Origin: Ignavibacteriota bacterium
Lineage (GTDB): Bacteria > Bacteroidota > Ignavibacteria > UBA10030
Direction of reading: 5' to 3'
Assembly: GCA_003170475.1 (NCBI GenBank)
Contig: PMZI01000055.1
Location: forward strand, 62,001-126,000
DNA: 64,000 nucleotides
Made by a program: the position numbers and the translations under genes. This document shows positions 1-64,000 of this stretch, in pieces (the first letter of the stretch is position 1; each line of letters starts with the position of its first letter). The notes beneath the pieces were generated by a model. That model ran no database searches, had not been told where the DNA came from, and saw only the letters and a list, made by a program, of their open reading frames with translations.

Positions 1-468
1 GCTCGGGTCCGGCCCACGACTATCCTTGAAGATGCCACAGTTCCTCGCAGCGAAGTTGCACCAATGCTGGAAAGCATCAACCGGATCGCGCGCGCTCTTG
101 ATCTTACGTTTGGGAACTTTGGCCATGCCGGTGATGGCAACCTTCATCCGACGTGCTTGACGGACGAACGCGATAAACAAGAGATTGACAAAGCGGAAAA
201 AGCATTCGGCCAGATATTTGATGAGGCAGTGCGATTTGGAGGGACGATCACCGGCGAGCATGGAGTTGGTTTGGCGAAAATGAAGTTCCTCGAAAAGGCG
301 CTCGGTGAACCTGCAATCGACATGATGCGCAAAATCAAAGAAGCAGTCGATCCGAACGGTGTCCTCAATCCGGGAAAAATCTTCTCTCTGCATCCGCGAT
401 GCGAAGGTCCACTCCCGACGAACAGAGACCAGATCAAGAAATTCGCCGATTCCGGGGCCTTCACCTAG
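1..468 (+). CDS. glcD: Glycolate oxidase FAD subunit GlcD, 3' end (partial)
   Basis: The reading frame is open from the window edge, so this is the C-terminal part of a longer protein. It reads as the FAD-linked oxidase C-terminal domain: GNFGHAGDGNLHPT is the usual active-site stretch, followed by GTITGEHGVGLAK and a VDPNGVLNPGKIF ending, both typical of GlcD and D-lactate dehydrogenase subunits. The family oxidises 2-hydroxy acids such as glycolate or D-lactate, with GlcF carrying the electrons away. The matching glcF lies downstream at 2666, separated by a methyltransferase and a hydrolase, so the pair is not contiguous here. The substrate cannot be settled from the fragment. Confidence 0.85.
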   Translation, partial: ARVRPTTILEDATVPRSEVAPMLESINRIARALDLTFGNFGHAGDGNLHPTCLTDERDKQEIDKAEKAFGQIFDEAVRFGGTITGEHGVGLAKMKFLEKALGEPAIDMMRKIKEAVDPNGVLNPGKIFSLHPRCEGPLPTNRDQIKKFADSGAFT

Positions 469-471
469 GCC

Positions 472-1734
472 GTGCATACTCCTGCCAGAACATACTCCCC
501 TCGTCATCCATTTTCCAAGATCGTGTTCGATCGTCTCTTTGACGGGAGGATCGATCGCGCATCGCTGATCATAGACACCCTCACGCTTGCCAAGCTGCGA
601 ATCACGCGCTTCACCGGAGAATACTGGACTTCCAAACAGCGCCAGGCGTCATCACTCCACGAAGTTTCTTACCGCGCATGCTTCAAACCTCAACTTCCCC
701 GATTTTTCATCGAGACGCTCACACATCCGGGAGATACTCTCTACGATCCCTTCATGGGGAGAGGCACGACCATCGTGGAAGGAGCGCTCTTCGGACGCAA
801 GGTGATCGGGAACGATATCAATCCCCTGAGTAAGATTCTCACGGAGCCTCGCCTGTGTCCTCCTTCCATGGAAGAAGTTGAAAGAAGGCTCGCGCAGATC
901 AAGCTCGGGAAAAGGCGGGACCGTTCAACCGATCTAGCCATGTTTTATCATCCCAACACCGAATCGGAAATTCTGGCTCTTCGGGGTTATCTCGCGCGAC
1001 GATTGGCATCGAGGAAAGAAGACTACATCGATCGTTGGATTCGAATGGTGGCAACGAACAGGCTGACCGGGCATTCGAAGGGATTCTTCTCTGTCTACAC
1101 GCTTCCTCCGAATCAAGCGACGTCGCGAGAAAATCAGAAGAAGATCAATAAAGCGCGTCGACAGAAGCCAGAATACCGAAACGTGAAAGAACTCATACTC
1201 CGCAAAACGAAATCTCTTTTACGCAATGTCTCTGATGATCAGATTGAGCGGGTGTCAACAGCGGGGGAGAGCGCCCGTTTGTTCACGGGAGGGGCGTGGC
1301 ACACCAAGCGAATCACGGACAACGCTGTCGATCTCGTCGTCACGTCGCCTCCTTTCCTGGACACGGTGAACTATGCTCAGGACAATTGGCTACGATGTTG
1401 GTTCAATCACATCGATCACAAGGAAGTTCAAACGAAGTTGACGGTAGTCCGTTCGGTCGAAGAATGGGTCTCTGTGATGGAACGGGTTTTTCAGGAACTT
1501 CACAGGATTGTGCGGCCGGAGGGCGCTGTAGCGTTCGAAGTTGGTGAGGTCCGCAAGCGAAACTTGAGGCTTGATGAAATTGTTGTTCCCATAGGCCTCA
1601 GGACCGGGTTTCGCTGCGCGGGGATATTGATTAACCAGCAGCAGTTTACGAAAACCTCTCATATCTGGGGGGTTGGGAACAATCGAGCTGGGACCAATAC
1701 CAACAGAATCGTCGTCTTTCAAAAACCTCACTAA
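472..1734 (+). CDS. DNA methyltransferase, N4/N6-type
   Basis: A 420-residue protein starting at GTG 472, three bases after glcD stops. It carries a SAM-binding motif I, DPFMGRGTT (residues 92-100), followed by VIGNDINPLS, and a catalytic motif IV, TSPPF (291-295), followed by NYAQD. Motif I comes before motif IV with about 190 residues between them, which may hold the target-recognition region. The family transfers a methyl group to an exocyclic amino group of adenine or cytosine in DNA. No restriction endonuclease gene is adjacent, so it looks like a solitary methyltransferase. TSPPF rather than TSPPY is a tolerated variant. The target sequence is unknown. Confidence 0.8.
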   Translation: MHTPARTYSPRHPFSKIVFDRLFDGRIDRASLIIDTLTLAKLRITRFTGEYWTSKQRQASSLHEVSYRACFKPQLPRFFIETLTHPGDTLYDPFMGRGTTIVEGALFGRKVIGNDINPLSKILTEPRLCPPSMEEVERRLAQIKLGKRRDRSTDLAMFYHPNTESEILALRGYLARRLASRKEDYIDRWIRMVATNRLTGHSKGFFSVYTLPPNQATSRENQKKINKARRQKPEYRNVKELILRKTKSLLRNVSDDQIERVSTAGESARLFTGGAWHTKRITDNAVDLVVTSPPFLDTVNYAQDNWLRCWFNHIDHKEVQTKLTVVRSVEEWVSVMERVFQELHRIVRPEGAVAFEVGEVRKRNLRLDEIVVPIGLRTGFRCAGILINQQQFTKTSHIWGVGNNRAGTNTNRIVVFQKPH

Positions 1735-1757
1735 TCAATCCATCGGAGGAAATATTT

Positions 1758-2597
1758 ATGAAGAAGCTCTTTGCCTTTGCTCTGTTTCTGCCATTAACGC
1801 TCCTAGCGCAGGCGGGTAAGTCATGCTGTGCGCCGACGTCGACTGCGGAGTTTGCCATGCTCGCGAGTGATGAGAAATTTCGTTCGGCCCATCTTGAACC
1901 GATTCCTTTCAGTTTCGTCCCGGAGAATGGGAAGGAGATCAGCTTCACAACAGCCGATGGTGTCGACGGAAAGGGATATGAAGTCAAGGCTGCCAAGGAA
2001 ACCAACACCACTATCTTCATGATTCACGAATGGTGGGGGCTCAATGACTACATTAAGCAGGAAGCCGAGAAGCTGCAGAAGGAACTCGGCAATGTGAATG
2101 TCATTGCACTTGACTTGTATGACGGCAAAATCGCGACAACGCAACAAGAGGCCGGAAAATATATGGGAGAGGCGAAGGAAGACCGAATTCGGACGATCCT
2201 CAAGGGCGCTCTTGACTATGTGGGCTCGAAGGCAAAGGTTGGCACGATCGGCTGGTGCTTCGGCGGAGGATGGTCTCTGCAAACAGCATTGATGGCAGGA
2301 AAGCAAACATCAGCGTGCGTGATGTACTATGGAATGCCCGAGACGGACGTAGATAAGCTCAAGACCTTAGGTGGCCCGGTGCTTGGCATCTTTGCAAAGA
2401 AAGACGGCTGGATCAATACTGACAAAGTGAAGGAGTTCGAGGCGAACATGAAGAAGGCCTCGAGAAAACTTACCATTAAGACATACGACGCCGATCACGC
2501 GTTTGCGAATCCGAGCAATCCGAAGTTTGACAAGGAAGCGGCTGCTGACGCCCACAAAGCTACGGTTGCGTTCTTCAGGAAGTACCTTTTGAAGTAG
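1758..2597 (+). CDS. Exported dienelactone hydrolase family protein
   Basis: A 279-residue alpha/beta hydrolase with an N-terminal signal peptide (about residues 1-20). The nucleophile elbow is GWCFGG, with catalytic Cys167; Asp216 (KKDGW) and His247 (DADHAF) complete the Cys-Asp-His triad of the dienelactone hydrolase family. The HEWWGLNDYI stretch is also typical. A good Shine-Dalgarno sequence, GGAGGA, sits just upstream of the ATG. The family hydrolyses cyclic esters such as dienelactone, but many exported bacterial members have unknown substrates. It lies between the methyltransferase and glcF on the same strand, with no obvious functional link. Confidence 0.85.
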   Translation: MKKLFAFALFLPLTLLAQAGKSCCAPTSTAEFAMLASDEKFRSAHLEPIPFSFVPENGKEISFTTADGVDGKGYEVKAAKETNTTIFMIHEWWGLNDYIKQEAEKLQKELGNVNVIALDLYDGKIATTQQEAGKYMGEAKEDRIRTILKGALDYVGSKAKVGTIGWCFGGGWSLQTALMAGKQTSACVMYYGMPETDVDKLKTLGGPVLGIFAKKDGWINTDKVKEFEANMKKASRKLTIKTYDADHAFANPSNPKFDKEAAADAHKATVAFFRKYLLK

Positions 2598-2665
2598 CCA
2601 GGCCGATCATTACTTCGTGGGTGGCAGGGAACCGGGCCTGACTCCCACGCTTCATTGAAGAGAAC

Positions 2666-4021
2666 ATGAACTTCGTTGAATCAAAAAAATCTGCATTCCA
2701 GGGCGTCGATATTCCGAACTACGATGTCCTGACAAATTGCATGCACTGCGGTCTTTGCCTGCCGACGTGCCCGACGTACGCGTTAACGGGACTGGAGAAG
2801 TCGTCGCCGCGTGGAAGGATCCGTTTGATCAAGGCCGTTGCCGACGGTGACTTGCCGATCACTGACGGATTTGTCCGCGAGATGAATTATTGCCTCGATT
2901 GTCAGGCCTGTGAAACGGCTTGTCCTGCAGGGGTGAAGTACGGTTCACTTGTAGAAGCGGCGAGAGAACAGATCGCTCGGGGTGGACACGAAAGCACCAC
3001 GACGCGCCTGATAAAGAAGGTGATGATGGAATGGGCCTTCAGGCGACAGAGTCGGTTGAAGGTCGTCGCCCGTTTCATGCGACTCTACGAAAGAACAGGA
3101 ATGAAGTGGTTTCTGATGAAGAGCGGGTTGCTCAGACTGATCTCGAAAAAGCTCGATGCGATACAGCCGTTGAGTCCTTCCATGTCACGCAAGTTTTCAA
3201 GCGATGAGCTTCCGGAGGTTATTCTTCCTGTAGGAAAACCCCGATTCAGAGTTGGTTTTCTCACGGGTTGCATCATGGACATCGCTTTCGCCGACGTGAA
3301 TATGGATACTGTCAGGCTGTTGCTCCATCACGGTTGTGCCGTCATTGTTCCCAAAGGGCAGGCATGTTGCGGATCTCTCCAAGCTCACAATGGCGGACTT
3401 GAAGCCGCGCGGGAGATGGCCAAGCATCTTATTGAGCTTTTCGACAGAGATGATTTGGACTATATCGTGTTGAACTCAGCTGGTTGTGGCGCGTTTATGA
3501 AAGAGTATGCTCATATTTTTTCTGACGACGCACAGTGGGGACCCAGGGCAAAACGCGTTTCCGGCAAAACGAAGGACATTACCGAGTTTCTTATTGAAAC
3601 AGGGTTCTGGCCTGCTACAGCAGAATTGCAGGACCACGGAAAATCGGCGGGAGCCGTTGTTAGCGGAATCAAGGGGAAACGCGTCAGCTACCACGACGCG
3701 TGCCATCTTGTTCATACGCAGAAGATCAGCGCTCAGCCGAGGGAACTTCTGAAGATGGTGCCGGGGATTGAGTATGTAGAGTTGCCGGAGGCTTCCTGGT
3801 GTTGCGGGAGTGCCGGAATATACAACATTGTCCGTTACGACGATTCGATGAAAATGCTCGATCGTAAGGTGGACAATATACAGGCGATTCATCCCGATGT
3901 GATCGTCACTGGAAATCCCGGATGCATGCTTCAGATCCAACACGGATTGAAAGAAAAGGGAATGAATGTGGAGCTGATGCATACTGCGACCTTTTTGTGG
4001 AGGGCATGCGATGTCTCCTAA
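2666..4021 (+). CDS. glcF: Glycolate oxidase iron-sulfur subunit GlcF
   Basis: A 451-residue protein with two 4Fe-4S motifs near the N-terminus: Cys25, 28, 31, 35 (CMHCGLCLPTC) and Cys76, 79, 82, 86 (CLDCQACETAC). Two cysteine-rich CCG domains follow, visible as ACCGSLQAHNG and SWCCGSAG. This is the architecture of GlcF and LutA-like electron-transfer subunits, which pair with a GlcD-type flavoprotein to oxidise glycolate or lactate and pass electrons to the quinone pool. The partner glcD ends at 468. The last 11 bases overlap the next gene, so the two are probably translated together. Confidence 0.88.
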   Translation: MNFVESKKSAFQGVDIPNYDVLTNCMHCGLCLPTCPTYALTGLEKSSPRGRIRLIKAVADGDLPITDGFVREMNYCLDCQACETACPAGVKYGSLVEAAREQIARGGHESTTTRLIKKVMMEWAFRRQSRLKVVARFMRLYERTGMKWFLMKSGLLRLISKKLDAIQPLSPSMSRKFSSDELPEVILPVGKPRFRVGFLTGCIMDIAFADVNMDTVRLLLHHGCAVIVPKGQACCGSLQAHNGGLEAAREMAKHLIELFDRDDLDYIVLNSAGCGAFMKEYAHIFSDDAQWGPRAKRVSGKTKDITEFLIETGFWPATAELQDHGKSAGAVVSGIKGKRVSYHDACHLVHTQKISAQPRELLKMVPGIEYVELPEASWCCGSAGIYNIVRYDDSMKMLDRKVDNIQAIHPDVIVTGNPGCMLQIQHGLKEKGMNVELMHTATFLWRACDVS

Positions 4022-4517
4022 ATCGCTGCGGGTATATCTATCGGGTGGAATGGAATTTGCGAAAGGTGAGGGAGCCGATTGGAGACGCGTGATGGAGGAC
4101 TGGGTTCACAATAACCTTGGGCATTCTTCCTACAATCCGAACACGGAAAGCGATGAATATCTGGCGAAGAGATGCCCTTCGAGGCGGTTTCGGGATCTCA
4201 AGAATGAAAACATTGAAGAATACACGGAGATCGTACGGGATCTCATTGACAGGGATTGCAGCGAGATAGCGGAACGATCAGATTATGTCATTTGCAACTG
4301 GGATGAGAGCGCACAGAGAGGTGCAGGAACAAAAGGTGAGCTGACGATGGCGCGCTACGTCGGGAAGCCCGTGTACATGGTGACGCAGATGAAACTTCAG
4401 GATATTCCGGGTTGGGTTCTGGGATGTTCAACGAAGACATTTCAAACATTTGAGGAACTTCAGGATTTTCTTCGTGAACACTTCGCCGGGAGTGCACACC
4501 CGGGAGAGAAGAAATAG
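4011..4517 (+). CDS. Nucleoside 2-deoxyribosyltransferase-like protein
   Basis: A 168-residue protein overlapping the end of glcF by 11 bases. The N-terminal RVYLSGGMEFAKGEG, a central acidic helix region, DYVICNWD and GTKGELTMARYVGKPVYMV resemble the nucleoside 2-deoxyribosyltransferase fold, in which an early strand-glycine loop and a late GTxxEL segment bind a nucleoside or nucleotide. The family either exchanges or hydrolyses N-glycosidic bonds. Which of these it does, and on what substrate, cannot be read from the sequence. There is no signal peptide, so it is cytoplasmic. Translational coupling to glcF suggests the same operon, not necessarily the same pathway. Confidence 0.6.
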   Translation: MSPKSLRVYLSGGMEFAKGEGADWRRVMEDWVHNNLGHSSYNPNTESDEYLAKRCPSRRFRDLKNENIEEYTEIVRDLIDRDCSEIAERSDYVICNWDESAQRGAGTKGELTMARYVGKPVYMVTQMKLQDIPGWVLGCSTKTFQTFEELQDFLREHFAGSAHPGEKK

Positions 4518-4724
4518 CGCGCTCACTCCCAGAACGTAGATAGCCGGTCTAGTTTTCCCATTGGAACAATCCTTTCTGGATTTCGTCGTCTTTCAGATGT
4601 TCCTGTTCTCTACTTTCCTTGACCTCCTCGAATTTTTAGGCTCCCGGTGCGTCCTTATGGCGCTAGCGTGGTTCATCGACGCTTAATTCAAGAGTAAAAC
4701 TCGTACATTCGGAGGACTTTCGCA

Positions 4725-5615
4725 GTGTTGGAAATGAGTCATTTCGTCGACGTGAGTGAACGGGCGATCGTGTCCTTGGTGGGGACGGAGAGCCTTGATC
4801 TCCTGCAGCGCATATCGACGAACGATGTCGCGAAAATCAACGCCGGGGGGTCAGCTCAGACTGTGCTCACGAACGAGAAAGGACGAATCGTTGAAGTCAT
4901 TTCAGTCCTTGACCGGGGTGAAGATGGTCTTCTGGCAGTCGGTCAGTCGTCAGACCCCGTGGCTCTGAAACAATACATCGAGAAATACATCATCATGGAA
5001 GACATTATTTTAGAGGTTTTATCTGATCAAATGACTCATGTTATGCTCTTCGATTCAATGCAAAACGTAGCAGATGTGATACATCCATCCGTGCTGCGTG
5101 AGTGCCTGATCTTCGACGAGGCGTTCTCTACCGTGCGGCTGACTCATGTCGTGGTTGGCAGCGCTTTTCGCCAAGTGGTCCTCAAAGAGCTCTTGGCTGC
5201 GGGTGTTGTTGAAAACAGTCAATCCGAATATGAAGAATTCAGGGTGTTGAACGGAGTGCCAGGATTCCCGGGTGAACTCTCGTTGTTGTATAATCCTCTG
5301 GAAGCAGGGTTGCTTCCTCTTGTGAGCTTCACGAAGGGGTGTTACGTTGGTCAAGAAGTTGTCGCACGACTCGACACTTACAAGAAGGTGCAGCGGCGGT
5401 TAGTCCGACTCGGAATGAAAGATCTGCCGGCCGAACTTCCAGAGAAGATATACCATGAAGGACAAGAATGGGGAAGCCTCACAAGCGCAGTGAGATTGAG
5501 TGGAACTCTTGAGTGTCGGGGTTTGGGCTACGTGAGAACTGGTTCAGAACTAGTCCCAGAGAGTCTCTGCTTCCATAAGGGAACCGAGGCGATCAATCTC
5601 GTGGTTGAGTCTTGA
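4725..5615 (+). CDS. ygfZ: YgfZ/GcvT-type folate-binding protein
   Basis: A 296-residue protein with the family signature KGCYVGQE (residues 204-211) followed by VVAR, and the N-terminal LLQRISTNDV typical of YgfZ/IBA57. These proteins bind tetrahydrofolate and help assemble or repair certain Fe-S enzymes. A GGAGGA Shine-Dalgarno at 4711-4716 points to the GTG at 4725; an in-frame ATG at 4734 is possible. The 207 bases before it hold no gene I can support. The gene stands alone between the glcF block and a LOG-family gene, and several Fe-S proteins in this window could be clients. Confidence 0.82.
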   Translation: MLEMSHFVDVSERAIVSLVGTESLDLLQRISTNDVAKINAGGSAQTVLTNEKGRIVEVISVLDRGEDGLLAVGQSSDPVALKQYIEKYIIMEDIILEVLSDQMTHVMLFDSMQNVADVIHPSVLRECLIFDEAFSTVRLTHVVVGSAFRQVVLKELLAAGVVENSQSEYEEFRVLNGVPGFPGELSLLYNPLEAGLLPLVSFTKGCYVGQEVVARLDTYKKVQRRLVRLGMKDLPAELPEKIYHEGQEWGSLTSAVRLSGTLECRGLGYVRTGSELVPESLCFHKGTEAINLVVES

Positions 5616-5616
5616 G

Positions 5617-5635
5617 CAACGAGGAATCCTCGTTG
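5617..5635 (+). terminator. Hairpin downstream of ygfZ
   Basis: Perfect 8-bp arms, CAACGAGG and CCTCGTTG, around a 3-base loop, starting two bases after the ygfZ stop. It is followed by TCCTTGTG rather than a clean T-run, so it may be a weak terminator or an mRNA 3'-end stabiliser. Confidence 0.5.
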
Positions 5636-5728
5636 TCCTTGTGATCCTCGAAATCTATTGAAGTATTCTGTTCTAACTTGTTGTATGATATATGAAAATC
5701 AGTCATATTTAAACAAGTGGATGGCACA

Positions 5729-6529
5729 ATGAAGGCATATCACAACCTCGAGTTTCTTAATAGTCCAGATGCCAGAGTCATTCGCCTTATTTCGGAGTTT
5801 CTTGAGCCGGCAAGAAGGTTCAGGAGGGAGGGCATAAAAGACACAATAGTGTTCTTTGGCTCGGCACGAGTGAAGCCTCGAAAGGAAGCGCTCAAGAAGT
5901 GGAAGGAGCTGTCGCGCAAGCGCCCTGGTCCTTTGACAAAGAAGGCACTTGCCGCGGCAAAAACTGGGGTGGAGATGTCGAGATATTATGAAGATGCTGT
6001 CGAGTTGGCGAAATTGCTCACGAAATGGTCGAGCAGCCTGAAGGAGAAGAACCGGCTCGTGATCTCGTCTGGGGGTGGGCCCGGTATCATGGAAGCGGCG
6101 AACAAAGGGGCGAAACTGGCTGGGGGCAGGTCTGTGGGGTTGAACATCAGTTTGCCCTTTGAACAAAGCTCGAATCCTTATGTCTCAGATCGATTGAACT
6201 TCGAATTCCATTACTTCTTCATGCGAAAGCTCTGGTTTGTCTATCTCTCGAAAGCCATGGTCATGTTTCCCGGTGGCTTTGGCACTTTCGATGAGTTATT
6301 TGAGGTACTCACGCTCGTTCAGACCCAGAAGCTCAAGAAAAAGGTTACCGTTGTGCTCTACGGCAGGGAACATTGGGAAAAAACGGTCAACTTCGATAAT
6401 CTTGTGCGACTGGGACTCATCGACGCAGATGATCTTAAGCTCTTCCGGTTCGCCGAGACCCCTCAGGAGGCTTTTGAGTTCATCGTCAGCGATCTTCGGA
6501 AAAAGTACCCTGAATTGACCTCCAAATAG
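5729..6529 (+). CDS. LOG-family (lysine-decarboxylase-like) protein
   Basis: A 266-residue protein with the two hallmark motifs of the LOG/TIGR00730 family: SGGGPGIMEAAN (residues 114-125) and PGGFGTFDEL (181-190). These bind nucleotide phosphate and form the active site of cytokinin-type nucleoside 5'-monophosphate phosphoribohydrolases. Older annotation calls them lysine decarboxylase, a reaction not supported for this family. It has an extra N-terminal region of about 100 residues compared with the shortest LOG proteins, as in the longer bacterial subgroup. I chose the ATG at 5729; a GTG at 5717 would add four residues. It appears to be a single-gene unit. Confidence 0.82.
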   Translation: MKAYHNLEFLNSPDARVIRLISEFLEPARRFRREGIKDTIVFFGSARVKPRKEALKKWKELSRKRPGPLTKKALAAAKTGVEMSRYYEDAVELAKLLTKWSSSLKEKNRLVISSGGGPGIMEAANKGAKLAGGRSVGLNISLPFEQSSNPYVSDRLNFEFHYFFMRKLWFVYLSKAMVMFPGGFGTFDELFEVLTLVQTQKLKKKVTVVLYGREHWEKTVNFDNLVRLGLIDADDLKLFRFAETPQEAFEFIVSDLRKKYPELTSK

Positions 6530-6751
6530 TTGATTTGCGGATGAAGTGAGGGCAAAAAGCGGTCTCGAGATTTCAGCGATCGGTTTTTCACGCTCTTTTC
6601 ATCCAGTTGCGGTATCTTTCGTCTTACAGAGAATACGATCACGAAGGCTTCTGTTGGCTGACGTTCCCGATGAATTCCGCTCGGCACCCTCGTCAGACCC
6701 ATTCATCGCCTTTGCCTAAAAGTTTGTTTGGCACCAAAACGAAAGGTCAGT

Positions 6752-7786
6752 ATGAAAACTTCACGTTTGCTTATTGCTTACATCTTGCTTCTGGTTGCCC
6801 TCGCTGTGGCATGGGGACAAGACTCGAAGTCAGGATACAAAGTTGTAGAAAAAGTAAAGGTTGGCGGTGACGGGGGATGGGATTATGCCATCGTTGACAC
6901 GACAGCGCATCGGTTATACCTGTCACACGCAACACGTGTCATAGTGTTTGACACAGATACGAAATTAGTTGTTGGAGAAATCCCGAATACTATTGGCGTA
7001 CATGGGATCGCCCTTGCACCAGAGTTGGGTCGCGGCTACACGAGCAATGGCCGTGATTCGTCGGTGACCGTATTTGACCTGAAGACGCTCAAAGTGCTCG
7101 CAAATATAAAATTGAAGCAGAGGAATCCTGACGCCATCCTCTATGATCCATTCTCGAAGAGGGTGTTCACTTTTAATGGTGGAAGTTCCAACGCGACAGC
7201 ACTCAACGCTGAATCCTATGAGATCATTGGAACGGTCGATCTCGGTGGGAAACCTGAATTTGCAGTGACTGATCTTAAGGGAAAGATCTTTGTCAACATT
7301 GAAGACAAGAGCACGGTGGCAGCATTTGACGCGAAATCGTTGAAAGTCCTGGCGCAATGGCCGTTGGCCCCCGGCGAGGAGGCCAGTGGATTGGCAATCG
7401 ACCGCGAACACAATCGCCTTTTCTCTGTCTGCAGCAACAAGCTCATGGTGGTCCTCAATGCAGCCACAGGAAAAGTAGTTGCATCGCTTCCCATCGGGGC
7501 CGGTGTGGATGCAGCTGGATACGACCCTGCGACCCATTACGCTTTCAGCTCCAACGGCGAAGGAACAATGACCGTTGTGAAGGCAGAAGGCGGTGACAAG
7601 TTCAGCGTGATCGAGAATGTCACAACACAGAGGGGATCGCGCACGATGGCGTTGGATGGCAAAACACATAAAGTCTACATGGCTGGTGCAACGTATGGTC
7701 CACCGCCGGCTCCTACAGCCGATCGCCCGAATCCTAGGCCCCAGATGGAGCCCGGAAGTTTCATGGTCCTCATTATAGATCGTTGA
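6752..7786 (+). CDS. Exported YncE-like beta-propeller protein (copy 1)
   Basis: A 344-residue protein with a signal peptide (about residues 1-22, ending at AWG). It has repeating beta-propeller blades with strings such as VGGDGGWDY, GVHGIAL, KPEFAVTDLKG and SNGEGTM, as in the YVTN/YncE family. I start at ATG 6752, preceded by AAAGG, rather than the TTG at 6728. A second copy at 33557 is roughly half identical by eye over the whole length and shares the same blade landmarks. The molecular function of YncE-like proteins is unknown; binding of a ligand or partner in the periplasm is a guess. The 222 bases upstream hold nothing I can name. Confidence 0.8.
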   Translation: MKTSRLLIAYILLLVALAVAWGQDSKSGYKVVEKVKVGGDGGWDYAIVDTTAHRLYLSHATRVIVFDTDTKLVVGEIPNTIGVHGIALAPELGRGYTSNGRDSSVTVFDLKTLKVLANIKLKQRNPDAILYDPFSKRVFTFNGGSSNATALNAESYEIIGTVDLGGKPEFAVTDLKGKIFVNIEDKSTVAAFDAKSLKVLAQWPLAPGEEASGLAIDREHNRLFSVCSNKLMVVLNAATGKVVASLPIGAGVDAAGYDPATHYAFSSNGEGTMTVVKAEGGDKFSVIENVTTQRGSRTMALDGKTHKVYMAGATYGPPPAPTADRPNPRPQMEPGSFMVLIIDR

Positions 7787-7921
7787 TTGCTTTGGGAATA
7801 TTAAAGTGGTGGAGAGTTTGGAATTACTGATTGTTCAGAGTCAATATGCGCGGGCCGGTGAACTTCTTCCGGCCCGTTGTCATCTCGTCCATTTACGAAG
7901 TTGTCGCAAGGGTTTGTGCCC

Positions 7922-8599
7922 ATGAGGGTGTTGCTGATCGAGGATGACCGGAAGATTGCCGCCTCACTCAAGAAGAGTTTGCGGTCCGAAGGTTTTGCCG
8001 TCGACATAGCCCATGATGGCGTCAAGGGCGAAGAACTTGCCGTGGTGAATGACAACGACGTCATCCTTCTCGATGTTATGCTTCCGAAGCAAGACGGCTG
8101 GGTAACGTGCCGAAAGATCAGGGAGCAGAACATTCTCACGCCAATCCTGATGTTGACTGCACTTGACGATGTTGAGGACAAGATACGGGGTCTTGACAGC
8201 GGAGCAGATGACTACCTTGCAAAACCGTTCCACACGGGAGAACTACTTGCCCGTATCCGTTCGCTGGCTCGACGAAGAACCGAGGTCCGGACGGCTGATA
8301 TTGAACAATTCGGACTGCGCTTGGAGCTCAAGACCCACCGCGCGTTTCGGGAAGGAAAGGAAATAGTACTCACTGCGAAGGAGTTCGCTCTTCTCGAACT
8401 CTTTATGATGCATCCGAGTGAAATTATTTCACGGGAGCGGATTTCGGAACATCTCTGGGACATGAATTTTGAGCCACGGAGCAACGTGATTGAATCGTTT
8501 ATCAAGTTTCTGAGACAGAAGGTTGACAAAGGGTACGGTAGTTCATTGATTCATACCGTGCGTGGCAGCGGTTATCTGTTCTCCGACAAAGCGCTTTAA
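7922..8599 (+). CDS. OmpR-family response regulator
   Basis: A 225-residue protein. The receiver domain has the acidic pair EDD near residue 8, phosphoacceptor Asp51 (LLDVMLP) and Lys101 (AKPF). The C-terminal winged-helix DNA-binding domain shows LTAKEFALLELF and VIESFIKFLRQKVD, then VRGSGYLF. It is a CpxR/QseB/CopR-type regulator. The start is ATG 7922, which begins directly at the receiver fold (MRVLLIEDD); a TTG start at 7877 would add an unlikely extension. Its kinase follows 15 bases later. The exported PepSY-like protein further downstream may be a target or part of the same module. Confidence 0.92.
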   Translation: MRVLLIEDDRKIAASLKKSLRSEGFAVDIAHDGVKGEELAVVNDNDVILLDVMLPKQDGWVTCRKIREQNILTPILMLTALDDVEDKIRGLDSGADDYLAKPFHTGELLARIRSLARRRTEVRTADIEQFGLRLELKTHRAFREGKEIVLTAKEFALLELFMMHPSEIISRERISEHLWDMNFEPRSNVIESFIKFLRQKVDKGYGSSLIHTVRGSGYLFSDKAL

Positions 8600-8614
8600 C
8601 CAGGAGAGTATGGA

Positions 8615-10015
8615 TTGTTCTCCATCAAAGTCAAAATCGTAACTGCCTACACAGTTGTTTTCGGGGCTCTCCTGGTTGGGTTTGCCCTTCTCGTGTATGA
8701 GACGGCCTACGACAATGAAGTGGCAAAACTGGACGCTCGGTTGGAGAGCCACGCCGTCAAAATATCGGCAGCGTTGGATGAAGATCGTCACAAGATGAGT
8801 TCTCTCGGCCGCTCCTTCTTGGATTCCGTACAAACGGGCGGATTGCCGGCTGTTAAAGTGCGACTGTTGACGATTGATCGGAAGGTGATGTTCGCAGATC
8901 CGGGGTTTGTGCTCGATGTTGACATGAAATGGAATCAAGGAGCTCTTTCGAAATTACAGAAATCCACAGTGAAAATCGCTCGTAAAAAGCATCGCATCAT
9001 GCAATGGCCGGTCGAAAATGATAACGGGATCAAATACCTGATTCAGATAGCAGTACCACTGCATGACATCGAAGACAATCTCGATCCCCTCCGGATTCTA
9101 TTTCTCATTTTTATCCCGGTGGGATTGATTCTGTCCGGCGGTGCCGCCTATCTGATTTCTGTGCTGGCGTTCAGACCGATGGTGAAAATGGTCATGACGG
9201 CTGAAACGATCAGTGCGACGACTCTAGACGCTCGGCTGGGTCTGCCAAAGGTGAAGGATGAAGTTCATGTCCTCGGTCGGGCGCTGAATGAGATGATCGA
9301 CCGGATCGACGGGGTGATTAAAAGCCAAAGGCAATTCGTTGCCGACGCGTCCCATGAACTTCGCACACCACTGACGATTCTCAAAAGCGAACTGGAATTC
9401 GCTCACCGGATGGTACGAAAGTCGACCCTCAAAGAAGCTCTTGGGACATCGCTCTCAGAATTGGACCATCTTTCATCCATGGTGACAGACTTGTTGACTC
9501 TCGCGCGACTGGACGCTGCGCAGATGAAATGCGAAATGTCGACCCTACGGCTGGATGAAATGATTGTTGAGTGTGTTCAGGCAGTTCGCGGTATTGCAAA
9601 GAAGAAGAAGATTAAATTGAAGGTATTCATCGAAGAGGCAATTGAACTCAAGGGTGACCAAAAGAAACTCATGAGTGTTTTGCTCAACCTTCTTGATAAT
9701 GCAATCAAGTACTCGCCGAAGAACAGGGAAGTGTCTGTTACGCTGGCTCTCGGAAAAGCTGATCCTCGAAAAGCACTGATCGTCCTTGTAGATAAAGGGC
9801 CTGGGATTCCTTTGGCCGAGCAACCTCGAGTGTTCACGCGATTCTATCGCGGATCAAAGTCGCGTTCAGAGACGGACGGAAGTGGGTTGGGACTCGCCAT
9901 TGCTCAGCGTTTTGTCGAACTGCATGGCGGGCGAATCACGCTGGAAAGTGAAGAAGGACAGGGATGTTCGTTCACGGTGGAACTCCCGCTGAGCTCTGGT
10001 CGCGACCCGGGTTGA
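8615..10015 (+). CDS. Membrane sensor histidine kinase
   Basis: A 466-residue kinase. A first membrane helix (about residues 8-28) and a second (about 160-184) flank a periplasmic sensor region of some 130 residues. A HAMP domain (about 184-236) and the H-box DASHELRTPLT with His247 follow, then the ATPase domain with NLLDNAIKY, DKGPGIP and GSGLGLAIA. The start is a TTG at 8615 with AGGAGA eight bases upstream. The ATG at 8610 is in another frame and soon reaches a stop, so it is not the start. It presumably phosphorylates the regulator encoded just before it. The signal sensed is unknown. Confidence 0.9.
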   Translation: MFSIKVKIVTAYTVVFGALLVGFALLVYETAYDNEVAKLDARLESHAVKISAALDEDRHKMSSLGRSFLDSVQTGGLPAVKVRLLTIDRKVMFADPGFVLDVDMKWNQGALSKLQKSTVKIARKKHRIMQWPVENDNGIKYLIQIAVPLHDIEDNLDPLRILFLIFIPVGLILSGGAAYLISVLAFRPMVKMVMTAETISATTLDARLGLPKVKDEVHVLGRALNEMIDRIDGVIKSQRQFVADASHELRTPLTILKSELEFAHRMVRKSTLKEALGTSLSELDHLSSMVTDLLTLARLDAAQMKCEMSTLRLDEMIVECVQAVRGIAKKKKIKLKVFIEEAIELKGDQKKLMSVLLNLLDNAIKYSPKNREVSVTLALGKADPRKALIVLVDKGPGIPLAEQPRVFTRFYRGSKSRSETDGSGLGLAIAQRFVELHGGRITLESEEGQGCSFTVELPLSSGRDPG

Positions 10016-10163
10016 CCGAGGCTCTCATGTGAGTGTTTGAGAAGAGTGGGCAGGACTTCATTTCTGTGCTGATTCCGTTTTGAGCTGTTGTCCTTTTTGT
10101 GGAAACCAACCAATTCTTTGCTCCATGTGATAATGGTTCAACCATTTGGAAAGGAAACAAAAA

Positions 10164-10691
10164 ATGAGAACATCACTGGCTTCACTATTTACAACTCTTG
10201 GATTCGTAGGTGTTCTGCTGATTTGCATGGCCGCTACTGCCAGCGCTCAGGGCGAACAGAAAATCAAATCAAAGGATCTGCCCGCGGCTGTGACGGCTTC
10301 CTTTCAGAAGGCTTATCCGAACGCCAAGATCAAAGGGACATCAAAGGAAGTGGAGAATGGTAAGACTCAGTTCGAAGTCGAGAGCATCGAGGGTAAGATC
10401 AACCGCGACCTTCTCTACGCTGCCGATGGAACGTGCATTGAGATTGAAGAGACCATTCCTGTGAAGGCGCTGCCAAAAGAGGTCGCTGATGCCTTGATAA
10501 AGGGGTTTCCGAAAGGGAAAGTCCTGAAAGCGGAAAAACTGACGAAAGGCGAAACGGTTCAATATGAAATGGTTATCCAATCCGGGAAAGAGAAGCATGA
10601 GGTAGTCTTTGATGCTAAGGGAGCAATTATGAAGGATACAAAGAAGACCTCGAAATCCAAGGAAGGGAAGGAAGACAGCGGAAAGGACTAA
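10164..10691 (+). CDS. Exported PepSY-like (DUF2874-type) protein
   Basis: A 175-residue protein with a signal peptide ending near ATASAQ. The mature part has two copies of a PepSY-like unit, each opening with a LP..V...F..A(F/Y)P pattern (KDLPAAVTASFQKAYPNAK and KALPKEVADALIKGFPKGK) followed by short strands. Such periplasmic proteins in Bacteroidota are often encoded beside two-component systems, as here; their role is not established. The start is ATG 10164 with AAAGGA upstream, rather than a TTG at 10146. The lysine-rich C-terminal tail is low in complexity. Confidence 0.75.
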   Translation: MRTSLASLFTTLGFVGVLLICMAATASAQGEQKIKSKDLPAAVTASFQKAYPNAKIKGTSKEVENGKTQFEVESIEGKINRDLLYAADGTCIEIEETIPVKALPKEVADALIKGFPKGKVLKAEKLTKGETVQYEMVIQSGKEKHEVVFDAKGAIMKDTKKTSKSKEGKEDSGKD

Positions 10692-10820
10692 GAACTTACT
10701 GACACCCCGTTCAGCACCACCTGCGTCCGTGCAGACCGTGGGACGAATCGTTTGCTAGCAAAGTTCAGACGGCAAATCGAACCCAGTCCATCTCCGCGAT
10801 TCACACATCAATGAAATGAA

Positions 10821-10846
10821 ACCGCCCGACCGAGAGGCCGGGCGGT
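10821..10846 (-). terminator. Rho-independent terminator of the 17.9-10.9 kb operon
   Basis: The arms ACCGCCCG and CGGGCGGT form a perfect 8-bp GC-rich stem. Read on the minus strand it follows the stop of the FAD/Fe-S oxidase and runs into TTTCATTTC. It lies between convergent genes and could also serve the plus strand, where the T-tract is poor. Confidence 0.7.
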
Positions 10847-10882
10847 GCTGTATCTGCCTTCATTCTCTCCCGGGTTCCGCCC

Positions 10883-13750
10883 CTATTTATCCTCCCCATG
10901 AAAGGATTCGTTGAGGAGTGTCATGGGGTGGATGACGTCCAGACCGGTTCCCTGGTTGATCTGAATCTGACATGTGCCGCATCCTGAAAGAACAAAATCA
11001 GGGCGCACTCGCTCCAGCTCGGAAAACAGGGGGACGCCCATCTTCATCGAAAGGTCAAAGTTCTCTTGCTTCATCCCGAACGTACCGGCGATGCCGCAGC
11101 AACTGTCGGAGATGTTCAGGAGTTCCAACCCGGGGATCATTCTCAACAGATTGAGAGGTCCGTATTTGTTTTTCTGCGTTTTGAGGTGACATGGTGCATG
11201 ATACGCGACCTTCTTGTGCAACGGTGCAAACGACCCTTTGATGTTCCCACCCTCAAAAGTCCGCCCCAGAAAATCATGGATGTCGGAACTGGCCTCGGCG
11301 ACCCTTCGGATGTCATGATTGTCACTGAAGAGCGTTTGGTATTCATGCCGGAAGGCATATCCGCACGACGCACTGCTGAAGACAATGGGGACCTTTCGTT
11401 CGACAAAGGGAAGGAGCACCCTCAGGTTGAAATTGATGTCGTCGCGCGAGTCCTTCAGGTTCCCGTAGGAAAGCTTTGCAATGTTGCAACATTTCCACTC
11501 AGGAAGAACAACCTCGAATCCAATTTTGTGCAGCATCTGCATGCAGCTTTCCAGCTCTCCGTTTGGATCGTTGTACTGCGCGGCGCACCCCGACCACAAC
11601 ACGACCTTCTTCTTGTGCTTTCTTTCAGCGGTCCCTTTCCCATGGTGGACCGCAAAGGGAGGCATGTTCCTTCTGCTGTCTATGCCAGTAGTCGCCTGCA
11701 TGAGCCTCCGAGTCAAAGGAAGCGAGAGCGACCAGTTGCTCAACGGGGGGACAATACTGGCCATGGAGCTGACCAGCTTTCCCCGTTGAAGGATAAATTC
11801 GCTTGTCTTGAACGGCCGCTTTTCGTGCAGCTTTTCTTTCGCCAGGATTGCCATTCCAGGAATGTTGACTCCTGTCGGACAATCGGTCAGACACTGGCCG
11901 CAATTGACGCAGTAGTCCATGATTCGATAGAAGTGCTCCGTGTCGATCGTGTCTGTCGGCATGCTTCCCGAGATGATTCCGCGAAGGATATTCGCTTTTG
12001 CCCGGGCGGACGCCTCTTCAGCTCCTGTTGCGACGAACACAGGACAATACTCCCGGCAGGTGCCGCACCCATGGCATTTCTCGATCTCCAATCGCCAGTC
12101 ATCCGAATCCAGCCTCGAGGAGGTTGGAGAATACCTGTAATCAGGTGTGTACCGAAGATGTTCGTTCCATTTGGCCTTGCCCGTTGGCACCTTGATGCCG
12201 GGATTCATGATCCCCATCGGATCAAAAAGGGACTTTATCTCTTTGAAGAGTGGAATGAGCTTGGGAAATGTCCGGTCCACAAACGGAGTCCTCAGACGTC
12301 CATCACCATGCTCGCCGGAGAGAGTTCCCTTGTGCTTCACCACCAGCGTGACGAATCTCTCCATCAAATCCTGAGCATCACGATACGTTTGAGGATCCTT
12401 GAAGTTCACGATCGGCCTGAGATGGAGATTGCCGTCGCCGGCATGGCCGTAGACCGCATATCCGAAAGAGTATCTCTGCAGCAGGGTTGAGAGTTCGACC
12501 AGAAACTCAGCAAGACCGTCCGGATGAATCGCGCAATCTTCAACAAAAGGAACAGGTTTCTCCTTGCCCTGAATCTTGTTGAGAATAGCGGTGGCAGCCT
12601 TTCGTACGCGGATGACCCGCTCGATCTCCTGCTCGTTCGTCGAGAATGATCCGACTTCCGCGAGGTGTTCCCGTTCGGCAACGATCTGACGGGATTGAAG
12701 GAGTAAGCGGTCTATGCTTGCGACATCATCGCCCTCGAATTCCACATAGAGCAGGAACTTGACGTGGTCGGGAAGAAAATCTTTCAGATCTGGTTGAAAC
12801 GTTAACGCCAGCTTGAGGAATGACTGGTCGACAAACTCGATCGATGATGCGCCCAGACCTCTGAAGTGCCGGACAGCGACGCCCATCTTGGCGAGGTCCG
12901 TGAAGTAGAAAGAAATGATTCCGCGATGCTTCACCGTCGGGATAGTCATCAGCACAGCATCAGTGAAGACTCCCAGCGTTCCTTCGCTGCCGACGAACAG
13001 GGAAGCCATGTTTAGATGCGTCTTGGTAAGCACGTCCCACACCTGGTATCCAGAGGCATTTTTTGTGGTGAGCGGACTGCTTGTTACGATGTCCTCCGCA
13101 TATTTCTGCATCAGGACTCTCACTTGCTCGTAATAGTACCGTTCTGATTCTGGCAAGTTCGAGAGTTCCTCGAGAGGCATGTTCCTGGCCCTGAACAGCT
13201 TTCCGTTAGCGAGCACAACACTGATTTCGTGAACATGGTGGACCATGTTACCATGCTTTATCGTGTGTGGGCCGCCACTGTTGTTTCCGAGCATTCCGCC
13301 GATGACGCAGATGTTCCCGCTGCTCGGATCGGGTCCAAATTTCCTGTTGTCTTTCTTGAGCCTTCTCTGAAGGTTGTCGAGGACAACACTTACTCCGGAA
13401 CGCACTCGCTCATCATCGATCTTGCTGATATCTTTGAAATGGTGCGAAAGATCGAGAATCACCGCTTCGCCGACGGCATTTCCTGAAAGACTGGAGCCCG
13501 CACCTCGGGGAAGGATTGGGATCTTGTGTTTCGCACATATTTCGATTGTGCTGACCAGATCATCGGTGTTGTGAGGAATTACGACAGCGAGAGGGGTGAT
13601 CTCGTAGAAACATGCCGCAGTGCTGTAGAGCTGCAGAGTCACGGTGTCCCAACGGACTTTTCCACTCAGTGCTTCATGCAATTCTGCGAGCCAGGCTGGA
13701 AGATTCTTGTTACTTTCGCTTCCAACATTGTGCTGTGAAACAATTGTCAT
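10883..13750 (-). CDS. Fused FAD-linked oxidase / Fe-S protein (GlcD-GlcF fusion type)
   Basis: A 955-residue fusion. The N-terminal FAD-binding domain has PRGAGSSLSGNAVG, then the FAD-oxidase C-terminal domain with YGHAGDGNLHLRP and SGEHGDG. Two 4Fe-4S motifs follow (CHGCGTCREYCP and CVNCGQCLTDCP), then cysteine-rich CCG-type segments (WSGCAAQY, DSCCGIAGTFG). This is the architecture of YdiJ-type 2-hydroxyacid dehydrogenases, which couple oxidation of D-lactate- or 2-hydroxyglutarate-like acids to the electron-transport chain. It starts seven bases after the stop of the sugar-binding lipoprotein gene, so it appears to be the last gene of the transporter operon. That hints at a sugar-acid or polyol-derived substrate, which is inference. 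Confidence 0.85.
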   Translation of the reverse strand: MTIVSQHNVGSESNKNLPAWLAELHEALSGKVRWDTVTLQLYSTAACFYEITPLAVVIPHNTDDLVSTIEICAKHKIPILPRGAGSSLSGNAVGEAVILDLSHHFKDISKIDDERVRSGVSVVLDNLQRRLKKDNRKFGPDPSSGNICVIGGMLGNNSGGPHTIKHGNMVHHVHEISVVLANGKLFRARNMPLEELSNLPESERYYYEQVRVLMQKYAEDIVTSSPLTTKNASGYQVWDVLTKTHLNMASLFVGSEGTLGVFTDAVLMTIPTVKHRGIISFYFTDLAKMGVAVRHFRGLGASSIEFVDQSFLKLALTFQPDLKDFLPDHVKFLLYVEFEGDDVASIDRLLLQSRQIVAEREHLAEVGSFSTNEQEIERVIRVRKAATAILNKIQGKEKPVPFVEDCAIHPDGLAEFLVELSTLLQRYSFGYAVYGHAGDGNLHLRPIVNFKDPQTYRDAQDLMERFVTLVVKHKGTLSGEHGDGRLRTPFVDRTFPKLIPLFKEIKSLFDPMGIMNPGIKVPTGKAKWNEHLRYTPDYRYSPTSSRLDSDDWRLEIEKCHGCGTCREYCPVFVATGAEEASARAKANILRGIISGSMPTDTIDTEHFYRIMDYCVNCGQCLTDCPTGVNIPGMAILAKEKLHEKRPFKTSEFILQRGKLVSSMASIVPPLSNWSLSLPLTRRLMQATTGIDSRRNMPPFAVHHGKGTAERKHKKKVVLWSGCAAQYNDPNGELESCMQMLHKIGFEVVLPEWKCCNIAKLSYGNLKDSRDDINFNLRVLLPFVERKVPIVFSSASCGYAFRHEYQTLFSDNHDIRRVAEASSDIHDFLGRTFEGGNIKGSFAPLHKKVAYHAPCHLKTQKNKYGPLNLLRMIPGLELLNISDSCCGIAGTFGMKQENFDLSMKMGVPLFSELERVRPDFVLSGCGTCQIQINQGTGLDVIHPMTLLNESFHGEDK

Positions 13751-13757
13751 AATATGC

Positions 13758-14708
13758 TCAATGTGAGGTCAGTTTGTCGAGTTTGGTTTTGGTGACCAGT
13801 TCTATCTTAACAGGAATATCTGATGGAACGTTCTCTCCGTGGAGAGCCTTCAGGGCTGTCTCAACCGCGAGCCTTCCCATTTCCTCGGGATGTTGAGCAA
13901 TGGATGCTTGCATGTCGCCATTCACGATTGCTGCTCGGCTGTCTTTGATTGCATCAAATCCCACGACGATAATGTCCCCTTTTTTGTCGACGGCGGCGAT
14001 CGCCTCGACAGCTCCCAGCGCCATCATGTCGTTACACGCGAAGATGGCTTTGACATGAGGGTGGGCTTGCAGAATATTACGAAAAACATTGAAACCCTGA
14101 TCTCTTTCCCAATTCGCAGTTTGGGATGCTACGATGGTGATACCTTTCTGTTCTGCGAGCGCCTCGTGAAAGCCCAGAAGTCGAGCATCGCCTGTTTCAT
14201 GACCTGGAATTCCCTCGAGGATTGCCACTTCTCCCGTCCCTCCCAGCTTCTCTGAGACGAACTCGCCGGCGATCCTTCCTCCGTCCTTGTTGTCTGATCC
14301 GATGAAGGAGAGGACAACGGCACCGGATTCAGTCTGCGCCTTTCGGTCTACCCGAGTATCGATGACAATGACGGGTATTCGTGCCTGATTGGCCTTCAGG
14401 ATGGCAGGAACAATTTCTTTGGATCCGCTCGGCGCCACACAGATGGCTGAGACTTTTCGCTGAATCAGGTTCTCAATGATCTGCATTTGCTTCTCGACAT
14501 CGACTTCGCGTTCTGGAGCCTGAACAATCAGATCCACCCCGAGCCTCGCAGCCGCCGCTTGCGCTCCTTCCTGCATGTCCATGAAGAAAGGATTGTTCAG
14601 GGTTTTCAGGACGAGGGCAATGATTGGTTTGTCGGCACGGTCGGACCGCCCGCATTGTTGAAGGCCAAGAAGAGCTGCAAAGACGACCACAAAAACGCGC
14701 GTTTTCAT
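13758..14708 (-). CDS. CUT2 ABC transporter sugar/polyol-binding lipoprotein
   Basis: A 316-residue periplasmic-binding protein of the RbsB type: ALVLKTLNNPFF near the start, VAPSGSKEIVPAI, VIDTRVD, GSDNKDGGRIAGEF, AIFACNDMMALGA and GFDAIKDS line the usual two-lobed ligand site. The N-terminus has a hydrophobic signal and a possible lipobox LQQC (Cys19). It overlaps the permease gene by four bases (ATGA). The family binds ribose, galactose, xylose or inositol. Inositol or a relative is suggested by the adjoining iol genes but cannot be read from the sequence. Confidence 0.88.
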   Translation of the reverse strand: MKTRVFVVVFAALLGLQQCGRSDRADKPIIALVLKTLNNPFFMDMQEGAQAAAARLGVDLIVQAPEREVDVEKQMQIIENLIQRKVSAICVAPSGSKEIVPAILKANQARIPVIVIDTRVDRKAQTESGAVVLSFIGSDNKDGGRIAGEFVSEKLGGTGEVAILEGIPGHETGDARLLGFHEALAEQKGITIVASQTANWERDQGFNVFRNILQAHPHVKAIFACNDMMALGAVEAIAAVDKKGDIIVVGFDAIKDSRAAIVNGDMQASIAQHPEEMGRLAVETALKALHGENVPSDIPVKIELVTKTKLDKLTSH

Positions 14709-15676
14709 TTGATGATTCCTTTCGCAAGCAAGATCGTTCTGTCTTTTCTCACTGCCATGTCGATGAGAACTGCCAGAATAATTACGGAACCGATCACTAC
14801 CTGCTGCGTAAAAGAGGAGACCCCGACAAGGTTGAGGCCGTTTCTGAGAATTCCCATGATTAGGACGCCAATCAGCGTTCCCGAGATTGTTCCTTCACCC
14901 CCCAGCAAACTCGTGCCACCAATCACGACGGCGGCGATGGCGTCGAGCTCGTACATCAGGCCTGCGATCGGTTGAGCCGAATTCAGGCGCGCCGTCAGGA
15001 GCACCGCTGCCAATCCGCTCAACATTCCACACAGCGCATAAATTGTTGTCTTGATCATCCGGGTATTAATACCGGACAGATTCGCTGCTTCTTCATTCCC
15101 CCCGATAGCATACGTATACCGCCCCAGTTTTGTCCAATGGAGAATACAATGTGCAAGGATGTAAAGAACGATCATGATGATGACGGGAGAGGGGATCCGC
15201 GCTATCTCCCCCGTCGCCAGCGATCTAAACTCGGCAGAGAACCCTGAAACGGGTCTCCCGTCGATGTAGAAGAGGGCAATGCCTCTGGCTACGCTCATCA
15301 TGCCCAGAGTGGCGATGAACGGGGGGAGGCGGCCGAAGCTGATGAGCAATCCGTTGCTGAGACCACACAGTGCGCCAACTCCGAGTCCAAGCAGAATGGC
15401 GACGGGCACGGGAAGGCTGGCTTGGAGTGCCCCTGCGAGTACGACACCAGAAAGAGCGACAATGGAACCGACTGAAAGGTCGATGCCTGCAGCGATGATG
15501 ACAAACGTCATACCGACGGCGATCACAGCATTGATCGAGGCCTGTTCGGCAATGTTCATCAGATTCGAGATCGTGAGGAAATAAGGGCTGAGGATCCAGA
15601 AGACTGCCGTCACGACGATCAATCCCACAAATGTTCCCAGTTGCCTGCTGTTTTGTATCAGGAGTTCTTTTTTCAT
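14705..15676 (-). CDS. CUT2 ABC transporter permease (RbsC-like)
   Basis: A 323-residue hydrophobic protein with about ten predicted membrane segments. It carries the conserved AAGIDLSVGSIVALSGV near the N-terminal third and ELDAIAAVVIGGTSLLGGEGTI in the C-terminal third, which are hallmark stretches of RbsC/XylH/IatP permeases. It stops one base before the ATPase coding region's end context and overlaps the binding-protein gene, so ATPase, permease and binding protein are one operon. It probably imports a sugar or cyclitol such as myo-inositol, by association with the iol genes. Confidence 0.9.
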   Translation of the reverse strand: MKKELLIQNSRQLGTFVGLIVVTAVFWILSPYFLTISNLMNIAEQASINAVIAVGMTFVIIAAGIDLSVGSIVALSGVVLAGALQASLPVPVAILLGLGVGALCGLSNGLLISFGRLPPFIATLGMMSVARGIALFYIDGRPVSGFSAEFRSLATGEIARIPSPVIIMIVLYILAHCILHWTKLGRYTYAIGGNEEAANLSGINTRMIKTTIYALCGMLSGLAAVLLTARLNSAQPIAGLMYELDAIAAVVIGGTSLLGGEGTISGTLIGVLIMGILRNGLNLVGVSSFTQQVVIGSVIILAVLIDMAVRKDRTILLAKGIIK

Positions 15677-17170
15677 TTAGGCTGCTCCCAGGGCGTATCG
15701 CATAACGCGTTCCTGTGTTGCTTCCTCAGACTTCAGTTCACAAACGATGGTGTGCTGATACATGATGAGAATTCTGTCGCTCATGCCCAGAACCTCGGGT
15801 AATTCAGAAGAGATCATGATGATCGCGACTCCTTCAGCCGTGAGTTGATTCATCAGCTGATAGATTTCCACCTTGCTCCCAACGTCTATGCCTCGTGTTG
15901 GTTCATCGAAGATAAAGATATCTGCCTTCCTGGAAAGCCATTTCGCGAGAACGACCTTTTGCTGATTTCCACCGCTCAGATTGAGTACCTTCTGATGGTT
16001 GCTGGGAGTCTTGATCCGCAATTGCTCAATGAACGACTTTGCTTCTCGTTCTTCTCGCTTGTTGGAAATGACTCCGAGCCTGGAAAAGAGATCAAGGCTC
16101 GACAGGGTGATGTTGTCCTTCACCGAAAGTGACAACACCAGCCCTTGCGATTTGCGGTCCTCCGTAAGAAATCCAAGGCCAAGTTTCACGGCAGTGCGTG
16201 GTGAATTGATCTTCCGGCACTTTCCCTTAATGACAATCTCACCAGAATCGATCCGGTCTGCTCCGAAAAGTGCGCGCGCCAATTCTGTTCTTCCGGAGCC
16301 AAGAAGGCCGGAAATTCCCAGGATCTCACCTCGATGCAGAGAAAAACTGATGTCCCGAAGCGCTCCTTTCCGGTTGAGTTTCTCCACACGCAGGATTTCT
16401 TCGCCACGATCGGTTCGATGTCGTGGATATTGTTCTTTCAACTCCCGGTTCACCATCATCTTCACGAGTTCGGCTTGAGAAGTTTCATAGACCATCCGGG
16501 TTCCCACGAGCTTACCGTCGCGCAGCACGGTCACTCTGTCGCCAATCTCGAAAATCTCCTGCAGTCTGTGAGAGATGTAGATGATCGCGACTCCCTTCTC
16601 CCTGAGTTTGCGAATAACGCCAAAAAGCTGCTTGATTTCCGTCTCGGAAAGAGCGGATGTCGGTTCATCCATGATGAGTATTCTAGCATCGAGGGAGAGA
16701 GCCTTTGCCACTTCGATCATTTGCCTTTGGGCGATACCAAAAGATCTTACTGGTTGATCGCAGTCAATCTGAAGGCCGATGGAAGAGAGGATGTGTTGAG
16801 CAGAAGAGAGCAGGGTGTGCTTCTCGATCAATCCGACGGAGTTCGTCCGCTCACGCCCGAGAAAGATGTTTTCTGCTGCTGTGAGCGACGGGACGAGGTT
16901 CAATTCCTGATAGATTATGCCGATGCCCAATTTCTGGGCTTGCTTGGGAGAGTCGATTTCGACCGGATTGTCGAAGAGAACAATTTCTCCGTCGGTTTTC
17001 TGAATAGCTCCGCTCAAGATCTTGACAAGGGTCGACTTCCCGGCCCCATTTTCCCCGAGCAGGACATGGACTTCGCCTGCCTTCAAGTCGAAGCTGACAT
17101 CATCCAGCGCCACAACACCGGGGAAAACTTTGCGAATGTGGCGCATATGGAGGGCCGTTATGTTCGGCAT
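15677..17170 (-). CDS. CUT2 ABC transporter ATPase (RbsA-like, two-domain)
   Basis: A 497-residue duplicated ATPase. The first domain has Walker A GENGAGKST, signature FGIAQRQMIEVAKAL and Walker B ILIMDEPTSAL. The second has the degenerate P-loop GLLGSGRTELARALFG usual for this family, then LSGGNQQKVVLAKWL and IFIFDEPTRGIDVG. I start at ATG 17170 (MPNITALHMRHI), only four bases after the preceding gene's stop; a longer frame to 17266 would overlap that gene by about 90 bases. It powers the CUT2 importer encoded by the next two genes. Confidence 0.92.
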   Translation of the reverse strand: MPNITALHMRHIRKVFPGVVALDDVSFDLKAGEVHVLLGENGAGKSTLVKILSGAIQKTDGEIVLFDNPVEIDSPKQAQKLGIGIIYQELNLVPSLTAAENIFLGRERTNSVGLIEKHTLLSSAQHILSSIGLQIDCDQPVRSFGIAQRQMIEVAKALSLDARILIMDEPTSALSETEIKQLFGVIRKLREKGVAIIYISHRLQEIFEIGDRVTVLRDGKLVGTRMVYETSQAELVKMMVNRELKEQYPRHRTDRGEEILRVEKLNRKGALRDISFSLHRGEILGISGLLGSGRTELARALFGADRIDSGEIVIKGKCRKINSPRTAVKLGLGFLTEDRKSQGLVLSLSVKDNITLSSLDLFSRLGVISNKREEREAKSFIEQLRIKTPSNHQKVLNLSGGNQQKVVLAKWLSRKADIFIFDEPTRGIDVGSKVEIYQLMNQLTAEGVAIIMISSELPEVLGMSDRILIMYQHTIVCELKSEEATQERVMRYALGAA

Positions 17171-17174
17171 GATC

Positions 17175-17915
17175 TTAGAATAGAAATTGAAATCCGAGCA
17201 CGGCCCACGTATCGGTGTCTTCGTCATGATGTTGTATGCTCTTGCCGAAAGAGGCGAGCAGTACAACGTGTTCTGACCACTCCCACGTGAATCCGATATT
17301 CATCATGGGCTCGCGCAGATCATACGGGGTCTCGCGGACAGCCGTGTGCCATTCTACGAGAATGTCGACTGGATCCAGTATCCAGGCAGCCGCCACTCCA
17401 CCTTCCCATCCTTCGGATTTGCCATTGACCCAGGTATGAGCGAGCTCGGCCGTCAAGCCGAAATGCTCCCATTCCTGGTGCCACTCCAACGGGAGGCTCA
17501 ATTCGACCTCTCTCTCATCCTCGAAAGAGAAGTGGACCTGAGGAAACAGAGCAAAGTTCGATCCCGTCGTTCCGGGATTATCGATGAATCGGTACTTTAC
17601 TCCCATCTCCAACCAATCGAAACTCCGCCGTGTCCCCGAGTCCTTCTCTTCGGATAATGCAAAGGGTGTTGTCAATGTGAGCTGCGTGCGATTTCCGACG
17701 CCATAATTTATGTCGAACTGTGGAATCTGATATTCGCGGTTGAGAGCGGAGCGTTCTAGAGAAGCGAAGATGTTAATCTCCCAATTCCCCGGACCGGGTG
17801 TTCCCGGGTCAGTCAATATGAGTGGGGGACCCCCTTGGGCGAACATGGAATGTGTGAACAACGTAAACAGGAAGAAAGCTGACAAGGAAACAAATGTGAG
17901 TCTAGCGCGCATCAT
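17175..17915 (-). CDS. Outer-membrane beta-barrel protein, first gene of the importer operon
   Basis: A 246-residue protein with a signal peptide ending near MFAQG. The mature chain is rich in alternating-polarity strands (TQLTLTTPFALSE, HFSFEDEREVELSLP) and ends FQFLF, the aromatic C-terminus expected for insertion by the Bam complex. GAGGA precedes the ATG at 17915. It is four bases upstream of the RbsA-like ATPase, so it probably supplies outer-membrane passage for the same substrate. It resembles a second barrel at 24571 in size and style (both have a PG(T/V)-rich start and GLxxGI-like strands), but close homology is not certain. The 250 bases upstream (17916-18171) hold no gene and may contain its promoter. 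Confidence 0.65.
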   Translation of the reverse strand: MMRARLTFVSLSAFFLFTLFTHSMFAQGGPPLILTDPGTPGPGNWEINIFASLERSALNREYQIPQFDINYGVGNRTQLTLTTPFALSEEKDSGTRRSFDWLEMGVKYRFIDNPGTTGSNFALFPQVHFSFEDEREVELSLPLEWHQEWEHFGLTAELAHTWVNGKSEGWEGGVAAAWILDPVDILVEWHTAVRETPYDLREPMMNIGFTWEWSEHVVLLASFGKSIQHHDEDTDTWAVLGFQFLF

Positions 17916-18171
17916 ACACAATCCTCATGCTTTTTCGTTCGTTGACCTTTTTGAATAAATGGATATGCCATTATCAGAACGCCATCAACGTATCTGGCTC
18001 AAGGTACGATACAAACATGAAATGCGTGTGAAAATGCGCGCTGGTTTGTCTGCTCAATGTCATTCAACAGAACAAATCTCCGTTGGCACGGATGCCCGAT
18101 CCTGTGCATGCTCATGTTAACGTCGCTCGTCTATCCATGCCGAAATCTGATGCTGAACAGGAAGTGACTAA

Positions 18172-18969
18172 TCAGAATCGCTGCAGATACTCAATGGTCT
18201 TCCTCGCGGCTACATCGGGGTCCGGAAGGGGAAGCATCTCTGCAGAAACGTACCCGGTATAGCCAATCTCTTCGAGGGTCTCAAACACAGAACGGAAATC
18301 AATGTGGCCCGCTCCGGGGTACCAGCGGTTGGAATCTGCTACATGAAAATGAAAAAGAAGATCCCCGACCAGCTTGATACTCTCGGTCATCGAGGGCTCT
18401 TCAATGTTCATATGAAACGTATCGAGAAGAAGTCCCACGTTTTTCTTATCAACCTTTTCCAGCAACTCGATTCCTGATCGCGCCGTGTTGACGAGATTGG
18501 TTTCGTACCGGTTGATAGGCTCGATCGCGAATCTTACACCTGGGTTTTCCGATGCGCAAGCCCGAAGTCCATGTACCAGCCATCGGTCCGCGGTTTCAGG
18601 GTCGAGGTCCGATTCCCTTTTTCCTCTTACCAGGCCGATGATAACGATTGCGTCAAAAAGTGCAGCAAATCGTGCCTGAGTTTTGATGCGTCCGATCGCC
18701 TTCTCTCGGAAGCCTTTGCTTGGATCGATAAAGGAGAGTCGTTCCTCCACATACGCCTGCCCGGTTCCGATGGCGGAAACGGGCAAGCGATGTTCCTTCA
18801 GAAGCGATGTGAGGGATGACACGTCAATGAGCGCTGGATCTCTGACTGCGAGCTCGATTCCATCAAACCCGAGCGTTTTGATTCTGGAAACGTTTTCGAT
18901 CAGCTTGCCCTGATAGGCGAGCGCCGAAAACGTTGTCGGTTGTGTCGAAAGCACGATACTGAACTTCAT
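18172..18969 (-). CDS. iolO: Sugar isomerase/epimerase, candidate 5-keto-L-gluconate epimerase IolO
   Basis: A 265-residue TIM-barrel protein of the xylose-isomerase-like family: GFDGIELAVRDP near the start, FAIEPINRYE with the catalytic glutamate, LLDTFHMNIEE, HFHVADSNRWYPGAGHID and YVSAEMLPLPDPD supply the expected metal ligands. In Thermotoga maritima the equivalent member beside iolG, iolM and iolN epimerises 5-keto-L-gluconate to D-tagaturonate (IolO). Here the same four enzyme families are contiguous, and this gene follows iolN by five bases. Family membership is clear; the IolO assignment comes from context. Related enzymes include tagatose epimerases and hydroxypyruvate isomerase. Confidence 0.72.
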   Translation of the reverse strand: MKFSIVLSTQPTTFSALAYQGKLIENVSRIKTLGFDGIELAVRDPALIDVSSLTSLLKEHRLPVSAIGTGQAYVEERLSFIDPSKGFREKAIGRIKTQARFAALFDAIVIIGLVRGKRESDLDPETADRWLVHGLRACASENPGVRFAIEPINRYETNLVNTARSGIELLEKVDKKNVGLLLDTFHMNIEEPSMTESIKLVGDLLFHFHVADSNRWYPGAGHIDFRSVFETLEEIGYTGYVSAEMLPLPDPDVAARKTIEYLQRF

Positions 18970-18974
18970 GTCTT

Positions 18975-20069
18975 CTAGAGTCCCATTTTACGAATGGCAT
19001 AGATGGGGCGCCATCCGGGTGTGAAGGGTTCCTTCATGTAGGGCACCATTTCTTCTTCCGTTCGCATCGTTGTTTTCTCAATGGGTGGCACCTTGCCCGA
19101 TGGAAATGCCTCGAACAGTTCGTCGTGAACCAGAGTCAGGTAGGAGAGAATGGCTGCGATCGTTCTCTTGGCCTTCTCAGCTTTTCCGATTGTTGGTCGA
19201 CCCACGACGCCTTCGGGGATCGATCCCATTTCTGTCGGGAAATGACCCTGACCCTCTGACCAGCGGGAGGGACGTCCGAAAGGATCGACGGCCTTGTCGA
19301 AGTGCCCATCGGGCAAATATGGTGTGACGGTCGTCTCCTGTGCGTACGACATCTCGACATACTCCTTTGCCAGAAGCAGGAGAACTGAAGTCTCCGCTTC
19401 GTCAGCGTGTACGAAGTCGTCATCCCAGTCGCCGCCGCGTGCCTTCGTGCGGAAGAACTCTCTCACAGCCCTATGCCAATCAATGGTCCTGAAAATGCCA
19501 GGAAGATTCCATGTTTTCTGGAGTTCTTGAATGGCAGCCTCCAGTAGCCAGGAATGTCCGTGATTGTTGATGAGGACAATCTTTCTGAACCCGTCGTTCC
19601 AGAATCCAACCATGACGTCAATCAACATCCTCTTGAGGACTTCGTCTTCCAGGTGAATGGTGCCCGGCATGCCGACGTGGTGATGCGGATGTCCGCCAAA
19701 GTTCAGCGGCGTCCAGGTCAGGTTTACCGGCGCGCCCTTCTTGGCGGTGTAGCGTCGGACACCTTCGAGAAGTTGGGTCACCATAAACGTGTCCAGTGCG
19801 GTGACGGTGTGAATTCCATGAAGCTCGGTGCAGCCGATAGGAATAAAAAGAATGTCGTTCTTCTTTCGATTCTCCACAACATGCTTGCGGATTGTCGTCT
19901 GTATATATGTCCCAGGTTTCGCCAGTTCCGACGGGGAAGGGATACCGTAATCCGCGAGAATCTGGTCGATTTCTTTATCAGTGGCGTCCCAGATCTTCTT
20001 CTTCAATCTGCCGACGCTGGTGTCCTCAAAGGAGATATCCCCCCGATTTGCTTTGATCCAATTTGCCAT
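18975..20069 (-). CDS. iolN: Creatininase-family hydrolase, candidate diketo-inositol hydrolase IolN
   Basis: A 364-residue protein. The metal-binding region is PIGCTELHGIH with Glu82 and His84, followed by Asp93 (ALDTF), and the later NNHGHS (168-172), matching creatininase-family metal sites. It is about 100 residues longer than plain creatininases, with N- and C-terminal additions. In the Thermotoga inositol route a creatininase-family enzyme, IolN, opens the ring of the doubly oxidised inositol to give 5-keto-L-gluconate. The position between candidate iolO and iolM makes the same role likely. The catalytic residues are visible; the substrate is inferred. Confidence 0.75.
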   Translation of the reverse strand: MANWIKANRGDISFEDTSVGRLKKKIWDATDKEIDQILADYGIPSPSELAKPGTYIQTTIRKHVVENRKKNDILFIPIGCTELHGIHTVTALDTFMVTQLLEGVRRYTAKKGAPVNLTWTPLNFGGHPHHHVGMPGTIHLEDEVLKRMLIDVMVGFWNDGFRKIVLINNHGHSWLLEAAIQELQKTWNLPGIFRTIDWHRAVREFFRTKARGGDWDDDFVHADEAETSVLLLLAKEYVEMSYAQETTVTPYLPDGHFDKAVDPFGRPSRWSEGQGHFPTEMGSIPEGVVGRPTIGKAEKAKRTIAAILSYLTLVHDELFEAFPSGKVPPIEKTTMRTEEEMVPYMKEPFTPGWRPIYAIRKMGL

Positions 20070-20090
20070 GATGCACTCCTCAATTAAGAA

Positions 20091-21278
20091 TTAGTCGAAT
20101 TTCGTGACAGTGATCTTCACATCGTCCCGGTCAGTCTGCAACTTCACCAGGCTGGGCTCAACCTCATCCAGCGATATCTTCTTCGTGATAATCGGGGAGA
20201 CGTCCATGCCCGAAGAGATGCAACTGATCACGTTCGGGAAGACGCCCTGGCCAGAATGTCCCTGTGATCCGACAACGTTCGCACGTCGGACCTGAAGGAC
20301 TTCGCCATTGAGCGGAATCCTGTCATCAGCGCGGGCCACGACGACCACCGTTGCATTAATCGCTCTTCCTTCCCAGATGATTCGCTCAACATCCGGCCAA
20401 ACGACGCTTGGCAATCCGGTCGCCTCAAGGATCAGTTTAGCTCCATGTCCGTGCGTGATGTCGAGAACCGCGTCCGCGACGTTGTCCGTTTTCGGGTCGA
20501 TGACGTGGGTGGCTCCAATGGACAATGCCATTTTCCTTCTTGCCGCCGATGGTTCAGAGAGAATGACGGCGTTGGCTCCAGCTCTGCGCAGGATGGCGCA
20601 CGCTGCTGCTCCGACCGGTCCGGCTCCAAGAATAACCACATTTTCACCAGGCTGAATTCCGCCACCCCGCGTGATGACAGCGGTGTAAGCAACCGACGTC
20701 GGTTCCACGAGGCTTCCAAGATACCACATTTTCTCCTCGCCGTACAATGTCCGGAAATCCTCAATGCTCCACAAGTAGCGGGCATCGACCACGATGTTTA
20801 TCGCATAAGCTCCGTCGATCGAGAAGCCGATTTCCTGAAGGCTCTCGCAGTGATTCGGGAAACCGTCTGCGCAGGGGCGGCAGTAGCTGCACCACATCAT
20901 TTCTTCGGAACAGACCCCTTCGCCGACTTCCAGTTTCCGGCCGGTTCGCTTATTGATTGCTTTGTCGCCTGCCATCACGACGGATCCGCAGAATTCATGT
21001 CCCAAAGTGCAAGGGAATGCGGTCAGCCCGGGATAGAAAATATAGCCGTCTTTGTCCTTCTGGTACATATGCACGTCGCTGCCGCAGATCCCGCAGGCCT
21101 TGACCTCGATGAGAACCTCAGTTGGTCCTGGTTCGCGAACTTCTTTGTTCACGATCTTGACTTTTGGATTCCGCCAGACGCGGCTGCCGAGATACGTCAG
21201 TTTCTTATCGATGTCCTTCTTCCCAAGAACAAACCCGGGTCTTGGATCCCAATCTGCGAAGAGTGATACGGTTCTCAT
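20091..21278 (-). CDS. iolM: Zinc-dependent dehydrogenase, candidate 2-keto-myo-inositol dehydrogenase IolM
   Basis: A 395-residue medium-chain dehydrogenase. The catalytic zinc site shows ACGICGSD (Cys65) and LGHEF (His94, Glu95); the structural zinc site is Cys130, 133, 136 and 144. The NAD-binding motif is GAGPVGAAACA. It has an N-terminal extension of about 40 residues before the GroES-like fold. In Thermotoga a zinc dehydrogenase, IolM, carries out the second oxidation of the inositol ring. This gene sits between candidate iolG and iolN with short gaps, supporting the same step. Another polyol dehydrogenase role cannot be excluded by motifs alone. Confidence 0.75.
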   Translation of the reverse strand: MRTVSLFADWDPRPGFVLGKKDIDKKLTYLGSRVWRNPKVKIVNKEVREPGPTEVLIEVKACGICGSDVHMYQKDKDGYIFYPGLTAFPCTLGHEFCGSVVMAGDKAINKRTGRKLEVGEGVCSEEMMWCSYCRPCADGFPNHCESLQEIGFSIDGAYAINIVVDARYLWSIEDFRTLYGEEKMWYLGSLVEPTSVAYTAVITRGGGIQPGENVVILGAGPVGAAACAILRRAGANAVILSEPSAARRKMALSIGATHVIDPKTDNVADAVLDITHGHGAKLILEATGLPSVVWPDVERIIWEGRAINATVVVVARADDRIPLNGEVLQVRRANVVGSQGHSGQGVFPNVISCISSGMDVSPIITKKISLDEVEPSLVKLQTDRDDVKITVTKFD

Positions 21279-21317
21279 AACAACTCCTATCGAATAATGG
21301 TGTGTTCAGTGTTTGAT

Positions 21318-22331
21318 TCAAAAATCTTTGACGTTCACAATTCTGGATTCCTTCAATGAGGCTGTCGCTGCAACGGCGACTTGAAGCCCGGCAATTCCAT
21401 CTTCAATCGTGATCATCGGCTTCAGGTCGTTCTGGAGATTGTTGAGGAAGTCATTCAATTGAGCAACATAGGCGTCACAGAACCGTTCGGGGAAATAGGG
21501 GACGACGTCATGTGTAACCCCTTGGGCGGTCATCACGAGGATGGGAGTTTCTCGCAAGTATCCGATTTTGAGAGTCCCCTTCGTTCCCAGCACTTCAGCG
21601 CGAATATCGTAGCCGTAAATGCCGTTCCTGCTGATGTCGATTTCACCAAGACATCCGCTGTCAAATTTCATGGACATGATGACATTGTCCGTGTCTCCGG
21701 TGTCTTTGACCTCAGGATACGCCAGCACTCCACCGATGGAATAAACCGACGCAATTTCTCCCATATACCATCGGGCGATGTCGATATCGTGAATAGCCAT
21801 GTCGAGAATTTGTCCGCCGCTGTTGTGCGGATAGAGGTATTCGAGAGTGGGGAGGTAGGGATCCCTGGAAGAACCGCGGAATACGACCGGGGCTCCAATG
21901 ACACCATCCATGATCTTCTTTTTCGCAGCGGCAAGTCCTTTATCAAATCTTCGCATATACCCTTGCTGGTAGAACACGCCGTGCTTCTCGATAGCATCCT
22001 TCATCTCCCGCGCATCCTTCAGGCTGAGCGTCATTGGCTTTTCGCAAAACACCGGTTTTCCTTTGGAGGCCGCATCCAGCACGATCTCCTTGTGATTTGC
22101 TGTGGTTGCAGTAACGATCACCGCCGCAAGATTCTTGTCGGAGTTGATCTCCTGGTGACTAAAGTATGCCTTCTCGATACCAAACCGCTCTGAGCACTTT
22201 GTTGCCCGTTCGGGAACGATGTCGGCAACCGCGATCAGGTTTGCACCGGCAACGCGCGTGGTAAGGAATTCGGCATACATGGTTCCCAGGCGACCTGCGC
22301 CAATGAGGCCTACATTGATTTTCTTTCTCAC
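21318..22331 (-). CDS. iolG: Inositol 2-dehydrogenase IolG (Gfo/Idh/MocA family)
   Basis: A 337-residue oxidoreductase. The Rossmann motif is GLIGAGRLGTMYA, the catalytic CEKPMTL follows near residue 97, QGYMRRFDKGL is characteristic of inositol dehydrogenases, and GGQILDMAIHDIDIARW contains the catalytic Asp/His. It oxidises myo-inositol to 2-keto-myo-inositol with NAD, the first step of inositol catabolism. The rest of the presumed pathway (iolM, iolN, iolO) lies directly downstream on the same strand. Specificity for scyllo- or D-chiro-inositol is possible. The 79 bases upstream have no distinct signal. Confidence 0.83.
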   Translation of the reverse strand: MRKKINVGLIGAGRLGTMYAEFLTTRVAGANLIAVADIVPERATKCSERFGIEKAYFSHQEINSDKNLAAVIVTATTANHKEIVLDAASKGKPVFCEKPMTLSLKDAREMKDAIEKHGVFYQQGYMRRFDKGLAAAKKKIMDGVIGAPVVFRGSSRDPYLPTLEYLYPHNSGGQILDMAIHDIDIARWYMGEIASVYSIGGVLAYPEVKDTGDTDNVIMSMKFDSGCLGEIDISRNGIYGYDIRAEVLGTKGTLKIGYLRETPILVMTAQGVTHDVVPYFPERFCDAYVAQLNDFLNNLQNDLKPMITIEDGIAGLQVAVAATASLKESRIVNVKDF

Positions 22332-22410
22332 GTTTGTTCCTTTTTGTCGTGTTCTGTGAAGTTAACAAGTGATGAAACTGAAGATATCCGGCCGCTTGCC
22401 GCGGCAACGG

Positions 22411-23601
22411 TCAGTACAGCGTCACGCGGTCCCGCAGAGCATAATTGCCCAAAAAGTCCTTGTCTCTGTATATCTCAACCGTTCCTGATTGAGGTCCCAT
22501 GCTCACCTTCAGGAACGTGCTCTTTCTCCATTCCGTGTTCGCCCAGAAGAGTTTCGAGTACTTGTTGATGCCATCCGGTGAGCTGTGACTCTCTGCATAG
22601 AGCTGACCAAGAATCGTGATGGCCTGACCGTCGCTAAGATCTTTGTATGTCTTCACTTTCAGGATGCCGAGATTGAATACTAACTTTTTGATCTCTTTGT
22701 CATTTGACTTGTAGAAATGAGAAATCGAACTGTCAATACTCATCCCCTTCTTGAGATCAGCGCCGACGTACTTCGTAAGGACCGAGAACAGCTTCTCCGG
22801 ATTGTAACGGTCTTCCTGACCGTAGATGTGGCCCGAACTGAACAACCAGAGGCCGTTGATGTTTGCATAGAAGGCAGTATGCGTGTGGCCACTGAAATAG
22901 GCAGTGACGTGATACTGCGCCAACAAGCGATGAAACTTCTGAGCATTGTCCGGGTATTTGTCGAGAGCATCATTCAAATGTCTCACAGTGCCGTTATCCA
23001 TGTCCAGAAGAGGATAGATCGGTTCATGTCCGAAAACCAAAACCCGCTTTTTGGTGTTCTGTTTCAGATCGTTCTCGAGCCAACTCAAGAGCTCAGGCAC
23101 AATGTTACCGTCTGTTTTGTTGTCGGTCTTGCCGTCGTAATAAACGTTGAGAATGATAAAGTGCACATCATTCCAATCAAAACTGTAGGTCGTTTCTTCG
23201 CATCCGGATGGCCCTTTTCGGAGGACGTAGGGGAGACCATGTTCCCCGCGGTTCATCTCCCTCAAATATTCGGTGTTTGCTTCGACTTCCAGGTCGTGGT
23301 TGCCGATGACGGGGTACCAGAGATAGTCCTTTCCCAGCACCGACGCGATGAGGTCGCGTGTCGCCGACGGGGGATCGAGGTCCCCGAGGACAATCATGAA
23401 CGAGCCTTTGCCGACGGCGTTGATGGCTTCGTAGCCTCCGAGCGTATAGACGTGAGTTCTAAATTCCTGCGTCGCATGTTCGCGTTGATCGCTGGAAACA
23501 ATAAAAGAGAACGGGTCGCTGGACTTCTGCGCCTGCAGAAGGGGAGCAGCCACGGAAAGTAATAGGAGAGAAACGAGTGTGCGCACGATCTTTCTTTTCA
23601 T
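22411..23601 (-). CDS. Exported calcineurin-like metallophosphoesterase
   Basis: A 396-residue protein with a clear signal peptide (residues 1-25, ending LLQAQ). Metallophosphoesterase motifs are present: GDLDP, GNHDLE, FGHEPIY and SGHTHTAFY. The first metal motif, normally DxH, reads SDQRE, so the usual histidine is replaced by Arg, with a His two residues later; the metal site may be unusual. It lies between candidate iolG and the PfkB kinase, unlike the known Thermotoga cluster. A periplasmic phosphatase here would fit release of inositol from an inositol phosphate, but the substrate is not known. Confidence 0.78.
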   Translation of the reverse strand: MKRKIVRTLVSLLLLSVAAPLLQAQKSSDPFSFIVSSDQREHATQEFRTHVYTLGGYEAINAVGKGSFMIVLGDLDPPSATRDLIASVLGKDYLWYPVIGNHDLEVEANTEYLREMNRGEHGLPYVLRKGPSGCEETTYSFDWNDVHFIILNVYYDGKTDNKTDGNIVPELLSWLENDLKQNTKKRVLVFGHEPIYPLLDMDNGTVRHLNDALDKYPDNAQKFHRLLAQYHVTAYFSGHTHTAFYANINGLWLFSSGHIYGQEDRYNPEKLFSVLTKYVGADLKKGMSIDSSISHFYKSNDKEIKKLVFNLGILKVKTYKDLSDGQAITILGQLYAESHSSPDGINKYSKLFWANTEWRKSTFLKVSMGPQSGTVEIYRDKDFLGNYALRDRVTLY

Positions 23602-23620
23602 GGAGTACTCCGATAGTTAT

Positions 23621-24523
23621 CTATGCAAGCCCAATAGATTCGTACTCTCGCGCGATAAAATCGCGTACATCACTCACGCTGCGCAGGAACGGTCCTTCGG
23701 CTTCCATTTTCAAACTTGTTGTCGCTGCAGACCAGATGATGGCTACCTGCGGTGGCTCTGTCAGTCTTTTCGCAATGTAGGAAGCGATGCAGGTGTCTCC
23801 TCTACCACTCCTGCCGATTAGACTCTTGTTCCGCCAAGGAGCCTCGTAGAAAATTCCGGCTGCTAACACGAGAATGCCATCTTTATGCGTTAGAACCACT
23901 TCCTTTGGTCCCATCTTCGCAAGAGCCATGGCGGCTTTCTTGATGTCCGATTCACCCGTGAGTGATTCTGCCTCGACGGCGTCGGTTTTGAGGACGTCCA
24001 CCAATCGAAGATGTTCTTCCTTCTCGGGCCACGGAGCGTGGAGAAGCGTATGATCTGGAGCGATGATTCGTATGAAGCCTTGCAGGTCGGCAACGAGCAG
24101 GGCGTCTTTTTTTCGGAGCGTGCGAACCACCTCCAAAGGGATTTCGCCCCGAATTGAGCCATTCATCAAAAAAGCCTTTGCCTCGAGAGCTTCGAACTGA
24201 TCCGGAGTGAACGAACCGGCTGTCATCGCGCAACGAAGGATTCTATCGTCGGGATTTGCCGAACGATATTCCAACACCATATGCGTCGACGAAGGTGTGT
24301 AGAACGGATACACGTCGACGCCAATGCTCTGGAGTTTGTCCACCACCCGCTGATCTTCCCGGGCAAGGCGAGTCACTGCTGCTACGTTCAGTCCCAGCAT
24401 CCGGGCCGCGTGGGCGCCATAATTGAAGCCTCCGCCGTCAACATACCGCGTCCCGGAGGGAGTGATGATTGTGTCTTTAGTATAGTTGCCGAAGATTACG
24501 ATGTCGTACTGACGCGAGTGCAT
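23621..24523 (-). CDS. iolK: PfkB-family kinase, candidate inositol kinase IolK
   Basis: A 300-residue ribokinase-fold protein. The N-terminal GGGFNYGAHAARMLG and the C-terminal anion-hole/catalytic motif GRSGRGDTC (catalytic Asp243) identify the family; GRGD replaces the more common GAGD. I start at ATG 24523 (MHSRQYDIVIFG), preceded by AAAGG, because the frame upstream to 24652 would run into the neighbouring gene and adds no conserved sequence. Thermotoga has a PfkB kinase (TM0415) in the equivalent cluster. It might phosphorylate inositol or a downstream keto-acid. The substrate is inferred only from context. Confidence 0.68.
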   Translation of the reverse strand: MHSRQYDIVIFGNYTKDTIITPSGTRYVDGGGFNYGAHAARMLGLNVAAVTRLAREDQRVVDKLQSIGVDVYPFYTPSSTHMVLEYRSANPDDRILRCAMTAGSFTPDQFEALEAKAFLMNGSIRGEIPLEVVRTLRKKDALLVADLQGFIRIIAPDHTLLHAPWPEKEEHLRLVDVLKTDAVEAESLTGESDIKKAAMALAKMGPKEVVLTHKDGILVLAAGIFYEAPWRNKSLIGRSGRGDTCIASYIAKRLTEPPQVAIIWSAATTSLKMEAEGPFLRSVSDVRDFIAREYESIGLA

Positions 24524-24570
24524 CACCGATATACCTTTCCAAGCTATTTCAAGAACTTGTTTCTGCTCAC

Positions 24571-25332
24571 TTAGAACTCGAATGTGACATTCATTACGAT
24601 ACGATACCTGTCTGACGAAGACGTCAGCCCGATCGGCATTCCAATTCCGCACTCGAGTCCGTCGCCGAGGCTGTAATAGACACCTGGCGAGAAATAGAAC
24701 GAGCTTGGCCCGTCGAATATCTTTCCCCCCGCTTCGAACACCGGCGTCCAGTGGCCCGCAGGCATCAACACCGAGGCACAGTATTCGAACTCAGCTTCGC
24801 TTCCCCCGAACTCTTCAGCAAGACTCAGATGAAGCTGGTTCTGACCAAACGTCTTCGCCAGAACGATTGAAGGTTCGAATCTCAATGACTTGTCTGTACC
24901 CGACCCAATGGGAGCACTGATCTCGGCAGAGACCTTCATCGCGAACGGCTCATCCTTTTGCATGAGAAGATAGGACACCTCAGCCCCCATCTTGCTGAAA
25001 TCGGGATCCGGAATATTGTCCGACAATGCATTCTGCAGATGGGAAACCTCCACTCCAAGCTCCAGACGATTTGTAATGCCGTATTCAAATTCTAGATTCA
25101 ACCCCCAGCCTTTTGCGTCGCTCTGGCTAAGAAACCGGGGGGAGAGAGTGCACTGGAGCTCTTCCTGTTCCTCCGTATACACAGTGTGGCCGAGAAAAAG
25201 CTCCTGGATCGGTTCACGTAGTCGCACCAGTTGTGCATGTGCCGTGCCTGACGCCGCCAGAACCACCAAAGCAGTCCACACAAGTACGAACAACACGGTT
25301 TGCGGCCTCACTCGCGTGATTCGCTGATGCAT
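24571..25332 (-). CDS. Outer-membrane beta-barrel protein within the iol cluster
   Basis: A 253-residue protein with a signal peptide ending near TAHAQ and many amphipathic strands (GWGLNLEFEYGITNRLELGVEV, shown in part; RYRIVMNVTFEF at the end). The C-terminal phenylalanine fits an outer-membrane barrel. It begins one base before the stop codon region of the upstream permease gene ends, so it is tightly coupled to that gene. With the barrel at 17175 it makes two simple barrels beside two inner-membrane importers. A passive porin for inositol or inositol phosphate is a reasonable guess and nothing more. Confidence 0.62.
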   Translation of the reverse strand: MHQRITRVRPQTVLFVLVWTALVVLAASGTAHAQLVRLREPIQELFLGHTVYTEEQEELQCTLSPRFLSQSDAKGWGLNLEFEYGITNRLELGVEVSHLQNALSDNIPDPDFSKMGAEVSYLLMQKDEPFAMKVSAEISAPIGSGTDKSLRFEPSIVLAKTFGQNQLHLSLAEEFGGSEAEFEYCASVLMPAGHWTPVFEAGGKIFDGPSSFYFSPGVYYSLGDGLECGIGMPIGLTSSSDRYRIVMNVTFEF

Positions 25333-26685
25333 CTAATCACTCACTTTTGCTTTCCAGAGCGAGGTTGCCAGAATGAGGGAGAGGACCGAAGCCCCCACCC
25401 AGAACATGATAGCCGCACTGAAATCATAGTGCCTGACACCGTTGACGACGGTCGTTCCTTTGTCGATGAAGTAGCCACTGATGAGATCCTGTGTAGCTGC
25501 TCCAAGATAGCTGAAGACTCCGATGACGCCCATCGCTGCTCCTGCCGCTTTTTTCGGAGCAATATCTGTGGCGAAGAGTCCTCCGAGTGAAACGAGCAAT
25601 CCGCTGATCGAGAAGCCGTACAACACGAATGCGAATGACAAGAGAGTGACGCTCGCCAAGGGCGTGAGAAAAATGATGCTCAAGGCAACAAGTTCCAACA
25701 GGCCACAGATCAGGGTAACGGGAGGGCGCCTGGCGTGAAAGAATTTGTCGGAGATATAGCCGTAGCTGAGGCTTCCGACGAGACCGGCGATGGTATTGAG
25801 CCCGAGGAGGCTGCCTGCCTCTACTAATGAGTAGCCTTTGGTCTCCTGCAAAAAGAGAATGCCCCAATTAACGACCGCGTACCGAGTCACGTACATCATG
25901 CTGCTCGCCAGCGCAAGAATCCAAATGGAGGGCAACTTCAAAATGGATTTCTGCAGGGACCAGACGCTTGGCGCTTTCTGGCCCGTATCAACGACGGGGG
26001 CTCCATGGTCGTTCCTCCAATCCGCAACAAGCGGCAATCCGAGTGTTCGTGGACGATCCTGAAGAAGGAGATACATCACGAATGCAATCAGAACACAGGT
26101 GAGTCCCGGGCCCTTGAAGCCGGCACGCCAACCGAAGAGAGTGACCAGGCCTGCGATGACGACATACGTCAACCCCTCGCCAATCGGGTGCCCCATGCTG
26201 AAGAACCCATATCGTCTTCCTCGCTCATTGTTGCTGAACCAATGTGCCATAGACACCATCGCGGATGGTGCGCCAATACCCTGAAACCATCCGTTGAGAC
26301 CCCAGAGTACCACCCAGACCCACAGCAGCGGAGACCAACCCATTGCGATGTTGATCATCGCTGACATCAGGACGCCGAAAGAGAAGAATCTTTTGAGATT
26401 GGCGTGGTCTGCAAGAAATCCATTGGTCAATTTGCCAAAGGCGTACGAATAGAAGATTGCCGAACTGATCAACCCCAGTTCCTGCGCATTGAAGATCCCG
26501 CCATCGATCAGCGGTTTCTTTACCACGGAGAGCGCAAGACGGCAAGTATATGCTATTCCATAGCCGAATGTGATAGCCGCCATGATCTGCCATCGATGCC
26601 TTTTATAAAGAGCATTCACGCGCGTCTGATCTTCCATCAGAGGTGCGTCTGGGCCGGTAGCAAAGAACTTCAATACCCGATTCAT
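25333..26685 (-). CDS. Organophosphate:phosphate antiporter-family MFS permease (GlpT/UhpT-like)
   Basis: A 450-residue protein with twelve predicted helices. The start YKRHRWQI.AAITFGYGIAYTCR resembles GlpT, and Arg49 aligns with the GlpT phosphate-binding Arg45. The second half has YVTRYAVVNWG, where Arg268 aligns with GlpT Arg269. These two arginines bind the phosphate of the substrate in GlpT and UhpT. Their presence argues for an organophosphate exchanger rather than a free-sugar porter. The iol cluster makes inositol monophosphate the leading candidate substrate. It lies 47 bases after the second dehydrogenase gene. Hexose phosphate or glycerol phosphate remain possible. Confidence 0.82.
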   Translation of the reverse strand: MNRVLKFFATGPDAPLMEDQTRVNALYKRHRWQIMAAITFGYGIAYTCRLALSVVKKPLIDGGIFNAQELGLISSAIFYSYAFGKLTNGFLADHANLKRFFSFGVLMSAMINIAMGWSPLLWVWVVLWGLNGWFQGIGAPSAMVSMAHWFSNNERGRRYGFFSMGHPIGEGLTYVVIAGLVTLFGWRAGFKGPGLTCVLIAFVMYLLLQDRPRTLGLPLVADWRNDHGAPVVDTGQKAPSVWSLQKSILKLPSIWILALASSMMYVTRYAVVNWGILFLQETKGYSLVEAGSLLGLNTIAGLVGSLSYGYISDKFFHARRPPVTLICGLLELVALSIIFLTPLASVTLLSFAFVLYGFSISGLLVSLGGLFATDIAPKKAAGAAMGVIGVFSYLGAATQDLISGYFIDKGTTVVNGVRHYDFSAAIMFWVGASVLSLILATSLWKAKVSD

Positions 26686-26693
26686 AGGGTCCC

Positions 26694-26711
26694 CTTGTTA
26701 TAAAGAACAAG
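26694..26711 (-). repeat. Inverted repeat before the antiporter gene
   Basis: CTTGTT and AACAAG are perfect 6-bp arms around a 6-base spacer, ending eight bases before the ATG of the permease. On the mRNA the hairpin would lie against the AAGGGGA ribosome-binding region and could modulate translation. It could also be a processing site or chance. Confidence 0.35.
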
Positions 26712-26732
26712 AAGTGCGGGTGAGCGACGTTG

Positions 26733-27776
26733 TTATGGCTTAATAACGATCTTCATTGCCTTCTTTGGAATATGGTTCATCGTATTCAGATCCAAGCCAA
26801 GCTTGGAGAATGCGCTTACGCCATCCTCGAGGCGGATCACCTCGGTGAAAAAGGGAGCCATGTTAAGCTTATGAGATTGCAGAATCTTTATCGCGGGCAA
26901 GCATGTGTTCTGACCGATGTACGAACCGAGGATTTTGATAGCGTTGCGGGTGATGGTATTAGGCGTGATTGTTGCTTTGACGCTGCTATCCATCCCGAAG
27001 GCAAGAATTTTGCCGCCTGGAGTCACGTACTTCAGAGCGTTCTCCAGTTGCGTCCCAACTGCGTCAATGACGATGTCAGCCTTCTTGCCGTTCGTGAAGG
27101 TCAAAACTTCTTTTTCGATGTCAGTCTCGTTTGGATTGAAGACTGGGATACCGAGTTGTTGCGCGACAGTGATTCTGAACGGATCGACCTCTGTGCACAT
27201 CACCCGCGCGGCCACATTGTCAGCGAGAGCGGAGAAGAGGTAGCCGATAGGTCCGAAGCCAAGCACGACCACGGAATCCCACGGTTGCATCTGAACGATG
27301 TTCATCCCATTGAGTACGGTGCCTAGAGTCTCAACCTGAGTTGCTGTAATATCATCGATCGAGTCGGGAACTTTGTAGCATGCGTTTTCCGGGAGGACGC
27401 AATACTCTGCATAGCCGCCATCCTGAAAAATGCCGATAGATTTATCTTTCAACCAATCGCACTGACTGCTCATGCCTGTACGGCAGAATTCGCAAACGCC
27501 GCATCGCAGACTGTTATCGACAGCGACACGGTCTCCGACTTTCATCGTAGTGATCGCGCTTCCAACTTCCTGAACCGTGCCGACGAATTCATGCCCCAGG
27601 ACAGCGTTTACAGAAACGGCGTGTTTCCCTTCAAGGATCTTCACGTCAGTTCCACAGATGCCGCAGGCGATAACTTTCACGAGCACCTGATTGGGGGCAG
27701 TGATCCTGGGTATCGATCTGTCTTCCAAGGCAATCTTGCCGAGGGCTTTATACACAAGAGCTTTCATAGTGGTCAT
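26733..27776 (-). CDS. Second zinc-dependent alcohol/polyol dehydrogenase
   Basis: A 347-residue medium-chain dehydrogenase: ACGICGTD and LGHEF for catalytic zinc, CGVCEFCRTGMSSQC for structural zinc, and GFGPIGYLFSALA as the nucleotide-binding loop. It is shorter than the candidate iolM at 20091 and clearly a different subfamily. It is the first gene of the operon transcribed leftward from the regulated promoter at 27.85 kb, preceded by a good GGAGG. It may oxidise an inositol isomer or inositol phosphate, or reduce a uronate such as tagaturonate; nothing in the sequence decides. The first position in the regulon marks it as important. Confidence 0.8.
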   Translation of the reverse strand: MTTMKALVYKALGKIALEDRSIPRITAPNQVLVKVIACGICGTDVKILEGKHAVSVNAVLGHEFVGTVQEVGSAITTMKVGDRVAVDNSLRCGVCEFCRTGMSSQCDWLKDKSIGIFQDGGYAEYCVLPENACYKVPDSIDDITATQVETLGTVLNGMNIVQMQPWDSVVVLGFGPIGYLFSALADNVAARVMCTEVDPFRITVAQQLGIPVFNPNETDIEKEVLTFTNGKKADIVIDAVGTQLENALKYVTPGGKILAFGMDSSVKATITPNTITRNAIKILGSYIGQNTCLPAIKILQSHKLNMAPFFTEVIRLEDGVSAFSKLGLDLNTMNHIPKKAMKIVIKP

Positions 27777-27830
27777 TGATCCTCCGTGGTACGTTCAAAC
27801 AAACAGTAATGTGGTGGCTTCTTTGTCTAG

Positions 27831-27870
27831 TTGTCTAGACAAACATAAGAACTCAAAGTGTGAACGTCAA
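27831..27870 (-). promoter_or_regulatory. Leftward regulated promoter with operator TTGTCTAGACAA
   Basis: On the minus strand, TTGACG (27870-27865), a 17-base spacer and TATGTT (27847-27842) form a sigma70-type promoter. The perfect 12-bp palindrome TTGTCTAGACAA (27842-27831) begins at the last base of the -10. An extra half-site, TTGTCTAG on the plus strand (27823-27830), abuts it. A bound regulator would occlude the start site, giving repression of the dehydrogenase-antiporter-iol operon. Confidence 0.75.
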
Positions 27871-27962
27871 GCAAAATCTTCAAGAAATTGAGAGTTGGCT
27901 TCGCATATATGGCACGGAAATGGCATGATGCCGCATAACGTTTCACCTGTGGAAGAAAGTAC

Positions 27963-28002
27963 TTGACAATTGATTTTATCATATGTATGATTGTCTAGAC
28001 AA
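27963..28002 (+). promoter_or_regulatory. Rightward regulated promoter with operator TTGTCTAGACAA
   Basis: TTGACA (27963-27968), a 17-base spacer and TATGAT (27986-27991) are a near-consensus sigma70 promoter. The palindrome TTGTCTAGACAA (27991-28002) starts at the last base of the -10, the same geometry as in the divergent leftward promoter. It drives the GntR/LacI-type regulator, so autoregulation is likely. It also shows that the ATG at 27983 lies inside the -10 and is not the start codon. Confidence 0.78.
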
Positions 28003-28021
28003 AGTAGGGACCTCACGACAA

Positions 28022-29101
28022 ATGATTGTTGACAAAAACAGCCCCGTTCCCCAGTACTTCCAGCTACAGACCTGGCTGGCAGAGCAGATCCAGGAAGGAA
28101 TTTTCAAGCCTCAGGATAGAATCCCCACAGAGGAGGAGCTCACGCAACTCACGGGTCTAGCCCGCGCGACCGTCCGTCAGGCGCTTCAAAACCTCGTCGG
28201 ACTCGGATACCTGAGCCGCAAAAAGGGCCTCGGGACGTTTGTTACAATTCCTCAAGTAAGCTCTCAGAAGCAGACGATTGTCGGAATCATCGTTCCGGAC
28301 ATTCGTTCCGGCTACGCGCCGGAGCTTGCCCGCGGAGTTGAGGACAAAGCAGCGAAGAGCAAACACAGTCTGATGGTGTGCAGCTCGGATGACCTTTTCA
28401 TCAAAGCAGAGTTTCACGCAAATAGACTCATTGAGAATGCTGTCAGCGGCGTGATCTACATTCCAACGGCGTCACCCGATGCGAAGAACAAGATGATCGT
28501 TCAGAAGTTCAAAGAACGTAACATTCCCGTCGTGCTGGCAGATCGTTCCATTCCCAATCTGGAGATCGATCACGTCACCACAGACAATCTCGACGGCGCG
28601 TACAAACTGACGACCTATCTCATCGACAAGGGACACAGCAAGATTGCGTTTGTCTTCAGCAATATTGTCACGACGGAACGTCTGCGATTCGAAGGCTACA
28701 AGAAGGCTCTGGCGGACCACGGAATTCAGTTCGATCCTTCAATCGTTGTGAGTCATCCCGGCCCCTTTAGCGACGAACAGTTTGCGAAGTACGCGCAGAC
28801 GGTTCTGAAACAGCGGAAGAAAATTACTGCGATCTTCGCGGCGCATGATCGAATCGCCTACACATTCTACTCCGTTGCGAAGGCGATGGGAGTTTCATTT
28901 CCTGAAGATCTGTCGATCGTTGGCTACGATGACCTCCGTGCCTACAATGTTCCGTTGACGACGATGCATCAACCTATCTATGAGATGGGTGAAGAAAGTA
29001 TGAAGTTGATCAGCTCGAGAATTCGTGGATCAAAAGAAGGCCCGAAATCGGTCGTGCTTGCTTCGTATCTGATCGAAAGGGAATCAGTCGCTCAAATATA
29101 A
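28022..29101 (+). CDS. GntR/LacI-type transcriptional regulator of the iol locus
   Basis: A 359-residue protein. Residues about 1-75 are a GntR winged helix (SPVPQYFQLQTWLAEQI, RIPTEEELTQLTGLARATVRQ, KKGLGTFV). The remainder is a LacI-type periplasmic-binding-protein fold (VGIIVPDIRSGYAPELARGVE, VVLADRSIPNLEIDHV, AIFAAHDRIAYTFY, SIVGYDDLRAYNVPLTTMHQP). This mixed architecture is that of AraR. It probably binds TTGTCTAGACAA and releases it when a sugar-like ligand, perhaps inositol or a catabolite, fills the pocket. I start at ATG 28022, after the operator. It is divergent from the iol operon. The 245 bases after it hold no gene. Confidence 0.85.
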   Translation: MIVDKNSPVPQYFQLQTWLAEQIQEGIFKPQDRIPTEEELTQLTGLARATVRQALQNLVGLGYLSRKKGLGTFVTIPQVSSQKQTIVGIIVPDIRSGYAPELARGVEDKAAKSKHSLMVCSSDDLFIKAEFHANRLIENAVSGVIYIPTASPDAKNKMIVQKFKERNIPVVLADRSIPNLEIDHVTTDNLDGAYKLTTYLIDKGHSKIAFVFSNIVTTERLRFEGYKKALADHGIQFDPSIVVSHPGPFSDEQFAKYAQTVLKQRKKITAIFAAHDRIAYTFYSVAKAMGVSFPEDLSIVGYDDLRAYNVPLTTMHQPIYEMGEESMKLISSRIRGSKEGPKSVVLASYLIERESVAQI

Positions 29102-29238
29102 CAGTCGTTGGCGCTTCTCTATTGATGTGTCATCAGTCGTTCGAAAGATGTGAAATCACCGCTTGCACCGTTCCGTCACGTTGGCGTCCCTCCGAATGTG
29201 TAGATGGGCATCAGTGATGGGTATTGACTCTCATCAAT

Positions 29239-29254
29239 TGTTGTACTGTTGTAC
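29239..29254 (+). repeat. Tandem TGTTGTAC repeat upstream of the TonB receptor
   Basis: TGTTGTAC occurs twice in exact tandem, and GTTG/CAAC arms surround the second copy's end (29248-29259). It lies about 90 bases before the receptor start, in an intergenic region of 245 bases without genes. It is a plausible regulator-binding site, distinct from the TTGTCTAGACAA operator. A weak TTGACT precedes it at 29224. Confidence 0.4.
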
Positions 29255-29346
29255 GCAACGCATCGTTCGGTTTGTGAAACTCTAAACAAAATGGACAATA
29301 CACAATCAACGCACCAACTCATCATTCCTAAAGGGAGGAGATGAAA

Positions 29347-32202
29347 ATGGCTATCAATTCATTACGTATTCTGAGGGATCAAGCCCATTGGATCCTGGTC
29401 TTCCTTGTGCTCGTTGGCATCGTTATGGCGCCGAGCACAAGTCGGGCTCAGCAAACAGGGCATATTAACGGTCGAATCAGCGATGCTGATACGAAAGAAT
29501 ACTTGCCGACTGCAAACGTCATGCTCAAAGGAACGGGCCTTGGCGCGTCGACAGATCGTGCAGGCCAATATCGGATTCAGAATGTGCCGGTCGGTCAGTA
29601 TGAAATGATCGTGCGTTACATCGGATACGAGGAGCAAACGGTAAACGTAACCGTGACAGCAGGCAGCACGATTGCGAAGGATGTGGCTCTGAAAACCGGT
29701 GTAGTCCAGTTGTCGGGGATCGAGATCAACGGCTTGAGAGAAGGGCAAAACAAGGCGCTCAACGCTCAGAAGAGTTCAGAGAAGATCATGAACGTCGTTG
29801 CCGCGGAGCAGATTCTGAGCTTCCCGGATGTCAACGGGGCAGAGGCTCTTCAGCGCATTCCGGGAATTTCCATCCAACGTGATATGGGGGACGGAAGATA
29901 CGTTCAAGTAAGAGGAACGGAAGCACGCCTCAACAACATGGTCATCGACGGACAGGCAATTCCTTCACCGGATAATTCCACCCGACAGACCATGATGGAT
30001 GTTATTCCGGCCGATCAACTCGCATCCATCGAAGTTTCGAAAGTCCTTACTCCTGACATGGATGGCAATTCGGTGGGTGGCACGGTCAACCTGATTACAA
30101 AGAGCGCTCTCGATAACTCGAAGGACGTGCTCAACGTGACCGTTGGCAGCGGGTACGCGGACAAGAAGCCGCAGGGCTACTATACAAACTCGTTGAAAGG
30201 GACATACCAGTTTGGGCTGAACTATGGAACAAGGCTGGGAGAAGAAAAGAACATTGGAATCATGTTCACCGCAAGTTTTCTGCGAAATGACCGTGGTTCG
30301 AGTAACAACCAGATAACTTATGCTCCTATCACGACAGTTGGAAAAGTTCTCATACCGTATGCCTTTACCGATCTCATGCTCCGCGACTATGCGCTGACGC
30401 GGGACCGGTTGGGTTTGTCGGGGACGGTCGATTTTAAGCCGAACGACAAAAGCAAGTACAGCCTCACAGTAGTCTACAATGACTTCGATGACAACGAGTC
30501 TCGCGATCAATGGAGGGCTCGTCCCAGCAAAGGCAAATACAATTCTGCGACAAGCATCACCGGTGCAACGATCGAAGTATTGACGCGCGATCGGGGGCAA
30601 GAGGACTTGCTGAATAACTTCGTCGGCAGAGGTCAGAACCACCTGGGTGACATCGTTCTTGATTACTCGGCCTCCTATAACCGTGGTTCTGAGACGCAAA
30701 ACTACTATGTATCACCGACGTTTGTCATCAACAAAAAGGTGGACTTCACACTCGACCTTTCAGATCCAAACATTCCGAAGTACACCGTCGGTGGAACCGG
30801 TATTCCTGCCGGCTATGAACTCAATGCCGCTAACTATACGATTTCGAGCAGCAACGGATTCCGCGTCCAGGAAGGCATCAAGTCGACGAACACCTCCTAT
30901 GGAGGAAATGTGAGCCTCAAAATGCCTTACAGCTTTCTCGGGTATGCTGCGGACCTGAAATTTGGCGGCAAGGCCGATTTGAGAAAGAAGGATCGCGTTG
31001 GAACGGATTCCTACTATCTCTGGACCGGAAGCACACCTCTTCTTATGAGTCAGCTTGTTGGCGCGACCCAGCCAACTCTGTCGACGCTGGCAGGTAACTA
31101 CAGTTGGGCTTGGGGGCAAATGCCGGATTTCCAAAAGGTGATGGACTTCTTCAACGCGAACAAGACCACAAATTTCAAGCAGACGCTCAACCATGACAAT
31201 ACGGAAGCAGTGAACAACACTCTTACGGAAGACATCTACGCTGGATACGCTATGACCACGATCAATTTCGATCAGCTTATGGTTGTTGCAGGCGTGCGCG
31301 ATGAAATGACTCAGAATACTGTCGATGCAAATATCATCGAATACGACAAGGCAGGTCTTTTCCTGAAAGCGACACCATCCTCCGCCGACCATTCGTTTAA
31401 TGTCATTCTGCCGATGGTCAATTTCAAGTATTTGCTTGATGCACAAACAAATGTGAGGGCTGCATTTACCACTGGTGTTGGGAGAGCCAATTTCGTTGAC
31501 CTCGTCCCCTCGCGAATCATTCACGACGACGCTAGCACGATTACGATGGGCAATGCCGAGCTGCAACCAACGACCTCCAGCGGGTTCGATCTCATGGCGG
31601 AACATTTCTTCCAGCGGGTCGGAGTTCTCTCTGCCGGCGCTTTCTACAAGAGCCTGTCCAACATCATCTATCCCAGCGTGTACCCGCAGGTTGGTGGTGC
31701 GTATGCAGGGTATATGGTCACGCAACCGGTGAACGGTCCTACGGCATCAATGTACGGATTTGAATTCGATTGGCAGCAGCAATTGACGTTCCTGCCAGGT
31801 TTCCTCGATGGACTTGGAATTTATGCGAACTACACGTACACCAAGTCCACTGCAGATCTACCAGGTCATAGCGGTGCCAAGCTTCCCGGTCAGGCTGGCA
31901 ACACTGCCAACCTGTCGTTGAGTTACCAGAAGTATGGTTTCACAGCCAAAGCCAGCGTCAATTACGCGGATAAGTTCCTCTTCACCGTGGGTGCCACGAG
32001 CGCCGATGACATTTGGTACGATGCGCACACCCAGTTTGACGTGAATGCAAGCATGGACATCTGGCATGGATTATCTGTCTACGTGCAATTCATGAACCTC
32101 AACAACGCACCTCTGCGATACTACGAGGGCGTCACAAACATGCCGACACAGCGCGAGTACTACTCATGGTGGTCGCAGTTTGGCATTAAGTTCAACATGT
32201 AA
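29347..32202 (+). CDS. TonB-dependent outer-membrane receptor
   Basis: A 951-residue receptor. After a signal peptide ending near SRAQQ comes a carboxypeptidase-regulatory-like beta-sandwich (about residues 38-120, GRISDADTKEYLPTANV), then the plug domain (VNGAEALQRIPGISIQ, VQVRGTEARLNNMVIDGQ, VLTPDMDGNSVGGTVNLITK), then a 22-strand barrel region ending FGIKFNM. The GGAGG at 29335-29339 is too close to the ATG at 29341 and fits ATG 29347 better. Such receptors take up substrates too large or scarce for porins. It is followed by the phytase gene, so phytate, an inositol phosphate or a metal-phytate complex is a candidate ligand. No SusD-like gene accompanies it. Confidence 0.9.
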   Translation: MAINSLRILRDQAHWILVFLVLVGIVMAPSTSRAQQTGHINGRISDADTKEYLPTANVMLKGTGLGASTDRAGQYRIQNVPVGQYEMIVRYIGYEEQTVNVTVTAGSTIAKDVALKTGVVQLSGIEINGLREGQNKALNAQKSSEKIMNVVAAEQILSFPDVNGAEALQRIPGISIQRDMGDGRYVQVRGTEARLNNMVIDGQAIPSPDNSTRQTMMDVIPADQLASIEVSKVLTPDMDGNSVGGTVNLITKSALDNSKDVLNVTVGSGYADKKPQGYYTNSLKGTYQFGLNYGTRLGEEKNIGIMFTASFLRNDRGSSNNQITYAPITTVGKVLIPYAFTDLMLRDYALTRDRLGLSGTVDFKPNDKSKYSLTVVYNDFDDNESRDQWRARPSKGKYNSATSITGATIEVLTRDRGQEDLLNNFVGRGQNHLGDIVLDYSASYNRGSETQNYYVSPTFVINKKVDFTLDLSDPNIPKYTVGGTGIPAGYELNAANYTISSSNGFRVQEGIKSTNTSYGGNVSLKMPYSFLGYAADLKFGGKADLRKKDRVGTDSYYLWTGSTPLLMSQLVGATQPTLSTLAGNYSWAWGQMPDFQKVMDFFNANKTTNFKQTLNHDNTEAVNNTLTEDIYAGYAMTTINFDQLMVVAGVRDEMTQNTVDANIIEYDKAGLFLKATPSSADHSFNVILPMVNFKYLLDAQTNVRAAFTTGVGRANFVDLVPSRIIHDDASTITMGNAELQPTTSSGFDLMAEHFFQRVGVLSAGAFYKSLSNIIYPSVYPQVGGAYAGYMVTQPVNGPTASMYGFEFDWQQQLTFLPGFLDGLGIYANYTYTKSTADLPGHSGAKLPGQAGNTANLSLSYQKYGFTAKASVNYADKFLFTVGATSADDIWYDAHTQFDVNASMDIWHGLSVYVQFMNLNNAPLRYYEGVTNMPTQREYYSWWSQFGIKFNM

Positions 32203-32230
32203 GCACGCGTAAGCCCTTGCCTGAACAAAA

Positions 32231-32267
32231 CTTGGCCACCGGCTGGTGTCGGTGGTCAAGTCGTTTT
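32231..32267 (+). terminator. Terminator after the TonB receptor
   Basis: Arms CTTGGCCACCG (32231-32241) and CGGTGGTCAAG (32250-32260) form an 11-bp stem with one G-U pair, followed by TCGTTTT. It begins 28 bases after the receptor stop, so the phytase gene probably has its own promoter. Confidence 0.7.
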
Positions 32268-32324
32268 AGTAAAGAACGCGGCAACTGCAGCACGGATGAG
32301 TCCACGCGGAAGAATGGTTTGTGC

Positions 32325-32363
32325 AGGATCCCTTTTGAAAAGATAACAACGGGATTCTTTTTT
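32325..32363 (+). terminator. Second possible terminator before the phytase gene
   Basis: AGGATCCC (32325-32332) can pair with GGGATTCT (32351-32358) with one G-U, followed by a run of six Ts. The 18-base loop is long, so this is a weak call. The remaining bases up to 32454 hold no gene and presumably contain the phytase promoter. Confidence 0.35.
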
Positions 32364-32454
32364 CATCTTCATTTCACTTGAACGCAGTATATTGTTGTTG
32401 AAATACAACGGATGTTCTTACGATCACTTATTCATTCACTGAGAAGGTCCCGCA

Positions 32455-33486
32455 ATGACAAAGCACAAGTACAGTAAAGCTGGCTTATTGCTCATAATTG
32501 GCGCATTAATCTTGGCAGTATTGTTGACCGTCAATGCTGCAAGCGCACAAACCAAAACCGCCAAGGACACAACTCCTGCGGGACAACAGAACACGGTTCT
32601 TCAACAGAAGAACCCTCCGACGGCCCCCGCTGATGCAAACAACCCACTAGTTGTTTGGGATGTGGCGCCGGCAGATCGGGTGGGGTTACCGAGAAATTTT
32701 CGAACGACAAGTGATTCCATCAAATCCAAGAACGGCAAAGCGATAAACATGACGGGGTTGACTGAATTGCACGCATCCGGGAGTGCTGTGCCCACCGAGG
32801 CAAACTTGAGCGCTATGCTGAAGAAAGTGCACGGTCCGGTGACGATCTTCGACCTTCGCCAGGAGGACCATGTTTTCGTCAATGGAGAACCGATCAGCTG
32901 GTATGCGACAAACAACTGGGCAAATGTCGGGAAAACGAACAAAGAAATAAAAGCCAGTGAAGCTGCTCGTGTTGCAGGCATAAGCGTCGGAAGCACTATT
33001 TTACTTAGCGATGCGAAGGCCAAAAAGGGAGGGGATGCAAGTGCGGTAGAGAATGTCACGGTCGCTCGTGTTGCCACGGAGAAAGATGTCGTTACAGCTG
33101 CAGGAGCCGCTTACAAGCGAATCACTGTGTCGGACCATTCCCGCCCGTTGGACGTAGAGGTGGACAGGTTCATCGCTGATGTCCGATCCTTGCCCGCGGA
33201 CGCATGGGCTCATTTCCATTGCCGGGCAGGCAAAGGCCGCACGACCACATTTCTGGCATTGTATGACATGCTTCGCAATGCGACCAAAGTTTCGCTTGAG
33301 GATATTGTTCAACGCCAATCGCTGCTGATAGGTGACTATGACCTGCTTGCGGCAGCTGATGACGCGGGTAAGTCGGGCGTTGCCGAGGATCGCAGCGCGT
33401 TCGTTAGGGTATTTTTTGATTATGCCCGTGCAAATCCCAATGGCAAACCACAGCTGTGGAGCGAATGGCTGAAGGGGCAGCACTGA
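32455..33486 (+). CDS. Exported protein-tyrosine-phosphatase-like phytase
   Basis: A 343-residue protein with a signal peptide (residues 1-31, NAASA). The P-loop is HCRAGKGRT with His255, nucleophile Cys256 and Arg262; the CX5R loop is lysine-containing as in phytases. SDHSRP (226-231) supplies the general acid Asp227. LPRNFRT (78-84) and DLRQEDHVFVNG with ISWYATNNWAN (133-157) are the stretches shared with Selenomonas-type PTP-like phytases. That family removes phosphates stepwise from myo-inositol hexakisphosphate, commonly stopping at inositol monophosphate. It works in the periplasm or outside the cell. The TonB receptor and the iol cluster nearby support this. Activity on other phosphorylated compounds is possible. 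Confidence 0.85.
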   Translation: MTKHKYSKAGLLLIIGALILAVLLTVNAASAQTKTAKDTTPAGQQNTVLQQKNPPTAPADANNPLVVWDVAPADRVGLPRNFRTTSDSIKSKNGKAINMTGLTELHASGSAVPTEANLSAMLKKVHGPVTIFDLRQEDHVFVNGEPISWYATNNWANVGKTNKEIKASEAARVAGISVGSTILLSDAKAKKGGDASAVENVTVARVATEKDVVTAAGAAYKRITVSDHSRPLDVEVDRFIADVRSLPADAWAHFHCRAGKGRTTTFLALYDMLRNATKVSLEDIVQRQSLLIGDYDLLAAADDAGKSGVAEDRSAFVRVFFDYARANPNGKPQLWSEWLKGQH

Positions 33487-33556
33487 TTTCTTGAGATGCA
33501 AACGCTCCGTAAGGGCTATGAAAGCAACATCAAACCAAAAAAAAGAGGATGATGCA

Positions 33557-34612
33557 ATGACAAAGCGAAATGGGACTGTAGTTAACGGAAGATTTGTTGT
33601 GGTCGCACTGATCGTTGGAATTCTGCTTCTCGTCTGCACTGCGGGCGGACAGAACAAAACGAGCTATCATGTGGCCAAGAAAATTCAGGTGGGAGGCGAC
33701 GGTGGATGGGACTATCTTTCCTACGATGTCCAAACTCATCGGTTGTTTGTGTCGCACAGTGACAGATTCGTTGTCATCAGTACGGATTCCGACAAGGTTG
33801 TCGGAGAGATAGAGAAATTGGAGGGGGTCCACGGGATTGCGATTGCGAATGAATTCAATCGAGGCTTCATCTCCAACGGGACATCCTCCGTCGTGAGCGT
33901 AGTCGATATGAAGACGCTCAAAGTCATCAACAAGATCCCGGTTGGAAAGAAACCTGACGCAATCCTCTATGATGTATTTTCTCACCGAGTCTTCGTGTAT
34001 AATGGACAAAGCGAAAATGCATCGGTCATTGACGCTGCGAAAGGGAATGTGATCGCGACCGTCCCCCTCGGAGGCAAGCCGGAGTTTTCAGTGACTGATC
34101 GTAAGGGACACATTTTTGTGAACCTCGAAGACAAAAACGAAATCGTTGGCATTGACGCGTCCACGTTGAAGATCTTTGCGCGGTGGCCGCTCAAAGGTGG
34201 TGACGAACCGACCGGTTTGGCAATAGATGTCGATCATCATCGCCTGTTTTCGGTATGCCACAACAAATGGATGTTTGTGGTCGATTCTGATCATGGTTCG
34301 ATTCTCGCGAAACTGCCTATCGGGGACAAAGTCGATGGCTGCGCCTTTGATCCGGGAACTGGAATGGTGTTCACATCTAACGGTGAGGGGACGATCACTA
34401 TTATTCGTGAGGAATCTCCATCAACATTCAGTGTGGCTGAAACGGTTTCGACGCAGCTCGGGGCAAAGACCATCACAATCGATCCGGAAACACACACGCT
34501 CTATCTTCCCACAGCTGAATATGGACCGACCCCCGCTGCTACCGCTGGGACTCCCGCGCCCAAGGCGCCGATTCTTTCGAACACGTTTGTTGTATTGAAA
34601 GTCACGAAATAG
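33557..34612 (+). CDS. Exported YncE-like beta-propeller protein (copy 2)
   Basis: A 351-residue paralogue of the propeller at 6752. A signal peptide (about residues 10-33) is followed by blades with VGGDGGWDY, GVHGIAI, KKPDAILYD, GGKPEFSVTDRKG and SNGEGTIT. I start at ATG 33557, preceded by AGAGGA, rather than upstream codons at 33491. It lies 70 bases after the phytase gene and 163 before an acid phosphatase gene, so it is probably in the same operon. It lacks the acidic calcium-binding pattern I would expect of a true beta-propeller phytase, so I do not call it one. It may bind a ligand or scaffold the phosphatases. Confidence 0.78.
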   Translation: MTKRNGTVVNGRFVVVALIVGILLLVCTAGGQNKTSYHVAKKIQVGGDGGWDYLSYDVQTHRLFVSHSDRFVVISTDSDKVVGEIEKLEGVHGIAIANEFNRGFISNGTSSVVSVVDMKTLKVINKIPVGKKPDAILYDVFSHRVFVYNGQSENASVIDAAKGNVIATVPLGGKPEFSVTDRKGHIFVNLEDKNEIVGIDASTLKIFARWPLKGGDEPTGLAIDVDHHRLFSVCHNKWMFVVDSDHGSILAKLPIGDKVDGCAFDPGTGMVFTSNGEGTITIIREESPSTFSVAETVSTQLGAKTITIDPETHTLYLPTAEYGPTPAATAGTPAPKAPILSNTFVVLKVTK

Positions 34613-34775
34613 TCACGATGCATTGTTTGCACTGGGACGATCTGATCTATCGTCTTCCCATTTCTTGGTGGTGCACTTCAGACTTGCCCCAAGCGCGATG
34701 GAGGAGATGCCCAGATCAATGCGGAGCAAGCCCGGTTGCTGACATTTCAACACTCGCAAGAAGGAGAGAGTCGTA

Positions 34776-35717
34776 ATGATACGTCGGAGAAATGGAGTTC
34801 ATATTGCAGCGATCGTTCTGTCTGTACTTCTGATTGTTACGGGGACGTGGTCGCAAAGCAGTCAAAGTAGTTCGGCTCGCTTTCTCGTCCTGAGCGATGA
34901 GGGGGGCTTCGCATCGAGTGATCAAAAGGCGGTCGCTGCCGCAATGGCAAAAGAGGCTGAACGCATTCACGCACAGTTTGTCGTGACTGCAGGCGACAAC
35001 TATCATGGAGACGGTATTGCCAGTGCGACGGACCCGCGGTGGAAAACAGAAATCGAAGATGTCTATTCCTTCACTTCGCTACAGGTTCCATGGTACCCAT
35101 CACTCGGCAATCATGACTACCGCGGAAATCCATGGAGCGAGATAGAATACTCCAACATCAATCCGCATTGGAAGTTTCCCGCCCGGTACTATGCGCAACA
35201 TGAACGCATCGATGACTCAACGTCTCTTCTGATCGTTCATATCGATACATCACCGTTTGTTGAGAAGTATCAGCAGCAAGCGGACGTCTACAAGGTCAAA
35301 GGGCAGGACACCAAACGCCAGCTTGTTTGGTTGGATTCAGTCTTGACAGTCTCTCATGATCGATGGACGATCGTCGTGGGTCATCATCCTGTATATTCAG
35401 CGGCACCAAAACATGGTGACACCAAGGAGCTCATTGACCAGGTGTTGCCCATACTCAAGAATCACCATGTTCCCCTCTATGTTTGCGGCCATGATCACGT
35501 GTTGCAGCAGCTGAAGCGTGGGGAACAGAACTTTGTTCTTTGCGGCGGGGGTGCTGAACACCGGGATGTGATGCAGAGGGATGACGTTGTGTTCGGCATT
35601 GGTTCGCTGGGTTTTCTGTCAGTGACTGTTACCGCGAGAGACATTAACGTGAATTTCATCGATTCGAAAAATATGCTCTTGCATAGCTTTCAGGTATCTG
35701 CATCAAAGTCAAAGTGA
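34776..35717 (+). CDS. Exported purple-acid-phosphatase-like metallophosphoesterase
   Basis: A 313-residue protein with a signal peptide ending near TWSQS. The metal-site order is that of tartrate-resistant (ACP5-like) acid phosphatase: FLVLSDEGG, GDNYHGDGI, SLGNHDYRGNP, VVGHHPVYSAAPKHGD and CGHDHVLQQL. AAGGAGAG precedes the ATG at 34776. The family hydrolyses phosphomonoesters, and plant relatives include phytases. The first motif reads SDEGG rather than the canonical GDWGG. It is the third exported gene after the TonB receptor and second phosphatase after the phytase, fitting a role in clearing residual phosphate esters. The 163 bases before it hold no gene. Confidence 0.84.
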   Translation: MIRRRNGVHIAAIVLSVLLIVTGTWSQSSQSSSARFLVLSDEGGFASSDQKAVAAAMAKEAERIHAQFVVTAGDNYHGDGIASATDPRWKTEIEDVYSFTSLQVPWYPSLGNHDYRGNPWSEIEYSNINPHWKFPARYYAQHERIDDSTSLLIVHIDTSPFVEKYQQQADVYKVKGQDTKRQLVWLDSVLTVSHDRWTIVVGHHPVYSAAPKHGDTKELIDQVLPILKNHHVPLYVCGHDHVLQQLKRGEQNFVLCGGGAEHRDVMQRDDVVFGIGSLGFLSVTVTARDINVNFIDSKNMLLHSFQVSASKSK

Positions 35718-35793
35718 CATCTGGTGTCATCTGCTATGCCCTCGAGGCGGATACAAGACGGAAACGGATCTGAGACTAAAGGTGTTAACTCCA

Positions 35794-36075
35794 ATGCTGA
35801 CAGTTATCGGGAAGATTACAGCGAGAAGTGAGGCGATCGGAAAAGTTAGATCTCAGCTGACGAATCTTGTCGAACCTTCGCAAAAAGAGGCTGGATGTAT
35901 TCACTATTCCTTGTATCAGGACAACGACTCTTCCGCTGTTCTCTTCGTCTACGAGAAATGGAAAAGCAAGAACGATCTGGACGATCACATGCAGATGGCG
36001 CACTTCAAGCAGTGTTTTGGAGAAATTGAAGGTCTGTATGATGTTGAAGTTCACCTCTTGACGGAAGTGAGCTGA
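35794..36075 (+). CDS. Antibiotic-biosynthesis-monooxygenase-fold (YgiN-like) protein
   Basis: A 93-residue protein of the small dimeric ferredoxin-like family: LTVIGKITARSE, the central EAGCIHYSLYQD, FVYEKWKSKNDLDDHMQMAHF and a short C-terminal strand. Members include YgiN quinol monooxygenase and LsrG. The ATG at 35794 is chosen; a GTG at 35782 would add four residues. It follows the acid phosphatase gene on the same strand with a 76-base gap. Its part in the locus is unclear. Confidence 0.75.
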   Translation: MLTVIGKITARSEAIGKVRSQLTNLVEPSQKEAGCIHYSLYQDNDSSAVLFVYEKWKSKNDLDDHMQMAHFKQCFGEIEGLYDVEVHLLTEVS

Positions 36076-36167
36076 AGGGGGTCGTTGGCCGCGCTCAACG
36101 ACGTCCTTTTCCACGGATTCAACTCGTCTGGCGGTCCTGCGGCTGTTTTCCTGCACAATATCCGACA

Positions 36168-36386
36168 GACAACTGTCTCAGCATCAAGGCGCGACAACCA
36201 GAAGCAAGACCAATTCTGATCACCGCTCTCGCTGCGGTCTGTGCGATCTTGCCGCTGGTTTTAGGTTTTTGTTCCGAAGCACCGATGCAGCAATCTCTTG
36301 CCATCGCTGTCATCGGCGGTTTCTCTGTCTCCAGTCTGCTCCTATTCTTTGGATTGCCGATGGTTTATCGATTGATGAAAAGTTAA
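36168..36386 (+). pseudogene. Relic of an RND efflux transporter C-terminus
   Basis: In this frame an open stretch of about 72 codons reads DNCLSIKARQPEARPILIT, ALAAVCAILPLVLGF, then APMQQSLAIAVIGGFSVSS and LLLFFGLPMVYRLMKS before TAA. This is the last two membrane helices of AcrB/CusA-type pumps (compare RPILMTAL and QPLAIAVIGG in that family). There is no start codon or upstream pump sequence, so nearly a thousand residues are missing. It lies about 275 bases before ssrA, a common integration site, and may be left from a rearrangement. Confidence 0.65.
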
Positions 36387-36404
36387 CACAAAGTTCACAT
36401 TGCA

Positions 36405-36436
36405 GTGTCTCACTTCAGAATGAAGGAGTGAGACAC
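36405..36436. repeat. Perfect 10-bp inverted repeat downstream of the RND relic
   Basis: GTGTCTCACT and AGTGAGACAC are perfect arms around a 12-base centre that can extend by two more pairs. There is no T-run on either side. It may be the old terminator hairpin of the lost pump gene. The rest of 36437-36593 shows nothing I can name. Confidence 0.5.
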
Positions 36437-36593
36437 CGATTCAAACTTCCCGTGCAAAGGGGAGAGCGCAAAAGGCCTGCAAATATCGAACTTGTCGGTC
36501 TTTTCCTGCCTTCAACATCCTTCGGCAAATCGCGTTAGCCTCGCCCGGAACCTCTTCGAACGCCCGGAGTGTTTTCGACCACAGCCGCACCCG

Positions 36594-36622
36594 TTGAGTA
36601 TGTCCCAGTTAGTGAGTACATT
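36594..36622 (+). promoter_or_regulatory. Possible ssrA promoter
   Basis: TTGAGT (36594-36599), 17 bases, TACATT (36617-36622). Transcription would start about 30 bases before the mature tmRNA end, consistent with 5' processing by RNase P. The match is moderate. Confidence 0.4.
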
Positions 36623-36661
36623 GAATTGAGCATCATTCTGTTTTTCCGCGTTCGTTTTTCT

Positions 36662-37067
36662 GGGGGTGACCTGGTTTCGACGGGGATGAGGAAGCTCAGA
36701 ACTGCGTGCCGTGGTCTCCGTGTCCACGTTAAAGAAGCGGTAAACTATCAAGTGCCAACTACAACTACGCACTGGCTGCTTAACTAGCTTAAGCAACCCG
36801 TTCCTTTTGTTTTTTGCCCATTGGAGGCATCTGGAACGTCGAGTGAGATGGGATAGGATGGTTCTGCGCCGAAGGGGACCATCTGAAACTCTGCCACAAG
36901 CGGAGTCTACTTTGGATAGCATGTGGTCAATCCTGTCTGTCCCGCGTTGCGGGATCCCGGTAAAACGGGACCGGAGTTCCCACATGCGAAACTCAAAAGG
37001 CAGGCTAGGTACGTAAACGTTTTGAGAGGCTTCTCTTCGGACCGGGGTTCGACTCCCCGCACCTCCA
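36662..37067 (+). ncRNA. ssrA: Transfer-messenger RNA (tmRNA)
   Basis: The 5' end GGGGGTGACCTGGTTTCGAC and the 3' T-arm with GGTTCGACTCC followed by CGCACCTCC are diagnostic. GGGGGTG pairs with CACCTCC to give the seven-pair acceptor stem with one G-U. The CCA end is not encoded. Within it, the tag reading frame 36754-36783 encodes ANYNYALAA and a TAA stop; the resume codon is probably GCC at 36754. tmRNA with SmpB rescues stalled ribosomes and marks the aborted peptide for proteolysis. At 406 bases it is of usual length. A strong terminator follows. Confidence 0.95.
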
Positions 37068-37073
37068 CACACA

Positions 37074-37105
37074 GGCCTTCGTCTCACCCACGAAGGCCTT
37101 TTTTT
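37074..37105 (+). terminator. Rho-independent terminator of ssrA
   Basis: GGCCTTCGT (37074-37082) and ACGAAGGCC (37090-37098) form a perfect 9-bp stem with a 7-base loop, followed by seven Ts. Confidence 0.9.
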
Positions 37106-37123
37106 CATACCAGGAAGACAATC

Positions 37124-37816
37124 ATGGCTTCGACAATACTTGTCGTCGACGACGAGAAAGACATTCTCGAGCTCTTGAAATACAATCTCGAGAAAGAAGG
37201 ATACAAAGTTCTTACGGCTCATAACGGGAAAGAGGCCCTTAGAGTCGTCAAACATCTTCCCGATCTCGTTGTCCTGGACATCATGATGCCTGAGCTTGAT
37301 GGGTGGGAGGTATGCAAGGCGATACGAAAAGACCCTGCAACAGCAAGGATCCCTATTGTATTTCTCACGGCGCGTGACAGTGAGGTGGACGAAGTGGTCG
37401 GGCTTGAGCTCGGGGCAGACGATTACATAGTGAAGCCGGTGAAACTCCGGACATTTGTCGCACGGGTGAAGCGTGCCTTGAAGCCGGCAAGCGAACGGGG
37501 AGAGCCGTCTGCGACTGAAAACCTGACAATCGGAAATCTCGAGATTCAGACGGTAAACTACGTCGTGAAGATCAAAAACCGGAATATCCATCTTCCGAAG
37601 AAGGAATTCGAGGTACTCTTGTTTCTTGCTCGTCATCCGGACAGAGTTGTCAGCCGAGAAACCCTTCTCAACGAGATTTGGGGACACGATGTCTTCGTTG
37701 TGGACAGAACGATCGATGTCCACGTCCGCAAAATCCGTGAAAAGCTTGGGCATCTTGCTGAGCACATAGAAACTGTGAAAGGTGTTGGATATCGATTTCG
37801 GAAGGAACTGCAATGA
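37124..37816 (+). CDS. phoB: Phosphate regulon response regulator PhoB
   Basis: A 230-residue OmpR-family regulator with VVDDEKD, phosphoacceptor Asp52 (VLDIMMP), Lys104 (VKPV) and a winged-helix output domain (LPKKEFEVLLFLARHP, VDRTIDVHVRKIREKL, VKGVGYRF). The start is ATG 37124 with AGGAAG upstream; a longer frame would run back through the tmRNA. It overlaps phoR by four bases. The PhoB name rests on the adjacent phoR, pit and pst genes and on Pho-box arrays at 40.6 and 40.8 kb. It should activate those promoters in phosphate starvation. Confidence 0.88.
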   Translation: MASTILVVDDEKDILELLKYNLEKEGYKVLTAHNGKEALRVVKHLPDLVVLDIMMPELDGWEVCKAIRKDPATARIPIVFLTARDSEVDEVVGLELGADDYIVKPVKLRTFVARVKRALKPASERGEPSATENLTIGNLEIQTVNYVVKIKNRNIHLPKKEFEVLLFLARHPDRVVSRETLLNEIWGHDVFVVDRTIDVHVRKIREKLGHLAEHIETVKGVGYRFRKELQ

Positions 37817-39261
37817 GCAGCGTTCGCACAAAGATCACATTCACGTATCTTCTTTTTTCAGTTCTGATCATCAGCGTTCTGGGGATCTTATTCAGTATCG
37901 AGATCGAACGATACATTTTCGATCGACTTTTGGGAACTCTGAATACTGAAACGAAAGCGCTGTCGGCTATTTTGCACGAAGGGAGCGGGGGAGCGGAGCA
38001 GAGGGGAGAGAAGGCCAAGGAATTGAATGCTGTCGCGAAGGCATCCCTGATGCGGATCACGCTTATCGATTCAAGCGGTGTCGTTTTCTATGATTCTTCG
38101 GTGCCGGATTCCCTTCTGCACACCTTGGAAAATCACGGACGGCGGCCGGAAATCCTCGAAGCGATGCATTCTGGGACGGGATCGAACGTGAGAACGAGTC
38201 GAACTATCGAGCACGATTTGGTGTATGTCGCAAGACAGATTGACGTTGTCGAAGGCCCGTCGGTGGTGTACCCAAATCTTCAGTTTATCAGAGTTTCCGT
38301 TGAGTTGACGGATGTGAACAAGATCATGTACGAAATTCGTTTCAAGATTGTGCTCGCAGCCATCGTTGTCCTCATTCTTGTGATCATTGCAAGTCAGGTG
38401 ATTTCGCGTCGACTGTCGAATCCCATTGTCGAAATCGGTGACATCGTAAAGGAGATCAAGGCAGGGAACCTCGACCAGAAGCTCCCCGTGCGCTCACAGG
38501 ATGAAATTGGCAGACTTGCCGGATTGATTAACGAGATGACTGACCGCCTCAAGGCAGATATTGAACAAATGAAAAAGCTTGAGCGGGTACGAAGCGAATT
38601 CCTGGGAAATGTTTCACATGAACTGCGAACGCCGATCTTTTCTTTGAAGGGTTTTCTGGAAACTCTTATTGAGGGTGCGATCGACGACAAGACCGTGAAC
38701 AGGGCATTTGTCGAAAAAGCGTATCATCACGCAAACCGACTTGATGGGCTGCTGACCGATCTTATCGAGATTTCCCGGATCGAGTCCGGCGAAATGAAAA
38801 TGAGTTTCCGCTATTTCGAGGTGTGTTCATGGTTGAAGCAATTGGCGGCTGACTTTGCTGATATCGCCTCGAAGAAGAAACAGAAGGTCGTTGTCGAGGT
38901 CCCTGACAGTGAGATCCTTGTGCTGGGGGACAAGGACAGACTCAAACAAGCTGTCGGCAACATTATCGACAACGCATTAAAGTATAGCTCCGATGGTACT
39001 ACTACTTTCGTGCGTCTTGAGGAAATCGAAGGGAAAGTTGTGCTCAGCGTCTCCGACATGGGGCCTGGAATAGAACCCGAGCATTTGCCGAGGATTTTCG
39101 AACGGTTCTACCGGGTTGATAAAGCGCGTTCCCGAGAAGTCGGCGGAACTGGTCTCGGTCTGGCTATCGTGAAGCATATCGTCGAAGCACACGGCAGCAA
39201 AATCTCTGTGACGAGTGAAATTGGGAAAGGGACAACGTTCTCATTCGAGTTGAAGAAGTAG
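37813..39261 (+). CDS. phoR: Phosphate regulon sensor kinase PhoR
   Basis: A 482-residue kinase. Membrane helices at about 10-30 and 177-196 enclose an extracytoplasmic region of about 145 residues. A HAMP domain (about 197-250) and GNVSHELRTPIFSLKG with His269 follow, then NIIDNALKY, DMGPGIEPEHLPRIFERFYR and GGTGLGLAIVKHI. It phosphorylates PhoB. Having an extracytoplasmic domain is a feature of PhoR in many non-enteric bacteria. PhoU and the Pst transporter, encoded at 42-47 kb, would normally hold it in the phosphatase state when phosphate is plentiful. Confidence 0.88.
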   Translation: MSSVRTKITFTYLLFSVLIISVLGILFSIEIERYIFDRLLGTLNTETKALSAILHEGSGGAEQRGEKAKELNAVAKASLMRITLIDSSGVVFYDSSVPDSLLHTLENHGRRPEILEAMHSGTGSNVRTSRTIEHDLVYVARQIDVVEGPSVVYPNLQFIRVSVELTDVNKIMYEIRFKIVLAAIVVLILVIIASQVISRRLSNPIVEIGDIVKEIKAGNLDQKLPVRSQDEIGRLAGLINEMTDRLKADIEQMKKLERVRSEFLGNVSHELRTPIFSLKGFLETLIEGAIDDKTVNRAFVEKAYHHANRLDGLLTDLIEISRIESGEMKMSFRYFEVCSWLKQLAADFADIASKKKQKVVVEVPDSEILVLGDKDRLKQAVGNIIDNALKYSSDGTTTFVRLEEIEGKVVLSVSDMGPGIEPEHLPRIFERFYRVDKARSREVGGTGLGLAIVKHIVEAHGSKISVTSEIGKGTTFSFELKK

Positions 39262-39313
39262 CGCAGGACTTCATGAGCGAATCATGACGAGCAGAGTTCC
39301 ATCCCCGCGTTCC

Positions 39314-40339
39314 TCAGAGCGCGAAGTGCTTTAGAAGGAAAAAGAACGCTGAGGCCAAGGCAGCCGTAAATGGTATTGTCAGAAGCCAGGCCCACACGAT
39401 CCGTCCTGCGACTCCCCACCTGACGGCAGACACCCTCACTGTCGATCCTACTCCCACGATTGCCCCTGTGATGGTATGTGTTGTCGATACAGGGATACCC
39501 GTGAGCGTTACAAGGAACAGGGTAAGTGCACCAGCCGTTTCAGCGCAAAAACCGCCTACGGGTCGGAGTTTCGTTATTCTCGATCCCATGGTGCGTACAA
39601 TTCGCCAGCCACCGAAGAGTGTTCCCAACGCGATCGAGGCGTGAGCGCCTAGAACAACCCAGAGAGGTATGTCCGGGAGTGCTCCGTTTGGTCCGTTTGC
39701 TATCATGCCTCCGCTCACGAGCACTGCTGTAATGATTCCCATCGTTTTCTGAGCATCGTTACCTCCGTGTCCGAGTGAAAAGAGCGCAGCGGAGAATAAC
39801 TGACCGCGGCGAAATGTCTTATCGACACGTGCCGGCGACCACTTGCGAAAGATCCAGTAGACCACAACCATGAAGGTAAATCCGAGAAGCATACCAAAGA
39901 GGGGGGACGCTACGATAAAAAGAATCGTCTTGATCCATCCCTCAGGTTTCAGCAAGCCTTCGAATCCTTGATGAGCCATGATCGCAGCTCCGGCGTATCC
40001 GCCGATAAGAGCATGTGAGCTTGAGGTCGGTAGTGCCAGGTACCATGTGAGAATATTCCACACCACGGCACCGAGTATCCCGGCGAGCAAGACATACAAA
40101 CGCATCTCAGAAGGTATGAGATCGATGTGCACCATCTCCCCGCCAATGGTTCTTGCAACGCGCGTTCCAAGAACTAGAAAAGCAACAAAATTGAAAAAGG
40201 CTGCCCAGATGACGGCCGTCGTAGGGGAGAGGACGCGGGTTGAGACGACAGTGGCAATCGAGTTGGCGGCGTCGTGAAATCCATTCAAGAAATCAAAAAG
40301 GAGTGCAGCGAGAACGATGACGATGACAAGGGTCAACAT
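39314..40339 (-). CDS. pit: Low-affinity inorganic phosphate transporter, PiT family
   Basis: A 341-residue membrane protein with duplicated PiT signature segments: DFLNGFHDAANSIATVVSTRVLSP near the start (shown in part by GFHDAANSIATVV) and FSLGHGGNDAQKTMG in the middle, plus GIPVSTTHTITGAIVGVG. It moves phosphate with a cation gradient or as metal phosphate. It is read leftward from the Pho box at 40.64 kb, after a small membrane-protein gene. A PiT gene under a Pho box is less usual than pst, but occurs. Confidence 0.9.
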   Translation of the reverse strand: MLTLVIVIVLAALLFDFLNGFHDAANSIATVVSTRVLSPTTAVIWAAFFNFVAFLVLGTRVARTIGGEMVHIDLIPSEMRLYVLLAGILGAVVWNILTWYLALPTSSSHALIGGYAGAAIMAHQGFEGLLKPEGWIKTILFIVASPLFGMLLGFTFMVVVYWIFRKWSPARVDKTFRRGQLFSAALFSLGHGGNDAQKTMGIITAVLVSGGMIANGPNGALPDIPLWVVLGAHASIALGTLFGGWRIVRTMGSRITKLRPVGGFCAETAGALTLFLVTLTGIPVSTTHTITGAIVGVGSTVRVSAVRWGVAGRIVWAWLLTIPFTAALASAFFFLLKHFAL

Positions 40340-40408
40340 AAACTACTCCGGTAATCGCAGAACAGAAAGAGGAATCCTGTGACTGGAGAGGAGATTGCTC
40401 GACAAAGA

Positions 40409-40585
40409 CTATGAATTTGCACGGGTAATGAAACCTAGGAGCACAACAACTGTAAACAACAGAACTCCAGTGAGAACAGTGAGCGGATCGCTTAAGTACT
40501 CTCCCTCTGTGCTTTCGTCAGCGACAAGAAATTCTCTCGCGATCCAAAAGGCGAACGGTTCCTGTGACATGTCATCGAGGGGCAT
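40409..40585 (-). CDS. Small membrane protein upstream of pit
   Basis: A 58-codon frame starting MPLDDMSQEPFAFWIAR, with acidic residues in the middle and a C-terminal membrane helix (TVLTGVLLFTVVVLLGF) ending TRANS. It lies between the leftward Pho box and pit, 69 bases before pit, on the same strand. It starts about 30 bases after the predicted transcription start. No strong Shine-Dalgarno is visible, and a second ATG at 40570 could be used. I do not recognise the family. The mirror-image gene at 40973 is also a small single-helix protein. Confidence 0.5.
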   Translation of the reverse strand: MPLDDMSQEPFAFWIAREFLVADESTEGEYLSDPLTVLTGVLLFTVVVLLGFITRANS

Positions 40586-40622
40586 GTTATTCGGCGCATC
40601 AGTGTGCGAATGAAAACATGGT

Positions 40623-40678
40623 AAGGTACGCTGATCATGTTATGACCACGTTAACGTAGTGTTAAGAAATTGTTAAGT
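40623..40678 (-). promoter_or_regulatory. Pho-box array driving pit (leftward)
   Basis: On the minus strand, CTTAACA, CTTAACA, GTTAACG and CATAACA repeat at exactly 11-bp intervals (plus-strand cores begin at 40672, 40661, 40650 and 40639). TACCTT (40628-40623) begins 16 bases after the start of the last repeat and is the likely -10. The layout is that of PhoB-family sites, where tandem 11-bp repeats replace the -35. It shares the 15-mer CTTAACAATTTCTTA with the opposite array. Confidence 0.82.
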
Positions 40679-40824
40679 CTCATTGTCAAATGTGATAAGG
40701 AATCGAAGAACGTGGACAAGAATGATCGTGTGGGTCGCCGTGACTATTGTGAGAAATAGGAAGGCTCAAACCCAAGAAGAAATGCGTCTTCACCAAGATC
40801 AACGTGCTTATCCTAGGAAAAATC

Positions 40825-40880
40825 GCTTAACAATTTCTTAGTACTGCCCTAACAATAGCCTAATGGGTGAATGCTACCTT
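40825..40880 (+). promoter_or_regulatory. Pho-box array driving the porin-pst operon (rightward)
   Basis: CTTAA, CTTAG, CCTAA and CCTAA cores start at 40826, 40837, 40848 and 40859, an exact 11-bp period. TACCTT (40875-40880) begins 16 bases after the last core, the same geometry and the same hexamer as in the leftward array. Transcription should start near 40887, before the small gene at 40973. The 145 bases between the two arrays (40679-40824) hold no gene. Confidence 0.82.
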
Positions 40881-40972
40881 TGTGGCGTAAATCATCAGAG
40901 AAGAGCTTGAAGGTTGGAAGTGATCGCTGGATTCCAATAATGCTCGACAGGGAAGAACCAAGGAGGGATGCA

Positions 40973-41119
40973 ATGGAAATCATCAGACAATTAGTCTGCG
41001 GTGAAAACGATCACGAAATCGGAAATCCGATGAACGATCGTGGGTTTGCGTTGTTGATGGCTATGGTGGCCGCAGCAACCTTGGCATTCGGACTGATTGT
41101 GCACAGCGTGACGATCTGA
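40973..41119 (+). CDS. Small membrane protein at the head of the pst operon
   Basis: A 48-residue protein, MEIIRQLVCGENDHEIG at the start and a membrane helix near the end (ALLMAMVAAATLAFGLIVH). AGGAGGG at 40961-40967 sits six bases before the ATG, a strong ribosome-binding site that decides the start; an upstream ATG at 40871 lies in the -10 hexamer of the Pho promoter. I do not recognise it. It is the first gene after the rightward Pho box and may be a small regulator or partner of the transporter. Confidence 0.65.
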   Translation: MEIIRQLVCGENDHEIGNPMNDRGFALLMAMVAAATLAFGLIVHSVTI

Positions 41120-41186
41120 ACATCTGTAAAGAGATTGCAAACAAGCATCAATTCATTCTTCTACTTCACATTTATAGGAGATTTCA

Positions 41187-42305
41187 ATGAGAATCCTGCT
41201 CCAGGTATTGTTGACTGTGGTTGTGTTCGGGGGAACACTTTTCGCACAAGGAACGGCGACTCCTCCGGCCGGAAAGTTTAGCGGCTATATGATGGGTGAT
41301 TACTATTACAACATGTCGAGAGATGCGGGCTATGCGGCTCTCGCGAACAATGCTTCGTCCTCAGCAGCTCCGGGAGCGACTGCAATGCAGAGTTTCATTC
41401 TTCGTCGTGTCTACCTGACGTACGACAATGACATCTCCGAGCAGTTCACGACGCGTTTCCGGTTGGAAGCCGACCAGGGAACCGATGTGCTGACATCAGG
41501 AAAGATCGGCGTCTTCGTCAAGGATGCATACCTTAAATGGAAGAACATTTTTGGCGGAAGTGATCTCACGTTCGGGATCCAGCCACCGCCAACGTACGAT
41601 GTGTCCGAGGCCGCCTGGGGTTACCGATCACTTGAGAAAACGATCATGGATCTCCGAGGCATCTATGGATCACGTGACGTGGGCCTTTCGCTCAAAGGAA
41701 AGATTGTCGAGAGCGGCATGTTCAACTACTGGGTCATGGTCGGCAAGAACGCGGGGAACACTCCTGCCACCACGAACAAGTACAATCGATACTCTGCTCA
41801 GCTGCACGTGAAACCTCTGACAGGTTTGCAGGCGACTCTCTACTTTGACTACCTCGATGCGGCTGACAAAGCTGATCCGTTCAACAAAGGATCGTTCGTA
41901 GGAAACGCCATGTCGACGATGGCACTGTTCGTCGGATACGCTCAGCCGAACAGTTTCAACGTGGGTCTCGAGGCGTTTAGCCAGTCCACGGCAAATGGCT
42001 ACACGGCATCAGGAGCAACCTCGCTAAGTTCGTTATCGAAGACCGGCTTCTCCGGTTGGGCCTCGGTCAATGTCACATCAGATATTTCTGTCGTAGGTCG
42101 ATATGACAACTATGATCCCAACACCAACAGCGCCGCAGTGGGCGACGTTCGCAACTATATCATCGGCGGTGTATCCTTCAAGGTCAATAAGAATGTATCG
42201 ATCACCCCGAACGTGCTTTATGAGACCTACGAGGCGCCAAGCGGGGGATCAGCTCCAGATGCCTCAGTCACAGCGAGGGTGACATTCTACTTCATCTTCT
42301 TATAG
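41187..42305 (+). CDS. Outer-membrane porin-like protein of the pst operon
   Basis: A 372-residue protein with a signal peptide ending near TLFAQG. The mature chain shows GYMMGDYYYNMSRD, RRVYLTYDNDISEQFTTRFRLEAD and many further amphipathic strands, ending VTARVTFYFIFL. It resembles phosphate-selective or general porin-type barrels (OprP/O-like) in layout, but I cannot assign the family firmly. Being in the Pho-controlled operon directly before pstS suggests that it brings phosphate across the outer membrane. Confidence 0.7.
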   Translation: MRILLQVLLTVVVFGGTLFAQGTATPPAGKFSGYMMGDYYYNMSRDAGYAALANNASSSAAPGATAMQSFILRRVYLTYDNDISEQFTTRFRLEADQGTDVLTSGKIGVFVKDAYLKWKNIFGGSDLTFGIQPPPTYDVSEAAWGYRSLEKTIMDLRGIYGSRDVGLSLKGKIVESGMFNYWVMVGKNAGNTPATTNKYNRYSAQLHVKPLTGLQATLYFDYLDAADKADPFNKGSFVGNAMSTMALFVGYAQPNSFNVGLEAFSQSTANGYTASGATSLSSLSKTGFSGWASVNVTSDISVVGRYDNYDPNTNSAAVGDVRNYIIGGVSFKVNKNVSITPNVLYETYEAPSGGSAPDASVTARVTFYFIFL

Positions 42306-42356
42306 ATCGAGTATTGCGGTATTGATTCAAACACCATCTCACGAAAGGACAGCATT

Positions 42357-43388
42357 ATGAGGCTTACGAAGAGCTTGTTTCTGATTGCAATACTTGGGAT
42401 GCTTGGGAGTGCAACCCTCGAGGCCCAGTTGAAGTTGAATGGCGCAGGTGCTACATTTCCCTACGTCATTTATTCGAAGTGGTTCGACGTCTATCACACA
42501 AAGACAGGCATAGAGTTCAATTACCAGTCAATTGGTAGCGGTGGCGGGATCAAGCAGGTGATCGAGGGAACAGTTGATTTTGGCGCAACGGATGGGCCAA
42601 TGACTCCCGATCAACTGAAGGATGCGGCTACGAAACAGGGAACCGATATTCTTCACATCCCTACGGTTATGGGCGCTGTGGTGGTCACCTATAATGTTCC
42701 CGAAATTGGGGCAGGCCTCAAATTGACGCCAGCAGTTCTTGCCTCCATTTTCCTGGGTGAAATCACGAAATGGAACGACTCACGGATCTCGGAGCTCAAC
42801 GCTGGTAAAATCCTGCCGGATCAGCAGATCATCGTCGCGCATCGTTCGGACGGGAGCGGGACTTCTTTCATTTTCACAGATTATCTCACAAAGGTAAGCA
42901 AGGAGTGGGAAGCCAAAGTCGGAAAAGGAACCTCTGTGAATTGGCCGGTTGGGCTTGGTGGCAAGGGAAATGAAGGGGTGACGGGTCTCGTAAAGCAGTC
43001 GCCGGGTTCTATCGGGTACGTGGAACTGGCGTATGCCGTAAAGAACAATCTTCCCTATGCGTGGATGAAGAACAAATCCGGGGTGTTTGTGGAGCCAACG
43101 CTCGAGTCAGTGACGGCTGCGGCCGCAGCTTCAGCGAAGAACCTTCCCGATGATTTGCGTGTTTCCATTACTGATGCGGATGGGAAGAACTCCTACCCGA
43201 TTTCTGGATTCACATGGCTTCTGGTCTACAAGCATATGAAAGATAAGGAGAAGGGAGAAGCCCTCGTCAAGTTTCTGAGGTGGGCCATGGGGGAGGGGCA
43301 GTCATATGCAAAGGACCTGTTGTACGCGCCTTTGCCCAAAGAAGTTGTGAAACGCTGTGAAGTGAAGATTGGTCAGATTCAATACTGA
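42357..43388 (+). CDS. pstS: Phosphate-binding protein PstS
   Basis: A 343-residue periplasmic protein with a signal peptide (ending LEAQ). The phosphate-binding loops are visible: NGAGATFPY, YQSIGSGGGIKQV, FGATDGPM and VAHRSDGSGTSFIF, the usual PstS pattern. It captures phosphate for PstCAB with high affinity. CGAAAGGACAG precedes the ATG. Two hairpins between it and the body of pstC may keep its mRNA level above that of the downstream genes. Confidence 0.95.
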   Translation: MRLTKSLFLIAILGMLGSATLEAQLKLNGAGATFPYVIYSKWFDVYHTKTGIEFNYQSIGSGGGIKQVIEGTVDFGATDGPMTPDQLKDAATKQGTDILHIPTVMGAVVVTYNVPEIGAGLKLTPAVLASIFLGEITKWNDSRISELNAGKILPDQQIIVAHRSDGSGTSFIFTDYLTKVSKEWEAKVGKGTSVNWPVGLGGKGNEGVTGLVKQSPGSIGYVELAYAVKNNLPYAWMKNKSGVFVEPTLESVTAAAAASAKNLPDDLRVSITDADGKNSYPISGFTWLLVYKHMKDKEKGEALVKFLRWAMGEGQSYAKDLLYAPLPKEVVKRCEVKIGQIQY

Positions 43389-43399
43389 CGTCCGCGGAT

Positions 43400-43420
43400 C
43401 GATGGGATAACACCCCATCG
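43400..43420 (+). promoter_or_regulatory. Intercistronic hairpin after pstS
   Basis: CGATGGG (43400-43406) and CCCATCG (43414-43420) form a perfect 7-bp stem, twelve bases after the pstS stop, without a T-run. It is likely a 3'-end stabiliser for the pstS message. Confidence 0.55.
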
Positions 43421-43455
43421 TCTCAATCAAAGAGTTATCGCGAGATAAGACTGAA

Positions 43456-44418
43456 TTGAAATATCAAAATCAAGAGTCCATCGTATCGCATTTGCGGCTC
43501 AAAACATCCCCCAGGCACAATCTGGGGGATGTCGTTTTCAAATATACGACGATGATCTTCGCCCTGATCGTTCTGTCGTTGATTCTGCTCATGGGTTACG
43601 AGATGTATCAGGACTCGAAGCCCTCCATCTTGAAGTTTGGCTGGAGTTTCCTCACAGGAACAACATGGGATCCTGTTCAGGAGGAATATGGCGCACTCCC
43701 GTTCATCTTCGGCACCCTTGTTTCCTCGGCGATAGCGTTGGTGATTGCCTTGCCCTTAAGTATCGGCATAGCCATCTTTCTTTCGGAGTTGGCTCCGCCG
43801 CGGCTCGAACGTCCCCTCTCTTTTCTTATTGAGCTGTTGGCAGGCATCCCGAGCATCGTGTACGGTCTCTGGGGGATTTTTGTTCTCGTACCGTGGATTC
43901 GGACAAGCATCGAACCCTTCTTCTCGCGCCACCTCGGGTTCTTGCCGATCTTTCATGGAGCACCGTACGGATTCGGGATGCTCGCAGCAGGACTCATTTT
44001 GTCGATAATGGTTCTTCCAATTATTGCTTCAATATCGCGTGATGTCTTGAAGTCTGTTCCACAGACTCAGCGAGAAGCGTCGTTGGGCCTGGGAGCAACC
44101 AAATGGCAGTCCATTCGGTTGATCCTGAAAGATGCGAAATCAGGTATTCTCGGGGCGACGTTACTTGGACTGGGGCGCGCCATCGGAGAGACCATGGCGG
44201 TAACCATGGTCATAGGGAACAGGCCGACAATATCGTACTCGTTATTCGATCCTGGATATACGATGGCGAGTGTCATTGCGAACGAGTTCACAGAGGCTAC
44301 GTCCTCCATGTATATCAGTGCCTTGATCGAGATCGCTCTGCTTCTTTTTGTCATGACAATCATTGTGAACATGCTCGCGCGCATTCTCGTCTGGAGCGTC
44401 ACACGGAGCACACGATGA
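43456..44418 (+). CDS. pstC: Phosphate ABC transporter permease PstC
   Basis: A 320-residue permease with six predicted helices and the inner-membrane signature SIVYGLWGIFVLVP plus EASLGLGATKWQSIRLI (the EAA loop that contacts PstB) and RAIGETMAVTMVIGN. The start is uncertain: I take the TTG at 43456, but the ribosome-binding site is weak and a later TTG at 43492 is possible. A strong hairpin lies inside the first 25 codons. It overlaps pstA by four bases. Confidence 0.92.
   Translation: MKYQNQESIVSHLRLKTSPRHNLGDVVFKYTTMIFALIVLSLILLMGYEMYQDSKPSILKFGWSFLTGTTWDPVQEEYGALPFIFGTLVSSAIALVIALPLSIGIAIFLSELAPPRLERPLSFLIELLAGIPSIVYGLWGIFVLVPWIRTSIEPFFSRHLGFLPIFHGAPYGFGMLAAGLILSIMVLPIIASISRDVLKSVPQTQREASLGLGATKWQSIRLILKDAKSGILGATLLGLGRAIGETMAVTMVIGNRPTISYSLFDPGYTMASVIANEFTEATSSMYISALIEIALLLFVMTIIVNMLARILVWSVTRSTR
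43504..43537 (+). terminator. Attenuator-like hairpin within the 5' end of pstC
   Basis: ACATCCCCCAG (43504-43514) and CTGGGGGATGT (43522-43532) form a perfect 11-bp stem with a 7-base loop, followed by CGTTTTC. It looks like a rho-independent terminator placed in the start of the coding region, where it could reduce expression of pstCAB relative to pstS. Confidence 0.6.
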
Positions 44419-45281
44419 GTATCACACCATTTGTTCCATCGTGGCAGTACTATCGAAGGAAGATTGCAGGCGCAACGATGCTTGCGTTGTGCTACCTGAG
44501 CGCTGTTCTGGCGATCGTGCCGCTCGTTCTGATCTTCTTCTACACGATCAATCGGGGCGTGAGCTATCTGAATCTGGATTTCTTCATCCAGATGCCGAAA
44601 CCTGTAGGCGAGCCGGGTGGCGGAATGGCGAACGCGATCGTTGGTACCCTTGTGCTTGTCGCTACGGGCAGTGCAATAGGACTTCCAATAGGAATCCTGA
44701 CGGGGATCTACCTTGCTGAGTTTGGAAATAACAAATTCGCCTATTTCGCGAGATTCATGACGGATGTACTCAGCGGCGTTCCGTCGATTGTCGCTGGAGT
44801 CGTCGCCTATGGCCTTGTTGTTGTGCCCATGAAACACTTCTCTGCTGCTGCGGGGGGCGTGGCCTTGGCAATCCTAATGATCCCCACAGTAACACGGACG
44901 ACGGAAGAGATGATCCGGCTTGTACCTCATTCGTATCGTGAGGCTGCCCTTGCATTAGGAATTCCGATGTGGAAGACCACGATGCAAATTGTGGTGCGAA
45001 CGGCATTTCGAGGAATTATCACGGGCATTCTCTTGTCCATTGCAAGAATTGCAGGCGAAACTGCGCCGCTCCTCTTCACTGCGCTTGGCAACAGGTTCTG
45101 GTCGACATCTTTGGATCAGCCGATTGGATCACTGACGGTCTTTATCTATGACTACGCCAAAGCACCGTTTGAGGATTGGAACAATCAGGCATGGGCGGCG
45201 GCGCTTGTGCTGATCATTCTAATCTCGGGGCTAAGTCTGGCAGTCCGAGTTGTTACACGGAGCAAGTTTGTTCAACGGTGA
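44415..45281 (+). CDS. pstA: Phosphate ABC transporter permease PstA
   Basis: A 288-residue permease starting at ATG 44415 (MSITPFVPSWQYYRRK), which overlaps the pstC stop as ATGA. GGGMANAIVGTL, DVLSGVPSIVAGVVAYG, HSYREAALALGIPMWKTTMQI and ARIAGETAPLLFTALG are PstA hallmarks. A longer upstream frame overlaps pstC and is not used. It pairs with PstC to form the channel. Confidence 0.94.
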   Translation: MSITPFVPSWQYYRRKIAGATMLALCYLSAVLAIVPLVLIFFYTINRGVSYLNLDFFIQMPKPVGEPGGGMANAIVGTLVLVATGSAIGLPIGILTGIYLAEFGNNKFAYFARFMTDVLSGVPSIVAGVVAYGLVVVPMKHFSAAAGGVALAILMIPTVTRTTEEMIRLVPHSYREAALALGIPMWKTTMQIVVRTAFRGIITGILLSIARIAGETAPLLFTALGNRFWSTSLDQPIGSLTVFIYDYAKAPFEDWNNQAWAAALVLIILISGLSLAVRVVTRSKFVQR

Positions 45282-45287
45282 TATCCT

Positions 45288-46106
45288 ATGACAACAGATG
45301 TTATAAGTCGAAGTACCACTTTGTCAGCGAAGCCGACTGAGAAGCAGGGGCAATCGACGAGCGTAAAGATGACGGCGCGGAACATCAATGCTTTCTTTGG
45401 AAAGGTGCAGGCTCTCTACGACGTCAATCTCGATATTGCGGGAAACAGAGTCCTTGCGATCATCGGACCATCGGGGTGCGGCAAGTCCACCTTCCTGCGA
45501 TGCCTCAATAGGATGCACGAAGTCGCGGGCGGGACGATGACAGGGACAGTTGAGTTGGACGGTCAGAACATCTATGGAACTGATGCCGTGCTCGTGAGGA
45601 AGCGTGTGGGAATGGTATTTCAGAAAGCGAATCCTTTCCCGACGATGTCAATCTTCGACAATGTGGCAATCGGTTTGCGACTGACGGGGGGTGTTCCGAA
45701 ATCGCAGATGAACGACGTTGTCGAACACAGCCTAAAACAGGCGGCATTGTGGGATGAAGTAAAGGATTCATTGAACAAATCGGGGGTCAGCCTGTCTGGT
45801 GGTCAACAGCAACGGCTCTGCATTGCTCGCACGCTGGCGGTGAATCCGGAAGTTATTTTGATGGATGAACCCGCGAGCGCTCTTGACCCGATCGCAACGG
45901 CCAAGATCGAGGAGCTCATCTATGAGTTGAAGAAGGACTTCACAATTGTCATCGTGACTCACAACATGCAACAAGCAGCCCGGGTGAGTAATACCACGGC
46001 TTTCTTTTATATGGGAAAACTCATAGAATTTGATGAGACGAAGACTATATTTACTTCACCGAAACAGAAGCAGACGGAAGATTACATTACCGGGAGATTT
46101 GGCTAA
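45288..46106 (+). CDS. pstB: Phosphate ABC transporter ATPase PstB
   Basis: A 272-residue ATPase with Walker [10 protein letters not shown], the PstB-specific LRCLNRMHE, signature [16 protein letters not shown], Walker [15 protein letters not shown] and the H-loop [14 protein letters not shown]. Its first 25 residues are a Ser/Thr/Lys-rich extension compared with compact homologues. It follows pstA by six bases. Confidence 0.95.
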
Positions 46107-46168
46107 GCTCATCTGAGAATGTGATGGGGGAGTGCGTTTGTCATCAATAAGCGAGATGGAAGGACGAC

Positions 46169-46840
46169 ATGTCAAGACACTATGAATTGGAACTCGATCA
46201 ACTGAGAACGCTGCTGATCCGGATGGGAAGTCTGGTGGAAGAGCAGATCGATTATGCTGTCAGGGCACTGACAGAGGGAGACCAGCGGCTGGCACAGCTT
46301 GTCATGGAACGGGACAAGAAGATTGATGAGTTCGATATCGCCGTTGATGAACGATGCATGAGTATCTTCGCGCTCAACCAGCCGGTGGCCATCGACTTGC
46401 GCCTCCTGATGGCGGCACTGAAGATCAACAATGAACTGGAACGAATCGGCGATATCGCAGTGAATCTGGCGGAAAGGGTGGAGTCACTTGCTTTGTATCC
46501 GGATTTTGTCAGAGGCACCTCGCTCGCTGAAATGGCATTTGCTGCTCGCGACATGATGAAACGCGCTATTGATTCATTTGTGAACAGCGACCCTTCATTG
46601 GCAAAACAAGTTCTGGAATCGGACGACTACATCGACCAACTCGATCGAGCGACGTTCGAGCGAATGACGAAGACGATGAGGGAATCTCCCGAACTCGTCG
46701 GGCCTGCGTGCCATATTCTCATCCTCTCGAGACATATTGAACGGCTGGCGGACCACGCTACGAACATCGCTGAAGACGTCATCTTCCTCGTGAATGCGAG
46801 AATTATCAAACATCACGCAGACGAATCTCCTGCGGAGTAA
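46169..46840 (+). CDS. phoU: Phosphate signalling protein PhoU
   Basis: A 223-residue all-helical protein with two PhoU repeats. Each has the metal-binding E..D...N pattern: NNELERIGDIAVNLAERV in the first and SRHIERLADHATNIAEDV in the second. It links Pst activity to PhoR and dampens the Pho response when phosphate is adequate. It is last in the operon. The 228 bases to dapF hold one small inverted repeat (CAAGGC at 46992-46997 with GCCTTG at 47005-47010) and no gene I can support. Confidence 0.94.
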   Translation: MSRHYELELDQLRTLLIRMGSLVEEQIDYAVRALTEGDQRLAQLVMERDKKIDEFDIAVDERCMSIFALNQPVAIDLRLLMAALKINNELERIGDIAVNLAERVESLALYPDFVRGTSLAEMAFAARDMMKRAIDSFVNSDPSLAKQVLESDDYIDQLDRATFERMTKTMRESPELVGPACHILILSRHIERLADHATNIAEDVIFLVNARIIKHHADESPAE

Positions 46841-47068
46841 TGCTCCTGATGTCCGCGACGCTCCAGATGCACGGGCAAATGCACAGTCTGATCAGAGATA
46901 GAGGGTTGTACCATCGACAGAGAGTGGTTCGTTCTGGGGACCTGCAACTGACGATCTTCCCAGGAATTGGTACGCACACCCGCCGAAAGTTCAAGGCAGT
47001 GCTGGCCTTGCAAATCCCCGGAAAACTGATATCTTACACTCCCACATACCAATCACGCTAGGTGTCCA

Positions 47069-47890
47069 GTGAATATTTGGTTTACGAAGATGTCCGGTGC
47101 CGGCAATGATTTCGTCGTGATCGACAACCGTTCAAGGCAAGTGCGAAACGGTTCGAGAGCAGCGAGAATACTGTGCGATCGCCGATGGGGGATAGGTGCT
47201 GATGGATTGCTCCTCCTGGAAAAAAGCCGACGAGCGGAATATCGAATGATGTATTTTAACGCGGACGGGAGTTATGGAGGAATGTGCGGCAACGGTGGGC
47301 GCTGCATGGCACGTTTCGCTGTCATGAATGGTCTTGCACCTCGGAAACACCGCTTTGAGGCGCTGCAGCACATATATCTAGCCTCTGTGAAGAACTCGGA
47401 GGTCGAGCTGTCGATGATAGATCCCGTTGGACTCAGATTGGAGAAGAAGATCCGACTTCAAGGGAAGTCGGTATCCGTGAGCCATGTGGATACTGGATCG
47501 CCCCACGTGGTGGTTGTGTGCAGTGCGTTGGGAGCACGCAAACGATTGAAGTCAGTCGACGTCGTGACATTGGGGCGCGAAATTAGAGATCACTCCGCGT
47601 TCAAGCCAGGCGGAACAAATGTGAATTTCATTGAGCGGATGAGGGGTAACTTAATTGCCATCAGGACTTATGAGCGCGGTGTTGAAGCAGAAACGATGGC
47701 TTGCGGGACGGGGTCGATCGCAGCCGCGATCGTGGCCTCTCGGCTGTGGGAATTGAGATCTCCGATTGATGTCATTCCCGAAAGCAAGAAGACATTGCGA
47801 GTTGAGTTTGTTGACAATGGAACGAATATCACAAACGTTCGGCTGATTGGACCTGCGGTTGTCTCGTTTTATGGTATTTTTGCGCTTTGA
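47069..47890 (+). CDS. dapF: Diaminopimelate epimerase DapF
   Basis: A 273-residue protein with both catalytic cysteines in their motifs: GGMCGNGGRC and MACGTGSIAAA, plus KMSGAGNDFVVID at the start and GGTNVNFIE in between. It converts LL- to meso-diaminopimelate in lysine and peptidoglycan synthesis. The start is GTG at 47069. It is in the cytoplasm and unrelated to the Pho genes before it. Confidence 0.93.
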   Translation: MNIWFTKMSGAGNDFVVIDNRSRQVRNGSRAARILCDRRWGIGADGLLLLEKSRRAEYRMMYFNADGSYGGMCGNGGRCMARFAVMNGLAPRKHRFEALQHIYLASVKNSEVELSMIDPVGLRLEKKIRLQGKSVSVSHVDTGSPHVVVVCSALGARKRLKSVDVVTLGREIRDHSAFKPGGTNVNFIERMRGNLIAIRTYERGVEAETMACGTGSIAAAIVASRLWELRSPIDVIPESKKTLRVEFVDNGTNITNVRLIGPAVVSFYGIFAL

Positions 47891-47924
47891 GAGTTCAGAT
47901 GATGGATAACTCGAATAGAATCCG

Positions 47925-48377
47925 ATGAGTTCGACAAGGCGGATATTTCTGAGGGAAACTCTGAAGGGTTGGCTGGGACTTGTCATCGCACCGACTGCGT
48001 ATGCAACGGCAAGGACATTTCTTGGCATGATCGGCCCTGAAAAGACAACATCCCAAGACATTGGACCTGCCGACTCGCTTCGTGCGGGAATGAGCAAGAC
48101 GGTTACGTTTGGACGCTCGAAAATAGTGGTTGCACAAGACAAAGACGGAGATCTGCATGCGGTGAGCGCTGTATGCACGCATATGAATTGCCTCGTCAGA
48201 TTTGAGCCAGTTGAGAAAGCCGGAGAGTTTGTATGCAACTGTCATTCGAGTCGGTTCACGTTGCGTGGCGAGAATATTACAGGCCCGGCAACTCGACCAT
48301 TAGCGGACTATCGCATTGAAGTGGTGAGAGGGCGCCTAATGCTTTCGGAAGCGGAAAACGGACCGAAAGAGAGATAA
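47925..48377 (+). CDS. Tat-exported Rieske 2Fe-2S protein
   Basis: A 150-residue protein. The N-terminus STRRIFLRETLKGW is a twin-arginine signal. The cluster-binding motifs are CTHMNC and CNCHSS (two Cys and two His), matching the Rieske fold, and the tail GPATRPLADYRIEV is typical. Rieske proteins transfer electrons in bc-type complexes or oxidases. No cytochrome b gene is adjacent, so the partner is unknown. It starts 34 bases after dapF. The 103 bases after it hold no gene. Confidence 0.85.
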   Translation: MSSTRRIFLRETLKGWLGLVIAPTAYATARTFLGMIGPEKTTSQDIGPADSLRAGMSKTVTFGRSKIVVAQDKDGDLHAVSAVCTHMNCLVRFEPVEKAGEFVCNCHSSRFTLRGENITGPATRPLADYRIEVVRGRLMLSEAENGPKER

Positions 48378-48480
48378 TGGCATCATAGTCACCTTCCATC
48401 TCAAATGTCAGATAATATGTATTATGTAAAGTCATCAGAGAGCACGCTGCCATTGCAAATCCCCATCGACTCAAGTTCTT

Positions 48481-50724
48481 CTACCCTTCTACTGCTTGTG
48501 AAATAGCACTTCTATATGCCAGCCGGGCTTCATCTGCCGAAATGTTGACCCGGCTAGACAGTTTGATCGTCGCGTCGCCAGACACTTCACCGATAACGGT
48601 AGCTTGCACTCCCCTGAACGTGGCTGCAGTGCGGACCTCATCTACATTTTCGGGTAGCATGGAGATGACAACCCGCGACTGGGTCTCGCCAAAGAGGGCA
48701 AAATCGGCTCGTATCTCTGGACTAGGAAAACGCGTCATGTGTACTCCAAGGGATGGATTGGCATCCATGAGGCCTTCCGTGAGCGCCACAGCGAGACCGC
48801 CTTCAGAGCAATCGTGGGCGGACTCGATCAACGATTGCAATGAAAGTTCAAGGCAAAGAGCCTGAAGATTGGCTTCAGCTGCAAGGTCCATAGATGGTGC
48901 ATCGCCAAGTAGTCTGCCGGTTCTTTGAAACAAATACTCTGAGCCTCCGATTTCGCCGAGATCCCGTCCTAGTACCATGATCATGTCACCTTCATGTTGA
49001 AAGGTCGATGAAACTGCTTTGCTCACATCTTCAATGAGTCCAAGCATTCCGATTACTGGTGTTGGCAAAACCGCGCCGTCGGGGCTCTCATTATAGAAGC
49101 TGACGTTGCCACCAGTTACAGGCGTATCAAGAGCACGACAAGCATCACCAATCCCGGCCACAGCTTCAGTGAACTGCCAATAGATCTCAGGATCATACGG
49201 GTTTCCGAAGTTCAGGCAATTGGTGATTGCTACAGGAGTGGCGCCCGCACATGCGACATTCCTTGCAGCTTCGGCAACTGCAATCTGACCGCCTCTGCGC
49301 GGATTCAAGTAAACGTAACGTGCATTACAGTCAGTTTTTAGTGCAAGGCCCTTCTTTGATCCCTTGATCCGCACAATGGAGGCATCATAGCTCGTTGGAA
49401 CGGTGTTCGTTCGAACCATGGAATCGTATTGATCGTAGACCCACCGCTTGCATGCGATTGTCTGTGATTTGAGTAGACCTAACAGTACTTCATTGAAGTC
49501 TTCAGGCAGCGACAGCTGGTCTGATTGGAATGAATGTAGTTCCTCCAGATAACCTGGCTCCTGAGACTCCCTTATGTAGACGGGCGCACCTCCGCCTAGA
49601 ACCAGCACTTCGGCAGGGACATCAGCTTTCAGCTCTCCCTGATAAAAAATTTTGACCCGATCTTCCCCTATGACATTCCCTATTCTTACGGCATGTAAGT
49701 CCCATTTATCAAAGATCTTCTTAACACCAACCTCATGTTCCGGTTTGATGACCATGAGCATGCGCTCTTGAGACTCGGAGAGCATAATCTCATAACTAGT
49801 CATTTCTTCCTCTCGCAATGGAACAGCATCGAGGTCGATTCTCATCCCGCATTTCCCTTTGGCGCTCATTTCAGTACTCGAGCACGTCAAGCCTGCCGCC
49901 CCCATATCTTGTATTCCTACGATAAGTCCGGCTTGGATTGCCTCCAGCGTAGCTTCGAGGAGGAGTTTCTCCGTGAAGGGATCTCCCACTTGAACGGATG
50001 GCCGCTTTGCTTCCGACTTCTCGGAGATCTCCTCAGAGGCAAATGTCGCCCCATGAATGCCGTCTCTTCCTGTCGAAGATCCGACGATCATCACCAGATT
50101 GCCCGTCCCTCTTGCAGTGGCCGTTGCCACCTGATCATGCCGTACGATGCCGACAGCCATGGCATTGACGAGTGGATTTGCGGTGTAGGAGGCATCAAAA
50201 TATACTTCACCGGCAACGGTTGGAACACCGAAGCTATTGCCGTAATCCCCAATGCCCTTCACAACGCCCTTGAAGAGGTAACGAACCCTGTCGTTGGACA
50301 AATCTCCGAACCGGAGAGAGTTCAATGCAGCAACAGGTCGCGCCCCCATAGTAAAGATGTCCCGGAGTATACCTCCGACTCCAGTCGCCGCTCCTTGATA
50401 GGGTTCAACAGCTGAAGGATGGTTGTGACTTTCGATCTTGAATGCCACGGCCAGGCCGTCCCCAATGTCAACCAACCCAGCATTCTCCTCGCCGGCGCCG
50501 ACGAGAAGACGCGCACCACTCCGGGGAAGCGTCTTGAGGACTGCGATGGAATTCTTGTAGCTGCAGTGCTCGCTCCACATCACGCTGAAGATTCCTAACT
50601 CGGTGTAACTGGGGGTGCGGCCGAGGATACCCAGCATGAGTTCATACTCTTCTTTGGTCAATCCGTGCTCGAGTCCCAGCTCAAGGGTCACTTTGGGTTC
50701 AGATTTTCTATGATCTTGTTTCAT
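48481..50724 (-). CDS. purL: Phosphoribosylformylglycinamidine synthase subunit PurL
   Basis: A 747-residue protein, the length of the small-type PurL that works with PurQ and Pur[35 protein letters not shown] (the ATP/FGAR site), [14 protein letters not shown] and [12 protein letters not shown] are characteristic. It catalyses the fourth step of purine synthesis. I start at ATG 50724 ([10 protein letters not shown]), after AAAGGAAAG; an upstream start at 50778 would overlap mutS2. It follows mutS2 on the same strand. Confidence 0.93.
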
Positions 50725-50770
50725 TATAGATCGTCTTTCCTTTACCATTTCAACAGGTTGTCCGCGAGAG

Positions 50771-53113
50771 TCAGTCAAGTTCTACGACCGTTACCCCCGC
50801 CCCCCCTTCGTTCCACTCCCCCAATCGATACGATTTAATATGCGGATAGGTCTTGAGAAATTCGCCAATTCGCTTGCGTAAAGCTCCTGTCCCTTTTCCG
50901 TGGATGATGTCCACGCGGTGCAAGCCGGAGACAAGTGCATCGTCCAGGAAACGCTCAACTTGCGGAACTGCTTCGTCACCAAGCATACCACGCAGATCGA
51001 TCTCGGTTTTCCCTTCAGGAGTGTAAAGTGGACTTGCGGCGGAGTCGATGGTGGAGCCTTTCCCTCCTTTCACCTTCACAAGGGTTTCCAGTCGGACCTT
51101 CAATCTGGCATTACCGAAGAGAACCGTTCCACTGGGAGGCTTGAGCTCAACGAGCTCACCCTCCTGCGGTGAGTTCTTTACTCGAACAAGATCCCCCACT
51201 TCGAGCTCCTCCGGAGGGGTCGACTGTTCAGTGGCCGTCAGAATCTCAATTTTCTTGTGGAATTCCTGAATGTTCTGCCGTGCAGTCTGGACCGTCTTCT
51301 TTTCTGCAGAGGACTCGCGAATTTCCTTCACGGAACGCTCAATCAGAGCCTGTGCCCCTTGCACAATATCCTTCGCCTCGTCCACTGCTTGCTTTCGTAG
51401 GACTTTCGATTCTTCCTTGAGATTCTTTGTCTTTAGCTCATACGCCTTAACGAGCGAATTGAGCTTGTCGCGCTCAGCCGACACTTCCTTGATTTGTGAT
51501 CGGTATTCCTGGGTTTGTCGTTCGAGTTCCGCCAGAAGGTTTTCCAGCTTGATCTTTTCGTCCCCGACGAGTTCGCGAGCGTGCTCGATAACCGTCGGCG
51601 GCAGTTCAAGACGTTTGGCGAGTTCGAGGGCATAACTGCTTCCTGGAACGCCAAAGCGGAACCGGTACGTGGGCTTGAACGTCTCCTGGTCGAATTCCAT
51701 AGACGCATTCGAAACAAACGAAGTCTCGTGCGCAAATGCTTTCAACATTCCATGGTGAGTGGTTGCGATAGTCATTGCTCCACGTTGCGTCAATTCACTG
51801 AGGATGGATGCGGCCAGCGCCCCACCTTCAGCGGGATCTGTGCCGGCGCCGATTTCGTCCAGGAGGACCAGACTTTGAGGATTCGCCCCCGCAAGCACAT
51901 CGCGCATTCGAAGCAAATGAGAGCTGTAGGAGCTCAGGTCATCCTCGATGGATTGTTCATCACCGATATCGACGAAGATGGATTCAAAGACGCCGAGTTC
52001 CGATTCCGGCGCAGCAGGGATGTGAAGCCCGGATTGTGCACAGAGCGAAAGCAAGCCCACGCACTTCATGGCAACGCTTTTGCCCCCTGCGTTTGGACCA
52101 GAAATAACCAGGGTGCGAACCGACTCCCCCATCTCGACATCCAGGGGTACGACCTCTTCCCTTCGGTGTCGCTGTAAGAGCACGGGATGACGCGCCTGGA
52201 AGAGATGCACCACCATCTTATCGCTGATGCGCGGCGGATTACCGAGAATTTCAATCGAGTGTTTCGCTTTCGCAAAGAGAAGGTCCAACGTGGACAGCGT
52301 GACGAGCATCGGCTCAAGGTGCGGCTGAATTTCCCTCACTTGTGTCGTGAGGTTTGCCAGAATGTTAGCAATCTCTCGTTGTTCGCTGAGGTGAAGCTCA
52401 GTCAATGCGTTATTCAAATCCAGAGTTTCGGCCGGCTCGATGAAGACTGTCGCGCCGCTTGCAGAGCTTGAATGAATGAAGCCCGGGACCTGCTTCTTGT
52501 ACTCTGTCTTTACCGGAACCACCATCCTGCCGTCACGTGTGGTCACGATCTCCTCCTGAAGGAGATCCTTCTCGGAGACGCGTTTGAGAATGGATGCCAG
52601 TCTTTTCCGGAGAGTCTCAGCGCTCGAAATCATCTCATGACGAATGCGAAGAAGATCCTTGCTTGCCGAATCGCGGATATGGCCGTCTTCGTCAATGCAT
52701 TCGAGGATGTTGTATTCGATGACCTTGTCGCTATAGAGTTGGGCGAGAAAGGTCGCCAGGTGCGGATAATTCTTCTGACGTTTGTTGATAAACGAGGCAA
52801 GCGTACGGGATGCACGGAGCGTTGATGCGATTTCGAGCAGCTCCCGATTGTTGAGTACGTGGTTTTCGATCGAGGCCCGTTTTAGGGCGGGGAGAATATC
52901 TTTGATGCCATCGAGCGGGACTGTTCCTTCGACGATGAGAAGTTCCTTTGCCTCAGAGACGCGCCGTAATTCCAGCTCGATGAGCTGGTGATCCGTCATG
53001 GGGCTGAGATGAGCTGCGAGTTCCCGGGCGGGCCCCGACGCAACAAGTTGTTGCAAGCGATCGAGAACCTTGTCGAATTCGAGTTTGCGTATCGCCGTTG
53101 AAAAGTCAGCCAT
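50771..53113 (-). CDS. mutS2: MutS2 family ATPase/endonuclease
   Basis: A 780-residue protein. The ATPase core has Walker [30 protein letters not shown] and [15 protein letters not shown] long coiled coil (about 510-640) and a C-terminal Smr nuclease domain ([32 protein letters not shown]) complete the family layout. MutS2 acts on recombination intermediates or collided ribosomes, not classic mismatch repair. The start is ATG 53113 or the GTG at 53131, which overlaps the cvpA stop. Confidence 0.92.
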
Positions 53114-53127
53114 GAGGATGCCAGTCC

Positions 53128-53667
53128 TCACTGCTCGGGCGCTGCTTTGAGAGTGGAATCCCCGGGCGATGTCAATTTGTCAAATGTCTTTGTTGCAGTG
53201 GTGGGAATCACATTAGCGAAAAAGTCCATGATCTGAGGAGCGATGGCAGCCGTGGGATGATACAACCGTGAATCCCAAATAGTTCTTCGGGAAGGCGGAC
53301 CCGACATGGTGACAACAAAGATGATGACACTGATGACGATAAGACCTTCGATGGTCCCGAGTACAACGCCTATCACACGGTCAACGATCTTTCCGATTTT
53401 GTAGTTGTCGGTGATGAATCGATAGAGTACGGACTGCAGGAAGAACATGATGAAGAAGATCATGAAAAATGCCGTTGTCGGTGCTGTTTGCGGCTGGATG
53501 TGCATATTGTCTCGCAGGAAATCTGCGAAGTCGTGCATGGCATACTGGCTAACAAACATTCCAATGATCACGACGGCAATGGCCACGAGCTTTCGAATAG
53601 AGCCATCGCGAAAGCCGAGGGCGCCGAAGACGATAACCGGAAGCAAGATCAAAAGGTCAATGAGCAT
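53128..53667 (-). CDS. cvpA: CvpA family membrane protein
   Basis: A 179-residue protein with four predicted membrane helices: DLLILLPVIVFGALGFRDGSIRK at the start is the CvpA signature, and GVVLGTIEGLIVISVIIFV forms a later one. CvpA was linked to colicin V production and envelope tolerance; its biochemistry is unclear. It sits between yqeY and mutS2, a common arrangement in this phylum, and probably in one operon with them. Confidence 0.85.
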   Translation of the reverse strand: MLIDLLILLPVIVFGALGFRDGSIRKLVAIAVVIIGMFVSQYAMHDFADFLRDNMHIQPQTAPTTAFFMIFFIMFFLQSVLYRFITDNYKIGKIVDRVIGVVLGTIEGLIVISVIIFVVTMSGPPSRRTIWDSRLYHPTAAIAPQIMDFFANVIPTTATKTFDKLTSPGDSTLKAAPEQ

Positions 53668-53669
53668 CG

Positions 53670-54119
53670 TTACGCTCCTAGTTTTGCTTTTACCATTTCC
53701 TGAACCTGTTTCCCGTCGACCTTTCCTTTCAGTTCCTTCATTGCAAGAGGCATCACTTTGCCGAAATCCTTTGCCCCACTTGCGCCCGTCTGGGCGATAA
53801 TTCGCACAATGACCTCCGCTGCCTCCTCGGCAGACAGCTGTTTGGGAAGATAGGAAGAGATGACTGCCATCTCAGCACGTTCCTGCTCGGCAAGCTCAGT
53901 CCTGCCCGCCTTCTCATACACTTCGATTGCTTCTTTTCGTTTCTTTATCGCTGCCATGAGGACAGACAACTCCTCCTCTGGGGTGATTTCTTTTCCTTCC
54001 CCCCTCTTCGAAAGCTCAATCATGTGAGCCCGAAGCAGCCGCAGCGTTTCACGTTTTGTCTTTTCCCCGGACTTCATCGCTGCTTTGAGATCTGTGGTGA
54101 TTTGTTCGTTGAGTGTCAT
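53670..54119 (-). CDS. GatB/YqeY domain protein
   Basis: A 149-residue protein of the YqeY family: TTDLKAAMKSGEKTKRETLR, AIKKRKEAIEVYEKAGR, YLPKQLSAEEAAEVI and GKVMPLAMKELKGKVDGKQV. The domain is related to the tRNA-binding tail of the GatB amidotransferase. A general role in tRNA-dependent processes is suggested, not shown. It ends two bases before cvpA starts. Confidence 0.9.
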   Translation of the reverse strand: MTLNEQITTDLKAAMKSGEKTKRETLRLLRAHMIELSKRGEGKEITPEEELSVLMAAIKKRKEAIEVYEKAGRTELAEQERAEMAVISSYLPKQLSAEEAAEVIVRIIAQTGASGAKDFGKVMPLAMKELKGKVDGKQVQEMVKAKLGA

Positions 54120-54141
54120 AGCTCGTACTCGTTCCTCAAAT

Positions 54142-54169
54142 AGAAAAAGGCAAGCGCCATACTTGCCTT
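54142..54169 (-). terminator. Terminator after the SDR/metal-transport operon
   Basis: AAGGCAAG (54147-54154) and CTTGCCTT (54162-54169) form a perfect 8-bp stem with a 7-base loop. On the minus strand it runs into TTTCTATTT. It ends the operon read leftward from 56.8 kb. Confidence 0.8.
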
Positions 54170-54258
54170 CGATACAACTCTCTCAGTGGTTTGCCATATG
54201 ATTAGTGGTGACTCCCGGTGTCTTTCACCATAGTATTGAATTTGTTCGTAACAATCAA

Positions 54259-54972
54259 CTATCGAGCCCCTGGGAAACCTCCAAAGGCCTTGATCGTCGT
54301 CCCGTTGATGGCCGCGGCAGCCGGAGAACAGAGAAAGGAAATGATGTCGGCAATCTGATCGGGCGTCACCCATTGCGATGAGTTCTCAGCAGGCATAGAG
54401 GCGAGGTTTGCCGGCGTTGCGATGATACTCGGTGCAACGGCATTGACCGTAATTCCGGATCCTCCCACTTCCTGAGAAACGAGTTCGGTGAGCAGAGAAA
54501 CGGATGCTTTCGAAACGGCGTACGGAATTCGTTCAGGGAGAGGTCGAATACCTATCATGGCAGAAATATGAATAATTCTTCCATAGGATTGCTTCTCCAT
54601 TCTGCGCAGTGCCTCCCGCGTTAGAAGGAAGGCTGCTTTCAGATTGATATTCATCATTCTGTCCCACTCTTCCACCGAGACTTCAGTCAGCGGTTTTCGG
54701 GGAAGGTAGCCCCCGACAGTATTTACAACGATGTGCACACTCTGAGACTCGGCAACCACCGTGTCGAAGAGGTCGCGCACCTGAGCCTCGTCGGTAACAT
54801 CGGCATGAATCATGTTCACTCGATGACTGAACCCCACAGCTCGCTGCAACCCGCCCTCTGAGTGGTACGTTGCATAGACTTTACAGCCTTCATCGGCGAG
54901 ACGCTGCGTGATCGATGAACCGAGCCCACCGGTCCCGCCGAGTATCAGAGCAACTTTGTCAGTCAGCATCAT
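54259..54972 (-). CDS. Short-chain dehydrogenase/reductase
   Basis: A 237-residue SDR: GGTGGLGSSIT (cofactor-binding glycine motif), NTVGGY (NNAG equivalent), the catalytic serine in HISAMIG and YAVSK (Tyr and Lys). The Asn after the first strands is seen in MMNINLKAAF. The start overlaps the metal permease gene by 14 bases, so the two are co-transcribed. It resembles 3-oxoacyl-ACP reductases. The substrate and a link to metal uptake are unclear. Confidence 0.85.
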   Translation of the reverse strand: MMLTDKVALILGGTGGLGSSITQRLADEGCKVYATYHSEGGLQRAVGFSHRVNMIHADVTDEAQVRDLFDTVVAESQSVHIVVNTVGGYLPRKPLTEVSVEEWDRMMNINLKAAFLLTREALRRMEKQSYGRIIHISAMIGIRPLPERIPYAVSKASVSLLTELVSQEVGGSGITVNAVAPSIIATPANLASMPAENSSQWVTPDQIADIISFLCSPAAAAINGTTIKAFGGFPGAR

Positions 54973-55825
54973 TCGGGACTTCCAACGTTTTGCCGTTTTT
55001 CGTAATGTGAACGTTGATGAACCTCGTGAATTTTACAAGAGCAACCAGGAGGAACAGCGCTCCCAACGCAGCCACGACGGAAGACCCGGCTGGGAAATCA
55101 AATTGTACTGACGAGTAGATTCCGACAAATCCGGCGATCACGCTGAAAATGATGGATATCCATACCACGACGTGTTTGCTCTGCGAAAGCAGGACAGCTG
55201 CAACCGGGGGAACAATGAGATACGAGAAGACAGGAATCACTCCGGCAAGTCTGACGGCGAAAACGATCGAGAGCCCGATGCTGAGATAAAAGAGAAAATT
55301 CCACAGATCGAAAACCCGCATATGTTCGACCTGCCGATTTTCAAATTGCTCCGTTAATTCGAAGAATTTCTTCCGGAAAATGATCTGAACGGCGCCGATG
55401 ATTCCGAAAACAACCGCGAGAGACACGATTTGGCTCGTCGTGACGGTGAAGAGGCTCCCGAACAAGACTTCGGAAATATCGGACTCCCCATGGGGTGTCT
55501 TCGAAATCAAGAGGACAGTGCCCGCAGATGCAACGGCATAGACGATTCCGATGATCGCCTCATGTTTCAAGCGCTTGTCTTTTACCTTGATGAACGAAAG
55601 CAGAAACGCACCGATCATTGTGAACAAGATCGAGATGACGGTCTCGTCCCATCCGACGAACCCAGCGAACGCCACACCAAGCATTGAAATCTGCCCGAGG
55701 GCGAGATCGACGAACACAATTCCGCGCCCTACAACGTGGACACCCAGATACGAAAGCAAGAGCCCCAGAATCGCGCTGACGATTAACGCGTTGATGACAA
55801 AACTTTGACTAAGCATATCACCCAT
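54959..55825 (-). CDS. Zinc/manganese-type ABC transporter permease (ZnuB-like)
   Basis: A 288-residue permease of the ABC-3 family with eight predicted helices. SYLGVHVVGRGIVFVDLALGQISMLGVA, shown in part by VGRGIVFVDLALGQ, is the family's early signature, and RLAGVIPVFSYLIVPPVAAVLL is the late one. It should pair with the binding protein at 55859. There is no ATPase gene in the cluster, so the ATPase must be encoded elsewhere. Confidence 0.85.
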   Translation of the reverse strand: MGDMLSQSFVINALIVSAILGLLLSYLGVHVVGRGIVFVDLALGQISMLGVAFAGFVGWDETVISILFTMIGAFLLSFIKVKDKRLKHEAIIGIVYAVASAGTVLLISKTPHGESDISEVLFGSLFTVTTSQIVSLAVVFGIIGAVQIIFRKKFFELTEQFENRQVEHMRVFDLWNFLFYLSIGLSIVFAVRLAGVIPVFSYLIVPPVAAVLLSQSKHVVVWISIIFSVIAGFVGIYSSVQFDFPAGSSVVAALGALFLLVALVKFTRFINVHITKNGKTLEVPNDAD

Positions 55826-55858
55826 GGTTCATTTCTCCCATTTTATTCAGCAGAAGAA

Positions 55859-56776
55859 TTATTTCAAAGCGTCGAGGAGTTGTGCGATGTTGTAGTCGAA
55901 AAGGTCATAGTACGTCTTGATCCGATCATTCGCTCCTACCGATGTCGCCAAGGTCACTAATTTGCCGCCGCTGTTCCTCGCCACAAGCTCGCCGGACTCA
56001 GTGGTAAAATACGGTGAGATGACAATGATTTTGATGTGATCTCGTTTCATTTCATTGATGACTTTAAGGAGTTGTGATGGAGTGGGAGGAATCCCGGGCT
56101 TCGGTTCCAGAAAGTCGACAACCTGCAGTCCGAAGCGCTGTTCGAAGTACGGCCACTCGTCGTGATAGACAATGATCTTCATGCCGGTATACGGCCGCAT
56201 TTTTTCTGTCCATTCCTTGGTCTTCAGATCAATCGTCTCATCAAATTTCTTGAGATTTGCTTCGTACAGCGAGCGATGATCAGGATCGACCCGAACCAAC
56301 GCCTCACAAATGTTTCTTGCGATGAACTTGCCGTTCAGCGGATCCAGCCAGTAATGGGGATTGCCGAAGACGTGGATATCACCTTGCCCTCTGCTCGCGC
56401 TTGTGGGCACATGGAGAAGAGGAACGTTCACTGATGCGTCGACGTACCCCTCCCCTCCCTTCTCGATTTTAGAATTCCTCGCACTGTTCAGAAGGGGTGG
56501 GACCCAGCCGATTTCCAAATCCAATCCCACAGTCACGAAGACATCAGCCCGCGCAAGTTTCAGGATATAGCTTGGCTTGGGGTCAACGAAATGAGGATTC
56601 TGAAAACCGGTCGCGATGGCAAATACATCTACTTTGTCTCCGCCGATGAGCCTGGTGATGCTCTGAAGATCCGTGATGGTTGTGACGACTTTGATCTGCG
56701 CGAATCCCAATGAATACGCAAACAGGATGCACAGGAGTGACAGGCCGACGGCGAGTCGTGTTCTCTTCGTTCGCAT
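55859..56776 (-). CDS. Zinc/manganese-type periplasmic binding protein (ZnuA-like)
   Basis: A 305-residue protein with a signal peptide ending GFAQ. Metal ligands are visible: His in NPHFVDPKPSY, His in GNPHYWLDPLNG and His in IVYHDEWPYFEQ, the cluster A-I pattern. It lacks the His-rich loop seen in some ZnuA proteins. It belongs with the permease 33 bases downstream. An outer-membrane protein is encoded upstream. Zinc is more likely than manganese, by context. Confidence 0.85.
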   Translation of the reverse strand: MRTKRTRLAVGLSLLCILFAYSLGFAQIKVVTTITDLQSITRLIGGDKVDVFAIATGFQNPHFVDPKPSYILKLARADVFVTVGLDLEIGWVPPLLNSARNSKIEKGGEGYVDASVNVPLLHVPTSASRGQGDIHVFGNPHYWLDPLNGKFIARNICEALVRVDPDHRSLYEANLKKFDETIDLKTKEWTEKMRPYTGMKIIVYHDEWPYFEQRFGLQVVDFLEPKPGIPPTPSQLLKVINEMKRDHIKIIVISPYFTTESGELVARNSGGKLVTLATSVGANDRIKTYYDLFDYNIAQLLDALK

Positions 56777-56818
56777 GACTATAATTCTCCAATTGGTGAA
56801 ATGAAAACTGAGCGTGCC

Positions 56819-57985
56819 TTAGTACTGATGAGCAGCATGGGTCCCTATCCCGAAAATGATTCTGAAGATGATTTGATTGGTGCTCCTGTCATAGTTGCGG
56901 TCGGTGTATTGATACTCGAGCGCAAGGACTTGGAATTCCGTTGGCTGGAAGCGCAGGAGCGCTGTGCCTCCGATATCTCTTCTGGAAGCGTCATCCGGAT
57001 ACTCGGAATAATCGTAGCGTGCGCCGACGAACCAGCGTTGCCCAAACTGATATTCGGCAAAAGAGTATGCGCCCAGGCTCCGAACGAGAATTGCATCCGT
57101 CAGCCTCATCTGGGAAAACAGAATCTCGTTCTGCCATGTAAACGATTGAAGCACATTGAACTGAACCGGCTTCCATTTGTAGGTGAGATCGAGTCCTCCC
57201 ATGGAAGTGGAGTACGCGAACCGATTCGGACCGTTAAGTCCTGACAATCCAACCTCGAGCGTGGAATTCTGGGTAACATCGAAGAAGTTCTTGAGGTGAC
57301 CGACATACGACAACTGACTATTATCTCCGCGAACGAGAGATGCATTCGGTTCAGATCCAACGCGTCCAACTTCCAATGTCAGCTCCTGATAAAAGTCATA
57401 CGGATTGGGAACAAGCCAGCTGAGCGAAGCTCCTTCTGTGTACATCCCCTCCGAATCAAAGAAGTTCGCCGTCATTTTCGGGAAATCGACGAAACTGAAC
57501 GCATGGGGATGAACTATATTCACCTTCCCGAAGACAGATTTGAATTTTCCGAGCATCAGCTGGAGTTGATACGGAAGCGATACCGATGTCAACGTCGCAA
57601 TCTCGAGCGCAGGGGTAAGTTCCCCAGTCGTGAAGTCCTTTCCAAACGTATAGATGAAATTCGCCCGCGCATACGGATCCACCACCGACGAGACCTGAAG
57701 CTCAAGCTCATTCACATAGAGATCGACCTTTCGCGGTCCAACGCTGGTGTAGGAGGTCCGAAAGTCTCCGATTGCACTAATGTCCGGGTTCGTACTTAAT
57801 GTAGAGCGTGGTGCCGGCGGAGGTTGTTGTTGAACGACAGTCGCTGCGGGCTGCATCGATTGCTGAAGCTGAATCATGAGGAGTGAATCTGCAACCGCAG
57901 TCGAATCCGTCTGCTGCCCGGTAGCTGTGCCGCATGTCCAGAAGACAAGAATGGAGACCGCGCTCATGAGCTTGAAAAAGTTCAT
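56819..57985 (-). CDS. Outer-membrane beta-barrel protein of the metal-uptake cluster
   Basis: A 388-residue protein with a signal peptide (ending ATGQQ), a Gln/Pro-rich stretch (about 40-65), then strands such as VDLYVNELELQVSSVVDPY, TLEVGRVG and QVLALEYQYTD. HPHAFSFVDFP lies mid-protein. It ends FGIGTHAAHQY. It begins 42 bases before the binding-protein gene on the same strand. Proteins of this type are often beside znuA-like genes and may move zinc across the outer membrane. No TonB plug domain is visible. Confidence 0.68.
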   Translation of the reverse strand: MNFFKLMSAVSILVFWTCGTATGQQTDSTAVADSLLMIQLQQSMQPAATVVQQQPPPAPRSTLSTNPDISAIGDFRTSYTSVGPRKVDLYVNELELQVSSVVDPYARANFIYTFGKDFTTGELTPALEIATLTSVSLPYQLQLMLGKFKSVFGKVNIVHPHAFSFVDFPKMTANFFDSEGMYTEGASLSWLVPNPYDFYQELTLEVGRVGSEPNASLVRGDNSQLSYVGHLKNFFDVTQNSTLEVGLSGLNGPNRFAYSTSMGGLDLTYKWKPVQFNVLQSFTWQNEILFSQMRLTDAILVRSLGAYSFAEYQFGQRWFVGARYDYSEYPDDASRRDIGGTALLRFQPTEFQVLALEYQYTDRNYDRSTNQIIFRIIFGIGTHAAHQY

Positions 57986-58056
57986 AGGTCCACCTGAATG
58001 AAGACTGTCCTAGTGAATTTGAGAAACAAAAGGCTACGGTAAGTAAAGAATGTGAC

Positions 58057-58404
58057 TCAAGCAGACAATGATGGAGGACCGCGATCGGGCTCACAGAAAA
58101 GTTCGCTGTTCGGAGGTATCACGCTCGTTGCACATTCAGCCAGGGGCTGGACGCATGTCCTTCGAACCGTGGAAGAGAAGACAAAGACTGCATTGAAGGA
58201 AGAATCACGAAGGCAAAGAAGACAATGACATGAATCGTCAAGAGGCTTGTGAATTTCATTCGCACCACAATCGTGGCTCTGAATGTTTTGAGCACTGTCC
58301 GAGCGACCATAGAGGACGTGCTGATGCGAGAAGGGCATGAACACTGATGCCGCCACCTGGATGACGATCAATGTTGCGACCACGATCTGCTTTTTGATGT
58401 TCAT
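58057..58404 (-). CDS. Small His/Cys-rich protein (DUF2946-like)
   Basis: A 115-residue protein with one N-terminal membrane helix (QIVVATLIVIQVAASVF), then PFSHQHVLY and a DSCHCLLCLR cluster with further Cys residues. It resembles the DUF2946-type proteins found next to metal-transport genes, which may bind metal at a Cys/His site. I start at ATG 58404. It lies upstream of the outer-membrane protein on the same strand. An imperfect inverted repeat, ATGCAACGG (58423-58431) and CCGTTGATTGCAT (58453-58465), lies in the divergent promoter region and may be a Zur-type site. Confidence 0.55.
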   Translation of the reverse strand: MNIKKQIVVATLIVIQVAASVFMPFSHQHVLYGRSDSAQNIQSHDCGANEIHKPLDDSCHCLLCLRDSSFNAVFVFSSTVRRTCVQPLAECATSVIPPNSELFCEPDRGPPSLSA

Positions 58405-58500
58405 GCTCATGTATTCTAATGTATGCAACGGCTAGAAGAAATTCCATGAAACCCGTTGATTGCATTTTAGACGAAGAACCGCTATCATAGTTCTTCAGCG

Positions 58501-59055
58501 ATGACCAAACCTGATATGAAAACCATTATTATCTTCGTTTCGTTCCTCGTCCTTGGGTCTTGTTATCAGGCACAGGCCCAGAATGACCTCAAGATCGGCG
58601 ATCCTGCGCCAGGTTTCGCCCTTCAGTATGCCACAAAAGACTCGATTTCTCGGTCTCCCCTGTCTCTTTCGGATCTTATCGGGAAGCGGATTGTCGTTTT
58701 GGCATTCTACCCTGCCGATTGGAGCACAGGATGCACGAAGGAGGTCTGTGCGATGCGCGACAACTTTGCGGCATTACAGGCTCTTGATGCTGAAGTTCTG
58801 GCTATCAGCGGAGATTACGTCTGGTCCCACCACGAATGGGCGAAGGCTCTCAATCTTCCATTCAAGCTCCTCAGCGATCATGCCCACATCGTGGCGAAGC
58901 TTTATCAGAGCTTCAACGAAAAAAGCCTTTACAATCGGCGAACGGTTGTTGTCGTGGACAAACAAGGAAAGATTGCCTACGCGAACATGGAATACAGTGT
59001 TGGAGACCTGAAGGATTTCGACAAATTGAAAACCGCTCTCGCGACCGTCCGATGA
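58501..59055 (+). CDS. Lipoprotein peroxiredoxin (Bcp/PrxQ type)
   Basis: A 184-residue thioredoxin-fold protein. The active-site stretch PADWSTGCTKEVC has the peroxidatic Cys and a resolving Cys five residues later, as in PrxQ/Bcp; the usual Thr is a Ser. The N-terminus LVLGSC is a plausible lipobox, so it would be anchored in the envelope. It reduces hydroperoxides with thiols. It is divergent from the metal-uptake cluster, and both may respond to metal or oxidative stress. Confidence 0.84.
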   Translation: MTKPDMKTIIIFVSFLVLGSCYQAQAQNDLKIGDPAPGFALQYATKDSISRSPLSLSDLIGKRIVVLAFYPADWSTGCTKEVCAMRDNFAALQALDAEVLAISGDYVWSHHEWAKALNLPFKLLSDHAHIVAKLYQSFNEKSLYNRRTVVVVDKQGKIAYANMEYSVGDLKDFDKLKTALATVR

Positions 59056-59164
59056 GCAAAGGGTGTGCAATCAACGTCTGTGTCGGTCCGATTCTGAACT
59101 TCCTCAACCCGATTCTCTTAGCATCCAACAAACGAATCCTCTTCACTCTTACGGGAAAGAAACA

Positions 59165-60208
59165 ATGAACCGGCTCTCAGTCTGGCTCTTCCTCTCCATG
59201 ATTTTGTCGATCTCGGCGTCTGCCAATCAACCCGACTCGCTGCGCAGCCCTCAAGAAAAACATCTGCAGAACATCCGGCAACTCACATTTGGCGGCACGA
59301 ATGCGGAAGCCTACTTTTCATTTGACGGAAAGCGCCTGATTTTTCAATCGACACGACCGCCTTATCAATGTGACCAAATGTTCACAATGAACATCGACGG
59401 CTCGGAACAAAAACTCGTGAGCACGGGCAAAGGGCGCACGACGTGCGGGTACTTCTTCCCCGGCGACAAGAAAATTCTGTTCGCATCAACGCACGGACAC
59501 TCTGACCAATGTCCGCCGCGTCCCGACAAATCCAAAGGCTATGTGTGGGGCGTCTTCAACGACTATGATATCTACATGTCGAACGAGGACGGCTCTGATC
59601 TGAAACTGCTTTCTGCGAGTTCGGGGTATGACGCGGAAGCGACGATCTCACCCAAAGGTGACAAGATCGTCTTCACATCCACGAGAGACGGAGATCTTGA
59701 ATTATATACAATGAATCTCGACGGATCAGGAGTCCAACGGATCACTCATTCGCTTGGCTACGACGGCGGAGCGTTTTTTTCATGGAGCGGTAAGAAAATC
59801 GTCTACCGTGGCAATCATCCAACGGATAGTGCAGAAGTCAGAGAATACAAGAGCTTGCTTGCGGAACAACTTGTCAAGCCCGGCAAAATGGAAATATTTA
59901 CTTGCGATGCCGATGGTCGGAACAACACACAGCTCACCAAGAATGGAAACGCGAATTTTGCCCCCTTCTTCTTACCGGGAGACAAGCAAATCATCTTTTC
60001 TTCCAACATGAAAGACCCGGGCGGAAGATTCTTCGATCTCTTTGTCATTAATGCCGATGGCTCCGGTTTGGAACAGATTACGTTCGGAGGCCATTTCAAT
60101 GCTTTTGCGATGTTGTCGAGTGATGGAAAGAAAATGGTTTTCGTTTCCGACCGGAATGCAAAGGGCACTTACGAGTTCAATGTGTTCGTCGCAGACTGGG
60201 TCAACTAG
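59165..60208 (+). CDS. Exported TolB-like WD40/PD40 beta-propeller protein
   Basis: A 347-residue protein with a signal peptide (ending ISASANQ). It has repeated PD40 blades: RLIFQSTRPPYQCDQMFTMN, shown in part by KRLIFQSTRPP, DGDLELYTMNLDGSGVQRIT and DLFVINADGSGLEQITFGG. I start at ATG 59165. It lacks other TolB domains and any Pal partner. The likely role is binding in the periplasm; no substrate can be named. It follows the peroxiredoxin by 109 bases. Confidence 0.82.
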   Translation: MNRLSVWLFLSMILSISASANQPDSLRSPQEKHLQNIRQLTFGGTNAEAYFSFDGKRLIFQSTRPPYQCDQMFTMNIDGSEQKLVSTGKGRTTCGYFFPGDKKILFASTHGHSDQCPPRPDKSKGYVWGVFNDYDIYMSNEDGSDLKLLSASSGYDAEATISPKGDKIVFTSTRDGDLELYTMNLDGSGVQRITHSLGYDGGAFFSWSGKKIVYRGNHPTDSAEVREYKSLLAEQLVKPGKMEIFTCDADGRNNTQLTKNGNANFAPFFLPGDKQIIFSSNMKDPGGRFFDLFVINADGSGLEQITFGGHFNAFAMLSSDGKKMVFVSDRNAKGTYEFNVFVADWVN

Positions 60209-60250
60209 GAATCAGAGCAGGGGCTCCGGCCGTTCGAGGCATTGACCACG

Positions 60251-60985
60251 ATGAAATTAAAGGGAATACGGGTCGTCATTACTGGGGGTTCGAGGGGATT
60301 GGGACGGGCTCTTGCAGCGCGGTTTGCCGATGAAGGTGCTCGGCTTGCGCTCTGTGCACGCTCCTTCGATGATCTCAACCGGGTTGCCCTCGATCTAAGT
60401 CTCCGCGGCTCCCCTTGCCTTGTGAGTGCATGTGATATCGCTGATGCCGCACAAGTGGCCCAATTTGAGGACCTGGTCCTCTCGGAGTTTGGAGCCGTGG
60501 ATGTTCTCATCAACAATGCAGCTCTCCTTGGACCCCGTGCCGACATTCTCGAATGGTCGAAGCCGACTTGGGATCGCGTGATGGATGTGAACGTCAACGG
60601 ACTGTTCTCCATCACGAAAGCCTTCCTCCCATCGATGATCGGTCAACACGCGGGTTCGATCATCAATGTCAGCTCATCCGTCGGAAAGGTTGGAAAGCGA
60701 CGCTGGGGGGCGTACGCCGCGTCCAAGTTTGCACTTGAAGGATTCACGCAGGTGTTGGCAGAGGAAGTCAGAGGATCGGGAATTCGGGTGAATTCCATCG
60801 ACCCGGGAGCTATGGATACTGACATGCGGCACGCTGCCTATCCTGATGAGGATCGTTCCAAGCTCAAGTCCCCCTCAGAGGTAGCGGATGCGTTTGTCTA
60901 TCTTGCATCAGACAGAAGCCGTGGAACAACCGGACAATGTATCGTCGCACAAGATTTTACAAAAACCCATAAGGAGATCGCATGA
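60251..60985 (+). CDS. Short-chain dehydrogenase/reductase
   Basis: A 244-residue SDR: ITGGSRGLGRALAARFA, NNAALLGPR, INVSSSVGKVG (catalytic Ser) and YAASKFA (Tyr, Lys). DPGAMDTDM near the end is also typical. I start at ATG 60251; a TTG at 60242 would add three residues. It overlaps the next gene by four bases. The 3-oxoacyl-ACP-reductase-like subfamily is the nearest, but the substrate is unknown. Confidence 0.87.
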   Translation: MKLKGIRVVITGGSRGLGRALAARFADEGARLALCARSFDDLNRVALDLSLRGSPCLVSACDIADAAQVAQFEDLVLSEFGAVDVLINNAALLGPRADILEWSKPTWDRVMDVNVNGLFSITKAFLPSMIGQHAGSIINVSSSVGKVGKRRWGAYAASKFALEGFTQVLAEEVRGSGIRVNSIDPGAMDTDMRHAAYPDEDRSKLKSPSEVADAFVYLASDRSRGTTGQCIVAQDFTKTHKEIA

Positions 60986-62787
60986 AGCTCACTCGTTCAG
61001 TATTTTTGCTGATGTTGGCACTTCTTGTCATGGTGCCATTTTCGCTTTATTCCCAATCCAGTCCACAGATTACGGCCGGTGAGCTGCAAAAGCATGTGAA
61101 GTACTTGGCATCCGATGAACTTGAAGGCAGACGGGTCGGATCAAAAGGTGCGAACGCGGCTGCCGACTACATCGCCAACGAACTGAAGACCTATGGATTG
61201 AAACCTCTCGGAGACAAGGGGACCTACTTTCAGAATTTCGATTTCGTATCTGGTATTAAGCTTGATAAAATCAATACCTTAGCTGTAACAATCTCTGGCA
61301 AATCTGAAGGACTTACTCCAGAGAAAGACTATCGTCCTCTTGGCTTTTCGTCCAGCGAATCCTACTCTGGCGGTGTCGTCTTTGTCGGATATGGGATTTC
61401 AGACACTTCCAAGAAATACAATGACTATGCCGGAATCGACGTGAAAGGCAAGGCTGTGATGCTTCTCCGCAATGCTCCTCCCTCTGATTCATTGAGGGAT
61501 TTTGGTATGGTCGCGGCGTTGCGCTACAAAGCTGCAAAGGCTCGTGAACTCGGTGCAAAGGCAATCATTGTCGTGACGGGATCGGAAGACTCTGAAAACG
61601 ACGATCTCATGAAACTTGCCTATGACAATGCTTCCGGCGGAGCTGGAATTCTAGCGATCAACATCACGCGTAAAGCGGCGGATGCCATCTTAAAAACCGC
61701 CGGCACAACGGTGAAGGCCCTTCAACTGGAGATTAACAAAACCAAATCGCCGAAGCCAGTTGTGTTGCCGAACGTGAGCTTGCAACTGACCGTAAGCTTA
61801 AAGGAAATTATCGAAAATGCCCGCAATGTCGTTGGAATACTTGAAGGAAATGACCCATCGCTCAAGGATCAGATTATCATTGTAGGTGCTCACTACGATC
61901 ATCTTGGCTGGGGCGGTGAGGGGTCACTCAAGCCCGATACAGTTGCCATTCATCATGGTGCCGATGACAACGCCTCCGGAACGTCGGGTATGCTCGAGCT
62001 GGCTCAATGGTTTGCGAGTTCCAAGGCTGCATTGAAAAGGACTATGGTATTCATGGCTTTCTCCGGAGAGGAAGAAGGACTCCTCGGGTCCGGATATTAC
62101 GTCAATCACCCAATCATTCCATTGGAAAAGACTGTTGTTATGCTCAATATGGATATGATCGGCAGGCTAAAGGGTCGGAGATTGATCGTGAACGGCGTGG
62201 GGACATCGCAAGGATTCGAGGCTCTTGTGAAGAAACTCAATACGGACTCAATGTTCGTACTTTCAATGACGAAAGATGGATTTGGAGCGAGCGATCAGGC
62301 TTCTTTTTATGGAAAAAAGATCCCGGTCCTCTTCTTCTTCACAGATATCCACTCTGACTATCATCGTCCTTCCGATACCTGGGACAAACTCAACTATCCG
62401 GGAATGGAACTGGTGGTGCGCTACGCCGGTGCTATTGCGACAGACTTGGATCAGACGGCAGACAAGCCGGCATACATTGCGGTGGAAGCGCCCAAGCAGC
62501 AATCGACGGGACGGAACAGTCGAGTCTACATGGGTACCATTCCTGATTTCGGTGAGCAGGTGCAGGGAATGAAGCTTTCAGGAGTTCGCGAGGGAAGCCC
62601 CGCCGCGAAAGCCGGATTGCAGGCGGGAGACATCATCGTAAAATTCGGAAGGGTTGAGATCAAAAATCTCTACGACTTCACGTATGCTCTCGGCGAGTAC
62701 AAACCTGGTGATCCGGTTGAGGTAATAATCAAGCGTGGGAATGAATCAAAGACGATGCATGTGATTCTGGAGAAGAGGAGCAATTAA
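60982..62787 (+). CDS. Exported M28 family zinc peptidase with PDZ domain
   Basis: A 601-residue protein with a signal peptide (ending SLYSQ). A PA domain (about 130-270) is inserted before the catalytic part, which has GAHYDHLGWGG, HHGADDNASG, AFSGEEEGLLGS, LNMDMIGRL and SDYHRPSDTWDKLNYPG, supplying the two-zinc ligands. A C-terminal PDZ domain (about 505-600, KAGLQAGDIIVKFG) follows. The family cleaves N-terminal residues from peptides. The four-base overlap with the SDR implies coupling. Confidence 0.92.
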   Translation: MKLTRSVFLLMLALLVMVPFSLYSQSSPQITAGELQKHVKYLASDELEGRRVGSKGANAAADYIANELKTYGLKPLGDKGTYFQNFDFVSGIKLDKINTLAVTISGKSEGLTPEKDYRPLGFSSSESYSGGVVFVGYGISDTSKKYNDYAGIDVKGKAVMLLRNAPPSDSLRDFGMVAALRYKAAKARELGAKAIIVVTGSEDSENDDLMKLAYDNASGGAGILAINITRKAADAILKTAGTTVKALQLEINKTKSPKPVVLPNVSLQLTVSLKEIIENARNVVGILEGNDPSLKDQIIIVGAHYDHLGWGGEGSLKPDTVAIHHGADDNASGTSGMLELAQWFASSKAALKRTMVFMAFSGEEEGLLGSGYYVNHPIIPLEKTVVMLNMDMIGRLKGRRLIVNGVGTSQGFEALVKKLNTDSMFVLSMTKDGFGASDQASFYGKKIPVLFFFTDIHSDYHRPSDTWDKLNYPGMELVVRYAGAIATDLDQTADKPAYIAVEAPKQQSTGRNSRVYMGTIPDFGEQVQGMKLSGVREGSPAAKAGLQAGDIIVKFGRVEIKNLYDFTYALGEYKPGDPVEVIIKRGNESKTMHVILEKRSN

Positions 62788-62795
62788 GAAATTTA

Positions 62796-62830
62796 CGTGC
62801 AGCCTCGGGCATCTTGTCCGAGGCTGCACG
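62796..62830. terminator. Bidirectional terminator between convergent genes
   Basis: CGTGCAGCCTCGG (62796-62808) and CCGAGGCTGCACG (62818-62830) form a perfect 13-bp stem with a 9-base loop. CTTTCTTAG follows on the plus strand and TAAATTTCTTAATT on the minus strand, so it can serve both. Confidence 0.85.
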
Positions 62831-62835
62831 CTTTC

Positions 62836-63129
62836 TTAGTCGATTTCCGCCAACGTGGTGTACTTTGCTTTTCCCTCTTTGAGAATTCCCTCCAGCCGGT
62901 TTACAAGCTCCTCACTCTTCTCGTCCAAGTCATCTTCGAGGGCATCGTACTCCGCCATCGAGGCGCAGGCGAACTGCTCGACGAAAGAATTCTTCTTCGC
63001 TTCATACACCGAGTAGTTCTTCTTTCGCACCTGATTGAAATGAGCTTTCATTTCCGTGACGAGTGCAAGGTATTGCTCGCGTTTTGCTGGGTCGATATCG
63101 TACGAAATCTGCAGTAGAACTTTCGCCAT
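62836..63129 (-). CDS. Uncharacterised 97-residue cytoplasmic protein
   Basis: It starts MAKVLLQISYDIDPAKREQY and continues with a helix rich in Lys and Glu, FVEQFACASMAEYDALEDDL and a C-terminal strand KYTTLAEID. The strand-helix pattern suggests a ferredoxin-like dimer fold similar to small monooxygenase-type proteins, but I recognise no signature. No membrane segment or signal peptide is seen. It lies between the M28 gene, convergent, and a metallopeptidase gene on the same strand. Confidence 0.7.
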   Translation of the reverse strand: MAKVLLQISYDIDPAKREQYLALVTEMKAHFNQVRKKNYSVYEAKKNSFVEQFACASMAEYDALEDDLDEKSEELVNRLEGILKEGKAKYTTLAEID

Positions 63130-63160
63130 AGGCTGGTTTCTCCGTGGGTTGGTGCTTGTC

Positions 63161-63538
63161 TTATTCGAAATCCTTCAATGCTTCCCTCACTTCTCGTTCA
63201 CTCATTCCAAAATAGTGTCCGAGTTCGTGGAAAAGAACTTCAACGATACGTCGTTCCATCTCTTCTTCGGTCGTGCATACGCTTTCGATGTTTGCCTGAT
63301 AGAGCGTGATCTTGTCCGGTCCCACCGGATACATGCCATAGGACGTTCCCCTGTGTGGAAGTGGAACGCCTTGATACAAACCGAGCAATCCGCGCTTATC
63401 GCTTCGTGTTCGTGCACGAGCATCGGATGAAGGGAAATCCTCAACCACAATCTGCACGTTTTCGACTCTGTGTCGGAATTTCTCCGGCAAACTGTCGAAG
63501 GCGTGTTGTGCGATCTCTTCGAAGCGTTCCCTTGTCAC
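63161..63538 (-). CDS. Putative zinc metallopeptidase (minimal zincin)
   Basis: A 125-residue protein with HELGHYFGMSEREV, a zincin motif HExxH followed by a further acidic residue, as in the PF06262 family. The start is GTG 63538 (MTRERFEEIAQ), because AAGGAGG lies at 63545-63551 on the minus strand, just upstream. A longer frame back to 63610 would overlap the next gene. The protease function is predicted from the motif. The small size leaves room for only the minimal zincin fold. Confidence 0.8.
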   Translation of the reverse strand: MTRERFEEIAQHAFDSLPEKFRHRVENVQIVVEDFPSSDARARTRSDKRGLLGLYQGVPLPHRGTSYGMYPVGPDKITLYQANIESVCTTEEEMERRIVEVLFHELGHYFGMSEREVREALKDFE

Positions 63539-63557
63539 TGCCCCCCTCCTTTCGACC

Positions 63558-64000
63558 TCACGCGTGACCAACGAGATGAAGTTGATACGCTGCGAAAACC
63601 ACTCCTCCAAGGAACAGGCCGAGTGTCACCAACACAACAATCACCGATTTAAAGATGCTGAGTTGATGACCCACCTTCGTGGCAACGACTGCCAGAACAA
63701 TTGTCCACACTGCAATAAGCGCATCAAACCCGATAAGCAGAACGTAGGAAACCGGCTTCATCAGGTATGGATGCGGGTTTCCGGTGAAAAGATACATGCC
63801 GAACGTTAGCAACTCGATTGGAAGGATGAAGACGAGCGAGAAGGCAACAGGAGTCAGCGAGTATCCCAAAACTCCGAGGGATCCGCGAAATCCTGCCATC
63901 CCCCCCAGTGTTTTCGCGAACAGATGATATACACCGGTGACCACAACTGCTGCAACGAGCCCGAGTACAATTCCAATTCCGACTGCTGCTGGAATCAGAT
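63558..64000 (-). CDS. Yip1 family membrane protein (partial at the window edge)
   Basis: The frame is open to the right end of the window. It shows at least four membrane helices, with HLFAKTLGGMAGFRGSLGVLGYSLTP and GFDALIAVWTIVLAVVATK being typical of Yip1-domain proteins (shown in part by FRGSLGVLGYSLTP). It ends HLVGHA. The N-terminus is missing. The function in bacteria is unknown. Confidence 0.75.
   Translation of the reverse strand, partial: LIPAAVGIGIVLGLVAAVVVTGVYHLFAKTLGGMAGFRGSLGVLGYSLTPVAFSLVFILPIELLTFGMYLFTGNPHPYLMKPVSYVLLIGFDALIAVWTIVLAVVATKVGHQLSIFKSVIVVLVTLGLFLGGVVFAAYQLHLVGHA

Follow-up and report, generated by a model that had tools for sequence, protein, structure and literature searches.

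Inositol degradation is usually assumed to proceed through IolBCDEJ, and genomes lacking IolE and IolD are easily scored as non-users. The question raised by this locus is whether such a genome can open the inositol ring by another route. The window (the whole stretch of DNA that was analysed, 64,000 nucleotides) carries the genes of the IolG-IolM-IolN-IolO steps, which have so far been shown in vitro only for Thermotoga maritima. The locus is read here as a myo-inositol catabolic operon of the T. maritima type, with the predicted mechanism set out below (probability about 0.85).

Limits and gene content of the operon

The genes of IolO, IolN, IolM and IolG occupy positions 18172-22331 of the minus strand. 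The original prediction named these four and a PfkB kinase gene, and all five open reading frames lie where it placed them, on that strand. The limits that it gave to the locus (18172-24523) are too narrow: the iol genes and the TM0415-like kinase gene are part of a run of 14 co-directional minus-strand genes (10883-27776). Its gene list was also incomplete, as the gene of a predicted secreted calcineurin-type phosphoesterase (MPE1) between those of IolG and the kinase had been overlooked. Also encoded in the run are a sugar importer of the CUT2 family, two further dehydrogenases (one of GlcD/GlcF type and MDR2, a second zinc alcohol dehydrogenase) and a GlpT/UhpC-type antiporter. In other families of the class, the gene order of the operon is largely syntenic with that of the window (Table 1).

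Table 1. Features of the operon and its surroundings. Positions are those of the window. Cut-offs given for the Iol proteins are NCBIfam equivalog cut-offs, in bits.
Feature	Position	Strand	Basis
GlcD-GlcF fused FAD/Fe-S dehydrogenase (GlcDF), last gene of the run	10883..13750	-	PF02913, PF01565, PF02754
CUT2 periplasmic sugar-binding protein	13758..14708	-	PF13407, 230 bits; 5dte (4e-66), ribose-binding proteins
CUT2-type permease	14705..15676	-	syntenic 62-76% copies in relatives
CUT2-type sugar ABC transporter ATPase	15677..17173	-	PF00005 twice (two ABC domains)
Predicted outer-membrane protein	17175..17921	-	without Pfam match
IolO, predicted 5-keto-L-gluconate epimerase	18172..18969	-	NF041099, 348.8 bits (cut-off 300)
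IolN, predicted 3-dehydro-scyllo-inosose hydrolase, creatininase superfamily	18975..20069	-	NF041098, 296.4 bits (cut-off 245); PF02633
IolM, predicted scyllo-inosose 3-dehydrogenase	20091..21278	-	NF041097, 476.1 bits (cut-off 450)
IolG, predicted myo-inositol 2-dehydrogenase	21318..22331	-	TIGR04380, 327.9 bits (just under cut-off 355)
MPE1, calcineurin-type metallophosphoesterase, predicted secreted	22411..23601	-	PF00149, 35.5 bits; secretion from the N-terminus only
TM0415-like PfkB kinase	23621..24523	-	matches TM0415 structures; alternative upstream GTG start at 24652 possible
Predicted outer-membrane beta-barrel-like protein	24571..25332	-	without Pfam match; barrel from inspection of the sequence
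MFS transporter, GlpT/UhpT/UhpC organophosphate:phosphate antiporter group	25333..26685	-	UhpC and GlpT model scores; conserved GlpT residues
MDR2, second zinc-type alcohol dehydrogenase	26733..27776	-	ADH_N/ADH_zinc_N
GntR-LacI-type regulator, divergent	27983..29101	+	PF00392, PF13377
TonB-dependent receptor	29341..32202	+	PF07715, PF13715
PTP-like (cysteine) phytase, predicted secreted	32455..33486	+	PF14566, 91.6 bits; active-site motif HCRAGKGRT
MPE2, purple-acid-phosphatase-like phosphoesterase	34776..35717	+	PF00149, 65.5 bits; 7ov8 (3e-40)

The divergent regulator is predicted to repress the operon; relatives have copies of it (48-74% identical) located upstream of iolG or iolM. The TonB-dependent receptor is possibly linked to the operon, and TonB genes adjoin the iol clusters of some relatives. 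The outer-membrane protein encoded downstream of iolO has one homolog (51-54%), within the iol cluster of a relative (L047). Overall, scans for promoters and terminators did not rise above chance, and tmRNA was the sole match of the Rfam search.

The predicted ring-opening enzymes

The gene set had been assigned to the families of T. maritima TM0412-TM0416, and this assignment is borne out, less firmly for IolG. IolM, IolN and IolO exceed their equivalog cut-offs, and the nearest solved structures of IolO (2zvr, TM_0416, E 2.3e-75), IolM (3ip1, TM0412, E 4.5e-169), IolG (3ezy, TM0414, E 2.7e-71) and the kinase are from T. maritima. Further matches of IolG are inositol dehydrogenases (4mkx, 3cea). 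Since IolG lies slightly below its cut-off, it could act on an inositol isomer other than myo-inositol.

Neither IolM nor IolN falls among unrelated alcohol dehydrogenases or creatininases. IolM forms one supported clade with TM0412 (100/97), apart from threonine dehydrogenase and MDR2; MDR2 was rejected as a second IolM (179 bits with the IolM model vs the cut-off of 450). The IolN sequences, whose tree was made without TM0413, form a tight family. The AlphaFold2 model of IolN (pLDDT 86) has a creatininase fold (Z 23), and the metal-ligand positions E82, H84, D93 and H170 are invariant across 42 sequences.

According to family membership, IolG would oxidise inositol, imported by the CUT2 transporter, to scyllo-inosose, and a second oxidation, by IolM, would give a diketone. 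IolN would hydrolyse a C-C bond of the ring, giving 5-keto-L-gluconate, and IolO would epimerise the latter to D-tagaturonate. The four enzymes (IolG as a probable member), the PfkB kinase and the predicted order of reactions are those of T. maritima TM0412-TM0416, and classical IolE and IolD are missing in both (Rodionova et al. 2013, Environ Microbiol 15:2254). The two loci differ in transport and regulation (InoEFGK transporter and ROK regulator IolR in the T. maritima Ino regulon, PMC3750489; CUT2 importer and GntR-LacI regulator in the window), in the GlcDF, MDR2, MFS and phosphoesterase genes added in the window, and in the acceptor pocket of the kinase.

The classical route and the probable fate of tagaturonate

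The predicted first step, by IolG, is shared with the classical IolBCDEJ pathway of Bacillus. In whole-genome searches, made family by family, the best IolE score was 21 bits against a cut-off of 290 and came from the UxuA gene; the sole IolD match was acetolactate-synthase-like, with 219 bits (cut-off 715). The claim that the classical route is absent thus holds for IolE and IolD. Two kinases encoded on contig C14 reach at most 134 bits vs the IolC cut-off of 300, a value that applies to those two kinases.

Hexuronate and hexonate genes are present on other contigs, unlinked to iol. They encode a divergent UxaE-like protein (28% identity to cluster-borne UxaE), UxuA, a KDPG aldolase, an SDR mannonate oxidoreductase (368 bits), a LarA-type hexonate epimerase (667 bits vs cut-off 500) and the 6-phosphogluconate dehydrogenase Gnd (781 bits vs cut-off 427). 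A UxuB/UxaB of the mannitol-dehydrogenase type was considered for the mannonate step; none is encoded in the genome, and its place is taken, judging by family assignment, by the SDR-type oxidoreductase. Tagaturonate would be converted into fructuronate (UxaE-like protein) and D-mannonate (SDR oxidoreductase), then into D-gluconate, which would enter the pentose phosphate pathway (hexonate epimerase, kinase, 6-phosphogluconate dehydrogenase). Alternatively, D-mannonate may be converted into KDG and KDPG (UxuA, kinase, aldolase).

In T. maritima, D-tagaturonate is converted into D-gluconate by UxaE, mannonate oxidoreductase and the D-gluconate 2-epimerase GntE (PMC7583248). The genome studied here encodes counterparts of all these proteins and Gnd; unlike those of T. 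maritima, its epimerase belongs to NPN group 18 (putative activity) and the genes are unlinked to iol. In eight loci of other lineages, genes of a LarA-type epimerase and Gnd are clustered with iolN, mostly with a mannonate oxidoreductase gene and in several cases with that of UxaE. Clusters of this type in other phyla independently support tagaturonate as the product of IolMNO and name a complete candidate route.

Kinase, transporters and phosphoesterases

The kinase matches three TM0415 structures (7e4l, 1.8e-44; 1vk4, 1.5e-43; 5ysp, about 1e-43). Of the residues of the pyrophosphate signature, K171, R229, R232 and M266 are identical and F221 is replaced by Trp, likewise large and hydrophobic and found also in two relatives (L067, L057). 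The acceptor positions read M/L/L/S. The RxGRGD motif, K171 and M266 are shared with PPi-dependent ribokinase-family kinases (TM0415; Levilinea homolog No. 49, PMC5931981), and N78L, S89L and L116S with homolog 49; the Trp distinguishes the kinase from both. It is predicted to be pyrophosphate-dependent, with an altered acceptor pocket and an uncertain acceptor. KDG, proposed as acceptor by analogy with LguH, is not favoured because homolog 49, which has the same pocket and was assayed with KDG, was active with myo-inositol alone (PMC5931981).

The CUT2 transporter, whose ATPase has 58-71% identical copies downstream of iolO in relatives, is the predicted inositol importer. The MFS protein is a putative transporter of a subfamily related to GlpT and UhpC, as its scores are below the equivalog cut-offs (UhpC, 266/564 bits; GlpT, 239.5/632.55). 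In an alignment with the E. coli proteins, it keeps GlpT R45, K80, H165 and R269. R45 and R269, the phosphate-site residues, are conserved in this protein and in six iol-linked relatives. MDR2, a conserved accessory of iolMNO clusters from sequence comparison, has copies that are 66-80% identical in relatives and 56-60% identical in Anaerolineae clusters. The GlcDF gene follows the binding-protein gene in syntenic positions in L034, L035, L161 and L163. The kinase, the organophosphate antiporter, MDR2 and GlcDF would all be accessories of the pathway.

The PTP-like phytase gene and Pst/Pho phosphate-uptake genes adjoin the operon. The phytase matches the phytase structures 3f41 (3.4e-101) and 1u24, with which it shares the family and the HC(x5)R active-site motif; unlike them, it has a single domain, and proximity to inositol catabolism was seen in this window only. 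A conserved phytase-iol link was rejected: none of the related iol loci examined yielded a PTP motif, so the link stays a local observation, by neighbourhood. MPE1 has a remote purple acid phosphatase match; copies of its gene adjoin iolG in L033 and L034 and the kinase gene in L042. In G393, a relative whose IolN is 90% identical to that of the window, the iol operon itself contains a copy of MPE2 (67% identity), placed between the iolO and transporter genes. The phytase and the phosphatases probably provide the pathway with inositol derived from inositol phosphates, which is the weakest step of the mechanism.

Nature of the substrate

Inositol does not support growth of T. maritima itself (PMC3750489), and the physiological substrate may therefore be a derivative. 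A tentative possibility is that inositol is taken up and used in phosphorylated form (as inositol monophosphate or glycerophosphoinositol) and not as the free compound. The GlpT/UhpT-type antiporter would import this form in exchange for phosphate, with interconversion of phosphorylated forms by the phosphoesterases or the kinase. Such use is suggested by the phosphate-site residues kept in the MFS protein, by the synteny of the kinase, phosphoesterase and MFS genes with iolGMNO in relatives and by the adjoining phytase and Pst/Pho genes; moreover, the transporter of T. maritima reportedly prefers myo-inositol phosphate (abstract of the 2013 paper). However, the operon also encodes a CUT2 sugar importer, and proteins of the UhpC type can be sensors. 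A broader version is unlikely: the operon would be the core of a previously unrecognised inositol-phosphate economy, in which phytase and phosphatases release inositol (phosphates), the GlpT-type antiporter and the PPi kinase (non-inositol acceptor pocket) handle a phosphorylated IolMNO intermediate, and a nickel-dependent mannonate/gluconate epimerase feeds the pentose phosphate pathway.

It is rather doubtful that the operon serves another cyclitol or an inositol bearing substituents (scyllo-inositol, D-chiro-inositol, pinitol), which MDR2 and GlcDF, as additional dehydrogenases, would convert to scyllo-inosose. Against this reading, the closest relatives of IolG are TM0414 and inositol 2-dehydrogenases, and the downstream enzymes are unchanged. 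In its favour, IolG is below its cut-off, the iolMNO clusters of both FCB and Anaerolineae retain a neighbouring MDR2 gene, and GlcD/GlcF genes are found repeatedly in the two groups. Use of L-glucose/L-gluconate or L-galactonate through 5-keto-L-gluconate, with IolM and IolN acting on something else, is very improbable. An IolO relative, LguG, does work in such a pathway in Luteolibacter LG18 (PMC12632266), but it shares just 35% identity with the IolO of T. maritima, and the IolO of the window passes the IolO equivalog and is encoded beside full-length IolM and IolN, which the LG18 pathway does not use. Catabolism of myo-inositol remains the preferred reading.

Distribution and descent

The operon represents, in Bacteroidota/FCB, a pathway that is widespread and has in part been distributed horizontally. 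The original prediction of a spread wider than Thermotogae is confirmed: IolN relatives are encoded in 143 confirmed stretches of species genomes, and the best 80 of them span more than a dozen phyla. Many of the lineages that carry the route are uncultured (Anaerolineae, KSB1, Marinimicrobia, Calditrichota, Bacillota); a cultured carrier is Acetomicrobium hydrogeniformans (L110). The use of inositol and phytate in sediments and digesters is therefore probably more common than currently assumed.

Horizontal transfer, also suggested by the original prediction, is indicated by the sequences because similarity between phyla is higher for IolN and IolM than for RpoB (a comparison that leaves out the L079 RpoB identities, whose alignment is in pieces) and because, for IolN, a tree in which the window's own class is monophyletic is rejected (p-AU 4.5e-5). 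Plain vertical descent within the class was discarded on this result and on G228, a member of the window's own family with a different version of the pathway (IolM 43% and IolN 63% identical). Thermotoga as donor is unsupported, since TM0412 branches off on its own in the clade of IolM proteins. In some other phyla, most carbon steps from iolMNO to the pentose phosphate pathway are encoded in a single cluster.

Gene organization

Fourteen co-directional genes form a run whose intergenic gaps do not exceed 79 bases, except for 250 bases before the outer-membrane gene 17175-17921. The original prediction named IolO, IolN, IolM, IolG and a PfkB kinase; all are present (5/5), and a metallophosphoesterase between IolG and the kinase had been overlooked.

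Features of the inositol region and its surroundings
Feature	Position	Strand	Remarks
Second YncE-like beta-propeller protein	6728-7786		Weak family matches
14-gene run (ORF map)	10883-27776	minus	In transcription order: MDR2 (second zinc-type alcohol dehydrogenase), MFS transporter, barrel-like protein, PfkB kinase, metallophosphoesterase, IolG, IolM, IolN, IolO, another outer-membrane protein, CUT2 ATPase, permease, binding protein, fused GlcD-GlcF dehydrogenase
GntR-LacI regulator	27983-29101		Divergent, upstream of run
TonB receptor		plus	Upstream of phytase
PTP-like phytase	32455-33486	plus	PF14566; 3f41 at 3.4e-101
YncE-like beta-propeller protein	33491-34612	plus	Beside phytase; weak family matches
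Purple-acid-phosphatase-like protein (MPE2)	34776-35717	plus
PhoBR-like regulators, phosphate permease (Pit-like), PstSCAB-PhoU-like genes	36923-46840	plus	Reading of translations only

Core enzymes and proposed reactions

IolO (348.8 bits; NCBIfam equivalog cut-off, 300), IolN (296.4; 245) and IolM (476.1; 450) score above their cut-offs and IolG (327.9; 355) just below. The closest solved structures are T. maritima proteins: 3ip1 for IolM (4.5e-169) and 3ezy for IolG (2.7e-71), which are TM0412 and TM0414 respectively, and 2zvr (TM_0416) for IolO (2.3e-75). The kinase matches TM0415 structures (about 1e-43). IolN has no close relative among solved structures; its AlphaFold2 model (pLDDT 86) adopts the creatininase fold (Z 23, rmsd 2.2-2.5 over about 240 residues; next-best fold, only Z 6.8). 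In a profile alignment, its E82, H84, D93 and H170 match metal-ligand positions of creatininase and are identical in 42/42 IolN sequences. Position H170+2, a metal-ligand Glu in creatininase, varies among these sequences.

In T. maritima (Rodionova et al. 2013, as reported in PMC3750489, PMC12632266 and PMC5931981), IolG gives 2-keto-myo-inositol and IolM then a diketone, whose ring IolN opens to yield 5-keto-L-gluconate; IolO epimerises this product to D-tagaturonate. Judging from family membership, the window's organism would carry out the same steps: oxidation to 2-keto-myo-inositol (IolG), its oxidation to the diketone (IolM), ring opening to 5-keto-L-gluconate (IolN) and epimerisation to D-tagaturonate (IolO). 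The classical-route enzymes IolE and IolD were not found in this genome (96% complete). Both the observed gene set and its main reading, a T. maritima-type pathway outside Thermotogae, are upheld. The pathway type is already known and NCBI models exist for its enzymes; the points for specialists are its wide spread, the clusters that link inositol breakdown with the pentose phosphate pathway, and the puzzle of the kinase acceptor.

Fate of tagaturonate

A profile search of the window's genome found, on contig C14, a UxaE-like protein (C14:453310, 184 bits) and an SDR D-mannonate oxidoreductase (C14:427488, 368 bits; cut-off, 281). UxuA and KDPG aldolase are also encoded in this genome. C14 ~424-439 kb carries a uronate isomerase, two KDG-kinase-like kinases, a nickel-pincer hexonate epimerase of group 18 (667 bits; cut-off, 500) and a 6-phosphogluconate dehydrogenase (781 bits; cut-off, 427). 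Given these genes, carbon could possibly flow through either a mannonate-gluconate-pentose phosphate or a KDG-KDPG branch. The related GntE2 of T. maritima is a proven D-mannonate/D-gluconate epimerase (PMC7583248); for group 18 this activity is putative.

In eight loci from other genomes (L037, L054, L057, L061, L063, L068, L083, L108), a LarA-type (nickel-pincer) epimerase and Gnd share the iolN cluster, most also with an SDR mannonate oxidoreductase; UxaE is included in L037, L054, L057, L068 and L108. Most of these clusters also carry IolM and IolO, and several carry sugar kinases. Each would represent a nearly complete inositol-to-pentose-phosphate route at one site. The physical linkage of these genes in other phyla is independent support for tagaturonate being the product. 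In L054 and L068 the LarA proteins stay below the cut-off for group 18, which makes their reaction a predicted one.

Distribution and horizontal transfer

Among 84,980 species genomes, 143 stretches encode an IolN relative. The best 80 of these cover more than 12 phyla (named as in record titles; mostly metagenome bins): Bacteroidota/Ignavibacteria, Chlorobiota, Calditrichota, Marinimicrobia, KSB1, Chloroflexota, Armatimonadota, Myxococcota, Desulfobacterota, Actinomycetota, Bacillota, Synergistota, Spirochaetota, Bipolaricaulota and Aerophobetes. By ORF clustering, IolN occurs in 73 loci, IolM in 60, IolO in 46 and IolG in 38. IolN exceeds its cut-off in 5/395 genomes of the sampled phylum, all (5/5) in the window's class.

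In the IolM tree, the window falls within a Bacteroidota/KSB1/Marinimicrobia/Calditrichota clade, and TM0412 in the same larger clade (support 100/97). A second IolM clade, 41-47% identical to the window, includes Chloroflexota, Armatimonadota, Myxococcota and G228, which belongs to the same family as the window's genome. The IolN tree unites the first clade (SH-aLRT 100) and leaves G228 outside; class monophyly for IolN is rejected (p-AU 4.5e-5). Across phyla within the first clade, identity is 54-68% for RpoB, whereas IolN reaches 78-88% and IolM 73-85%; IolO identity hardly differs between phyla (about 53-67%) and within the class (59-68%). The simplest reading of these comparisons is horizontal transfer, which the original prediction suggested as one of two options, the other being a wider spread. 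The cross-phylum similarity of IolN and IolM may also owe something to strong constraint on both. The IolM tree gives no sign of Thermotoga as donor.

The iolMNO version of G228 (L003 / L164; IolM 43%, IolN 63% identical to the window) is closer to those of Chloroflexota and Armatimonadota. In the window's genome, rpoB was recovered solely as fragments, in different reading frames, on two contigs (G000:C23:9655-11396 and G000:C33:18834-20009); this points to breaks in the assembly or to indel errors.

Phosphate and accessory genes

The phytase, acid-phosphatase-like and phosphate genes adjoining the inositol operon possibly form a phytate-to-phosphate-and-inositol region, and phytate could plausibly serve as a source of inositol. 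A copy of the acid-phosphatase-like gene (67% identical) lies within the iol operon of a relative of the class (G393), a link between this phosphatase and the use of inositol. No phytase was found near iol genes in the related loci.

The G393 order is regulator-IolG-IolM-IolN-IolO-MPE2-ATPase-permease-binding protein-GlcDF-MDR2-MFS-PfkB; that of another relative (G124) is the same without MPE2, the stretch examined ending in the MFS gene. By this synteny, at least three genera of the class have the importer, GlcDF, MDR2 and MFS as parts of the system, and at least two have the kinase. The MFS protein retains GlpT R45, K80, H165 and R269. GlcD/GlcF-type FAD/Fe-S dehydrogenase genes, fused in the window's class (window 10883-13750), recur beside iolMN in Anaerolineae (L061, L063, L068, L080, L082, L083, L089); quinone- or ETF-linked cyclitol oxidation is possible.

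The window kinase keeps 4/5 residues of the PPi signature (PMC5931981), Trp replacing F221. Its acceptor positions 76, 78, 89 and 116 are M, L, L and S, matching the N78L/S89L/L116S changes of homolog 49, a Levilinea ribokinase-family kinase whose true acceptor was judged other than myo-inositol (PMC5931981). Other iolMNO clusters (L036, L037, L091, L108, L109) have TM0415-like pockets (I, N, C, then L or I). The L108 cluster also contains a PPi-signature-like kinase and a PPi-type phosphofructokinase (L108:14198-15478; NF010675, 388 bits over 273), which the start of L057:19884-21077 resembles.
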